Below, piece after piece: positions 1-64,000 of a stretch of 64,000 nt of DNA. The DNA lies in contig CM034546.1 of the NCBI GenBank assembly GCA_020055645.1, positions 72,106,001 through 72,170,000 on the forward strand. The letters are read 5' to 3'. This stretch comes from Tomocerus qinae. Its lineage: Eukaryota; Arthropoda; Collembola; Entomobryomorpha; Tomoceridae. Position 1 is the stretch's first letter. Each line of letters opens with the position of its first letter. The notes beneath the pieces are model-generated. The model made no database searches. It was not told the DNA's origin and worked only from the letters and a program-made list of their open reading frames with translations. The translations under genes and the position numbers were made by a program.

Positions 1-2550
1 GGATTTCCTCTGTGAAACAGATGCACAGATGTATTTGGGGCTCTGTCACAACATGCTTCGTTGGTGCTCGTTTCCTTGACAGTTTCACAGCCGACAGCAA
101 TAAAGGCCACTGATTCACAAATAAACTTATACGTTAAATTAATTGATTTGGACTTATTATATAAATCATGACTCATGCGCATTGAATAATTTTGTATGAG
201 GGTATGTTTGTGTGTAGTCATAAGCAGGCACGTATTCACTGGCCAAGTAGGGACGCCGGGCACAGAAACTATTGGCAAAATCTTGGCAGAATTTTTGCGA
301 TTTTTCGCTTTTTAGGGAAAGAGCTTCTCGTTTTCTCATATTTAGGGGGTACTGCGCTCCCCCTCCCTCTTACTCCTGGATACGTGCGGGATACGAGAGA
401 GTTTTGGCTGCGCTCCTGACATTGATATGACTACGAAGAGTTTAGTATAGTTACTAAACCTCCGTACCATTATTGAATTTCAAAAGGTATATAAGCATCA
501 CAATTTGGCTTAATTAATGTTTTCAATGGGGCTACATTATTGAAAACATTAATTTGAAAAGATGATAAATGCAACCCAGTTTAGAGCTTATTTTTGTGAG
601 TATGCTTCCACATGTTAGCGACTAAGTAACATAATATACACTGAATTAAAATATCCATAATTAATAATTATGCAATATTTCATAAATGCATGCATTCAGT
701 GTCAGCTTTAGGATTTGCGAAGCTCAAGGCCCTGGGTAAAGTGTCCGAGCAAGGCTCTATAATAATAACTTATAGATATACAATTTAAATATAGTAAGGA
801 AAGATTGTGATCCGTTACCAGCCTGCTAATCGTTTAATATGTTTTGATGTAATGATAAAAAGGCTAATTTTAGTGTCAAAGTAAAATGTCTAATTCCAAA
901 ATAAGAAGTAGATAAGCATATGGAGCTAAGAACGTCATCGTTGATTTGGTTGAAAATTCAAACAACTAATTTTTGGCTAATCAGCCAATTCAGGTTTTAA
1001 TTTCTGGCTATTCACAATCATTTTTAGCCAGTTAAAATAAAACTCGGAAAAGAGTGTGAAACATGCATTGAGGTTCAAAGATTTTTTTAAATGGTATAAA
1101 TCTTTTTTTGCTGTTTCGATTTTTTCGACAAAACTATCATCATATTAATGCAAATCTATGGAATAGCTTTCCGTCCTTAACCAAGTTTGCGATAAAAGCT
1201 TAGCGTGAAAATTTTTTATGATTTTTTGAATGTTATTGAAAACAAGGTATTTTTTCAAAAGAAGACCCAAAATTCTGTTAAAGAGCATGTAAATTTCTTT
1301 CCTATTTAAAAACAACCACTACAGACAAGTTGATATATCTTTTTTGTCAAAGCTCTGTGCGAAGCTCCCAAAGCGCGAGGCCATGGGCAACTGCACAGTC
1401 AGCCTAGTGATAAAACCGCCTCTATATGCATTCTATGTTGCATATTAGGATTATTCAAAACAATTAATTTGATTGAACAGTTTTATTTTTTAAGAAATTC
1501 CGGATGGCACTAATACATCTATGTATCTACGTTTTGTTTCAAAGCAGCTAATATTGTAATCGTGTAACTTTTGATAATTCGACGATTCTTTTGACTTTCG
1601 TCGATTTAAATGAATTTCGGGACAGTGTTAAATCGCTAAAAATTTATATTTCAACGTTATTCTAGCACTTCAGCTGACTGCCATATTATATTGAAATTAA
1701 TTAGCCAATGCTACATTAATGAACATTGGTTATATCAAAAAATATAGTAGGTACTCGGCTAATTTCATTTGTTATGTAATCAATTTCTTAAACAACAGTT
1801 TCAAGAATGTTTTCGGAAAAAATAATTGAATAATTATAATATGGTTAAAAGGCTTTCCAGATTTAAGCAATTGGTATTTTCATTGCATGTTTAAATATAA
1901 ATATCGCAATTTTAGGACTCACGGCTATGATAAATCCAAATTCCAAAGCATTGAGTATAATAATATAATATCAGTAACCCGTGCCTAACCCGTGAGTGAC
2001 TGTAACGGTACATTATACCACACAATCCGCGCCGCGGTTACAACTATTTCCGGGCCCCGATTACCTGGTATTCCAAATATCTTCAAGAGAGATGATTCTT
2101 TCACAGAATACGAAGAAAAGGACGACATGTATTTATTGTACATTTTATGAAATCGAGATACTTTTTGTCCAGATATTATTTCAGGTTCTTCATATGTGGC
2201 CATGTAGAAAGCTTTAATAAAATCCAATACTCCAAAGGATTTCAATGTCTTTTCTAAATAAAGTAAATCACCCTTCGTAAATACGAACATAATACAGTGA
2301 AGCATTAAATTTTTAATATTTAAATTGTGTTTAATGATCACCTTTAATAGTTTATTAAGCTTGTAAATTTAGAAAATAACCTTTTAAGAATAAAAATTCA
2401 ACTAACTTGTAGTAGCATATAGATCTTTAAATATTTTGTGTGATGATTACCTTTCCTAGTTTTACGAATTTTTGATCTTATTTTTATGCACGAGATTATA
2501 ATAAGAAAGAACATAGCGACTTGAATAAAATACGCCGCACTGTTATCCAT
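1..2550 (-). CDS. Cytochrome P450 (CYP2-like), 5' part only; gene continues past left edge
   Basis: This is the 5' end of a microsomal P450 on the minus strand. Exon 1 (2451-2550) begins MDNSAAYFIQ and gives an N-terminal membrane anchor followed by a basic stretch (KIRSKIRKTRKG). Exon 2 (2065-2253) and partial exon 3 (1-109) follow, with phase-1 junctions and GT-AG borders identical in position to the two complete paralogues in this window. Exon 3 carries the conserved ETVKET..DRAP..VHLFHRGNP segment of the family. The usual proline-rich hinge (PPGP) is replaced by EKTLKSFGVLDF. Intron 2 (110-2064) is about 1.9 kb, against about 0.4 kb in the paralogues, and holds a MITE. The catalytic half lies outside the window, so intactness cannot be judged. 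Identity rests on alignment to the complete genes. Confidence 0.8.
226..387. repeat. MITE, 'CACGTATCC' family
   Basis: A short element with imperfect terminal inverted repeats GCACGTATtCA...CTGGATACGTGC. Its inner part is G/C-rich near the ends and T/A-rich in the middle. Related copies lie at 3167-3319, 40651-40823 and 53827-53998. It sits in intron 2 of the left-edge P450. No coding capacity. Confidence 0.65.
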
Positions 2551-2830
2551 TTTCGGGTTGAATGAGACACAATTTATCTCTATTGACACTAATAAATATT
2601 TTTAGATGTGACTGGTAGATTTAGCTTAATCTTATCTTATCAAATAATATTGGACTTTATACTACGGCAGAGGAAAGTAAAATGCTAGGTGAAGTTGGCA
2701 TTAACTTTAGTTATATACCTTTAGGGTGAAAGTACTAACGAGGGAGGTCTATTTTAATAATATCTAGGCAACTATTATAGTTAGTTATTAACTGAAACGA
2801 ATATCGTGTGAAAGTTATTTGTATGATGAC
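2551..2830 (-). promoter_or_regulatory. Conserved 5' flank of the left-edge P450
   Basis: Bases upstream of the P450 start match the flanks of the two complete paralogues. Shared blocks include the stretch around the tract AATGCT(a/c)GGTGAAGT and, further out, ACTGAAACGAATATCGTGTG near 2790-2812. Conservation among paralogues may reflect only common descent, so promoter function is inferred. No clear TATA box was found. Confidence 0.35.
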
Positions 2831-3166
2831 GACAATACGATTTGTACACACAGATGCACATTTTCTTTTCATCCGACGCTTTAGAATGCAGAATTAGAAT
2901 TTTTATTGCTGTTCTTAACTATGCTTTATATACAATGACTAGGCCACCAGAGAGAGCAGAAGTGCTATTAAATTTTGAAAGATTTACTTGTCTACATTTT
3001 GGTTGAATTTCAATATATGCGAAGATAAACCCACGTAGTTCATTTTTTTTGTAATATGCATTTTGCTTTTACAATCGCCCTACCAGAAATACATCCATAG
3101 ATACATAGATATTATAGGTAGGTAAATTGCTTTATCAAGTCTAATACAATTATAATATAATAACAG

Positions 3167-3319
3167 GCACGTATCTAGAAATTTGTTCAAGGGGGAAAGG
3201 AAGCAAAAATTATACCAAAAAAAATTTTGCAATTTTAGGCCATTTTTGAGAAAAACAATCTCTTTTCCTCAGATTTAGGGTGGGGGGCGCTCCCCCCCCG
3301 CCCCCTACTAAATACGTGC
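3167..3319. repeat. MITE, 'CACGTATCC' family
   Basis: Ends GCACGTATCTAG and AAATACGTGC form an imperfect inverted repeat, followed inward by a G-run and a C-run. Same family as 226-387 and the ELOVL intron copies. Non-coding. Confidence 0.65.
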
Positions 3320-3559
3320 TTGATATAGAATTCTCCATGCCTTTGTATAGTAGACAGGTTGTTATCTGTTTTTGAATTATAATTTCTCACTTATAATTTG
3401 TGAATTTGCTGGCCGCAGTCAGAAATGATTTTCTGATTGCGGCTTTGCGCAAAAGTGACGTGATTTCGTAAGGATTAATATAACTCCACAGCCAGAGAAC
3501 ATTTTAAAGTTTAAAAAATATTTCTGGGATACTTATCAACCCATTTCATGTTTAGTTTC

Positions 3560-4330
3560 GTTTACTATGAACACTGACCGCATAACACGGATTTGGCGGT
3601 GTATGTAATAAATACTTTTACATGCAAAAAAAACTATTTCACTACATGTTGACGAAGATAATATCCTTCTGAATATACAGGAAATATTAAATAATGCTTA
3701 TCAAGTATAAACACCATATTATAATGACTGCTGATATTTCAAAGACTGTGATGCCTTATTAAATAAATTCCCAATTCATGATTCACCACTCTATCATTGG
3801 AATGCATAATGCATTGTGGTAGGTTAGGTTGAGCCACTGAATTGCACTGATCCATGTTATGCATTTCTATGTTATTATGTATACTAAGTGGGAAAAAGAG
3901 AGAATGTGAGTGGGGAATAACTAAGAAATGTAAAGACCGTAATAATACCGCCCGGTTAAGAAATACGATGCGTAACCATAAATAATTATGTTTTATACAA
4001 AATAATATAGCAATCAAAGTTGTGAATCCTACAATAATTAATCCTGCATAATGCGTATATACTTACGTACCTAGATAACTAATTAATTCTCCAAGATATA
4101 ATTTACTCTTCGGCATTAGCAACAGTTCCCCCAGGGAAATCACATAATTCGCAAACAATTCCCATGTCACACACACTCCAGTAATAAGTAGGCTCTATAG
4201 CTTATTACATAGATGTTAACTAGGATACCAAGTTCTGCGAGGTCTACATTATAATTTTGATATGACATCTTCCATATCATATTTTGCTACAACACAAGTA
4301 AATGCATAATGGCTTGATAGCTTTCTAAAT
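3560..4330. repeat. Block X, copy 1 (P450 upstream module)
   Basis: About 0.8 kb that recurs at 25370-26170, 35770-36760 and 49890-50760. Landmarks are 'gaacactgaccgcataac', a TTAGGTTGAGCCACT core in copies 1 and 2, and 'ttattatgtatactaagt'. In three cases it lies upstream of a P450 gene; in two it begins an ELOVL duplication unit. No open frame is conserved between copies, so it is non-coding. Confidence 0.7.
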
Positions 4331-4430
4331 TTTAATTCAGTATGCCAACAACCTATTAGTTTGAAATTGTATTGAGTTTTAGGTTGAAATAAGACAGGTT
4401 ACAGAGAAAAGTGAGGACAATTGTGAGGAG

Positions 4431-4630
4431 CAGGGTCGCAGTTAGAACAAATTTCGGGAAGGGGGGTCAACAAATTTGAATATATACAATTGAGGAGCTT
4501 CAGGACCAACAACAGTGAAAATTTTCGCGCCAAGCGAAAAAACTTTTTGGGTTTTAAGGCAAAAATTCTTTACTTTTCTTCGATTTCGGGTGGGGCGGAG
4601 TAAAAGGGACATAAAAGGAGTTTTGTCCTT
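4431..4630. repeat. Degenerate hAT-like MITE ('CAGGGCCGCAG' family)
   Basis: It starts CAGGGTCGCAGTTAG and carries the family core (aatttcgggaagggggg...cttcgatttcgggtgggg), like the better preserved copy at 30034-30215. The right end is worn and no target duplication is evident. The minus-strand frame through it is a by-product of the repeat, not a gene. Confidence 0.5.
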
Positions 4631-5286
4631 TGACATCTCATAGAGGTCAACAATTGCAGAAATCCATCACTATGTACATTAACCTTAAATTAATGAACGG
4701 CTTTAATTTTAATCCATTTGAATTTCGATAAAAACATTTCTGACGAAAATGAAAATGAAAAACTGCATATTTTAAAATTTATTTCCTACTTTTGAATGGG
4801 AAGAAATACGAAATTTTTGCAAATTTAAAAAATTTTCCGAGATACGGTAATGATCGACATCTGGTCCAAGTTGCATCCAAATCAGTTCAGTAGTTTCGGA
4901 ACCAGTTCATATTAAAAATGATTCATATGAACTGGCTTTGAAATTATTTAGTAAATGTTACATTAATGGATGTGCCAAAAATAAATTTAGTAGCCCGCTA
5001 ATTTTATTTGGCATGCCATCAATTTCTTAAACAACAGTTTCAAAGGTTTTTTAATTAGATAGTTGTATGGATTAAAATACTTTCCAGATTCTAGTATACG
5101 ATAATTTCATATTTCATTACCTGGTTGAATATAAATATCGCAATTAATGGACTCACGGCTATAATAAATTCAAATTCCAAAGCATTGAGAATAATATATC
5201 AAAAGTATAAGTCGCCCATAATATGCCGTGACTGTGACGGTACATTATACCACCCACGGTTACAACCATTTCCGGGCCCCGATTAC

Positions 5287-5774
5287 CTGGTATTCCTAAT
5301 ATCTTCAAGAGAGATGATTCTTTCACAGAATACGAAGAAAAGGACGACATGTATTTCTTGTACATTTTATAAAATCGAGATACTTTATGCCCACATATTA
5401 TTTCATGTTCTTCATATGTGGCCATGTAGAAAGCTTTAACAAAATCCAATGCTCCAAAGGATTTCCATGTCCTTTCTAAATAAAGTGTAAACCACCCTTC
5501 GCAAATATAAACGTAATATAGTGAAATATTAAGCTTTTAATATTTAAATTGTGTTTAATGATCACCTTTGCTAGTACATTATGCTGACAAATTAAGAAAA
5601 TCACCTTTTACGAATAAAAATACAACTAACATGTAGTAGATTATTATAAATTTTTAAATATTTTGTGTGGTGGTTACCTTTCCTAGTTGTATCAATTTTT
5701 GATCTAGTTCTCCATAGAATTAAAACAAAAAGTACTATAGCAATTTGAATAAGTGAAATTGTACTATTATCCAT
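5287..5774 (-). CDS. Orphan P450 exons 1-2 (remnant or alternative first exons)
   Basis: Exon 1 (5678-5774; MDNSTISLIQIAIVLFVLIL, a membrane anchor) and exon 2 (5287-5475, 189 nt) are homologous to the first two exons of the other P450 genes. Both are open and keep the donor and acceptor sites. Exon 2 ends in phase 1 (CCA G), which would splice in frame to exon 3 at 109. No third exon follows before the next copy of exon 1 at 2550. They may be leftovers of an unequal crossover, or an alternative promoter and first-exon set for the left-edge P450. Exon 1 is one codon shorter than in the paralogues. The sequence alone does not decide between these readings. Confidence 0.65.
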
Positions 5775-7383
5775 TGAAGAGAAAAAGAGTGTAACTTGAT
5801 AGCAACAAATATTATCAAAGTATTGTTTAGAAGCTATAGCCTATTTGATCGTCAAAGAATAGCTGACTGAATGTTTGCAATTCTGCACACATTGAAAATG
5901 ATCAAGGAAATCGTAGTAAAATAAAAAATGTTGGTTGCAAACAAGGTTGGTCAATATACAAGGCCCTTGTATGCATCGCTGTGCAGTCAATATCAATCAA
6001 GTTTACCAATTGCAACGAATGTAGACTTGTAGTGTGAAAAAATTTTTCTATATAATAATAATATGAGTATCTGAAACCATTGTATTTCATAATCGAGCTT
6101 TTAAAACTTTTACCATACAGCTGCCTCTTATTGTCAGAACCTCTGAAATCAATTTTTATAAAGATTACTGCAATAGAAGTTGTTTAGTGATTTACTTTAA
6201 TAATAGCTAATGACGAAAGGATGTTAAAGAATAAAAGCAGAAAAAATGTCATAAATATTAAATGTTTAAAGAATGTAGAATTTGTTCTTGGTCTACTACG
6301 GCCATAATAACTCAATCTCAATAATAATTTTTACTCCCCCGTCCTCAGGACGAGCTTATTTTTAGTTTCCGATTATGTCGAAATCAAGGCAGTTTATTAT
6401 TCATTATAGCGTAAAACTGGTTTATGATTATTATGAGATTCATGCCATACTATATGTATGATGTTCTCATCTAGTGTACTTGTATGTTTTTTATCAATTA
6501 CATCAAATGTTGACTTCAGAGGCAATTAAGGTTTCTATTAGTATCTGATTTCTCTTACCGATACGTTTAGTGATTTATATTTATGTTGTTCTAGAGAGTT
6601 GCAAGGGCTGACCGCTAACCCGTAACTACTCGGCACGTAATTCCACGCTGGTGAATGTTTAGGCTACCATACCAAAATTTTTCAGTCCCCCACCAATCAT
6701 AGAAAAAAATTCTCAAAAAGGCCCTCTATGTCTGTTGCTCTCCATATTCCTAATATAACCATTGATGCAGAATTATTTAATGAGTTGTCTACCTTGTAAT
6801 ATTTTTACCCCCAACGTATTTGATTCTCATATATAATATATCTTATTTAAAAAGGTAGTTAGCTATGGTGAACCATGAGACAGTGGGAAATGATATTTGA
6901 TAAAGGAAACGCATAAATCAGCCAAATTGTTTTCCCTATATTTAAAGTCAAAACATCCCCAGACGTAAATCCCAATCCCTCTGATTACCTTTTCAAAACG
7001 AGTGTTTTCAATTACTTGCTTGCTAAATCCTGCATAATAATAATATTATGGTTAATTTCTTGCTCAGTTTTCCCGCACGGCACAATGTGCCTGTGCAACT
7101 GGCTAAATTCCAGATTCCCCATTAACTTACTTTATTACAAAAGCACGCTACAAGCACTACACAAGCTAAATGCAGTCTTGTAATTTGTAATATACCTACA
7201 AATATCTTAACACAATTGAAATCAACTGTTAAAGCCAAGAGGGTACTTTTGAATGTGACATGGGCTAAAAACTTGTTGTACACAGGTAACTTATTTCATA
7301 CGAGGAAGAAAAGCATGCTCTTATGACCACTTGCTTGAACGAAGTGCGAAGTGTCCAGGAAATGTTGGAAGCACAAGTCCAGA
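5775..7383. other. No gene seen
   Basis: AT-rich sequence without a credible exon. The segment 6850-7260 matches 26975-27390 in the next P450 spacer (landmark 'ggtgaaccatgagaca' against 'gatgaaccatgagaca'), so it belongs to the ancestral P450 repeat unit. Confidence 0.6.
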
Positions 7384-8367
7384 CTATTATTGTCCCAAGC
7401 TAACTATTTTTCCTTTCAATTGGAAGAACAATGAATCATATGGTACTACACAAAAGGCTTGCTTCGACCAGAACTCGAAGCCGAGAACTGTATTATGAGA
7501 CTACCACACTGCGGGTACGATTTCATACCCCAAGCCCACTACTATTTGCCGACTGATAAATAGTATGTACTTAAAATATTGAGCTGAATGCAAATGATGT
7601 AATGACTGAATAGCCAAATGTGATGACTGTATACTGTACTCGTAAATTTTGGAATTTACTCGTAAATTTTTGAATTTACTCGTAAATTTTTGAATTAATC
7701 GTAAATTTTGGAATTTAATCTTAAATTTTTGAATTTAGTCGTAAATTTTTGAATTTAGTCTTAAATTTTTGAATTTAGTCGTAAATTTTTGAATTTAGTC
7801 GTAAATTTTTGAATTTAGTCGTAAATTTTTGAATTTAGTCGTAAATTTTTGAATTTAGTCGTAAATTTTTGAATTTACTCGTAATTATCAAATTTACCAG
7901 TAAATTATCGAAATTACCAGTAAATTATCGAATTTACAAGTAAATTATCGAATTTACAAGTAAATTATCGAAATTACCAGTAAATTATCGAATTTACAAG
8001 TAAATTATCGAATTTACAAGTAAATTATCGAATTTACAAGTAAATTATCGAATTTACCAGTAAATTATCGAATTTACAAGTAAATTATCGAATTTTACGA
8101 GTTTTACGTCAGATCGCGAAACATATGGTCATTGAGCTCAATCTGTAATCAAGTAAGTAGCATTCATCGGTCGGCAAATCGTAACGTGCTTCGGATATGA
8201 AATCGTACCCGCAGAGTTGTAGTGTAGTTGGACCTCACACGTTGTTTTTATCGGCTTCGAGTTCTGGTCGAAGCAAGCCTTTTGTGTAGTACCATATGAT
8301 TCATTGTTCTTCCAATTGAAAGGAAAAATAGTTAGCTTGGGACCATAATACAATGAGTGTCGAGGTA
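7384..8367. mobile_element. Foldback element with minisatellite core
   Basis: Two inverted arms of roughly 200 bp (about 7384-7565 and 8155-8367) flank a 20-bp minisatellite. Matching arm segments include 'tttcaattggaagaacaatg' on the left and its reverse complement on the right, 'gaatcatatggtactacac', and 'gcgggtacgatttcata'. The architecture, long inverted arms plus internal tandem repeats and no transposase, is that of foldback transposons such as Drosophila FB. Arms are about 80-85% alike by eye, and outer ends and target duplications are not cleanly defined. Confidence 0.7.
7638..8097. repeat. 20-bp minisatellite, two subfamilies
   Basis: About 23 units of 20 bp with the consensus GAATTTAnnnGTAAATTnnn. 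The first half is homogeneous for GTAAATTTTTGAATTTAGTC. The second half is homogeneous for GTAAATTATCGAATTTACAA. The switch is abrupt near 7880-7890, which suggests that each half was homogenised separately. There are no unique spacers, so this is not a CRISPR array. Confidence 0.9.
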
Positions 8368-8631
8368 CCGGCGTTGACTTCAATTTTCTCTTTTAAAATG
8401 TATTTATATTACAGTCTTTAATGAGTTTCTTTGGATTGAAATGTAAATGTAAAGTGATAAATGGAAAAGACAAGACTTTTATAATGTACTAGTCACCTAT
8501 TACAGATTGTGGTAGCATTAATCCTTATTTCATTGTGTAGTTATTGCAATGCTGTAAATAACATTACACTATTGCTGTACTACGGATTTTAGGCATTATA
8601 CTACAACAAGTCTAGGATTATAAATAGAGAT

Positions 8632-10640
8632 GAAACAACTCATTTCGTTGGTTTAGAAGGAGGGGGCATGCGCATTTTGCTTTCGTGCTTTCAAGGAACG
8701 TGCATATATTACGTTTACAGTTGATGGGAGCAGGCGATGTCCAAAAGAGTTACAGCTAGCACTTGCGCTATACTTTGGAGAGGGGGTTTTAGGTTACGTA
8801 ATATATGCAGGTTTCCTATGCTCTCCTACCAAGACATAGATAGTCAGGTATTAGTGCGATTATATTATAGAAGATACTAGCAAAATTTACTGGAATATTG
8901 TATTACTAGTGAACCCAGGTAAGGGGCAAATCTAGCACTCAAGAGAAATTCACCAGGCCACCCAACGCAGTAATAAAAACAATTTCGAAAACATCCCATT
9001 AGGTTGTTATGTTAACTTTGTAAATGCAAAGTACATTTAAATTAATACTATTAACTGTAGATCGTAGCATCAAATACAGGGAACAATGAAAGACTATTTT
9101 CGAAAAAACTCCCACAAAGTTACCAAAAAGCTTCCTTGTAAAATCGAAATAATAAGATTCCCTCTAGGATTTTGGAAAAACGTACAAACCCCATGAGTCA
9201 ACTTACGAATAAATATTTTTAAAGAATAAATAGTGGCTCCCAGTACTGTTATTTAATTCTACAAAAGGATATCCCAACTGACACAAAAATAATTAAGAGG
9301 GTTGTAAAAAGTCAACCCAGCTCCATTAAAAAATGTTGAATAAGTTTTTCGATATTATAGCAGAACCACTTTGGATTAGAAGTTTTGAAATGCTATTTAA
9401 TACGCACATTACGATCATTACGAAATGTTCCCTTTCGCTAATCATTTCCATTCGATCCCCAGCCCCACTCACCATTCAACCTTCTTATGTAAATTTCTAT
9501 TTTTATTTAGACGTCATAATAATAATATGAAACGTGAAACGACTCATTTCGTTGGTTTAGAGGAATTGGGCTTGCGCATTTTGCTTTTTTGCTTTTAAGG
9601 AGCCCACATATATTACGTGTGCAGTTGATGGGAGGAGGAGATACCCAAAAGTGTTGCAGTCAGCACTTGCGTTACACATCGGGGGGTGGGGGGAGGATTT
9701 GCGTTACGTAATATATGCAGGTTCCCTAGATTCTCCCTACCACACGTACATACATATATATATATAGACAGGCAAATTTATTGAAGTCTGCGATTATATA
9801 CTATACTAGTGAACCCAGCTTTAATGGGCAAATCTAGCACTCAAGAGAAATTCAGCAGGCCACCCATCACAGTAATAATAAAAACAATTTCGAAAGCATC
9901 CCATTAGGCTATTATGTTACCTTTGTAAATAAAAAATATATTTAAATTAATACACTTTTATTTTCTACAGTGGTTGGTAAAATTAGCTGCAGCCCCAACT
10001 TCCTGATAAATTTCCTACACCAAAATAATAACTGTAGATCGAAGCATCAAATACAGGGAACAATGAAAGACAAATATTTTTAAAGAATAAATAGTGGCTC
10101 CCAGTACTGTTATTTAATTCTACAAAACGATGTCCCAACTGGCACAAAAAAATCGAAAGGGTTGTAAAAAGTAAACCCAGTTCTACTAAAAATGTTGAAT
10201 AAGTTTGTCGATACAGCAGAACCAATTTGGATTAGAAGTTTGGAAATAATTTATTTAACACGCATATTACGATCATTACGAAATGTTAGCTTTAGCTAAT
10301 CATTTCCATTCGATCCCCACTCACCATTCAACCTTCTCATGTAAATTTCTATTATTATTTTGATGTTATAATAATAATATGAAACGACTCATTTCGTTGG
10401 TTTAGAGGAATTGGGCTTGCGCATTTTGCATTTTTGCTTTTAAGGAGCCTGCATATATTACGTGTGCAGTTGATGGGAGAAGGAGATATAGTGTTGCAGT
10501 CAGCACTTGCCTTACACATGGGGGAGGAGGTTTTGCGTTACGTAATAAATGCAGGTTCCCTAGGTTCTCCCTACCACACGTACATACATATATATATATA
10601 TAGACAGGTAAATTTATTGCTTTATCAAGTCTGCGATTAT
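8632..10640. repeat. Tandem array, about 0.85-0.9 kb unit, 2.3 copies
   Basis: Units start at 8632, 9536 and 10381 with GAAACgACTCATTTCGTTGG. They contain 'ttgcgttacgtaatatatgc', 'aatctagcactcaagagaaa' and 'agaaccaatttggattagaa'. The third copy stops near 10640, where ordinary P450 3' flank resumes. A related fragment lies in the last intron of the second complete P450 (29500-30300). No conserved reading frame; probably an amplified non-autonomous element. Confidence 0.8.
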
Positions 10641-10659
10641 ATATAGAGATATATATACA

Positions 10660-11998
10660 GATAGTTAATAACCAGAACAGACTGAACACCAGGCGCGCCA
10701 ACTTTCTACTAGTTGGTTCTATATCTGAATCTGCAGTAAACGTCATCGACCTCATCGAATTAAAAGTAGACTAATAATCAGTATGTAATTCTTGGATTTC
10801 GTTTGACCATTTTTATTATAGTTGAGATATTTGTCTGAGTCTATTTATTATAATATATTTAGATATTTGCTTGGCTAAGAAATATAACATGCACAAGCAA
10901 GCATAATCATATTTAGCACCATGACCATTCATTTCATCCATTCCTTTTATTTTATCCCAATAATAAATTATTTAATTCCTATTTTCGCCACCAGTGTAAA
11001 AATTTTTCTAAATGTTTCTATAATTGTTGTAATTGTGATAGTTGTACATATTCTCCGGCCTAAAGCTTAAAACGACCTATTAATCTAGGTGGTAGAATGT
11101 TGGCGGTTATGATCTTGTGAGTTAGACATGTAGAATTGTAAAAAATGGGATTTTTTACTTTATGGGCTTTATATTGTAAAAGATTTTTATTATAATTATA
11201 CTATTTTATAGCTCGGCATTGGTAAAGTTTCATAAAATCACTTGGTTCATTATGTTTTCGCCGGCTTTAAATAATTTTAAGGATTACGTTGCAAACAAAG
11301 AAAAAACACGTACAACAAGAAATCTCACTTAATTATCATTTATTTTTTATTAACCATCACAGTTTTGCATTCATTCTTTCAAAACCAGTGTCAACAATCA
11401 AGTTTTATCATTTCCCCTCGGGTGATGGTTATTACACTGTCAAATATTAAATTAGTTCTAAGTATATGTATTGCTAATAGAAAATGACGTGAGAGAGAAC
11501 ATTATAAATTATGTTAATAGAAGAAAGGTTATGTAAATGTCATTAGTTAGTCATATTATATCAGACTATAAATTAAAATTAGGACTGTTTCGCTGGATCA
11601 GTAGTATTTTAGGAACATAATTTTTAAATACACTAATACTGGTAGTAGTAGAAGTCAAGAAATTGTTCTTTATATCAAAGAGTTGTCAGTATTTTCATTT
11701 ACTATCAGGTCAATGAGACTTTTTCCTTTCCCATTTTCTGGACAGTTTGTTTTATATCGAGTAACGTCTGAGTGTTAAATTTTGTTTCTTGCTCTCGGCA
11801 TTTACATTATACATACAGAGCTTTTTTAAACTCATCGCACAGAAAACAAAATATTTACATCCAACCAACATAACTGTTTTAAAATTGTTAATAATTTACA
11901 GTTGAGTAATTTTTGATAACCACAATGTACATTTCAGTAAGTGCTTTTGCTGTGTATTTGGTTCTCATTTCTCATTGGTATTCTCTTAACACATACTG
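10660..11998. other. P450 3' flank, no gene
   Basis: This matches 27450-28880 downstream of the sister P450 (landmark 'gttaataaccagaacagac', later 'ttattacactgtcaaatatt'). It marks the downstream half of the tandemly duplicated P450 unit. I see no exon here. Confidence 0.65.
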
Positions 11999-12166
11999 GT
12001 TGAACTAAGTCAGTGGTTGCACCTTTTAAAAATCGCACCATGAAATACACAGGGCATGAAAGCACCCTATGAAGAACCCGAATTAGGTTAGGTCCCGAAA
12101 GGGACCTAACCTAATTAAAACAATAACATTGATAGGTATTTGTGCAACCACTGCCTTACTTCAACA
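11999..12166. repeat. Small MITE with nested perfect hairpin
   Basis: The termini (GAACTAAGTCAGTGGTTGCAC and the reverse complement of GTGCAACCACTGCCTTACTTC) are inverted repeats. In the sister locus (about 28887-28900) the flanks 'taacacata' and 'ctactcata' are adjacent, so this is an insertion after the P450 duplication. A perfect 16-bp hairpin AATTAGGTTAGGTCCC-GAAA-GGGACCTAACCTAATT sits inside at 12081-12116. The TTAGGTTAGG in its arm equals two arthropod telomere repeat units. Confidence 0.7.
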
Positions 12167-12290
12167 CACCTACTCATAATTATCCTAAAACATTGGGGTA
12201 TAGTATATTGACCAACTGAGAAAACTAAAAAAAGAATCCATCGAAATATCAATTGATAATGGATTTTTTAAAATAAATTGATTCGTGATT

Positions 12291-15200
12291 TCAGCGATCC
12301 AGCAGTCTGAGTTGAAATGGCTCAAGTCCATTCGCTAGTCCTGGTTTGATCGATCCTAATACGTCAGAGTCTTCTCCTTTTCTTACATTGTATTTCTGAA
12401 GAATTCCAACACCAAATACAAAACTTGTAGCTATGGCTATTTGTTCTCCAGGACAGCTTCTGGGGCCTACAATGCATTGTAAATTATAAAATTATTGAAT
12501 TTTATAACTTCCACATTTCGTTAAAGTTAAATGTTAAAAGCAAGTTATAACCCAAGTAACATCGACTGTTGGCTTTCCTTTGGCGTATCACTGGGTATTT
12601 GGAAAAACCGTTGGCAATTCCAATGCTGTTTTTTTGACATTATTTTATTATTGAATCGATATAGTTATACGGTATTGGTGATAAACATATTAATCCTATG
12701 TTTATACTATAAAGGAAGCGCCTACGTATAATAGTATCTATAGTTAATGTATTGTTGAAACGTTGGCTAAGCCAGTAGGTTTGTGCTGTATGAGCCAATA
12801 ACGAATGGACGGTGAATAACATTGTGATTTACCAGCGCGTCATTACTGTATATGCCAATGTAAGATCAATGGAGAAACAATACTACTCATCCTACTTATC
12901 AATTTTGTGTAACATCAGTGCTGGTTCTGTATAGAATACATATTGAAAATCAGAGGACTTCGATACTGCAAAACGCAAACAACAAACCAATATCGTTTTG
13001 CTACATGACACCAAACGGCGTGCAACACTACTAGTTTGTGTGGCCGTTGGTAATTAGCCATTCCTCCTCTACCGACCACGTTGGTTTCATTCCGCAGTTG
13101 TGTATTTTGAATAACTTGAAGATGGCCAAAATTTCAGACTTTTGCGTAGTCCATTTCACAGATGAAGGTACTGTAGAAGCTGTCCCATCAACTTGGATTA
13201 AAAAATCAGGAAAAAAAGTATTGTGTTTGTGGCCTGATGCGGGTTCAATCAAGGATACACCGTTGAAAACGCTGAAGGAAACCGCAGGCTTAATACCAGG
13301 GAAAAACTGGATTCCCTATAATGCTAAAGTTTTTCGATATTGTGGTAAGTAACCATTAAAAATACTACAATTTTACCAAAGATATATCTTATGCAATTAA
13401 AAATACAAAATACTTAGGAAATGGCAAGGTTCATCTCGTTTGATTTTCTATGCCTTTGAGTAAATATCAATTTAAAATTATTGTAGATACTTATAGTAAG
13501 GCAAGAAAAAAGGCAAAAAAGGCAGAAGTCACTTCAGATTTAGATACAACGGACAGTGAACCTAAAAGACGAAAAACAGCCAGTCAACTCCAACTCCCAA
13601 ATTTTGAAGTTACAAATCCTCTTCATCAAATTTCTGCCTCAGATGAAAATTGGCCTCAAGAAAATATAGTATTTGCTGGTGGAGCACAAGGTAATACATA
13701 TTTTTAAACCTACCTTACGGAAAATGCCACATTGAATTTAGAGAATCAGTAATTTAGTTTGATTCTGGTATGAACAAATACAACCGGTTAATAAAAATAA
13801 TAATTCGTCATCTAAATTGTAGATACCACGGATGACAATGTTCAATCGTTCCCCTTTCAGATAATAACGACACCAGACTCTGCTGCCCTGACTACTTTGG
13901 TTAACCAGTTTGAAGGTATAATATTTAATTTGCATAGCTTCAAGCATTGTTAATTAAATTAGTTGTATTAAATGACCCATTATGTTTCGACAATATTTTT
14001 GTTTTTAATGTAGAATTTCAAAAAATTGTGATTCAAAACCAAGAAAAACTTAAAGAGAAATTGGAGGAAAATAATCGCCTGGTTTCCAGTTTATTAAATC
14101 AGCAGACTGGAATCTCGACAGAATTTGGAGCTGGAAGTACTTTACTGCTACCGTTGCACAATGATATTCAGCTGCAATCTCTGGAAAATTGGTTGAAAAT
14201 TGATGAAAATTACAACAAGATAGTAATAAATTATTCACACTAACAATTTTAAATCAGATTAATTTTATATTAATATCAAACACAGTAGTCATATGCAATA
14301 TGTCCTCTAGGTGGCCCATCTGTCTAAAATAGGAGGAGGAACTCAAGCTAAAACAGTGTATAACATACTCCAGCATATCTTCTCACACGACTACGCTAAA
14401 ACAGTACGGTTGACTACTAAAAGTGGGAAACAAGGCATTCGATATACAAAAACCGTAAACGCTGTTAAATGTAAAACTGAGTTTTTTAAAATAATATTTT
14501 AAAATGCATCAGTTCAAATACAATAATATTTGAATTTTAATTTTTGTGTGTTTAAATAGCTGCTGTTCTCTCAACCCAGGGAAATACACTGTTGGAATAT
14601 CAAGTGCAAAGTTGCATAGGAACATGGTTCAGAAATGTCGGCGACAGGAAAGGTGGACGGAAGAACCGCGTTGGCCGTGAAAACAATTTAAATCCACAGG
14701 AACCGCCATTAATACCTCCAACATCACCGAATGAAATTGGGAATTCATCTATAGCATCGTTAATTGCTCGGTCATCAACGGACACCAACTTCGAACTGAG
14801 TGACTTCGAACTAACCCCTCCAGACTTGTCTTAGCTGTTGTAAAAACATGAATATTTCTCGGTGGACCAAGAAGAGAAGATTTTTAAAAGCTGTTGATGA
14901 GTCCTTAGAAAAAATTCGAAGATTAGATTGCCCTTTAGTTGAAACTACAAGTGTAAATGTTACCACTAATATTCATAATAGCTCTACGAATTTATGTAGT
15001 AGTGATAGGTTAAGTAATTCTAGTTTTAGTGACGCCTTAGAAAATCCACAATCTTTAGATGGTGGTTTACCACCACAGTTCAATCCTGCAGAAAATGAAT
15101 CAAATATTAGCCACAGTTTGAAATCAAAGTTAAGAACCTGGGCTACTCAATACAATATACCTCACGTAGCTTTAAGGGATCTTTTAGGTCATATAAATGA

Positions 15201-18200
15201 TGAATTTCCTAATGCAAATTTGCCAAAAGATCCTAGAACAATTTTGCAAACTCCTAAGCAGTTAAATATCGTTAAAATTAATGGAGGACAAATGTATCAT
15301 TTTGGCGTTAGAGCTGGTTTGCACAAAAAAATTGAATTAGGTCTAAAAGTTGTTAGTCTGCCAAATATACATAGCTTTATTAATTTAGAAAATAGACTTA
15401 TAACCATAACTATTGGTATTGATGGACTGCCTGTTAGCCGAAGTTCAAACTGCCAATTTTGGCCAATTTTAGAGCATATAGTCGATCAGTCCGTAGACAG
15501 CAACCCATTTTTAGTCTCATTGTTTTACGGACCGTGTAAACCGCATAGTATTTCAGAATTTTTATCCCCTTTTGTAGAAGAAATGATACAATTAGAATTA
15601 GACGGCATAGTTGTCAACTCAATTAAATATAACGTTAGAATTAGTAAAATAATTGCAGATGCGCCTGCACGGTCATTTATAAAATGTTGCAAGGGTCATA
15701 ACGCATACTATGGATGCGAAAGGTGTGAAAGGAAAGGTAAATGGCTAAGGAAAATTATTTATCCTATAACAACTAAATTTGTCGATAAGCGAAGTGATGA
15801 GAGTTTTAATTTACAGTCGCAATGCAAACATCATAATGCCACATCCCCTTTAACATCCTTACAATTAGGATTGGTTTCCCAAATTCCTTTAGATCCTATG
15901 CACCTTGTTTACCTGGGGATTATGAGAAAGTTGTTAAAAATTTGGGTTCATGGTCCACGCCCTTATAAATTGTCTCGTAAGCAAATCAACGGCATTTCAC
16001 ACTGCTTGATATCTTATCGGTCGTATATACCAAGTGAATTTACGAGGAAACCTAGATCTTTAACCGATCTAGACCACTGGAAGGCAACTGAATTCAGAAC
16101 ATTTTTACTATATATTGGACCGATTGCATTACATTCTATTCTACCCAAAGATAAATACGAACATTTTTTGTTATTACACTATGCTATATACATTCTTTCT
16201 TGTGAAAACTCAAAGAATGATAATTGGCTAAATTATGCTAAAGGTTTAATTGAAAAATTTGTTCATGATTTTCCACCACTATATAGTAAAGAATTTTTGA
16301 CGTACAATTTTCACTCTTTGACCCATTTAACTGAAGATGTAATTACTTATGGATCTTTAAATAATTTTACGGCGTTCCCTTTCGAAAATTATATGCAGAC
16401 CATTAAAAAAATGTTGAGAAGTAAAACTAATCATTTAGCGCAGGTAGTAAACCGTACGTCTGAATTGGATTATATTGCCAATGTATCTGAAAAACATTCC
16501 AGAGACAAAGGGCAAAATACTAATATATATAAAAATAAACGATTTGTTGGTTTTTACCATAACGGAAGAAAAGTCACTGTTAGTGAAGCAGATAACTGTT
16601 TTATGTTAAAAGACGAAAAAATTGTAAAAATATGCGAAGTTAGTTTGCAGGATGGAATTGTAAAACTTTGTGGTAATTATTTCAAGAGCGTACTGGGTTT
16701 CAATAAATATCCATGCGACAGCTTAAATTTGTCTACTTTTAGTGTCAAGAACTTGTCAAAAAGTAAAATAAATATAGAAGTGAGCAACATTGTAAAAAAA
16801 TGTATTTTAATTCCTTTTGGTAATGAGAATTTCTATTGCAAAGTTTTGTGCAATGACTGAATATGTAATGTCACAAAATATTACGTGTTTATCATTCTAA
16901 TTGTAAAATATATAAAGAATATCAATATCGTAGACATAGTTTAATATGTTAAAGTTTGATCCCATGAAAAATATAATAGCTGTTACTCTCCATCGATAAA
17001 TTGATGTAAATATTAGTTACTACCAGATTTTTGAAACAAAAACAAATAAAATTACATTTAAATATTATCAATGTATATATATGTATATGCTTGCTCAATA
17101 AATACTTGGTGAACTAAATATTACTGTTTTTTTGTTTTACTGGCTAATTATTGGGGAAATCACCTAAATGAATGCATAGGATAAATATTGAATTAGCATT
17201 GGCGACATACAGGAGCTTTGATGGGCACTTAGCATCGTTTTAATGACAGTACGTCATTGGCATAACAATACCGGTTCAGCATCAGGTATTGCCAATGAAA
17301 TGCCGCTGGTACAGGTAAGGCCGGTATTGTTTCGTCGGTAGAATGATACAGGAGTCTATCACTGGGTTTTGATTGGAAAAATGTGCAAAACGGTAGGTTG
17401 CCAACGGTCTTTGGACAATACTGGAACTTTACTAAGCCATCAGTACGATGTTACATGGGAATTCAAATATTAATTACTAAGTTCAAGGTATTTTAAAATT
17501 TTAACTGCAAGTATAAATATTTATCATTTCTTAAAAAGATTTGAATGGTAACATGAATAGCGGTTTAAATCAAATATTTCGAGGATGTACCACTAATTGG
17601 TTTTTGGATTTAAAACATTTGTGGGTCCGTACGAATTAATATATTGTTATTGTATGCAATGTTTGGATGATGTGCATTTTTTCGTTTTTAAAGAATGTAT
17701 TGTCTGTCTTTGAGATGCTTATGACACTGCAATCGGATTGCATAAGCTTCCAATATTCTAAGAATTCTTGTCCCCACTTTAACTGGGATCATCCTGATTC
17801 CTGAATTGGCATTTGAACACAAAAAGTCGTTCAGAAAAGAAGTACACTAGAAGAATTGAAATCTTCTGTATCCATTCCATGTAATAATTTTTGCCATTTG
17901 CACTCCAGTTAGTTTCCATCAATGTAGGACTTTCTTAAATTAATTAAACAAGGTAATTCATGTTTTCAGCTTCAGAACAACACAAAAAGCCAATATCTTC
18001 CCTCTTAAAAAATTTCCTGAAGAAGTCATTAAGATTACTCCAAAGCCACACTTCACTAAAACAAAAAATTCTTTTTCACACTTTTACCGTTTATCGAAAG
18101 AATAAATTACATACCTTTCCCAAATATCAGCATTCGGTTAATTTTATCTTGAATTAAGATTCCATCTGCATCTAAAAAGTGTTCTGGGTAGAAATCAAAC

Positions 18201-21200
18201 GGTTTCTCCCAGTAGGTTTCGTCAAATCGAAGTTGAAGATAGGATTGAAGGACAAAAGTTCCCTAAAAGGTAAATTTGTAAATAATTAGAAATTATTTCT
18301 AAAAAACTGAAGTAATGTGCTTACTTGACAACAGATTTTTAAATTTCTATTTCATAAACCTAATGTCTTACAGCTTGTAGTAATATTTATTTGTATACAA
18401 TAATTTATATTTATAACACTACCACGGTCAACCGAGGATACAATTGCCGAAATATAGAACTTTATAGCAAAATGGGATAAAAATTTTTGCAAATTGGCAG
18501 ACTACCTAATTGTCCAAAAATTAAAACTGTTCCCGAATTAAAGTATTTTTCTAACACAAAAATTTTGATCGTAGTCAAAAATGGATTTGCCTAAATATAA
18601 TACCTTTTTCAGATGGTACCCTGCAACTGTAACGTCCTTTGTAGTCATCCTGTTCATAAATGGCAACACCGCCGCCAACCTATTTACTTCCCAAAATGTA
18701 GCCATTGTGTAATTCATCCTGAAAACCAAAAATAATTTTTCATTATTAAATATGGGGTATTGTTGAGAATACGTTTTAGTTTAGTTGAGACACCGAAGTT
18801 AGCCTCAACTTTATGAACCTTCTTCCCTGTCATTGACTTTCTTGTCTTATATGCATATAATATGCATATAATGCGGGCATACATACATACATATCACATA
18901 TTATATGGATACAATAATGGAATACATACTAGTAAGGCAGAGCTATAATTAAATAAACTATTTAATAAACTATAATTAATAGAATTACATTAAAGATAAT
19001 ATTAGTATAAATACCATATTTTAATAAATAAGAAGATTTTCATTAATTCAACTTATTTCATTTGGTTGCGCTTGAAATTTTATTTAGTTCCAACAAGGGA
19101 ACAAAAAAATGTTTTCTCATTTTTGCTAAAAAGTATTACATTTAAAAATGGAGTTCATTTAACGTTTTTTTTACTTATTTACATGTAAAGTGAAAGTAAA
19201 CGGGGCTCGCTGATAAATCTAAAAAGGTAAAAAGACAAAAAAGAACTGTTTAAAAAAAATCTTACTCCTACCTTTTTAATAAAAAAGGTAAAAACAAAGA
19301 ATTCCTCTTTTGTTCCCTGGTTTCAACGCTGATTTGAACTATATTGAATTCATGATTCATGAGCACTATAAAGAATACTAATTACCTTCCTTTGCAGTCA
19401 AAGTAACGGGGTAAGGCAGAAGTTCCGATAACTTCATCGATTTCATTTTGGACTTTTTCTTGGACATCAAGATGCAAAGACATACACATCAAAAAGTATT
19501 CCATAAATTTAGATACGGTATCCAATCCAGCTAATGTCAAATCTTGAAGGACAGTAAGAAGCTGCCCAGAGCAAAACTTTGGATCTGTCACACCCCTATC
19601 TTGTTCTTTTTTACCCTCCAGAATAAAATAGTCAATAATAGTGCTTGGTTCGCTGTTCTCCATCTCCATTATGGCATGGCGTTCATCAATCAATTTCTGA
19701 AACATGATAAGAACAATATTTTACTAAATTCATTGACGTCTACTGTTGCTGTGCCATCCAGTATCACATGATCAGGGTTGTGGGTCGGGTTTTTTAAGGC
19801 TTGGGGTTTTTTGGCAAAAAACCCACCCAGCTTCACTTAAAAAACCCCGACTTTATTCGGTTTGTTGGGTTTCTTACATACATCATTATTATAATCACAG
19901 AGTCGAAAAAATTTACGTGTCTATATTTCTATCTATGTATGTACGGTTGGTAGGGTGTTCCGAAAAGCAAAATGCGCATGTTCACTTTCTCTAAACCACC
20001 GAACAATGCACAGGGGCATGTAAATTTGAATATTGTATCTATCTAATGAAAACTTAAGGAAGAAGTTTGCATTTGGGTAATGTCCCTAAAATGAGTAATG
20101 CGCAAGTCCGTATGCTATGCTTTTCTAACATCAGATATCAAAATGCAACTTCTGTGTTAAGATCTGGTGTGTGATTATTTCAAAACTAACATCTTTGATT
20201 TTGATTGTGCTTTGTGTTTGTAGTAGATATGCATGTTTTGTATTACTTTTCGGGTATTGATTGTTTGTTCATCTGCAGGTAAGTATCATTCTTAACTTAA
20301 AAATTGTCGACCTGGATTGTTTTGCGAAACTTGTGAAAGTAAAAAATTGTGAAATTGAATTTAAGTAACAGGACTAATGCTGCTCAGAAGCAGTTTTTCT
20401 TGAAAATGTGTACAAAAAAATTGACTTTAATATTAAATATCTCAGAAAGTAATGGGACTTTTTAAATAAAACTTGGCAAGTATATTTTAGTAAATATGGG
20501 GGACCTTTACTTTCAATATGAATCAATTACTATCAGAGGGGGCAGAGATAGCCCCAGATGGAGGCTACGAGCTCCCAAAACATTTGACTGACTCAAAATG
20601 GTTTGAAATAACATTTTTACATACCCTTCGACAGACTCAATGGATTTCAGCATTTTGAAAATTTGTTGCGCTATTTTAAAATTCAGGACAGTGTGCTATG
20701 CCATAACCATAGTAGGCAACTAAGGCAAATAGCAATGATTTTTTTGGGATTGTTTTTACTACTGGAATGGGTTGCCTATTGAATTTTCTTGAGTGCTAGG
20801 TTCGTCCCTTTTTGCTGGGTTCACTAGTACTATATATAAACAAAACATACTAATTTTGTCATATTTCTATTCAAAAACGTAAACAAATGAACAATCAGGT
20901 GGAAAAAACATATAGCTTCTACACTTCTACTTGCAATTAATGTCGTGATGTGGTACTTAAGTCATTGTGAAGATTATATTTATAATATAGTGTTGTAAAC
21001 AAAATTATGCTCAATTTTAATTAATCACTGATATATTCATTACTGTAACGCTTCACAATTAAAGCTCCACATTAACGAAGGGATCCTATGTTCCTATGTT
21101 GCATGGAAGTATGATGGAATTTTTATTTTCGTGTTTGCATGATACATTTTAAATACTAGGAGATTAATAGTCATACAGGTGTGCATAACAACTGTAACAT

Positions 21201-23650
21201 AAATATTATTCTGTGGCATTCTGGACTTCATTCGATTTTTTAATACAAATATGTGAGCTATTTATGACGTCACAAGGTGACAATCTCCGTACATCCCCAA
21301 GGGGCAGAAAAATATTTTGGAAAACAATTTTATTTTTTTACAAAGCAATTTTCCCAATGTGATGCCCCATTCAAATGTAAAGTCGCCGTGTGAGGTGTGA
21401 CGTCATAAATTGCTTTACATATACAAAACAATTCTGAAATGCCTGAGAATTCCAAAGCTAGGAATTCCGATTTAACTTCTACTAGCCTTGGGTGTGCTTA
21501 TAGTAATAATACCTTTGTTCTGATGATAAATAACTCATAATGGAACCCTGAGTAACATAACACAATACAGTTTTGTATAATATTTTGCAACGTCCATATG
21601 ACTGAGTAAATTACCTGCAACTGTAACATAAATATAAATATTATTCTAACCTTCATCATTTTTCTAAATGTCTTGACTAAAGCGCCTACATGAGAGTATC
21701 CAAACAAATCACGTAAGCCCCAAACTTTTCCAAAAACATGCAAAAGTGTATATTTAGCAAGAGGATAATTTGCTAAAGCACTAATTGTTTGACGCGCTTC
21801 TATGAAATCAGGATCTGAGGCAGAAACTTTAGCTCCTGAAGTAAAATTTGCAATGACATTGAAAACTGCAGCTGGGAATAAGTCATGAACTTGTATTTTG
21901 CCTTCTCCATCTTTCAGCTTTTCGATATGATCCAGCAACTGTGATAGCTGGTCCCCCAAAATCGACTCCATTGTCACCTTATTTCGTACCCCCAGGGTAC
22001 CAAACTTTTTCATTACGAATTGTTTTACAAGTTTTGCTTCTTTGTAGTTGCTTACCAGGAAACCTAAAATTTAATAAAAATACAATTATAAAGGGTCCGT
22101 AAATTCATGGTTTTCTTTTTTTGAATAAATATTACCAGAGTTTTATTGCTACTAATAAGGGACAGGGTGTGGCCAGTGGCCACATTGAAGATTTGTGTAA
22201 TGTAGACTTATAGTTGTATAAGCTCCCTTAAGTTATTGTTCTCAGCTTATAAAGCGTTTTCTTGTTTGTAAATTATTTTAGGATAACTCTATGTATATCA
22301 TTTTAACCCAATTTGTCTCAATTTATAACTCCATTTGACTCAATTTTTGTCAATTTAACTCCATTTAGGGCCCATTTTTTTCAATTTAACTCCATTTTGG
22401 CCCCATTTTTTTCAATTTAACTCCATTTGGCCCAATTTTTGCCAATTTAACTCCATTCGACCCAATTTGTCCATGGGAAATAAGACCAGGGGTTAAGATT
22501 CATGGCGATGTATCCGTAAGGTTATTTCCTGATCTTATTAAGCATTAGGATATTGTTTAGGCATAAAGCTGTTTAGAGATTGACTTTACTTATTGGCGTT
22601 TACATTTGTTACACTCTCCAAAATTTCAGAAGCAGATTTTATAGTATTTAAATAATTGTAAACACACGTGCATATATTATAGCATTGCAGCGACAAACTC
22701 CAAGCTTAGAAAACAAACTTGATAAAGACTACGACTATGTAATTAGGTAATAATCAATTAAATACCTACCTGACGGGTTTCCTCTATGAAATACTCGCAC
22801 AGTTGATTCCGGAGCTCTATCGGCAAATGTTTCGCTGATACTCGTTTCCATGACAGTTTCACAGTCGACAGCCAAAAAAACCACTGATCACGATAAACTT
22901 ACTTCAAAATCATGGCTTTGTACTTTTAAATTTCAATCAGTAAATAGGATTTTAAGATTTGTCCATACATTGAATTTAAATGTGGAATTAAATGCTATAT
23001 AGTACCAAACTAAATTAACCTAACCTGTGATAATATAAATATTATGTCTAATATCTACCATATTTAAAGAAATTTTAATATTTTTGACCATCCGACTCAT
23101 TAAAAATTAAATCATTTATCCTGCATTTGAACCATCGTATAGGTTAAAGTTTTTATGTTTAGAATATTTTAATTATTTGAAACTGGCTTCAGTACCAAAT
23201 AAATCCTTTTTCGCTATAACTATTTGTTACCCAAATCGTTTATTTTTGATTAGCTTCAAATCTGACAAACAAATCTTACTTGGTATACCAAATATCTTCA
23301 ATAGTGACGATTCTTTTAAGGAATATATAGAAAAAGGCGATATATATTTCTTGTACATTCTTTGAAATCGAGATACTTTTTGTCCACATAATGTTTCAGG
23401 TTCCTCATATACGACCATGTAGAAAGCTTTAATAAAATCCAAGACTCCAAAGGATTTCAAGGTCTTTTCTAGACAAAGTAAATCATATCATGAATACAAT
23501 TATGCGTTGAAATAATTTTGAATTGATAGTTAATTTCGTATACAGATTACCTGTACTAGTTTTACGAATTTTTGATCTTATTTTTATCCACGAGATTATA
23601 ATAAGTAGGAATATAGCGACTTGAATAAGATACGCGGCACTGTTATCCAT
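12291..23650 (-). CDS. Cytochrome P450, CYP2-clan-like, complete (paralogue 1)
   Basis: Haem-thiolate monooxygenase, expected on the ER membrane using NADPH-P450 reductase; substrate unknown. Eight exons (23551-23650, 23280-23468, 22770-22883, 21651-22063, 19386-19696, 18604-18718, 18115-18262, 12291-12466) join in frame to 521 residues, normal for the family. Seen: an N-terminal anchor (about residues 8-22), the I-helix AGLDT (328-332), the K-helix E386-V-N-R389 (ExxR), PEHF at 440-443 where PERF is usual, and the haem loop FGKGPRSCPG with ligand Cys468. The proline-rich hinge after the anchor is missing. All introns are GT-AG. Intron 7 is 5.6 kb because of the 12551-17459 transposon; splicing across it is presumed. 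Start chosen at MDNSAAY, conserved in all four copies, although an upstream in-frame ATG exists. The family name is not assignable by eye. Confidence 0.9.
13122..14834 (+). CDS. DUF4806-type transposon accessory protein (possible frameshift)
   Basis: Rebuilt exons are 13122-13344, 13487-13690, 13822-13915, 14014-14222, 14311-14470 and 14560-14834. The N-terminus (MAKISDFCVVHFTDEG, then VPSTWI and a WP motif) is the small domain often found at the start of such transposon-linked proteins. A basic stretch (KARKKAKKAE) may be a nuclear signal. The coiled segment EFQKIVIQNQEKLKEKLEEN leads into a DUF4806-like domain (LPLHNDIQLQSLENWL...VAHLSKIGGGT...IFSHDYAKTVRL). Exon 3 is one base out of phase: a CCCC run at 13851-13854 makes its reading hit a stop. 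Exon 2 joins exon 4 in phase if exon 3 is skipped. So it is either a decayed gene or alternatively spliced. Function is unknown; DNA binding is plausible. It lies 13 bp before the transposase frame. Confidence 0.7.
14848..16860 (+). CDS. DDE transposase, Tnp2/EnSpm-like, 670 aa
   Basis: An intact single-exon frame of 670 residues, expected to cut and paste the surrounding element. Candidate catalytic acids in order are Asp192 (TIGIDGLPV), Asp271 or Asp349 (IADAPARS; PLDPMHLVYLG, with His352) and Glu513 (FPFENYMQT). A CxxC knuckle (C290-x2-C293) follows a CCKGH segment, as in the DxPA...C..C region of Tnp2-related transposases. The residues F488-H489-S-L-T-H493-L lie just before the glutamate. 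The first 80 residues are low-complexity (Ser/Asn-rich), so a start further downstream is possible. AATAAA at 17045-17050 may be its poly(A) signal. Frame integrity suggests recent activity. The exact superfamily needs a profile search. Confidence 0.8.
   Translation: MNISRWTKKRRFLKAVDESLEKIRRLDCPLVETTSVNVTTNIHNSSTNLCSSDRLSNSSFSDALENPQSLDGGLPPQFNPAENESNISHSLKSKLRTWATQYNIPHVALRDLLGHINDEFPNANLPKDPRTILQTPKQLNIVKINGGQMYHFGVRAGLHKKIELGLKVVSLPNIHSFINLENRLITITIGIDGLPVSRSSNCQFWPILEHIVDQSVDSNPFLVSLFYGPCKPHSISEFLSPFVEEMIQLELDGIVVNSIKYNVRISKIIADAPARSFIKCCKGHNAYYGCERCERKGKWLRKIIYPITTKFVDKRSDESFNLQSQCKHHNATSPLTSLQLGLVSQIPLDPMHLVYLGIMRKLLKIWVHGPRPYKLSRKQINGISHCLISYRSYIPSEFTRKPRSLTDLDHWKATEFRTFLLYIGPIALHSILPKDKYEHFLLLHYAIYILSCENSKNDNWLNYAKGLIEKFVHDFPPLYSKEFLTYNFHSLTHLTEDVITYGSLNNFTAFPFENYMQTIKKMLRSKTNHLAQVVNRTSELDYIANVSEKHSRDKGQNTNIYKNKRFVGFYHNGRKVTVSEADNCFMLKDEKIVKICEVSLQDGIVKLCGNYFKSVLGFNKYPCDSLNLSTFSVKNLSKSKINIEVSNIVKKCILIPFGNENFYCKVLCND
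17045..17050 (+). terminator. Poly(A) signal, transposase gene
   Basis: AATAAA about 185 nt after the transposase stop, within a T/A-rich 3' tail; another lies near 17097. Position fits a 3'UTR signal. Confidence 0.4.
22300..22470. repeat. About 30-bp minisatellite in P450 intron 3
   Basis: Four to five imperfect units of CAATTTAACTCCATTTGGCC plus a T-rich tail. The matching intron of the sister gene (33318-33395) holds a shorter, more degenerate version, so the array predates the gene duplication and grew here. Confidence 0.75.
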
Positions 23651-23935
23651 TTCTGGGTTGAATGGGACACAATTTAACACTATTGACACCAATAAATATT
23701 TTTAAAGGTTACTTGTATATTTAGTTTATCCTATTTTATGAAATAATAAATGACTTTTACACTACAACAAAGGAAAGGGAAATGCTCGGCGAAGTCGGCA
23801 TTAACGTTAACTATCTACAGAATAAGGTGGAACTACTGACGAGGAAGGTCTATTTAATAATATCTAGTGAACTATTATACCTGGTTTTTAACTGAAACAA
23901 ATATCGTGTGAAAATGATGTGTAGACTGTTGTTTC
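23651..23935 (-). promoter_or_regulatory. Conserved 5' flank of P450 paralogue 1
   Basis: The upstream region is shared with 2551-2830 and 34924-35190, including 'aatgctcggcgaagtcggca' and the distal block ACTGAAACAAATATCGTGTG at 23890-23910. It probably contains the promoter, but no core element is recognisable and shared descent alone could explain the similarity. Confidence 0.35.
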
Positions 23936-24003
23936 CCTAAAACCAAGGTAATATTGCTAATTATCATGTAAAACTGGCTATATAATGACTAATGATTCTC
24001 CAT

Positions 24004-24945
24004 ATCGTCCCTTAAGGTATCAAATAAGCAAAATGCATTTTCAGGCTGGTAAGCTGGTATCGGAAGTACGCAATATGCTTCCACGGGGTGGTGATATGCG
24101 CATACGGTGAACTGGCCTGTAAAACTGGACCAAAAAGGAAAACGTTAACTGTTCCAACGACAGAAGTGATCTGTCCCATTACAAGTTATACGATAAACGT
24201 TATTTACCTAAATAAACGCTGGAGGGTATGTAGACTGTTGTGCCACGCCCTTAGTTTTTGCTCTGTTACTAACAACCAAACTAAAATGAAAATTATTTAC
24301 ATAAAAATTTGTTTCAAGCGAGAACTTCAGCTAATGTAGGAAAAGTACTATGATCCCAGGGATATCATCCTTAATCATCAACTAGTATTCCCGAATGCCT
24401 TGAATTTCGTTCTGCCCTCTTCAGATATTTGGTTGCCTCTTTAACGTCGTACAATGTTTTTATAAAAAATGCCAAGAATTAGTACTTTAAAGTGAATGCA
24501 ACAATCCGCAGGAATTAGTCTACAAATCCTTATCGGATACTAATCCGAACCCAGCCAAGCAAAGCTAGCTCAGGTCTAAGTCAATTGGGGGACACATAAT
24601 ATTTGAAAACAGGCGTCCTGTTGTCTATGTTGTTGTCTATATTAATTTAAAAAAATACTCGATACAACTAATCACCAAGTTTTACATAAATTAGAACAGT
24701 TCATCTTTGTCGTTAGAACAAATCACCTTTACCTTCTTATATATATCGGTTTCAGGCCAGTTCACCTACCTACATCTACATCCCAAGGTGGTACCGAAAA
24801 TACGCAATATGCACAGCTTAGCCTACACAGTGCTGCTTATAGCTGCATATTGCGTATTTTCGAGACCAGCGTGAAAATGAATATTGCGTATTTTCGGTGT
24901 CAGCTTTAAGCTGCATATTGCGTATTTGATACCTTAAGGGACGAT
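24004..24945. mobile_element. Non-autonomous element, 'TCGTCCCTTAAGG' ends, about 940 bp
   Basis: The left end (TA)TCGTCCCTTAAGGTATCAA and the right end TTGATACCTTAAGGGACGA(TA) are perfect inverted repeats flanked by TA, the Tc1/mariner-type target. The interior has many copies of 'gcatattgcgtattt' in both orientations. It has no transposase-like frame. Partial relatives occur at 48107-48200 and 59945-60060. The matching spacer of paralogue 2 (about 35360) lacks it. Confidence 0.75.
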
Positions 24946-25032
24946 ATGATTTTGTAGGCAGTTTGTTATACTCTGTGAATTATACATTACGCTCTACTCC
25001 CAGCACATTGTGCTGAATAAATACAAATAAAG

Positions 25033-25196
25033 CAGAGCCGCAGACAGAGAGTAGGCGGCAAAAATAGAGGGCCCACCGAAATTAAAAAAATAAGAAATTT
25101 TTAAAAGCCAAAAATTTTTCTTTCTTCGTTTGAAAATTGTATTTTCACTTATAATTGAAAATGCTCCTCCAGAATTTTGTTCTGGAAGCAGCCCTG
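25033..25196. repeat. hAT-like MITE ('CAGGGCCGCAG' family)
   Basis: Ends CAGAGCCGCAG and CAGCCCTG. The inner 'accgaaatt' and 'aaaagccaaaaatttttc' match the copy at 30034-30215. It is also present, shifted by duplication, at 35436-35595. Confidence 0.6.
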
Positions 25197-25369
25197 TAGA
25201 AAAGCGTAGTGATTTCGTAAGAAGTGAAATATAATTCTACAGAGAACACTGTAAAGTTTGAAAAAAGATTTTATAGTTATCTTTACCTAATCTTTCTATA
25301 CTGTTCCAGTAATTTTTCTTCTTATTGTTTAAATTCTTACTGCTGGGTTACTTACCCACACATTCCATG

Positions 25370-26170
25370 TTTGCTTTCGTTTACTATGAACACTGACCGC
25401 ATAACATGCATTTGGCGATTTATGTAATAAGTAGTTTTATATGCAAGACAAAGTATTTCACTGCATGTTGACGAAGATATCCTTCTGAAAACGCAGGGAA
25501 TATTATACATAATGATTATCATGTATAAAAACGACATAATAACTGCTGATATATTTCAAAGACTGTGACGCCTTATTAGATAAATCCCCAATTCATGATT
25601 CGCCACTCTAGCATTGGAATGCATAATGCATTGTGGTAGGTTAGGTTGAGCCACTCAGTTGCACTGATCCATGTTACGCATTTCTATGTTATTATGTATA
25701 ATAAGTGGGAAAAAATGAGAATATGAGTGGGAAATAACTAAGAAATTTAAAGATTGTAATAAGCATACTGCCCGGTTAAGAAATACGATGCATAACCATA
25801 AATAATTCTGTATTATACAAAATAATAAAAGAAGCAAAGCTGCAATACTCCTACAATAATTAATACTGCATAATACGTACTTATACGTACCTAATAACTA
25901 ACAACTTCTTCAAAATATAATTTACTCATAGGTATTAGCAACAGTACAGCCAGGGAATCCACATAATTCGCAAACAATTCCCATGTCACACACACTCCAG
26001 TAAAAAGTAGGCTCTGTAGCTAATGTAGCTTATTACATAAATGTTAGCTAGGATACCAAGCTCTCTTACTCTTACTCTGCGAGGTTTACATCATATTCTT
26101 GATCTTCCATATCATATTTTGCTAAAACACAAATGCAGTAAAAGCTTGATAGCTTGTCTAAATTTTAATT
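25370..26170. repeat. Block X, copy 2
   Basis: Clearly matches 3560-4330, for example 'tgaacactgaccgcataaca', 'ttgtggtaggttaggttgag' and 'catataattcgcaaacaat'-like segments. Non-coding upstream module of P450 paralogue 1. Confidence 0.7.
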
Positions 26171-26477
26171 CAGTATACCAACCACTATTAGTTTGAAATT
26201 AACCATATATATAGGCAGAAATTATTTGATATAGGAAAATAAAAAATCCGAGGTGTTCCAAATACATTGCCAAATAGTTTTTTATGCCCGCTTTAAGGAT
26301 GTAAACTAACGTCATTGGTCAAAAAAATTATTATGAATATAATTGCGTATTTCAGGGGATATGTGAAAAACGACTCCAAATCCGAATAAAAAATAACTCC
26401 GAAACTGCTGAACTGATTTGGATGGAACTTGGACCAGATGTTACGAAAAATTACGAAATAAATTTGAAATAGGTGGT

Positions 26478-26874
26478 ATGTATGTTATATGGGGTGTACT
26501 GCCTCACTACAAAGTGATAGTACCGGGCGCAGGCCTCAATCCGGGCCTATTGCCAACTCCCTCAACATTGGTATTGTTGTTAGTTAATACCCGAGAAGCC
26601 TAAGGCTGTCATTTACGAGTCACTGTTGTGGGACTGTTATCGGAAGTCTACTAGCCCAACAAAGACAGGTTATCCAAGCTACGAGGCATCCATGTGATGG
26701 CCCTTGTAATTGCGGGTTCGTGCTTAACCTTTGTCTTAATTCCACATTAACAACTCAACACTCGCCTTTAATCAGCCCTCGGTCATTTCACCCAGCCAAA
26801 GAATCGAACTGGCAGTGGAAGCACACATTGATTAGTCAGACGACTGAGTACTCCACCAAACCAACGTGGCTGGG
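26478..26874 (-). mobile_element. tRNA-derived SINE with 13-bp target duplication
   Basis: The insertion is flanked by the direct repeat TGAAATAGGTGGT (26465-26477 and 26875-26887). On the minus strand it begins with a tRNA-like head of about 85 nt (26790-26874). This head has paired CCCAGCCA...TGGCTGGG ends, an A-box-like TGGTTTGGTGGAGTA and a B-box-like GTTCGATTC, followed by a body of about 300 bp that is more GC-rich than its surroundings. That is the layout of a Pol III retroposon. There is no clear A-tail. It is not a functional tRNA: the stem lengths and anticodon arm do not fold cleanly. Confidence 0.75.
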
Positions 26875-26974
26875 TGAAATAGGTGGTTCTTCATACGAGA
26901 ATATTTTTAGTCGAATTCTTTTGGATTAAAATTGATATTATGATGATCATTATTTGGTCTTCATTAAAAATGTA

Positions 26975-29016
26975 GTTAGCTATGATGAACCATGAGACAT
27001 TTCAATTTTATATTAGATAAATATGGGAAATAAATAAGGTGGGAAATGATATTTGATAAAGGAAACTGATAATTCAATCAAATTGTTTTCCCTATTGAAG
27101 CCAAAACGCCCCTAAACGTAAATCCCAATCCCACTGATTACTTTTTCAAAATAAGTTGTTTAAAATCTGCTTGCTAAATCCTTCATAATAATATTATGGT
27201 TAATTTCTTTCCCAGTTTTCCGGCACGGCACAATCTGCCTTGATATAACCAGCTAAATTCCAGATTAGTTTAGTTTATTACAAAAGCACGCTGCTAAATT
27301 CAGTCTTGTAATTTCTAATATACCTCTCTAATATACACAATTGAAATCAAGTATTAAAGCCAAACGGTACTTTTGAATGTAATGTGCTAAAAAATTGTTG
27401 CATACAGGTAACTTATTTTATATTCTAGCAAACTGCACTGGAAAATTGTATCAGTTAATAACCAGAACAGACGGAACACCAGGCGCGACGCATTAAGATT
27501 GACACAACTTTCTATTAGCGCTGCAATTTCTGTCATCTGATTTTATTCTTCTAATCTGATAGGTAGAGGTATTACCTTAATTGGTACTACAATCAACATC
27601 ATCGAATTCAAACTGTACTAATAATCAGAATGTAATTCTTGCACTTCATTTGACCATTTTTATTGTAGTTGAGATATTCGTCTGGTCTGAGTCTCAAGTC
27701 ATAATAGTCATAAAAAGAAACTGAGTGACCCTCACTTTGAACTATAACCTAATTGCTTGGCTAAAATATATTACATACGCAAGTAAGCCTTGCATAATGA
27801 TATTTAGCACCATTGATTTTATCTATCCCTTTTATTTTATCCCAAAAATTAATTATTAATTAATTTTCGCTACCAGTGTAGAAGTACCTACTTATTGTAA
27901 TAGTTGTACATACTACATTGTCTAGACCTCTCCGGCATAAATCTAATGAGGTGGGATCTAATCTAATAAGATCTAATAAGGTGGGACCTAATCTCGTTGA
28001 TAGAATGTTGGGGATGATGATCTTGTGAATGAATTGGACATGTAGAATTTGTTAGAAATGGGATACTTTAACTAATGGGCTTTAAATTGACAAGATTTTT
28101 ATTATAATTACTATTTTATAGATCAGCAATACAGCAAAGTTTCATAAAATCATTTATAAATGCATCTGCTCACCGGCTTTAAATAATTAAGAATTAAATT
28201 GCAAACAAAGAAAAAATACATATACAAGTAATCTCACCGTCATTTATTTTTTTTATTTACACATTTATTCTTTCAAAATCAGTGTCAACAATTAAGTTTT
28301 TTCACCTTCCCTTGGGTGATGGTTATTACACTGTCAAATATTAAATTAGTTCTAAGTATAAATATTGCTGATGGAACATGTGGTGAGAGCATTATAAATT
28401 AAATACCTATGTTAATAGAAAAAAGGTTGTGTAAATGTCATTAGTTAGTCATATATCACATTATAATTAAAATAGGGTACTGCTTTGGTGTATCAGTAGA
28501 ATTTTAGGAACATAATTTTTAAATACATTAAGACTGGTAGTAGTAGAAGTCAAGAAATGGTCGGATATATGCTCCTCACATCAAAAGAATTGTCAGTATG
28601 TCCATTTACGATTATCAGATCAATGAAGTTTTTTCCTTTCCCAGCTTCTGGACAGTTTGTTTTATATCGAGTGACGTTTGAGTGTTAAATTTAATTTCTT
28701 GCTCTCGGCATTTACATTATACATACAGCCTTTTAAAATTCATCGTACAAAAAACAAAAGATTTATATCAAACAAATCAGAACTGTCTCAGCATTCTTAA
28801 TATACAATTGAGTATTTTTTTAAAGCCACTATATACATTTCAATAAGCGCTCTTGCTGTGTACTTAGTTTTCATTGATATTCTAATAACACATATCTACT
28901 CATAATTAACCAACAACATTGCAATATAGTATATTGACCTACTGAGAAAAAAATCCATCGAAATTGATGTCAATCGATAATGGATTTTTTTAATATATTG
29001 ATTTGTGCTTTAGATT
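26975..29016. other. P450 paralogue 2 downstream flank, no gene
   Basis: Homologous to 6850-7260 and 10660-12290 but without the foldback element, the 0.85-kb tandem array and the hairpin MITE found there. It shows the simpler state of the unit. I see no exon. Confidence 0.6.
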
Positions 29017-32000
29017 TCAGCGATCCAGTAGTCTGAGTTGAAATGGCTCAAGTCCATTCGCTAGTCCTGGTTTGATCGATCCTAATACGTCAGAGTCTTC
29101 TGCTTTTCTGACATTATATTTCTGAAGGATTCCAACACCAAATGTAAACATTGTAGCTATGGCTATTTGTTCTCCTGGACAGCTTCTGGGGCCTGCAATG
29201 CAATGTAAATTATAACTTAATTATCTTCAATTATGGTCTCCAAATCGTCTGTTGAGACATTTCATAAGGAATCTGGAAACAAATTTCATTTTTGTAACCT
29301 AAGCAATGCACTTGACTAGAATAAGTATACCGAATCAATTTTCCACATTTCGTTAAATGTTAAAAGCAAGTTATAATTCAAATATTGATTACTAAGTTCA
29401 AGTTAATTCAAAACTTTAACTGTTATATAAATATTTTTCATTTCTTAAAATGATTTGAATGGTAACATGAAAACAAAATCAAACATTTCGAGGATACAAT
29501 ACTTATTGGTTTTTGGAAATTTCTCACTCAAGAGAATTTCAGTATGCACCCACTACAGTAACAAAAACAATTATTATGTAATCTACTGTGGTTATTATGT
29601 AAATCGGTACTGTTATTTAATTCTACAACAATGGTGTGCAACCTGGTACATAGAAATCAAGGGGACAGTATAAATTAACACCAACTCTACTTTAAAATGT
29701 TTAAAACACTTGTCGATATAGCAGAACCAATTTGTATTAGGTTTTGAACTGCTAATTAATACGCACATTACGATCATTACAAAATGTCCCCTTTCGCTAA
29801 TTATTCCATTCAATCACCAATAATCAGTTTATGTAAATTTCTATAATTGTTTTAATGTTATAATAATGTTATAATAACTCATTTCGGTGGTTAAGAGGAA
29901 GTGAGCATGCGCATTTTGCTTTTAAGGAACCTGCATATTATATTTCGTGTGCAGTTGTTGGGGGGAGGTGGTACCCAAAAGTGTTACAGTCAGCACGTGT
30001 ATTACACATTGGGGAGGGGGTTTTGCGTTACCTCAGGGCCGCAGCGAGGGGGGGGCCGGGGGCCCGGGGGCCCCCCCCCCCGAAATCGAAGAAAAGAAAG
30101 GAATTTTTGCCTTAAAACCCAAAAATTTTTCGCGCTTCGCGCGAATATAGTATATTATATTTTTAATTATTGTTTGTCGGGCCCCCTCCGAAATTTTTTT
30201 CTGGCTGCGGCCCTGGTTACCTAATATACACAGGATTCCTAGGCTCTCCTATCATACATACATGATAGATTGGTAAATTTATTGCTTCATCTCTTCTGTG
30301 TTTATAATATAGAGATAGAATGTTTGGATGATGTGCCGTTAGTTTACGCATAATAAATCCAATATATCCATTGTTACGCATAAATTTTATAACATCTTTT
30401 TTCGTTTTTAAAGAATGTATTGTCTGTCTTTAAGATACTTATGACACTTTGACTGATATCCTGATTCCTGAATTGGTATTTGAACACAAAAATTCGTTAG
30501 GAAAAAAGTATACACTGGAAGAATTGAAAACTTCTTCTTCCTTATAATAATTTTTGCCATTTGCATTCCAGAGCAGATTGGTGCCCATCAATGTAAAGGA
30601 CTTTCTTAAATTAATTAAACAAGGTCATTCATGTTTTCAGTTGCAGAACAATACGAGAACCCCAAAATTTTCCCTCCCTTAAACATCTCTTAAAGAAGCC
30701 ATTAAATTAGATTTCTCCAAAGCCATTTCACTGAAAAAATTCTTTTGATACTTTTACTGTTTATCGAATAAATAAATTACATACCTTTCCCAAACATCAC
30801 CATTCGGTTAATTTTATCTTGAATTAACATTCCATCTGTATCTAAAAAGCGTTCTGGGTGGAATTCAAACGGTTTCTCCCAGTAGGTTTCGTCAAATCGA
30901 AGTGTAAAATAGGATTGAATGACAAAAGTTCCCTAAAATAGTAAATGTAAATAATTGGGATAAAAATTATTGCAAATTGGTAGACTCAAAAGTTTCCTGT
31001 TCCCGAATTAGTAAAATTACTTTTCTCACACAAAAATTTTGATGTAGTCAATTGATTTGCCTAAATTTAATACCTTTTTTAGATGGTGTCCCGCAATGGT
31101 AACATCTTTTGTAGTCATCCTGTTCATAAATGGCAACACCGCCGCCAATCGATTAGCGTCCCAAAATGCAGCCATTGTGTAATTCATCCTGAAAACAAAG
31201 TATTCCATTAAATATATCATAGAATTTACCATTTTAGACAATAACGTTTATGGAGTATTGTCAGTGATACGTTTTAGTTTAGTTGAGACATCGAAGGTAG
31301 CTTGTAATTTGTGAACTTTGTAAAAAAGCTATCCTTTTTGCCTTATTTATCTTTACAGTGGAAATAAACGGGGCATGGGCCAATTGCTGTATCAAAAAAT
31401 GTAAAAAGACAAAACGGGCTGCGTTTTTAGAAACTTGCTAGTACATTTTTTTAAAGGAAAAAACAAAGAAAGTCCTTTTTTTTCCCCTGGTGCCAACGTT
31501 GAATTGAACTTTATTGAATTCATGATTCATGAGCACTATAAAGAATACTAATTACCTTCCTTTGCATTCAAAGTAACGGGGTAAGGCAGAAGTTCCAATA
31601 ACTGCATCAATTTCTTTTTGGACTTTTTCTTGGACATCAGGATGCAAAGCCATTAGCATCAAAAAGTATTCCATAAATTTAGATAAAGTATCCAACCCAG
31701 CTATTGTCAAATCTTGAAGGACAGTGAGGAGCTGCCCTGTGCTAAATTTTGGATCTGTCACACCCCTAGCTTGTTCTTTTTTACCCTCCAGTAGAAAATA
31801 GTCAATAATAGTACTTGGTTCGCTGTTCTCCATCTCCATTATGGACTGGCGTTCATCAATCAATTTCTGAAACATGATAAAAAACAATATTTTACTTGTT
31901 CATTGCAACTGTGACGTCCTTTATGTAATTTGGCTTTTGTAACCACATCAACGAGTTTATCATTATAAATTATTTTTGGAAACGAGCTGGATGTGCAAAT

Positions 32001-34923
32001 GTCCCTTATTTATGGAAAATTTTTTTGTTTGGCAGTGAAAATGGCCTCAATCCAGACACTGCCCAACGAAAAGTGGATTGAGGTCTTTTGCATCCTTAAG
32101 GGACGATAGCTGTTTAAATTAGATAAACAAAATCAACTTAATCAAACCCTAGCGCCTAGTGCACATTATTTGGAAGATGGCATCAAACATGCGCGACGGG
32201 TTTGCAATTTTCCAACTTCGCTAAGGCTCTGAGTAGGGCTAATGGAATTGTTTTTTTCGTGTTTGCATGATACACTTTAAATACTAGGATTTTAATGTAG
32301 TCATACAGGTGTATCAACCTGCGGCATTTATGACGTCACACGGCGATATTCCCTGTAGATCCCCATAGGACAGAAAAATATTTTGGAAAAAATTATTTTT
32401 ATATTTTGACAAGCAATTTTCCCAATGTGATGCCCCGTGTAAATGTATCCGTCGCCGTGTGAGGTGTGACGTCATAAATAACTTCACATACAAAAAGATT
32501 CTGAAACGCCTGGGAATTCCAAACCCAGGAATTCCTATTTTACTTCTAATAGCCTTGGATATATGCATAATGCCAATACTCATGATAAAAATTATGCTCT
32601 CTGTACCCCGAGTAGTATAATATAACACAGTACAGTTTTGTATAATATTTTGCAACGTCCGTATGACTAAGTAGGTACTAAATTACCTGCAAATGTAACA
32701 TAAATATAAATATCATTCTAACCTGCATCATTTTTCTAAATGTCTTAACTAAATCGCCTACATGAGAGTATCCAAACAAATCACGTAGGCCCCAAACTTT
32801 TCCAAAAACATGCAAAAGTGTCAATTTAGCAAGAGGATAATTTGCTAAAGCACTAAGTATTTGACGTGCTTCTATGAAATCAGGATCTGTGGCAGAAACT
32901 TTGGTTCCTGAAGTAAAATTTGCAATGACATTGAAAACTGCAGCTGCAAATAAATCATGAACTTGTATTTTGCTTTCCCCATCTTTCAGCGTTCCGACAT
33001 GATCTAGCAACTGTGATAGCTGGTCCCCCAAAATCGACTCCATTGTCTCCTTATTTCGTACCCCCAGGGTTCCAAATATTTTCATTACAAATTGTTTTAT
33101 AATTTTAGCATCTTTGTAGTTGCTTATCAGAAAACCTAAATAAAATAAGAAGTTAATTATAAAGGGTTCGTAACATCATGATCATGATTTTATTTTCTTG
33201 ATTAAATATTACAGCAGAGTTTTATTTCTAATAAGGGACAAAGTGTGGCCACACTAAAGATTTGTAATGCAGACTTTTTGCTTTGAATGTTATTGTTCTA
33301 AGCTTATCTCGTTTTCTGGTCAATTCAATTTAGCCCAATTTAACCCAATTTGTCTCATTTAAATTCCATTTGACGTAATTTAACTCAATCTAGCCCTTTG
33401 AATAAATGCAGAGCAATTAAAAAATAATTGCCTCCTCTCCGCTCTACTTACATTCAGAAGGAAATTTGGCAACCCTGTCTACTTTGATTCATTAAATGTT
33501 TGACTTTCGTAATTACTTTGTTTCGGTTGCTCTCTTTTATATTCATTTGAAGAAATAAGACCAGGGACCTAATAAACCCTTGCTTTGCAATTTTCACACG
33601 CCCATTTTACGCACTTTGCAATTTCTATAACTCAACTACAAAACCTCTTGTGGCTTTGCAGCGATGCAAAGTGCAAATTAGTATGCAAATTGAATTTTCG
33701 TGGCCAGTTGCGCTTCCAGAATTTATTCCATTGGGCCCAGTCCCAGAACAAAAATTTTGCAATGTGCAAAACGCAAATTGCAAAGGAACGATTTAATAGG
33801 CCCCAGGGGTTAACATTAATGACGATGAATCCTAAGTAAGGAGTTACTCCCTATGTGCCTAGACTTTAGACTTAAAAACTAGGCTTTAGGGTTAATTCCT
33901 GATTTCCTGATCTTGTTAAGCATTATAGAAAATAAGATTAGTAAAGACTACGATTATATGATTAGGTAATATTCAATGAAGTACCTACCTGACGGGTTTC
34001 CTCTATGAAATACTTGCACAGTTGAATCTGGAGCTCTATCAGAAAATGTTTCGCTGATACCAGTTTCCATGACAGTTTCACCGTCGACAGCAAAAAATAC
34101 CACTGATCATGATAAACTTACTTTAAAATCATGGCTTTAAACTTTTCAATGTCAATCGGTAAATATGATTTTATGATTTTTCCGTGTACTTAATTTAAAC
34201 CTGGGATTTATTTGCTTTGATTGATACTTTGCTATATACATAATGCTGCACTAAATTAATTTAACTTTTGATAATAGATAATCAATACAAAAATATATTA
34301 GGTACCAAGTTTGTGTCTACAAATTTTGATAATTTTTTTACCTTATTTTTTAAAATAATTTAACTTGCATTGAAACAAGCTTCTATTACAGGTTAAAGTT
34401 ATTATTTTTAGAATTTTTTAATTATTTGAAACTTCAGCGTCAAATCCTTTTTTGCCATACAAGTACCTGCTTATTAAACAAATTGTTTATTTTGTATTGA
34501 TCATATAAAATTTCTTCAATTGAAGCCTGTCATATTATAAGTAAATCTTACTTGGTATTCCAAATATCTTCAATAGGGTCGATTCTTTCACAGAATATAA
34601 AGAAAAAGGCGACATATATTTCTTGTACATTCTTTGAAATGGAGATACTTTTTGTCCAGATAATGTTTCAGGTTCCTCATATACGACCATGTAGAAAGCT
34701 TTAATAAAATCCAAGACTCCAAAGGATTTCAAGCTCTTTTCTAGACAAAGTAAATCATATCATGAATACAATTATGTGTTGAAATAATTTTGAAACTGAT
34801 AGTTAATTTCGTATACAGATTACCTTTACTAGTTTTACGAATTTTTGATTTTATTTTTATCCACGAGATTATAATAAGTAGGAATAGAGCTACTTGAATA
34901 AGATACGCGGCACTGTTATCCAT
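29017..34923 (-). CDS. Cytochrome P450, CYP2-clan-like, complete (paralogue 2)
   Basis: Tandem sister of the 12.3-23.7 kb gene, with eight exons of identical lengths (34824-34923, 34552-34740, 33989-34102, 32723-33135, 31556-31866, 31074-31188, 30785-30932, 29017-29192) and all phases intact; 521 residues. ER-anchored monooxygenase with unknown substrate. Seen: an N-terminal anchor, AGLDT (328-332), HPERF (PERF intact, 440-443) and FGKGPRSCPG with Cys468. Oddly, the K-helix ExxR motif reads D386-A-N-R389, an Asp in place of the almost invariant Glu. This could weaken the haem-pocket salt bridge or be tolerated. Introns are shorter than in paralogue 1. Intron 7 holds a MITE and a fragment of the 0.85-kb repeat. 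The gene is head-to-head with the first elongase (39742, plus strand), about 4.8 kb away. Confidence 0.9.
30034..30215. repeat. hAT-like MITE, best preserved copy
   Basis: It starts CAGGGCCGCAGC and ends GGCTGCGGCCCTG, flanked by the direct repeat GTTACCT (30027-30033 and 30216-30222). CAGGG ends plus a 7-8 bp target duplication are typical of hAT elements. It inserted into a fragment of the 0.85-kb repeat, whose intact version reads 'gcgttacgtaatat'. It has long G and C runs near the left end and is non-coding. Confidence 0.8.
31985..32109. repeat. Short inverted-repeat insertion in P450 intron 4
   Basis: Contains CCTCAATCCA...TGGATTGAGG and outer 'gtccctt'/'aagggac' pairs, giving a nested palindrome. 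It is absent from the corresponding intron of paralogue 1. Family unknown. Confidence 0.4.
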
Positions 34924-35190
34924 TTCCGGGTTGAAAGGGACACAATTTAACACTATTGACACCAATAAATGTCTTTAAATGTGACTAGTAGACTTAGCTT
35001 ATCTAATCAAATAATAAAGGACTTTACACTAAGGCAGAGAAAAATAAAATGCTCGGTGAAGTTAGCATTAACTTTAACTATGTTTAGGGTGGAACTACTG
35101 ATGAATAAGATATATTTTATTAAAATCTAGTATAAACTGGTTATCGACTGAAACGAATATCGTGTGAAAATGATGTGTATGCTGTCGTTT
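34924..35190 (-). promoter_or_regulatory. Conserved 5' flank of P450 paralogue 2
   Basis: Matches the upstream regions of the other P450 copies, including the distal ACTGAAACGAATATCGTGTG block near 35147-35166. Candidate promoter region; function inferred only. Confidence 0.35.
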
Positions 35191-35435
35191 CTCTGAAACC
35201 AACGTAATAATTAATATTGATAATTATCGTGTAAAACTGGTTATATGATGACCGCACTTGTACAATACAGATGGAAATTCATTTTCATTCGGTAACTTTA
35301 GAATGCAGAATTAGAATTTTTATTGCCGTTTTTATCTATGCTTTACAATACTTATACATAACTTTGTAGGCAGTTTGTTATACTCTGTGAATTATACATT
35401 ACACTTTCCCCCAGCACACTATGCCAAATAAAAAG

Positions 35436-35595
35436 CAGACCCGCTGAGGTTAGGGAGCAGAAGTAGAGGGCCTCCCGAAATTGAAGAAAATGAAATTTTT
35501 AAAGCCCAAATATTTTTCTTTCTTCGTTTGAAAATGGTATATAGTTTCACTAATACGTAATACTCCTTCAGAAATGTTTTTCTGGCTGCGACCTT
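35436..35595. repeat. Degenerate hAT-like MITE
   Basis: Starts CAGACCCGCTGAGG and ends near TCTGGCTGCGACCTTG, with the family core 'cccgaaattgaagaaaatg'. It lies in the same place relative to the P450 as the 25033-25196 copy, so it is inherited from before the duplication. Confidence 0.55.
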
Positions 35596-35769
35596 GCGCA
35601 CAAGTGAAGTGATTTCTTAGGAAGTGAAGTATAATTCTACAAAGAACATCGTAAAGTTTAAAAAAGATTTTATAGTTATCTTTATCTAATCTGTTTATGT
35701 TGTTCTAGTAATTTTTTTAGATTTTAAATTCTTACTGCTGGGATACTTAGGGTTATTTATCAACCCATC

Positions 35770-36760
35770 ATGTTTGCTTTCGTTTACTATGAACACTGAC
35801 CGCATAACAAGCATTTGGCGATATAAGTAATAAGTATATTTCTGTGCAAAACATCTTACTATATAGGTACTATGTACATGTTGACGAAAAATTCTTTTAA
35901 ATGTACAGTGAATCTCTATATTATAATCGTAGACTTGATAAAGCAATCAATTTACCTGTGTGGTAGGGTGATCCAAAAGGCAAAATGCGTAAGCGTTGAT
36001 GCATTACATATTACAAAAAACAATGAACTACATTCTTGGTTAATATTAGCTTATTTCGAAGTTAACCAAAAAATTTTGTCACTTTTATTTAAAATTGCTA
36101 ATAATTCTAATTCTGCCAATTTTTTATGGAAGTCTACTTTTCAAACTTTAGTCCCACAATGCTGGGAACCTAGTATTAAATAATCCTTATCAAGTATAAA
36201 AATTATATAAAGCAGTTGGTATATTTCTAACACTGTCACGCCTTAAGATAAATCTACACTCTCCGGCATTGTGGTGTTTTGAGCCACTGACCTGCATCGA
36301 CCCATGTTAGGTATTCCTTTGTTATGTATACTAAGTCGGAAAAAAACCCATATTATTATGAGTGGGGAATACCTAAGAAATCTAAAGACTGGAATAAGCA
36401 TAACGCCCGTTTATAAGAAATAGAATCCATAGCCATAGCCATAAATAATTTAATAATTCAGCTTATCCAAAACAAGGAAAATGTTGTAATAAATCTATTG
36501 ACGCAATTCCAGCAATAGCAGTAATTTCAAACTTAAAAATGTGATATTCCTGCAATAATTAGTACAGCATAATAAGTATTTAAGTGATAACCTGGTAACT
36601 AATTAATTCCCCAAGATATAATTTACTCATAGTTATTAGCAACAGTACCGCCAAGGGAATCCACATAATTCCAAAACAATTCAAACGTTATACACTCCGG
36701 TAATAAATAGGCTATTGCTTATAAATACACTAGGCCACTAGCTATTATTGTTATAATACA
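35770..36760. repeat. Block X, copy 3 (start of segmental duplication unit A)
   Basis: Shares 'atgaacactgaccgcataac' with copies 1-2 on its P450-facing side. From about 35960 on it matches copy 4 ('tggtagggtgatccaaaa'). It joins the P450 upstream module to the elongase unit. Confidence 0.7.
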
Positions 36761-39741
36761 CAGAATCCTTTTTTAAGTTGAATAAGTAATAATATTATTG
36801 TACTTATCAAGTAACGGAGCTACTTTATAGAAATACCTGATCTGTCTATCCGTCTGTAAGCCCGATAATTTAAAAGAACGGTTTGAGGTAATCATTAAAA
36901 TTTGCACTATAGAGTAAAGACTGAAAATAAACAAAATCAAACACGCCTCCTACCTGTGGGTATGGTTCAAAAACAAAATATGGATATAGCTGCAATAGTT
37001 TTCCACAACGTAGAACGTCATAAGTTAGTTAATTTTAAAGTTAATTTGTACTTTATTTGATCATGTTAAGGCCAAGTCAGAGTATGACAAAAAGTAAGCC
37101 AGAAAACGTTAAGTAACATCCTAAAACATTTCTTCGCTAAGTTTTGCATACATTTGACATTGTTTGTACACAGTTCTATTCTGGTAAATCTTGAAACATG
37201 ATTTTATTAATCACAGTTCACTTGAATGCAGAATTGAATCGACTGATAATTTATATTCCCTTTTAATTGCCAAGGTTTCCTTAAAAATGCAAAACATAAT
37301 TATAAATAGCAAATACTTATTCCAAGCTTTGGCATTCTTTTATTTAAATCTCTGGATAACACGGAGAAAGCAGTTCACCTCAAGAGTTTCTTATATGACC
37401 TTCTTTTACAGATAGTATCTTATGACGTCACAATCGCCGCCCGTCTGTCATTTAAATAATCCATTCTGTCTCTTCTCTCTCACAGCTAACCTTATTTTAC
37501 TTCCTCGTCACTACTCTAGTACAAACATATAAACAACTCTCTTGCCATATGGTGGCAGGTAAAGTTTACTGCTTTATCTAAAGTAGATATCAATTACTGT
37601 GCTATGTATACATGTCTACTAGAAAGGGAAATTATGTCTCGAGCATACTAAAATATAAATAATGTAAGCAGGTATGTCAGTAATAGCAATATTACAGACC
37701 ACAGATATCACAGAAAAGTCTCACACATTTCCCACGTAACTAACCGGTACAATTAAATAATAATACTTGCCATAATAACACATATATATAGATCTATATA
37801 TTATGTAGATCCAATTGAAGTACAGCTTAAAGTACTTATACATGGAAATCTTACAAAGAAAATATAATTTCTCATGAACAAAAGATAGGCCATCCTCAAT
37901 TTTAATAAATCAAATGAAGAGTGCTTTAAGCTATTTAAGAAAAACGTTTTGTTCAAATAATTTTATTCGAAGGCTCATTTTTGTATATTTGAACGCATCG
38001 GATATGAAAGTCCTATTAGTTTAAATGGCAAAATGAATTTTATTGTAACAGCAATATTTCGTTAATGAAGAATAGACCATCTCTAGTTTGTTGCCTAAGC
38101 GTATCCACTTAAAGGGGGAAACGTCTCATGCTAATATTTTTATGCGAAGGCATTAATTCAAGTAGCCCAATGTAAGCAGGTTAACATATAGATCCCTTTA
38201 TAATTTAATTATTTTACATTGATAGGTACGTACTTTCCGCGATTCACAAATCCTTTTAGAAAAGAAACAAAATTAATTACTGTGGTGTATCTTGTCAGCA
38301 TTTCAATTAGCTGATGCATCATAAGCATGAACATTATAACATGGTGAGAAAATACGTTCAATAACAAAAGAAAATGTTTAATTGTTTTCCTCTTATATAA
38401 AGCCAGTAGATATTGTATATCCTACACACTATTTTCCACAATAACTATATATAACAGCTTTAGAGGGATAAAATTATTATTTACTTGCAATTTCTAGCTC
38501 GTTTCTTAAGGTTTTCCGATCCCATGCACCTTGATATAAAACTTGTTGTACTTCACATTGACCCTAAAATAATGCTATAGAACGTAAATGCCTACACATT
38601 ATACACCTGAGCTAAATATAAAAAATAATTCGCAAAACAAAGCACTTTTGACACCATTTTTGGAGATAATTATCCCTTTCAATCTCAATTCAAGCCTTCA
38701 GTATATGTGGGGCATTTAATTGTATTTAAGGGACAAAAAGTCGGACAAAAAATTCAAAGTATATTTGTCTGTAGTCGGAGAAAACCGTAAGATGATAATT
38801 AAAACGCCAAATTGTCTCACCATGAGGGTAAATATTTTACGAGGAAATTCTTGACAGCAAAATGCACAATCCCATTTTGGAGTAGACCCGAAATTTATTA
38901 ATGTCGTATGCTTTCAAAATAAATTTCTACTCTCTAAATAATAGGACGATAACGAAAAGGATTATCCCGTAAAATTTTTACGCATTCACTTTTATGTGCA
39001 ATAATAAGTAACACTACATTAGGAAGCTATTATAGGTATTTCATATCGTGTGTTATTACTTATTACACTAGTTTCGCATAATATTATTATTACATTATAA
39101 TTAATAACTTCTTTAGTATGTATAGTAAAAAGTCATAATGTAAATATTATGTTCTGATTCGTAAAAACTTAACTAAAACTCCGTAGAATGAAACTTGAAA
39201 ATGAAATCAATTTACAATTTTAAATGAATTTTTATTATATTTAATCAAAAGTTGAATTTTACTCAAAATGGGGCATTTAATCAGTATTGATGAAAATTTG
39301 CTCAAATGTTGAGTTAAGGTGGAATTCATCAACCTTGCAGACAATCTCAACCTTGAATTGAAGATATTAATATTAAATGTTGTTTATTGTATTTCTACTC
39401 AACACCTACAAATACATAATAATATTATGGTAAAAGGTAATATCAACCATTGAGGAAAATCAAGACGGGTTGTTGTTTGCGTTGGGAATATTTTCTGTGA
39501 AGTTGTGCAAAATAGTGCCACTTTTTTTTCTCTGTGATGGGAATGGTAATGAAATTATGCTTTAATAACCAACCCTTTCAATGTTTTATATTATATTGTA
39601 GCTTCTGCACATAACTTGACATTTCTGTAACTTTTGCTGCTAGTTGGAGAATAAGATCGGACGTCTCTACAGCTCTCAAATATCTCGCCTTTTATTAAAT
39701 TTCTGTACGTTGTTACTTTCAAAGGAAATCAAAATTATTAA
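36761..39741. other. No gene seen (ELOVL A upstream region)
   Basis: AT-rich spacer, much of it shared with 50760-52912 in unit B (for example 'gtctcacacatttcccacgt'). I found no exon or clear core promoter. The last 200 bp before the ATG are nearly identical between units. Confidence 0.55.
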
Positions 39742-41204
39742 ATGTCTGTCGAAGCACTAAAAGAATTTGGGCTAGTGCCCACGTTCTATGAAAACCCACC
39801 AAAGTACGAGCCATTTTGGTTTGAGGAGAATGACATGAACGAGACTCGCTACTGGGCCAGAAAGTTTCTTCCCACTTGTTTTTATATTTGTGTCATTTAT
39901 TTCCTATTTATCACATTTGGACCATCTTACATGAAAAATAGAAAAGCATTTAGTCTGAAAACGCCTCTCGCTCTGTGGAATGCATCTTTGGCTATATTCT
40001 CAATCGTTGGCTTTACAAGAATGGCGCCAGAATTTTTCAGAATTTTGTTATCGCCCAATGGGTTTCATCTATCTGCATGCAAATGGTAGGCTAAATTACG
40101 GAATTGTGAATTAAGGAGAATACAATTTCTCTACAAATTACTCCTACAAAATTTAATTTGAAGTTTAAAATATTGTGCTAATTTGATAATATTTTTTAAC
40201 CAAATAAGGACTGGAGTGAACCAACCGTTTACGTTTTGGGGGCTAGCTTTCATAATTTCAAAGATAGCTGAGCTGATCGATACTGTGTTCATTGTACTCA
40301 GAAAGAAGCCATTGTCTTTTTTACACTGGTTAGTCAATTTTAAAATATTATATCCCGATATGGTAAAGGTAAAACCCATTATGTTGTAATTAAATATTTG
40401 AAATTAGGTTCCATCATCTCAGCATGGCTTGGTCGACGTTATTTCTATTCTCTGAAGGAGAACCCATTGGTCGATGGAGTGCGCTTCTTAATTTCGGCGT
40501 GCACTCAATAATGTACACCTACTATACCATAACGGTAAATATACATTGTATAAAAACTCCAGTGTGTTTATCACTTTTTGATATAATGACATTCTAATTA
40601 GTTTCTGTGCAAAAATATGTCTAGCTGTATCACGAAATTATATTATTCAACCTCTTATCCAGGAATTTGACCTAGGGGGGTGCACCAAAATATATTAATA
40701 ATATTTAGCATATTCTCGCGAAGCGCAAAAATTTTTTGGGTTTTTAACCTTTTTTGACAAAAAAATCGGCATTTTCTGGAATCTTAGCTGAGGGGGTGGC
40801 ACCTCTCGACTCTCGATACGTGCTTGTAAGATACTTTTATTGCAGTGATTATAACATTTATTACCATATTCACATTTCCTAGTCACTTGGGATAAAACTT
40901 CCGAAGAAAGTGTCCATGACTGTGACGAGTATTCAAATCCTGCAATTTATCACAGGGCTTTCTGTACATTTCTACACGATCGGGGTGCAAGGTAACTCAA
41001 TATAAATATTTCTTATGAAATGCAATGACGCATTAAAATCCAAATCAAGTAAATTTTTGGTACCATATAGGTCAAGGCGGAGATTGTTTCAGAACGACTA
41101 ATTCGAAGCGATTATATATTTTCCTTGGACTAATGTACCTCTCTCTCTTTGTTAGACTGTTTTACAATTCGTACGTTGCTCCCAGCAAAACTAAAAAACA
41201 GTAA
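39742..41204 (+). CDS. ELOVL6-like very-long-chain fatty-acid elongase, copy A
   Basis: Condensing enzyme of the ER elongation cycle, adding two carbons from malonyl-CoA to an acyl-CoA; ELOVL6 types prefer C12-C16 substrates. Five exons (39742-40085, 40209-40328, 40408-40534, 40883-40991, 41071-41204) join in frame to 277 residues, normal length. All hallmark motifs are present: KIAELIDT (133-140), the histidine box HWFHH (154-158, split by intron 2), NFGVHSIMYTYY (183-194) and TSIQILQF (212-219). Several hydrophobic segments fit the multi-pass family. The C-terminus KTKKQ is lysine-rich like an ER-retrieval signal. The start codon is the first ATG after 'aaattattaa', shared with copy B. Intron 3 contains a MITE present in both copies. 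Confidence 0.93.
40651..40823. repeat. MITE, 'CACGTATCC' family, in ELOVL A intron 3
   Basis: Ends 'ttatccaggaatttgac' and 'ctcgatacgtgc'. Same position as 53827-53998 in copy B, so it inserted before the segmental duplication. Confidence 0.7.
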
Positions 41205-41359
41205 TTTTTACGTTTATCACAATAGAATTCCGCCATTTCAAGTATTATACGTATCAAAACATTAAAAAAGACTGGTAAAATTAAATTATAATATAATATT
41301 TAATATTTGAATTTTCGATATAACATGCTTGGAATTATACGAAAAATAAATAGGTATGC

Positions 41360-41365
41360 AATAAA
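41360..41365 (+). terminator. Poly(A) signal, ELOVL A
   Basis: AATAAA within 'gcaataaactaattc', conserved in copy B (54547-54552) at a similar distance after the stop; a second AATAAA lies at 41345. Confidence 0.45.
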
Positions 41366-44118
41366 CTAATTCAACAATGTATTTAGTATTTATAGAAGCC
41401 CTCTGTTACTTTAGATTTAGACAGGTAGAATCATTCGTAATAATTAGTAAAATAATGCATAAGTCTGTAATTATCAGAGCCGGTTTTTGGGTACCAAAGA
41501 AGAAAATATGGATTTATATTAAAGACTAATTTGAATATAAGCTAGGCATTGAAGGGTGGTCAGTAACAAAAAGCTTTTTTTATAAGCATAATGAGAATTT
41601 AAAATGAGTTTATAAAATTCCTTCGCAGTGTTTAAAAATCTTAGAACAATATCGGACGAGAGTATAACTTCTATAATATAATCTCTGCAAAAATGTTTGT
41701 TTACCACTAGGAAAATCAATATTTTCATGCGTCATAACAACATCCTTGCTTAGTAGCTCGTCCTTCACTATACTGGTAACCACGCTTTAGATGAATATCA
41801 ACAAAAAAAACCATTTTAATCAATATTCTTGTAAAAGGCAATTCTGAATTGACATGACCCAGACCCTTTTCATTTCATAAATTTTCATTAAATCTCTTCT
41901 CAAATCATTTTGTTCTTTAGATCCACCAAGTCGGTATTTTATAGCATTTGCATAGTTGTTATGTTCACTGTACGAGCTAGGTTTCAGCCAGTACTAAATA
42001 AAAATCCTTGCAGTAACTCTTTTAAGATAATTGTCAAAGAGTGCAGTGAATTTCAATGTCTATGACCTGTAATGTTAGTTTATTTATTATCTGTGTGCAA
42101 TGTTGAAGCTGCCACTGGCATTGGGAACTGACTTAATAATAAGTATACTGTGTTAGACAGACACTTATCTAACATCTACTTACAGATTAGTGGAATTGGT
42201 TATCTTCGAGACATTGGTTATGTATGTTATTAAAGTTATTATTAAATAGAAATAATTGTGGAGAATATTGCTATACTTGTGTGTATGAATTGTAAAATTT
42301 TCTCATCTCCAACAAGATAAGCATCTTGACGCAGTCTGCACCTATACATACATGTATGCTCGAGGCCTTCTTCATTAAGCTGCCATTAGAGAAATTTCTT
42401 CGTCGTAAAAATTATCTACGTAATAAAATAAAAATTTCGCATCTTCCAAAGTCATAGCAATATTATTATACTAATATTAATACTGCAACCCACTTAATTC
42501 ACATAATTGCGAACCAATTTCCTGTTTGTTCCGTATTCTAAGTCTATTGTTTTTCTTTGCTGAGTTTTGTTGCGCATTTATTTTACTATGACAACTAGAT
42601 ATCTAAAGAACAGTCTTGAAAACTTGAATGCTTTTTCAAAGGTTAAATTAATGGCTAAATACTGTGATGTCAACAATTTCTTTGTACCACTGATGTTGGG
42701 TTAGCATTGTGTTACTTCACTATACCACCAGCCACCACCGCCGCGTTGCCCTGGAAAATATCGTGTCCGATACTTACTAACGGACGGCTAATACTGACAC
42801 TGTATCATTTACTGTATATTATGTACATACCTTAAACAGATAAAACGACCTAATATAATTTATAGATAGGTGACTCAGGATTGCCTATTTTACGTAATAC
42901 ATAATATTGTATAATAATGCTAGACTAGTGGCGAATAAGTACTTAAGTTATAGAGCTCAGGGAATACATAGGATACAGAACAGACTGTAATATGGGTTTT
43001 ATTTGTCAGACAGAAGTATACGTTTGAGTCTATATAATTCAGAATGTTGTTTATATTAGGAGTTATTATGTCAGAAAGAGGCTGAATTAAGCCGAAATCT
43101 TTATTGGAAAAAGGGAAGAAGTGGCTGTCAAAATAATATTTTTCGTTGAATTATTATTAAAGCCACTGAGGGTGAAACAATAACTATTTACTAGCCGGTA
43201 ATTTTATTTTGTTCACGTTCACACTGAAAAGCAATAATAACAAAGCTATTTCTGAATTTATCAACATTGCAGATGTAATTAAATTCAGTATTTTTGAAGC
43301 TAAAGGAAATTCTCAAACAATTCCCACGATGCATACTATCAGTATAATAATATCGTAAACCTTCTTACAACTTTCCAGTTCTAAAATAAGAAGGAATAGC
43401 CACAGCCTCAATAAATATGTTGATATCTTTATACGACCACTAAATTGGTTTTTACCAGGTAGTTAAATATACAGCAGAATATAGAGATGATTTTATTCTG
43501 CTACTTGCATAAAGCATGCATGTGAAATAAATTAGAATTTTCTCATCATTTCCTACAGCTCATATACGCAGTGATGGTGTAATTTCATTTCGAGACAATT
43601 TGGTGGAGAATAGACAAACTAACTCATCGCCAACAATAAACAAAAGCGTCTTGTACTTCCCAAAACTTGGTTGCCTATGTTTCTAAGACAAAAACTCATA
43701 CCGCGTTACCCGTACAATACTTTTTTATTACCTATACATTTATAACGCACTCGTTTTTCTTTTACTCTAAAATTTAAACTAAATTTACCATAAACTAAAA
43801 AATTGGTGGATAATTGAATTATAACCTTCACTGTTAATTACTGCTTGTAAATTGTATAAAAGTATGTTAATTGAAGTAGAAGAATTCAAATAAATAAGTT
43901 ATTTTTCGTACCTATTTCCTCTGCATATTTGGTTCTCATTTTTTTTAAATGTAACTGATGATCTGATGAAGGAATATGGTGAGGAATTGCACTTACTTTG
44001 TAACAAAATAAATTATTTTGGAATTTTCTTTAAAATCGACAAATAAGTCCCACAGGCTGCTCCTGTTATATTAACTTTCCATTTTATGGATTTTCTAATC
44101 ATGAGAATTAATTAAATA
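41366..44118. other. No gene seen (unit A spacer)
   Basis: Collinear with about 54550-57275 of unit B but with many indels and no open frame conserved between the two, which argues against hidden exons. Confidence 0.6.
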
Positions 44119-45801
44119 AACTGTGTTACACACACGTGTAGGCAATAAGAGGTTCAAAAGTTAACAACAACGGTAAAATTGTGTGTTAAACATCGTGGGG
44201 CCCTACGCGGCATCAAATTCAGCCCCCAAGACACACCCTAAAATGTATTTTGAATTCATTCGGTAACATGATAAGTGTTTAGGAGTCAAAAAAGTGGTAA
44301 GAACGTACAGAATGAAAGTTACCTATTTCCCCAGACGGGGGATTAAGGTGTTTGTCATCTAGTATTTCAAAAGTTGTTTAAGAAGTTTTCGGAAGAACTA
44401 TTACCAGACTTTATACGATGTACAAAACCAATTGAATTTTGAAAACAGATGCTGTTGAACTAAAAGACCCGAAGGAGATTAAGCCGCATTCCACCTCACT
44501 GAGTTAGCGATGAAAACGACGGGAGTAGTAATATTTCAAATTTTGATGAGATGTTCCACTTTTTCTACTCCTTCCCTATAATGCCGAACTAGATTTCAGT
44601 TCATTAGTTTCCCCACCGCCCACATCATGCATCAATCCCTTTGACTGTGGTTTCGGTAGATAGTAGACAGGGACAATGAGAATTCGTGCGCGTCACTAAT
44701 TAAATGACGAGGCATTTGGTACCCATAAGAGAGTCATAGTTATTCGTAAATTTGGGTCTGGTGGCTTTCTTATGGTAAAATAGGTAAAATGTAAAAAAGT
44801 AAAATGAGTGAGCAGCTGATTTTCACACCATTCAGGAAAATAATTTTACGATGACCGTTAAATTGTAAGGTTGATAATATTTGAAATATAAATATGGAAA
44901 AAAATTTCGATGACTACCGAATTTGAATGTCAATGTGATGATGCACGTTAGTCCCAAAATATCCATAATCAAAGTTCCGTAATGTCAACCTTCACACGTT
45001 TTCAATTGATTGTGTTTGGGCAGGTGCTACATTGTTGTTTTTTGGAAACCCTTAGCAACGACTTCCTCTGCTACTACGGTGTGCGCAATGTGGGATCCAG
45101 TCTTGCTATTTTATGAGCTATTGCATCGTTCTAATTATCTGGCGTACGTATTACTGGATCCTGTTTTGCTTTTTAATGAGCTATTGCATTCCTCCGCTTT
45201 TTTTGTGTACGCATTACTGGATTATCTCTACATTTCGTCATGAATTCAGCATTATTTTTTCGGTGATAATCACGACTACCTTTAGGTTTTTAGTTTGATG
45301 CATCTTACTCCAGCAATTGCAACTTTAAACAATCACTATCCTTCTTCTGTTTTTGCATTTCTTTCTTTCTCTCTCGGTGTAGCAGGTTTTGTTGTACATT
45401 CTTCTTTTTTAATTTGGGCATGATCTGCATTCAAAAGAAAAATTTATTTTGATAATTATTGTTAGTGAGTCAAGGTAGAGTATGATGATCAGTGATAGAA
45501 TAAAAACTGAAGTAAAATAATTGGGGGATTTTACCGCAGATAAAACTGTCAACGTCAATGGGAGGAACGAAATATAAAAAACGCGAAAAGTAAATTAAAA
45601 TAAGGAATTTTACGTACGTGCAAAACAAATTCGCCATAAATGGTAGCTCGTGATGGCTTCAACGGGGAGAGACAGAATCTAAAAATTTTACTTCTGTCAA
45701 AAGTTATTGACCATACAGCTTATTATGCATGGAGAAATGGGTGCACAGACAGACAGAAACACAGACTACTCGCAATAATAAGAGCAAACCTCTTATTAAT
45801 A
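44119..45801. mobile_element. Unit-A-specific insertion, about 1.7 kb
   Basis: Unit B is continuous here (57258-57290, 'gaattaattaaataattaataatc'), so this segment was added to unit A. An AATAAGAGGTT / AACCTCTTATT inverted pair lies just inside both ends (44148 and 45786). The interior is less AT-rich and has a 70-bp direct duplication around 45096-45230. No recognisable transposase; probably non-autonomous. Confidence 0.65.
45096..45230. repeat. Two copies of a 65-70 bp tandem repeat
   Basis: 'ttttatgagctattgcat' and 'ttaatgagctattgcattcc' begin successive, diverged copies, each containing 'tacgtattactggatcc' or 'tacgcattactggat'. The open frame through it is a by-product. Confidence 0.55.
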
Positions 45802-46069
45802 ATTAATAATCTACAGCCAAACAATGTTACACCTGGATCCTGGTTAGCTCTTGCCCACCTTTCAAGAACACTGTGCTTGATTATATGCTATACTACTTAA
45901 TAACATGTACTATCACACACGTGGCATTTACTTGCAGGGTCAACTACTAAATCAAGTTACCCGTCCCGTTAGTATAGTCGTTAAAATGATGCAACTTTTG
46001 TTACTTTATCAGTACTCAGTACAGCATTACAAAGAATGATGCAACAGTCAGCGAAAAAATTTCAATGGT

Positions 46070-46076
46070 TATATAA
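46070..46076 (+). promoter_or_regulatory. TATA box upstream of broken GT8 series
   Basis: TATATAA within a conserved block 'ttcaatggttatata', about 130 nt before the ATG at 46206. The same block precedes the intact gene at 57552. Confidence 0.4.
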
Positions 46077-46205
46077 GCATCACATTTTCTCAAATTTCAT
46101 TCCATTTTACTTCGTAAAGAAACAAACAGATTATCATTGTTGAAAGAGAAAACTTTAAGTTAACTCCTTCATTTAATTTAGTTTCTATACTGAAAATTAT
46201 ACGCC

Positions 46206-48400
46206 ATGCCAGGTAAGAATTGATTTTTTGAACTGGGAAATTTTGTAACCATTTTTCATTGCTTGTTGAGATACATAATTGTCATAAATTAAAACTACAG
46301 GCCAGTGAAATATAAGGTTGAAAACCAGTTAAAAATATTTATTTTGTTCCATTTTATGGGCATATTAAACTTTTTAATTGTAATATATATTATCGAAGAT
46401 TTTTTCGTTTGCATCAATCCCTATCCAATTAGTCTTGCTTCGGTTGTGGTGCTAGCAATGATTTAATGCATGTCCATTATTATATATTTTTAACGGTAAT
46501 GTAATGCACTGTTTTCATGAGTTGTGTTGACAATTCTCGGTTTGATTCCAGTTAGTACTCAGTTTTTGGATAGGTGTCAGTTGCCTACAAGCCTTGGTAT
46601 TGGCCAAGTCACTACGTAGAGTTTTCAGGTTGTTACAACAGCCAAAATTGTCGTTCTAATATTATCTGAAGATAAGGTGTCTGAATCTCTTCCGTGAGTA
46701 TAAAGTTATTTTGAAAGGATATTGATTTATCTGCTATCTTAAGAGCTATTATAAGCCTAATGTACAATACCTACATTGGACATCCATTTTTTACTACTTT
46801 TGCAGATTGGTGTTATCTGATGTGTTTGATGTGGTCCTATCTTTGAATGATGACTTCAAATTCTTTCAGTTGTCACCGCTGAATAATGCAAGGATGTTCG
46901 TTTGGAGTTTGACCATGTACCAAAAATGCATACTCATTGATCCACATTTAGTGGTAAAGAAATAAGTTAAAGACAAAATCCTAGACAATAGTCATGGCTC
47001 TACTAAAATTCATTTGCTCTGGATTGTATACCCAGATTTTCTGATAAATATTTAATAATAAAACGTCAGTTGACTAATGATATAAATAAGTAGAAATTAC
47101 AGAAGAATTTCAGAAGTCAAAAAATATTAACTTCTGAACTTATGTATTGGGTTTGCATTTCAATTTCAGGTTTGCGAAACTTGCGACGAACTGTTCTATT
47201 TGACGATTTTTTAAAAAGAAAGCCCTAAAAGTCAACACAAAAAATTAAAGCTTTTTAAATGATATTGTGGAACCAGAAACGGAAAGATCCAAACCATCCA
47301 AAGTATGAATTATATAATATTGTATGACAAATATTAATGCTAGTTATCAATTTACAGCAGAAAGATGAAAATGTCTTAAGAAAGTGAAATTAAAAATTAC
47401 CGGAATAGATTCTTGTTAAAAATCCACTCGCTTTTACTAGCACATTACTTATGTATATTTTTCAAAATATATCTGTTCTAACTCAAACATTAGCGAACCA
47501 AATATAGTTTTTAAGACTTTAATCTGTTCCCACAAGTCATTAAAATTAGAAAATTAGCTAATTTATTCAAATGTTTCTAAGTCGAATTTTTAGCAAATTA
47601 TAGCAACTTATGCGTTTATTTTACGAAATTTGACCATCGAGCGTGTCAAAAATGCTAATAGAATAGACCAATGATAAACCTTATTGAATTTGGCTGAAAT
47701 CGATTTGCTGAGATACCAAGCGCTTAGTTCTGAATTTCGATGACTGCTTTTTTACAAAAGATAATACTTTTTATTAAAAAGGCAATCCGTTTTTGCTTTT
47801 TTGCCTTATTTACATATAAAGTAAATGCTTTGCTATATCCTACATTTGCTATATTTATCTTATATATTTTCCTACATTTGTTACAATTGCTACATCAAAA
47901 AAGACAAAGAAATTCCCTTTTAAAACCTGAAGATTATTTTGGCCAGACATTCAGGCCAACTAATTTATCATAGTCTAACGTAATCTAAGTATGGGGCAGG
48001 TGGAGCGCTCCACCGTGGGATGGGGCCTTTTTGTCTTGCTGCTAATCTTTTGTAATTTCACATTATAGCCACAAGTTACTAACGGCCATTGCCATTGTAT
48101 AATCGTCCCTTAAGGTATCAAATACACAATACGCAGCTTAGAGTTGACATCGAAAATGCGCAATATGCATACGTTAGGCTACGCATATATTACGTATTTC
48201 CGGTACCTGCCTGAAGATGCATAATGCGTATTTTCTGTGGCAGCTTGAAAATGATATTAAGTATCTTCAGTACCAACTGAAATTGTTTATTTAAAGTATC
48301 TTAAGGATTCCAATGTAAAATTTTTATCTTTCAGGAATGCATAGGATTTTGGATTGAGATATTTGCTAAAGATGTTTTTCCATGTTTCGTCAGTAGAGTG
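46206..48400 (+). pseudogene. Broken glycogenin-like (GT8) exon series
   Basis: Homologue of exons 1-7 of the GT8-PKS gene at 57693. Exon 1 (ATGCCAG, 46206-46212) and exon 3 (46806-46953) survive. Exon 2 (from 46552) has lost 19 nt between two TTGCCTACAA direct repeats and carries other indels. Exon 4 (from 47170) runs into a stop after about 14 codons, because a deletion joins it to intron 5 sequence. Exon 5 and the first half of exon 6 are gone. Exon 7 (48335-48400) remains. No PKS exon follows. Exon 3 still reads CILID-P-H-L at the place of the sugar-nucleotide DxD motif, closer to a real glycogenin than the intact copy (CILIYPHL). Confidence 0.88.
48107..48200. repeat. Partial 'TCGTCCCTTAAGG' element
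   Basis: One terminus (ATCGTCCCTTAAGGTATCAA) plus interior like the 24004-24945 element, but no matching right end. Present at the same place in unit B (about 59945), so it predates the duplication and lies in the last GT8 intron. Confidence 0.6.
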
Positions 48401-48604
48401 GTGAGTTTTTCAGTACTACTTATCTTATTACACTTTAAAAGAAATGAAATAATTCTGATGCAATTATTATATAAGGTAAATCCGGCTGTTTTACAATAAA
48501 TACCACTCAGAAACACAATTTCATAATATTAACTAATGTCACCTATTCACTATCCAATCTGTGTAATTTCAAACCAAAAAGTCTTGAATATAAATTTGTC
48601 CAAA

Positions 48605-48740
48605 CCTAACTCCTGATAGATTGGTTTGTTACATTGTCGCGGTCATGACAAAATGGTTTGTTACTTTGTCTCAGCCATGATAAAATGGTTTGTTACTTTG
48701 TAGTAGTCATGATGAAATGGCTTGTTACTTAGTAATGTTA
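48605..48740. repeat. About 32-bp tandem repeat, 3-4 copies
   Basis: Units of GGTTTGTTACTTTGT plus 'catgataaaat'. A single related unit occurs at 51890-51945 upstream of ELOVL B, followed by the same 'cagacgatat'. This repeat fills the place where the PKS exon would start in unit A. Confidence 0.7.
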
Positions 48741-48772
48741 AGCAGACGATATATATGTTTATATATATATGT

Positions 48773-49880
48773 GTCGTAGACTGGGAGGGAAAGGTGACTG
48801 GGAGGGATATAATGTCCCTCTCCGTCTAGACTGGGTGGGATATCTCTGTACCGCTAGCGGTACCGAACCATGAGGTTTCCGACTGGGAGGGATAGGTTGT
48901 AAAGGATTGATATGAATGATTCTATGTGTATAAGTGCCACAACTATCGCAGATTTTAGGTTACTCTTACAGGTTTTATTCATTGTAATCATTATTTTCTA
49001 CAATATTCATAAATGTTAAGTATATTGGACATTTTGCGTCAGTCTTAATTAAATCATAAATTATTATTATCGCAGATTTTAGGTTACTCTTACATTTTTT
49101 ATTCATTGTAATCATTATTTTCTATAATATTTATAAATATTCAGTATATTACCCTTTTTGTATCAGTGACAATTAAATCATAAATTATTAAGTCAAGATT
49201 GACAGTCAAATGGTTAAGTAGATTACGCTGCTATTGCGGAAATTCCATTTTGTCTTATTAAAAAAAGTAAATTTAAATGAAACTCACTTCCCTAACTTCC
49301 CACAAAACAGCAACCTCTATGTAATTCAGCTTATAGCTCTTCATATTAAATGTAAACCTTGCTGAAAGTGATACTTCCACACGCTCTTAGACTTACTTTA
49401 CTACCAACAAACGTAGCATAGCAGTGTAACATACTTAACCATTTGAATTCCAATCTTGACTTAATAAATTATGATTTAATTATGACTGATACAAAAAATG
49501 CAATATTATAATTAATATTTATGAATATTATTGAAAATAAGGATTACAATAAATAAAAAATGTAAGAGTGACCTAAAATCTGCGATAGTAATAAATTATG
49601 ATTCAATTATGACTTACAAAGAGTGCAATATACTTAACATTTATGAATATTGTAGAAAATAATGATTACAATGAATAAAACCTGTAAGAGTAACCTAAAA
49701 TCTGCGATAGTTGTGGCACTTATACACATAGAATCATTCATATCAATCCTTTACAACCTATCCCTCCCAGTCGGAAACCTCATGGTTCGGTACCGCTAGC
49801 GGTACAGAGATATCCCACCCAGTCTAGACGGAGAGGGACATTATATCCCTCCCAGTCACCTTTCCCTCCCAGTCTACGAC
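48773..49880. mobile_element. 1.1-kb foldback element with 450-bp arms
   Basis: The arms (about 48773-49220 and 49435-49880) are near-perfect inverted repeats starting GTCGTAGACTGGGAGGGAAA. The direct repeat ATATGT (48767-48772 and 49881-49886) is the target duplication. Subterminal GACTGGGAGGGA motifs repeat several times in each arm, and a 16-bp palindrome GTACCGCTAGCGGTAC is at 48848-48863 (mirrored in the other arm). No open frame. It sits exactly between the two duplication units. Confidence 0.88.
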
Positions 49881-50760
49881 ATATGTCTGTACTTGTGGTA
49901 GGGTGATCCAAAATAAAAGGCAAAATGCGAAAGCGTTTATGCATTGCATATTACAAAAAACAATGAACTACACTCTGGGTTAATATTAGCTTATTTCGAA
50001 ATTAACCAAAAAATTTTGTCACTTTTATTTAACAATTGCTAATAATTCTAATTCTGCCAATTTTTTAATGAAAGTCTACTTTTCAAACTTTAGTCCCACA
50101 ATTCTGGGGACCTAGTATTAAATAATCCTTATCAAGTATAAAAATGAAATAAAACTGCTGATATATTTCTAACACTGTCACGCCTTATTAGATACTTCCC
50201 CACTCTCCGGCATTGTGGTGTTTTGAGCCACTGACCTGCACCGACCCATGTTAGGCATTCCTATGTTATGTATACTAAGTGGGAAAAAAGGTCGTAATAT
50301 TATTATGAGTAGGGAATACCTAAGAAATCCAAAGACTGGAATAAGCATACCGCCCGTTTATAAGAAATAGGATCTATAGCCATAAATAATTCTTAATTAT
50401 AAAAAATAAAATAGGAATCAAAGCATAATTTACATCAAGCTTATCCAAAACAAGGAAAATGTCGTAATAAATCTATTGACGCAATTCCAGCAATATAGTA
50501 GTAATTTTAAACTTAAAAATGTGATATTCCTGCAATAATTAATACAGCATAATAAGTATTTAAGTGATAACCTGGTAACTAATTAATTCCACAAGATATA
50601 ATTTCCTCATAGTTATTAGCAACAGTACCGCCAAGGGAATCCACATAATTCCAAAACAATTCAAACGTTATACACTCTGGTAATAAATAGGCTATAGCTT
50701 ATGAATACACTAAGCCACTAGCTATTATTGTTATAATACACAGAATCCTTTTTTAAGTTG

Positions 50761-52912
50761 AATAAGTAATATTATTGTACTTATCAAGTAACGGAGCTAC
50801 TTTATAAGAATACCTGATCTGTCTATCCGTCTGTAAGCCCGATAATTTAAAAGAACGGTTTGAGGAAATCATTAAAACTTGAACTATAGACTGAAAATAA
50901 ACAACATCAAACACTCCTCCTTTGTTTGGGCATGGTTCAAATATGGATGTAGCTTTAATAGTTTTCCACAACGTAGAACGACATAACTTAGTTAATTTTA
51001 AAGTTAATTTGTACTTTATTTGTTCAGGTTAAGGCCAAGTCAGACTATAACAAAATGTACGCCAGAAAACGTTAAGTAACATTCTAAAACATCTCTCCGC
51101 TCTCTCTATACTTTTTTTTATATACATTTGACATTGTTTGTACACAGTTCTATTCTGGCAAATCTTGAAACAGGATTTTATTACTCACAATTCACTTTAA
51201 TATAAAATTTAATGGACTGATACTTTATATTCCTTTTTAATTGCCAAGGTTTCCTTGAAAATGCAAAACAGTTATAAATAGCAAAATACCTTATCCAAGC
51301 TTTGGCATTCTTTTATTTAAATCTCTGGATCACACGGAGAATGCAGTTCACCTCAAGAGTACCTCCTTTAACAGATAGTCTCTTATGCCGTCACAATCGC
51401 CACCCGTCTGTCATCTAAATAATCTATTCTGTCTCTTCTCACAACTCACAGCTAACCTTATTTTACTTCCTCGTCACTACTCTACTACAAACATAAAAAC
51501 AACTCTCTTGCAATTAATCAACCAGTTTATTGCTTTATCTAAAGTAAATATCAATTACTGTGCTATGTATACGTATGTCTATTAAGCAATGAAAGGGAAA
51601 TTATCTCTCGAGCATACTAAAATAGAAATAATGTAGGCAGGTATGTCAGTAATATCAATATTACAGATCACAGATATCACAGAAAAGTCTCACACATTTC
51701 CCACGTAACTAACCGGTGCAATAAAATAATACTACTTGCCGTAGTAACTCAGTAAGATTGAGAACAAATTATAATTTATTTTGGTTCTGGCCACAAATGT
51801 TTTCAATGTAGTCTTTATAACCCAAAATAAAATTATTTCACGTAATACGGCCACTTGCAATGATTGTCATACTGTGAGCAGTAAGACCGCTTGTTTCTAG
51901 CGACCATGATAATTTGGTTACATTGTAATATTAACCAGACGATATGTATTTATTTCTATTTTTACTTAAAGGAGGTGACTGACTACCACATAATAGAGTG
52001 AGATATTCAGAATACTCATTATAGAATATCGTCATGCCGTGTTTATTTGTAGCGCACTAGATTTTTTGATAAAAAATTAAACTTAAAACAACCACTGTAA
52101 TCTAAAACTAATAAAACTCAAATAGAAATTTATAATTTAATTATTTTACATTGATAGGTACGTACTTTTCCGCAATTCACAAACAAACTTAATTGCTGTG
52201 GTGTATCTTGTTAACATTTTCAATAAACTGATGCATCATAAGCATGAACATTATTATATGGTGAGAAAAGATGTTTAACAACAAAAGAAAATGTTTAATT
52301 GTTTTCCTCTTATATAAAGCCAGTAGATAATGTAATCTACACACTATTTTCCATAATAACTATGCTTTTAACAGCTTTAGAGGGATAAATTGTTATCTGC
52401 TTTCAATTCCTAGTTCGTTTCTTGCAGTTTTTCGATCCCATGTTACCTTGATATGTAACATGTTGCATTTCACATTGACCGTACGTAAAATAGTGACAGA
52501 ACCTTGAAAATATTGATACTAAATGTTGTTTATTGTTTACGTTTACTCAACACCTACAAATACATATTATGGTAAAATCAACCATTGAGTTAAAAACATG
52601 CACAACTCAGTTGCAAATATACAGAATACGAGACTGGTGGTTGTTTTGCATTAAAGTTGGGAATATTTGCTACAAAGTTGTGCAAAATAGGACCACTTTT
52701 TTTCTCTGTGATGGGAATGGTAATGAAATTATGCTTTAATAACGAATCCGTACAACGGGTTATATATTGTAGCTTCTGCATATAACTTGACATTTCTTTA
52801 ACTTTTGCTGCTAGTTGGAGAATAAGATCGGACGTCTCTACAGCTCTCAAATATCTTGCCTTTTATTTAATTTCTCCACGTTGTCACTTTCAAAGGAAAT
52901 CAAAATTTTTAA
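50761..52912. other. No gene seen (ELOVL B upstream region)
   Basis: Collinear with unit A upstream DNA apart from a divergent stretch at about 51730-52110. No conserved frame. The 52740-52912 segment before the ATG is nearly identical to 39570-39741 and probably includes the core promoter and 5'UTR. Confidence 0.5.
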
Positions 52913-54377
52913 ATGTCTGCTGAAGCACTAAAAGAGTTCGGGCTTTTGCCCACGTTCTATGAAAACCCACCAAAGTACGAGCCCTTTTGGTTTGAGGAGA
53001 ATGACATGAACGAGACTCGCTACTGGGCCAGGAAGTTTCTTCCCACTTGTTTTTATATTTGTGTCATTTATTTCCTATTTATCACATTTGGACCATCTTA
53101 CATGAAAAATAGAAAAGCATTTAATCTGAAAACGCCTCTCGTTCTGTGGAATGCATCTTTGGCTATATTCTCAATTGCTGGCTTTACAAGAATTGCGCCA
53201 GAATTTTTCGGAATTTTGTTATCGCCCGATGGGTTTTATCAATCTACCTGTTTATGGTACGCTAAATTTTCGGAATTGTGAATTAAAAGAATAATACAAT
53301 TTCTCTACAAATTACCCTTACGAAATTTAATTTGAAGTGTGAATCTTGTGCTAATTTGGTAATATTTTGTAATGAAAACAGGACTGGACTGAATCAACCG
53401 ATGACATTTTGGGGGCTAGCTTTCACAATTTCAAAGATAGCTGAGCTGATCGATACTGTGTTCATTGTACTCAGAAAAAAACCGTTGTCTTTTTTACACT
53501 GGTTAGTCAATTTTAAAAATATTATATCCCGATATGGTAAAGGAAAAACCCATTATGTTATCATTAAATATTTTGAAATTAGGTTCCACCATCTCAGCAT
53601 GGCTTGGTCGACGTTTTATCTATTCTCTGAAGGAGAACCCATGGGTCGATGGAGTGCGATTCTTAATTTCGGTGTTCACTCAATAATGTACTCCTACTAT
53701 ACCATAATGGTAAATATATATTATATAAAAACTCCAGTGTGTTTATCACTTTTTGATACAATGACATTCTAATTAGTTTCTGTGTAATAATTTGTTCTGC
53801 TGTATCACGACATTATATTATTCAACCACGTATCCAGGAATTTGACCTAGGGGGGCGCACCAAAATATATTATTAAATAATATGGCATATTCTGGCGAAG
53901 CGGGAAATTTTTTGGGTTTTTAACGTTTTTTGACAAAAATAACCTCTTTTTCTGGAATCTTAGGGGGAGGCTGCCCCCCGGACCCCCTGGATACGTGGTT
54001 GTAAGATACTTTTATTGCATTGATTATAACATTTATTACCATATTCACATTTACTAGTCACTTGGGGCAAAACTTCCGAAGAAAGTGTCCATGACTGTGA
54101 CGAGTATTCAAATCTTGCAATTTATCACAGGGCTTTCTGTAAATTTCTACACGATCGGGGTGCAAGGTAACTCAATATAAATTTTTCTTATGAAATGAAA
54201 TTACAAACGAAAATCCAAATAATGTGAATTTTTGGTACAATAGGTCAAGGCAGAGATTGTTTCAGAACGACTAATTCAAAGCGATTATATATTTTCCTTG
54301 GAGTAATGTACCTTTCTCTCTTTGTTAGACTTTTTTACAATTCGTACATTGCTCCCAGTAAAACTAAAAAACAGTAA
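52913..54377 (+). CDS. ELOVL6-like very-long-chain fatty-acid elongase, copy B
   Basis: Five exons (52913-53256, 53382-53501, 53583-53709, 54058-54166, 54244-54377), each the same length as in copy A, join to 277 residues. It keeps KIAELIDT (133-140), HWFHH (154-158), NFGVHSIMYSYY (183-194) and TSIQILQF (212-219), so a working ER 3-ketoacyl-CoA synthase is expected. Differences from copy A are scattered and mostly conservative (Val3Ala, Arg/Gly and Asn/Asp near residues 101-106, His/Asn near 227). This gives about 95% identity and suggests both copies are under constraint. It lies 3.3 kb upstream of the GT8-PKS gene on the same strand. Confidence 0.93.
53827..53998. repeat. MITE, 'CACGTATCC' family, in ELOVL B intron 3
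   Basis: Best preserved ends of the family: AACCACGTATCCAGG and CCTGGATACGTGGTT. Orthologous by position to the copy in ELOVL A. Confidence 0.75.
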
Positions 54378-54546
54378 TTGTTACGTTTATCATAATTAAA
54401 TTCCACCATAGTTCCAAGTGTTTCAAGTATCAAAGCATTAAAAAATATGGGTATAATTAAATTGATTACAATAATAATATAAATATAATATTTAATATTG
54501 AATTATTGTTATAACATACTTGGATTTATTCGAAAAATAGGTATGC

Positions 54547-54552
54547 AATAAA
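54547..54552 (+). terminator. Poly(A) signal, ELOVL B
   Basis: AATAAA in 'gcaataaactaattc', about 170 nt after the stop and conserved with copy A. Confidence 0.45.
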
Positions 54553-57551
54553 CTAATTCAACAATGTATTTATATAATTTATAGAGGCACTCTGTTATTT
54601 TAGATTTAAACAGGTAGAATCATCCCATCCTTAAGATTTAGTAAAATAATGCATAAAACGTCTGTAATTATCAGAGCCGGATTTTGGGTACTAAAACAGA
54701 AATCATGGATTTATATTAAAGACTAATTTGTATATAAGCTAGACATTGAACGGTGGACAGTAACAAAAAGCTTTTTCATAAGCATAATGAGTAATTTAAA
54801 ATGAGTTTATAAAATTCCCTTACACTGTTTAAAATTCTTAGAACAATATCCGACGAGAGTATAACTTCTAACAATCTCAGCATATACTTTTGTTTGTCAT
54901 TAAGAAAATCAATATTTTCATGCTTCATCCCATCATCCTTGCTTAATGGCTTTCGATGAATATCAACAGTAAAACCATTTTAATCAATATTCATGTAAAT
55001 GGCAATTCTGAATTTACATGACCCAGAAATATTCGAAATTACTCTTTTCATTCATAAAATCTCTTCTCAAATCATTTGGATTTTTAGATCCACCAAGTCG
55101 GTATTTTATAGCATCATATACGTAGTTGTTAGTTATGCTCACTGTACGATCTAGGTTTCACATTCACAGCCAGTATTAATAAAAATCCTTGCAGTAACTC
55201 TTTTAAGATAATTATCAATGAGTGCTGTGAATTTCAATGTCTATGACCTGTAATGTTAGTTTATTGTATCTGTGTGCAATGTTAAAGCTGCCAAGGGCAT
55301 TAGGAACTGACTTAATAATAAGTATACTGTGTAAGGCACTTATCTAACATCTGCTTACAGATTAGTGAATTGTTTATCTTCGAGACAGTGGTCTTGTATG
55401 TTATTATTAAATAGAAATATAGTAGAGAATATTGCTATACTTGTGTGTATGAATTGTAAAATTTTCTCATATCCAACAAGATAAGCATCTTGACAGTCTG
55501 TATACATACATTTATGGTCGAGACCTTCTTCATTAAGCTGCCACTAGAGAAACATGATCATGGATATAAAAAAGTTCTTCGTCATAAAAATTATCTTTTT
55601 ACCTATGTTATAAAATGAAAATTGCGTATCTTCCAAAGTCATAGCAATATTATTATACTAATACTGCAGCCCACTTAATTCACATAATTGCCAAACAATT
55701 TCCTGTTTGTTCTGTATTCTAAGTCTGTTGTTTTTCTTTCCTGAGTTTTGTTGCGCATTTATTTAACAATGACAACTAGATATCTAAAGAGCAGTCTTGA
55801 AAACTTGACTGCTTTTTCAACGGTTAAATTAATGGCTAAATATTGGGATTTCAACATTTACTTTGTACCACTGACTTCGGGCTAAAATTGTGTTACTTCA
55901 CTATACCACTGCCACATTGCCCTGGAAAATATCGTTTCAGATACTGACTAGCGGACAACTAATACTGACACTGTGTCATTTACTATATTTATATTATGTA
56001 CATATATACCTACATACTAGTAGTAAGCCTTAAGCAGATAAAACGACCTGATATAATTAATATAGATAGGTGACTCAGGATTGCTTATTTTACGTAATAA
56101 ATAATATGTAAAATAATGCCGGTTAGACTAATTGCTAATAAGTTATAGAGCTCAGGGAATACACTGGATACAGAACAGACTGTAATATGGGTTTAAATTT
56201 CCAGAATTATATGTTTGAGTCTATATAATTCAGAAAGTTGTTTTAAGTAGGAGTTATTATGTCAGAAAGAGGCTGAAAGTCAAAATCTTTATTGGCAAAA
56301 GGGAAGAAGCGGCTGTAAATAGATAGACGCAGAGCTAAAATTATGAAATAATATTTTTCGTTGAATTATTATTAAAGCCACTGAGGGTGAAACAATAACT
56401 ATTTACTAGCCCGTAATTTTATTTTGTTCACGTTCACACTGAAAAGCAGTAACAAAGCTATTTCTCAATTTATCAACATTGCAGATGTAATTAAATTCAT
56501 TATTTCCGAAGATAAAGGGAATTCTTAAACAATTCCCACGATGCATAATATCAGTATAATAATATCGTAAACCTTCTTACAATTTTCCAGTTTTAAAATA
56601 GGCCCATAAGAAGGAATAGCTACAGCCTCAATAAATTCATATCTTTATAAGACCACTAAATTGGTTTTACCAGGTAGTTAAATATACAGCAGAATATAGA
56701 GATGATTTTATTCTGCTTGCATAAAGCATGCATGTGAAATAAATTAGAATTTTCTCATCATTTCCTACAGCTCATATCCAATAGTGATGATGTAATTTCA
56801 TTTCGAGACAATTTGCTGGAAAATAGAATAGATGTTCCTAAAACAAAAACTCATACCGCGTTACCCGTACAATCCTTCATTACATTTATAACGCAATCGT
56901 TTTTCTTTTATTCTAAAATTTAAACTAAATTTACCAAAAACTTAAAAATTGGTAAATAATTTAATTATAAATTTCACTGTTAATTATTTCTTGTAAATTG
57001 TATAAAAGTATTATAATTGAAGTAGAAGAATTCAAATAAACAAGTTATTTTTCTTAGCATTTTCCTCTATATGTTTGGTTCTTATTTTTTTAAATGTAAC
57101 TGATGATCTGATGAAGGAATATGGTGAGAAATTACAACTATTTACTTTGTAACAAAACAAATTCTTTTGGCATTTTCCTTGATCATTTTTAAAACCGACA
57201 AATAAATCCCACAGACTGCTCCTGTTATATTAACTTTCCATGTTATGGATTTTCTAGTCATGAGAATTAATTAAATAATTAATAATCTACAGCTAAACAA
57301 TGTTACACCTGGATTCTGGTTAGCTCTTGCCCAACTTTCAAGAACACTGTACTTGATTATATGCTATACTACTTAATAATAGGTACATCGTTGCTATCAC
57401 ACACGTGGCATTTACTTGCAGGGTCAACTACTAAATCAAGTTACCCGTCCCGTTAGTATAGTCGTTAATGATGCAACTTTTGTTATTTTATCAGTACTTA
57501 GTACAGCATTACAAAGAATAATACAACAGTCAGCGAAAAAATTTCAATGGT
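54553..57551. other. No gene seen (unit B spacer)
   Basis: Non-coding spacer collinear with unit A. The last 250 bp (from about 57300) are strongly conserved with 45805-46070 and lead into the TATA box, which suggests a promoter region for the GT8-PKS gene. Confidence 0.55.
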
Positions 57552-57558
57552 TATATAA
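57552..57558 (+). promoter_or_regulatory. TATA box of GT8-PKS gene
   Basis: TATATAA in 'aatggttatataaacatcac', 135 nt before the first ATG and conserved with 46070. Position fits a short 5'UTR; inferred. Confidence 0.45.
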
Positions 57559-57692
57559 ACATCACATTTTCTCAAGTTTCATTCCATTTTACGTCGTATA
57601 GAAACAGACCGATTATCAAAATACATTGTAAAAAGAGAACGTTAAGTTAACTCCTTCATTTAGTTTATTTTCTATACTGAAAATTATACGTC

Positions 57693-60600
57693 ATGCCAGG
57701 TAAGTATTGATTTTTTGAACTGAGAAATTTTGTAACCATTTTTCATTATTTGTTGAGATACTTTTGTCGTAAATAAAAACTACAGGCCCGTTCAGCAGAA
57801 TTGATAAAATTTTCGTTTAAAGGGTGACAAATTCTCCTAGATAAGGTTGAAAATAAGTTGAAATTATTTACTTTGTTCCATTTTAAGTGTACATAGAGCA
57901 TTTTAATTGTAATATATATTATCGATGATTTGCACCAATCCCTATCCAATCTCGTCTAGCCTATCCAATACCAGCCTTCGGGTGTGGTGTGGTACTAGCA
58001 ATGATTTAATGCACGTGTGTTATTATCTGTTTTGAACGGTAATGCAATGTTTCTATGAGTTGTGTTGACAATTCTCGGTTTAATTCCAGTTAGTACTCAG
58101 TTTGGATGGGTGACAGTTGCCTACAATGAGGAAACTTGCCTACAAGCCTTGGTATTGGCCAAGTCTCTACGAAGAGTTGTCACAACGGCCAAAATTGTCA
58201 TCTTAATATCTGAAGATGTGACTGCATCTCTTTCGTAAGTATAAAGTTATTTTAAAAGGATATTGATTTATTTGCTACCTTAATAGTATTATAGACCTAA
58301 TGTATACGTATAATATTGTCATTGTTACAATTATTGTATGGTACCTACATTGGACATCAATTTTTTACTACTTTTGCAGATTGGTGTTATCTGATGTGTT
58401 TGATGTGGTCCTGTGTTTGAATGATGACTTCAAATTCACTCAGTTGTCACCGTTGAATAAAGCAAGGATGTTCGTTTGGAGTTTGACCATGTACCAAAAA
58501 TGCATTCTCATTTATCCACATCTAGTGGTAAAGATATACTTTAAAGACAAAATCCTAGTCATGTCTCTACTAAAATTCATTTGCTCTGGATTGTATACCC
58601 AGATTTTCTGATAAATATTTAATGATAAAACGCCTTGACATAAATAAATAGAAATTACAGTCAAAAAATATTAATTTCTGAACTTATGTATTGGGTTTTT
58701 CATTTCAATTTCAGGTTTTAAAAAATTGCGACGAACTGTTCTATTTTGACGATTCTTCAATCGTCGATAGCTCCAATGATCACGTCCTCCTAATTGCAAA
58801 ACCGTCATATGAAGTCTACAGGAATTTGGTCGCTTTGGTGAAAGCGGAGACATTCTTGAACGGTATTTAACTTGATCGGTGATACGTTAAATCATATTTA
58901 TACCAAAAGACTACGATATTATAATACATAGAATGTAGATATTAGATTTGTATCAAATATATAATATATATAGAAGTGATGTATAAAAAACAGACAAACG
59001 TATGTAGGGCCAGAAATTGCGGTTCTATAAGCGCGCTTCCTTGGGCGTGCTAAAAACAACACTAATAAGCAGAATATTTGTTTTAGTTCATGTTGAAAAT
59101 AAATAAGTGTATGTATTCTCCTCCCTCAGCTTGTACATAAATGTTAAAATATCTTTGCCGTTCACACTCAGAATAACATTTGAGATTTTGTTGCTGTAAT
59201 AATATATGATTAATTGGTTTAATTATTTATTTATTTAATTATTTAGACATAAAATTCAGTAACTGGGATTGTTTTAAGTCATTTGGGAAAAAAATTGAAA
59301 TAAAGACTTTGGACACTGTCAAGAGAATCTTCAAAAATTGCAATTCTGAGCCGTAAGTTATCGATTTTTTAAACAGAAAGCCCAAAAGTCAACATCAAAT
59401 AAAAATGCCAAATTTCATTCGCTGATGGGCTGCAACTTTTGATAAAATAAATGTTTTTGTGATCATTAGATTGACGACGCGTTTCAGAAAAATTTGGAAC
59501 GTCATTGACATTAAGCCGTGGAACCTTTTAAATGATATTGTGGAACTAGAAACGGAACCAGCCAAAGTATGAATTGTATAATATTGTATGACAAATAGAA
59601 TATTAGTCAGCAGAAAGATGAAAATGCCTTAAGAAAGTGAAATTCAAAATTACCGTAATAGATTCTTGTTAAAAACTCGCTTTTACCAGTAAAATCACTT
59701 ATGTATATTTTTCAAAATATATCTGTTCCAATATTGCAATGGCGAGCTACATAAAATATTATCCTACATTTACTGCAATTGTTACATCAAAAAAGACAAA
59801 GAAAATTCCGTTTTAAAACCTAAAATTCGTAAAAACCAGAAAAGTGTTTTGAAAATGGCATTTTCGTCTTGCTGTTAATCTCTTGTAGTTACACATTTTT
59901 ACGATATTATAGCCACAAGTTACTAACGGCCATTGCCATTGTAAAATCGTCCCTTAAGATATCAAATACACAATACGCAGCTTAGAGTTGGCATCGAAAA
60001 TACGCAATAATATGCATACATTAGGCTATGCATATAACGTGTTTCCGGTACCAGCCTGACGATATGCACATTGCGTATTTTCTGTGGCAGCTTGAAAATG
60101 ATATTGCGTATTTTCAGTACCAACTAAAATTGCATAATATTTGAAGTATCTTAAGGATTCCAATGTAAAATTTTTATCTTTCAGGAATGCATAGGATTTT
60201 GGATTGAGGTGTTTGCTAAAGATGTTTTTCCATGTTTCGTCAATAGAGGGGTGAGTTTTTCAGTACTACTTATTACACTTAAAAAATGGAATAATTCTGA
60301 TGCAATTATTATTATATAAGGTAGAACCGGCTGTTTTACAATAAATACTAATCAGAAACACAGTACAATTTCATAATATTAACTTATACAACCGACCATT
60401 ATCCAATCTGCGTAATTTCAGGCCAAAAAGTCTTGAATATAAATTCTGTCAAATTTTAGGTCAACTTGCAAACAGTTAACTTTACGAAATTGAAAGAAAT
60501 ATTTCCGTTTCAAGAGCAACTCAGAAAAAAGGATCATGTAGATATATTGGAAGCCATAGCAATTATTGGACAAAGCTGTCGTTTTCCTGGTGCAAACAGT

Positions 60601-63600
60601 ATTGCTGAATTTTGGGAGCTTTTGGAAACAGGATCGGATGGAATAACTTCAATTTCACTAGAACGGCTTCCTGAATGTCACAGAGAAGATCCGCGCTATA
60701 CTTCTATTAAGGCGGGATTTCTGAAATGTCCAATTGACGAATTCGATGCAAAGTTTTTTGGGATTAGTCCCAGAGAAGCAGCATTTATGGATCCTCAGCA
60801 AAGACTAATGGTAGAAGTCGCTTGGGAGGCTTTAGAAAATGCAGCAATTAATCCAGACAAGTTTAAAGGTAGTAACACGGGAGTCTTTTCAGGCGTTTGG
60901 ACTCATGAATACGAAAGACTGCTAACAGAAACCACAAAAAGTGGAAGAGATTTCAATCATGTGGTTCTCGGAAATGCATTCAGTGCAACTTCAGCTCGTG
61001 TCTCCTATTTTCTTGGATTAAATGGACCAAATGTGGCCACTGAGTCCGGATGTTCTTCTTCAATGGTCGCTCTGCATTTGGCGTGTGACAGTTTGAGGAA
61101 AAGAGAAACTGATCTGGCTTTAGCAACCGGAGCAAATTTATTAATTGCTCATTTCCCTCACAGTGATGTTTCTTTGCTGGCTAAGGATGGCCGTTGTAAA
61201 ACTTTTGACGAGAATGCAGATGGATTCGCTAGGGCAGAAGGAATTGCTGTTGTTGTACTAAAAAGATATTCCGATGCAGTTAGAGATGGGGACAGAATTT
61301 TGTCGATAATTCGAGGATCGGGAATTAGTAACGAAGGAACAACTTCCAGTTTTGGAACTCCGAGTAAATATTGTCAGGAAATTGCAATTCGAGAAGCTTT
61401 GAAAGTATCGGGAGTTAAACCAGAAGAGGTTGATTACGTCGAGGCTCATGGGACAGGAACCCCCATTGGAGACCCCATTGAATTTGCAGCCATTTCAGAG
61501 GGTTATAAAGCAGAAAGAGAGAAACCGATTGTTATTGGTTCTGTTAAAACAAATACTGGCCATACGGAATCAGCAGCAGGATTGGCTGGAGTAATAAAAG
61601 TACTCTTGGCGATGGAAAAAGAAATTATCCCTCCCCACAGAAATTTGGATACAGTAAATTCAAATATTAATTTGGATTTACTTCCCGCCGAAATTCCTAC
61701 AAGTCCCATTCCTTGGCCCAAAAATAATAGAAGAAAACGAATAGCTGGAGTGAGCTCCTTTGGTATTAGTGGAACAAACGTTCACGTTATTTTGGAAGAA
61801 CCACCTCAAATTTTCAAAAAAGGCATTGATATTGGCAACAAAAAAGAAAGGCCGTGTCATATGCTGACACTCTCTGCCAAGTCTGAAAACGCGCTGAAAG
61901 ATTTAGTTTCTAGTTATGCCTCTTTTCTTGGTAGACATACATCAATAAGGATTGAAAATATTTGCTTTACAGCTAATACAGGAAGATCACGTTTAAAATA
62001 TCGTTTCACTGAGATTGCTAGAGATTTAGAAGACTTGAAGAATAAGTTAGATAAACCTGTATTTCTCTCTGAATCGATTTTAATTGGAAAGCCGAAAATT
62101 GCTTTCCTATTTACAGGGCAGGGATCCCAATATGTAGGAATGGCTAAGGAACTGTCTGAGACAAGTCCAATATTTGCAAATGCATTTAATGGTTGCAATA
62201 AAATAATCGAGAACAATTTAGGCTTTTCTGCGAGGGATGTTCTTTGGGAACTAGATTCCAAAAACAATGTCAACGAAACAATTCATAGTCAAATATCAAT
62301 CTTCTGCATTGAGTACAGTTTGTTGAAATTGTGGGAAAGCTTTGGGATAAAGCCAGATTGTGTATTGGGTCACAGTGTAGGAGAATTCGCTGCTTCGGTG
62401 GCTTCTGGAGTGATGACACTTAAAGAAGCACTTCTACTTGTGTCTGAACGAGCGAAGCTAATTAATGGTTTGCCCAAAGGAGGGATGCTGGCAGTTAGAG
62501 CCTCGAAGGATAAAGTAGAATATCTAATTGAATTATTTGCTACACGCAATTCCTCTGACAAATGGATTGATATTGCCGTAATTAATTCCATGGACGAAAT
62601 AGTTGTAGCTGGGGAAGTTTTCACATTGAAAATATTTTCAGAATTGTGTACAGCTAATAATATAAAATCTCAAATGCTTGCAGCTAGTCACGCATTTCAT
62701 TCCCGTGCAATGGAAGGTATGCTTGATGAGTTTGGTGCAGTGGCGAGGGAAATTAAATATAAATCTCCTACTTGTCAATACATATCCGGTTCAATTGGCA
62801 AGGTTTTAGATTTAAACGATTTAACATCAAACTATTGGCAAAATCATGCACGATATTCTGTTGACTTTACTAAAGGAATTAAACTAACCAGTGAACAGGG
62901 ATGCAATATTTTCGTTGAAATTGGAGCACATCCAATTTTATTAGCTCTTGGAATGATCAATTTATCAATGGAAGAACAACAGAATTGTCTGTGGCTTCCA
63001 TCCATACGCAAAAATGAAGAAAATTGGTTCACAATATTCGGAAGTCTATCTAAGTTGTATGTCAATGATGTTGATATTGATTGGGAGAGAATGGAGTCTT
63101 GTTATTCCAGACGAAAAATTGATTTACCTCATTATCCTTTTCAAAGACAGAAATTCTGGATTGATTCTAAATCAGAACCACTTTCGAAACCTCTTCACCC
63201 AATGCTGGGTAGAAAAGCTTCTTTAGCCGTAGTTAAAGAGCAAGTTTTCTATAATTCTTGGGATTTGCAAGATTTTTCCTATTTGAGAGATCATCAAATT
63301 ACAAGTTTAATTATATTACCAGGTGCAGGTATTTTGGAACTTATTTTAGCTGCTGGAAAAGAGGTCTTTAATATAACAAAAATACACAACACTAATTTAC
63401 TAGTCGAGGATTTTGTAATCGAGGCACCAATAGAATTGGAAGACGACAAAGAGCAGAGAATTCAAATTATTGCTTCTAAAGTAGAAGGAAAAGAGGAATT
63501 TTTAATCCGAGTATTTCTCTACAAAAATTTAAATGGATACAATGAAGAGAAAGGATGGAGACAATTTGCTATGGCCAATGTGTCCATAAATAGTAGTGCA

Positions 63601-64000
63601 AAGAATAATTATAAATTACCACTTGAATCAGAATGTACTGACGAAATCTGCATGGAAGAATTCTATAATGCATTTGCTAAAGCAGGTATAAATTTTGGAG
63701 TTATGTTTAAGAGCATCTCAAAAATGTTGACAGGGGAGAATCACATTTTAGCCAAAGTTCCTTGCCCAGAGAATTGTGGGAATATCAATGCGTATGTTTA
63801 CCATCCTATTGTCCTGGACGCTATGTTGCAAACATTTTCAATAATTTCTGGTAAACGAACGGACGCTTCTGATTTGCACCTGCCAGTGGGAATTTCTAAG
63901 TTTTCGATGATATCAAAAACAAATGCAAATTATTTTTTAGTGCACATTGCCAAGGATAGTGGAATAATCAATCTGTACGATGATAAAAAAATGTTATTAG
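57693..64000 (+). CDS. Glycogenin-like GT8 domain fused to type I polyketide synthase (KS-AT-DH...), 3' end beyond window
   Basis: Exons 57693-57699, 58090-58234, 58380-58527, 58715-58862, 59247-59352, 59470-59566, 60185-60250 and 60460->64000 have GT-AG borders and matching phases. The first seven sum to exactly 239 codons. Residues 3-230 resemble glycogenin (QFGWVTVAYN, ALVLAKSLRR, KPWN at 200-203), but the DxD metal site reads Y96-P-H and the later donor-binding segments are missing, so it is probably a pseudo-glycosyltransferase. From residue 272: a ketosynthase (IAIIGQSCRFPG; Cys437 in GCSSS; His569 in EAHGTGT; His607 in KTNTGH); an acyltransferase (GQGSQ; Ser878 in GHSVG; HAFH, predicting malonyl-CoA); the linker LPHYPFQRQKFWI; and a dehydratase (His1184, with HxxxG altered to HxxxS; Asp1359 in HPIVLDA). 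KR, ER and ACP would lie beyond the window. The 3.5-kb PKS part has no intron and is closer to bacterial or protist PKS than to animal FAS by motif. Confidence 0.9.

Follow-up and report, generated by a model that had tools for sequence, protein, structure and literature searches.

Arthropod genes fused from animal-derived and horizontally acquired parts, the HGT-chimeras, among them oskar, are the subject of Kapoor et al. 2026 (PMC13389597), who report that 36 of the 41 tested gave one chimeric mRNA, that gene duplication was often involved and that Folsomia candida has the most predicted HGT-chimeras. The locus described here lies in a window comprising the whole 64,000-nucleotide stretch of DNA analysed, and would resemble those chimeras in being a single frame of putatively animal-derived and horizontally acquired parts. 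In oskar, as presented there, it is the acquired domain that lost hydrolytic residues, whereas here the host domain appears to have lost its site. The AFPKs treated in PMC10764717 are likewise type I synthases in an animal-like genome, but where that paper places them they form a clade with animal fatty acid synthase (FAS), while the polyketide synthase (PKS) of the window scores higher with bacterial PKS. A better parallel than AFPK would be a PKS of the springtail Folsomia that was acquired by horizontal transfer and is cited in a passage of PMC10764717, and 30 type I PKS clusters are given in the text of the Folsomia candida genome paper (PMC5490193).

The class of HGT-chimeras is already known; a GT8-PKS architecture was not found in print. 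No published GT8/glycogenin-PKS fusion emerged from a literature search of main texts and partly of titles only, in agreement with the first-pass annotation, to which no described animal PKS with such an N-terminus was known. The main text of PMC13389597 contains none of the terms polyketide, glycogenin, glycosyl and ketoacyl, its 104-cluster data sets lying in the supplements. In the checked passages of a paper with both glycogenin and ketoacyl synthase terms, glycogenin occurs only in a reference, and among the papers listed on PKS, transfer, arthropods and ketosynthase none concerned a GT8-PKS fusion by its title.

The exon chain was rebuilt independently and comprises eight exons and seven introns with GT-AG at every border (Table 1). 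The intron phases (1,2,0,1,2,0,0) are all mutually consistent, exons 1-7 sum to 717 nt or 239 codons, and the joined frame of exons 1-8 runs for 1419 codons without a stop up to the window end. The earlier claim of seven exons encoding 239 residues joined in frame to a PKS was thereby verified in its borders, phases and open frame. Splice sites were scored by a matrix for which ten introns of the window other than intron 7 served as the training set. The donor of exon 7 ranked first among the 23 GT in 60150-60600 (score 4.76) and the acceptor of exon 8 first among the 28 AG in 60255-60760 (9.23, the second being 60321 with 9.05); window-wide, this acceptor is at the 99th percentile and the donor, not outstanding, at the 91st. 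Unspliced read-through into 60460 is blocked by an in-frame TAG at 60457-60459, immediately 5′ of exon 8 and within its acceptor, and the upstream acceptors 60321 and 60422 were rejected because they lead into the same TAG. The first Met of exon 8 is its residue 110 (coordinate 60787) and lies within the KS domain, so that a start in exon 8 would cost the PKS part of its KS. Exon 8 is without a usable start and the PKS therefore requires an upstream exon.

Table 1. Predicted exons of the GT8-PKS gene and features of the tandem copies, in window coordinates
Feature	Coordinates	Strand	Remarks
Exon 1	57693..57699	+	ATGCCAG; start codon, donor CAG/GTAAGT; ATG and splice site also in duplicated copy at 46206
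Exon 2	58090..58234	+	GT8 domain; collinear tblastn match to glycogenin, E 0.013
Exon 3	58380..58527	+	GT8 domain; YPH at position of glycogenin DAD
Exon 4	58715..58862	+	GT8 domain; glycogenin alignment
Exon 5	59247..59352	+	GT8 domain, poorly conserved; full-length alignment
Exon 6	59470..59566	+	GT8 domain, KPW kept
Exon 7	60185..60250	+	GT8 domain end; aligned to glycogenin ILWWNIFTTNVLPLL
Exon 8	60460..64000	+	Polyketide synthase KS-AT-DH, open at window end
Right copy, 10.6 kb	49894..60453	+	ELO gene and GT8 exons 1-7; abuts PKS exon 8
Left copy, 12.6 kb with insertions	35959..48603	+	No PKS
Decayed left GT8 copy	46206..48400	+	Exon 2 stop, exon 4 frameshift; remainder of exon 4, all of exon 5 and the greater part of exon 6 gone
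ELO-family fatty acid elongase, right copy	52913..54377	+	5 exons, intact
ELO gene, left copy	39742..41204	+	Five segments open; splice dinucleotides and stop in place

The relationship of the N-terminal part to glycogenin was seen in several sequence searches. With phmmer against PDB, 19 of the 20 matches at E<=10 were glycogenins (glycogenin-1 and -2), the best at E 1.1e-13, and the query extended by 28 residues of exon 8 gave one alignment of residues 8-250 with 5-276 of a glycogenin-1 chain. BLASTP against a glycogenin-1 fragment aligned query residues 9-250 at 25% identity and 65.1 bits, compared with 25.0 bits for the top of 500 shuffled queries, of which 323 yielded an alignment. In tblastn of the unspliced DNA, exons 2, 3 and 4 matched glycogenin in order but weakly (E 0.013, 0.045 and 1.9, respectively). 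Residues 143-254 searched alone gave no glycogenin match, and the GT8 part gave no match in an NCBIfam search. The Pfam GT8 profile PF01501, a search against which had been set beforehand as the refuting test of the GT8/glycogenin claim, did not match the N-terminal domain at E<=1 or at E<=10, a result against the claim, although the same profile detects the glycogenin-1 fragment at E 1.5e-15. The claim was upheld by the direct comparisons with glycogenin and not by the family profile. Since the sequence searches match where the Pfam and NCBIfam profiles miss, the N-terminal part is taken to be a strongly diverged glycogenin relative, and for GT8 ancestry the former searches are judged to outweigh the Pfam miss.

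In the alignment the glycogenin DAD falls on YPH of the query, so the DxD site is replaced, as the first-pass annotation had noticed. Opposite FDGGDQG the alignment has a gap, another residue stands for the H of HFLG and KPW is retained, the C-terminal part of the alignment being of low confidence. The functional roles of the glycogenin residues DAD, DQG, HFLG and KPW are assumed here. The query presumably has Phe at the position of the acceptor tyrosine of glycogenin, where the aligned glycogenin chain, which we take to be a mutant, also has Phe. With the DxD and other catalytic residues lost, the domain would be a glycogenin relative and not an active glycogenin. It is like glycogenin in the alignment over residues 9-250 and differs from it in its lost site, in escaping PF01501 and in being joined to a PKS. 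A complete but catalytically dead GT8 domain of glycogenin type would be the best explanation of residues 1-239. Three pattern matches in viral contigs were considered as GT8 relatives, and none was an actual relative.

Exon 8 matched the Pfam families KS (3e-74 and 2e-39), AT (2e-51) and DH (8e-18 and 1e-14), which bears out its earlier description as a KS-AT-DH PKS. All the catalytic motifs are present (Cys/His/His in KS, Ser and HAFH in AT, His and Asp in DH), on what we take to be the meaning of these active-site motifs. Among the best 60 of 251 PDB matches, CurL, presumably cyanobacterial, scored 716 bits against 293 bits for the top-listed fatty acid synthase chain, and the PKS is thus not closer to animal FAS, as an AFPK would be. 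A search of prokaryote genome contigs for PKS relatives found 153, of which 80 were retained. The top relative, from Desmonostoc, has 52-53% identity in KS and 39% over query residues 31-1159, and the three best bacterial relatives have 37-43% identity to the window PKS. Two of these three, from Desmonostoc (L001) and Pelatocladus (L003), have the order KS-AT-DH-ER-KR-ACP; the one from Thiomargarita (L002) has no DH match and a methyltransferase instead. All three start directly with KS and have no loading domain. Their open reading frames begin 41, 34 and 28 residues (L001 to L003) before the matched KS start, and with 30 such residues in exon 8 the joint therefore lies near the natural start of the protein. 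Other relatives among the 20 inspected sit deep in longer open frames, e.g. L012 with 1004 residues upstream.

The PKS of the window appears to be of the bacterial cis-AT type and not animal FAS-like. It shares with that type a CurL-like linker, found with KS-AT in L001-L003, and the DH that follows it in L001 and L003, and differs in its intron setting and in having a GT8 head instead of the bacterial start. The comparison with prokaryote genomes suggests a bacterial origin. In a tree that combined the window, its sole eukaryote row, with 38 loci out of the 80 (E <= 1e-40, >350 residues), the window PKS had a long branch and fell next to a Parachlamydiaceae row (support 91/92, not starred). 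This tree of 38 prokaryote loci and the window did not single out a donor. The GC3 of 0.285 in the PKS versus 0.444 in the GT8 exons was considered as a test of foreign origin and is not decisive. No PKS remnants were found elsewhere in positions 1-57000, the best tblastn match having E 3.0 and no blastn match being obtained at 0.01. On the DNA evidence, the splice chain, the open frame, the missing start in the PKS exon and the homology of both halves could all be demonstrated, and the GT8-PKS fusion very likely exists as a genuine gene.

The GT8 exons belong to a tandem duplication whose copies are alignable in several blocks, with a noncoding divergence of 9.3% over 7415 aligned sites and 111 gaps in the alignable noncoding blocks, 88 of them not multiples of three. 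Both copies carry an ELO-family elongase, which in the right copy we take to be ELOVL6-like, and dN/dS between the two ELO genes is 0.31 over 275 codons. No PKS follows the left GT8 copy, and the PKS-linked right GT8 copy is intact. Neutral evolution of the right GT8 exons would predict 4.25 frameshifts, 1.62 nonsense changes and 1.30 splice lesions, and none was observed against the total of 7.2 (P ~0.0008 if rates are equal), the rate being taken from BLAST-alignable blocks with equal rates assumed for two copies without outgroup. This argues that the PKS-linked GT8 exons were kept for use, but it is no proof of fusion, because one redundant copy of a separate gene could equally decay. The GT8 dN/dS between copies, 0.45 with no clear constraint, came from exons 3 and 7 only and was dropped as a test because its 13 changes are too few. 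The codon that opens the former DxD is GAT (Asp, 46939-46941) in the left copy, which reads DPH, and TAT (Tyr, 58513-58515) in the right copy, which reads YPH; the loss of the Asp therefore probably postdates the duplication.

Between the copies lies a palindromic element (48762-49891) that takes up most of the intervening space, stops 2 bases before the right copy and has outer arms of 275 nt that are 97% complementary. A second duplicated pair, 21260-23989 and 32326-35252, carries cytochrome P450 pieces on the minus strand (Pfam p450 6e-6 for 21498-22070, and 1.5e-4, below the curated cut-off, for 32678-33175), and a scan of the P450 genes in the window for the heme motif gave no match. A 681-codon open frame at 14815-16860 is transposase-like by eye and has no Pfam match above cut-off. 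P450, elongase and PKS genes occur together in 21260-64000, a possible lipid-polyketide cluster.

The locus could alternatively hold two neighbouring genes, a glycogenin-like gene ending in intron 7 and a PKS beginning in some other upstream exon, and this is considered unlikely. A candidate start for a separate PKS does exist in a 21-nt micro-exon at 60300-60320 (ATG...AAG/GTAGAA), which is in phase, has the second-best of the 23 donors in the region and survives almost unchanged in the left copy, but its donor is outscored by that of exon 7 (3.17 versus 4.76) and exons 7 and 8 agree in phase. Chance decay of one of two redundant GT8 copies may also have occurred, but it is the PKS-less copy that has decayed, an outcome which two separate genes predict only about half the time. 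An assembly chimera or bacterial contamination, in which native DNA up to about 60453 was misjoined to a bacterial PKS contig, is very unlikely. The homology between the copies stops at 60453, six bases 5′ of exon 8, and the GC3 values differ across the joint as a misjoin would have it, but the joint falls close to the natural PKS N-terminus, uses the top acceptor of 28 AG and is in phase with exon 7, and a random join would seldom give the fit of phase, acceptor and N-terminus together. Glycogenin is a self-priming initiator and loading domains occupy the head of a PKS, but a real fusion in which GT8 binds a sugar nucleotide or carries the PKS primer, as the first-pass annotation had speculated, is the least likely of these readings and is disfavoured by the changes at DAD, FDGGDQG and HFLG (residue roles being assumed and the C-terminal alignment weak) and by the three closest bacterial relatives, which begin with KS.

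The locus is probably best read as one gene and one protein with a dead GT8 head followed by a horizontally acquired PKS, and this points to a captured bacterial enzyme that came into use by being spliced behind a host gene. To judge from the neighbouring genes, the host is probably an animal. The acquired PKS gene would have lost its own start and been joined by splicing, at its natural N-terminus, to a host glycogenin-like gene, whose 5′ part would supply the promoter and the start codon as well as a folded cap at the N-terminus. Judged from its motifs, the PKS would be an ordinary malonyl-using type I enzyme, and it probably continues to ER-KR-ACP past the window, as L001 and L003 do. The weakest step is the role of the GT8 cap, which would most likely be structural or dimerising and replace the bacterial N-terminal stretch; a scaffold or dimer cap is possible, and a structural cap is the best guess. 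As the PKS appears bacterial cis-AT and not animal FAS-like, its natural class would be that of the HGT-chimeras, the single frame and the two homologies (glycogenin, bacterial PKS) being seen directly and the foreign origin of the PKS being deduced.

The end of homology at 60453 is a coincidence under plain tandem duplication. It suggests a breakpoint common to the duplication and the origin of the fusion, and capture of the PKS at the duplication break would explain why homology ends six bases before the PKS exon. The PKS neighbour would not be younger than the duplication, unless it was inserted later at the same spot. A birth in one event, with an 11-kb host duplication and PKS DNA captured at the same break within an intron of the glycogenin-like gene, is put forward only tentatively and is rather doubtful. 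GT8 would then have lost the last Asp in its metal site, which the left copy still has, and have been kept only as the PKS head, serving an animal megasynthase as an N-terminal module with a structural function alone.

If the fusion is true, a bacterial megasynthase was made workable in an animal-like genome via splicing to a host gene. The locus has a built-in comparison, since the same host exons were co-duplicated and decayed without the PKS and stayed open with it. It would offer a concrete gene in which to study how foreign biosynthetic genes gain a start codon, a promoter and an N-terminal architecture in a eukaryote, and it raises the testable point of whether a PKS can make use of a dead glycosyltransferase.
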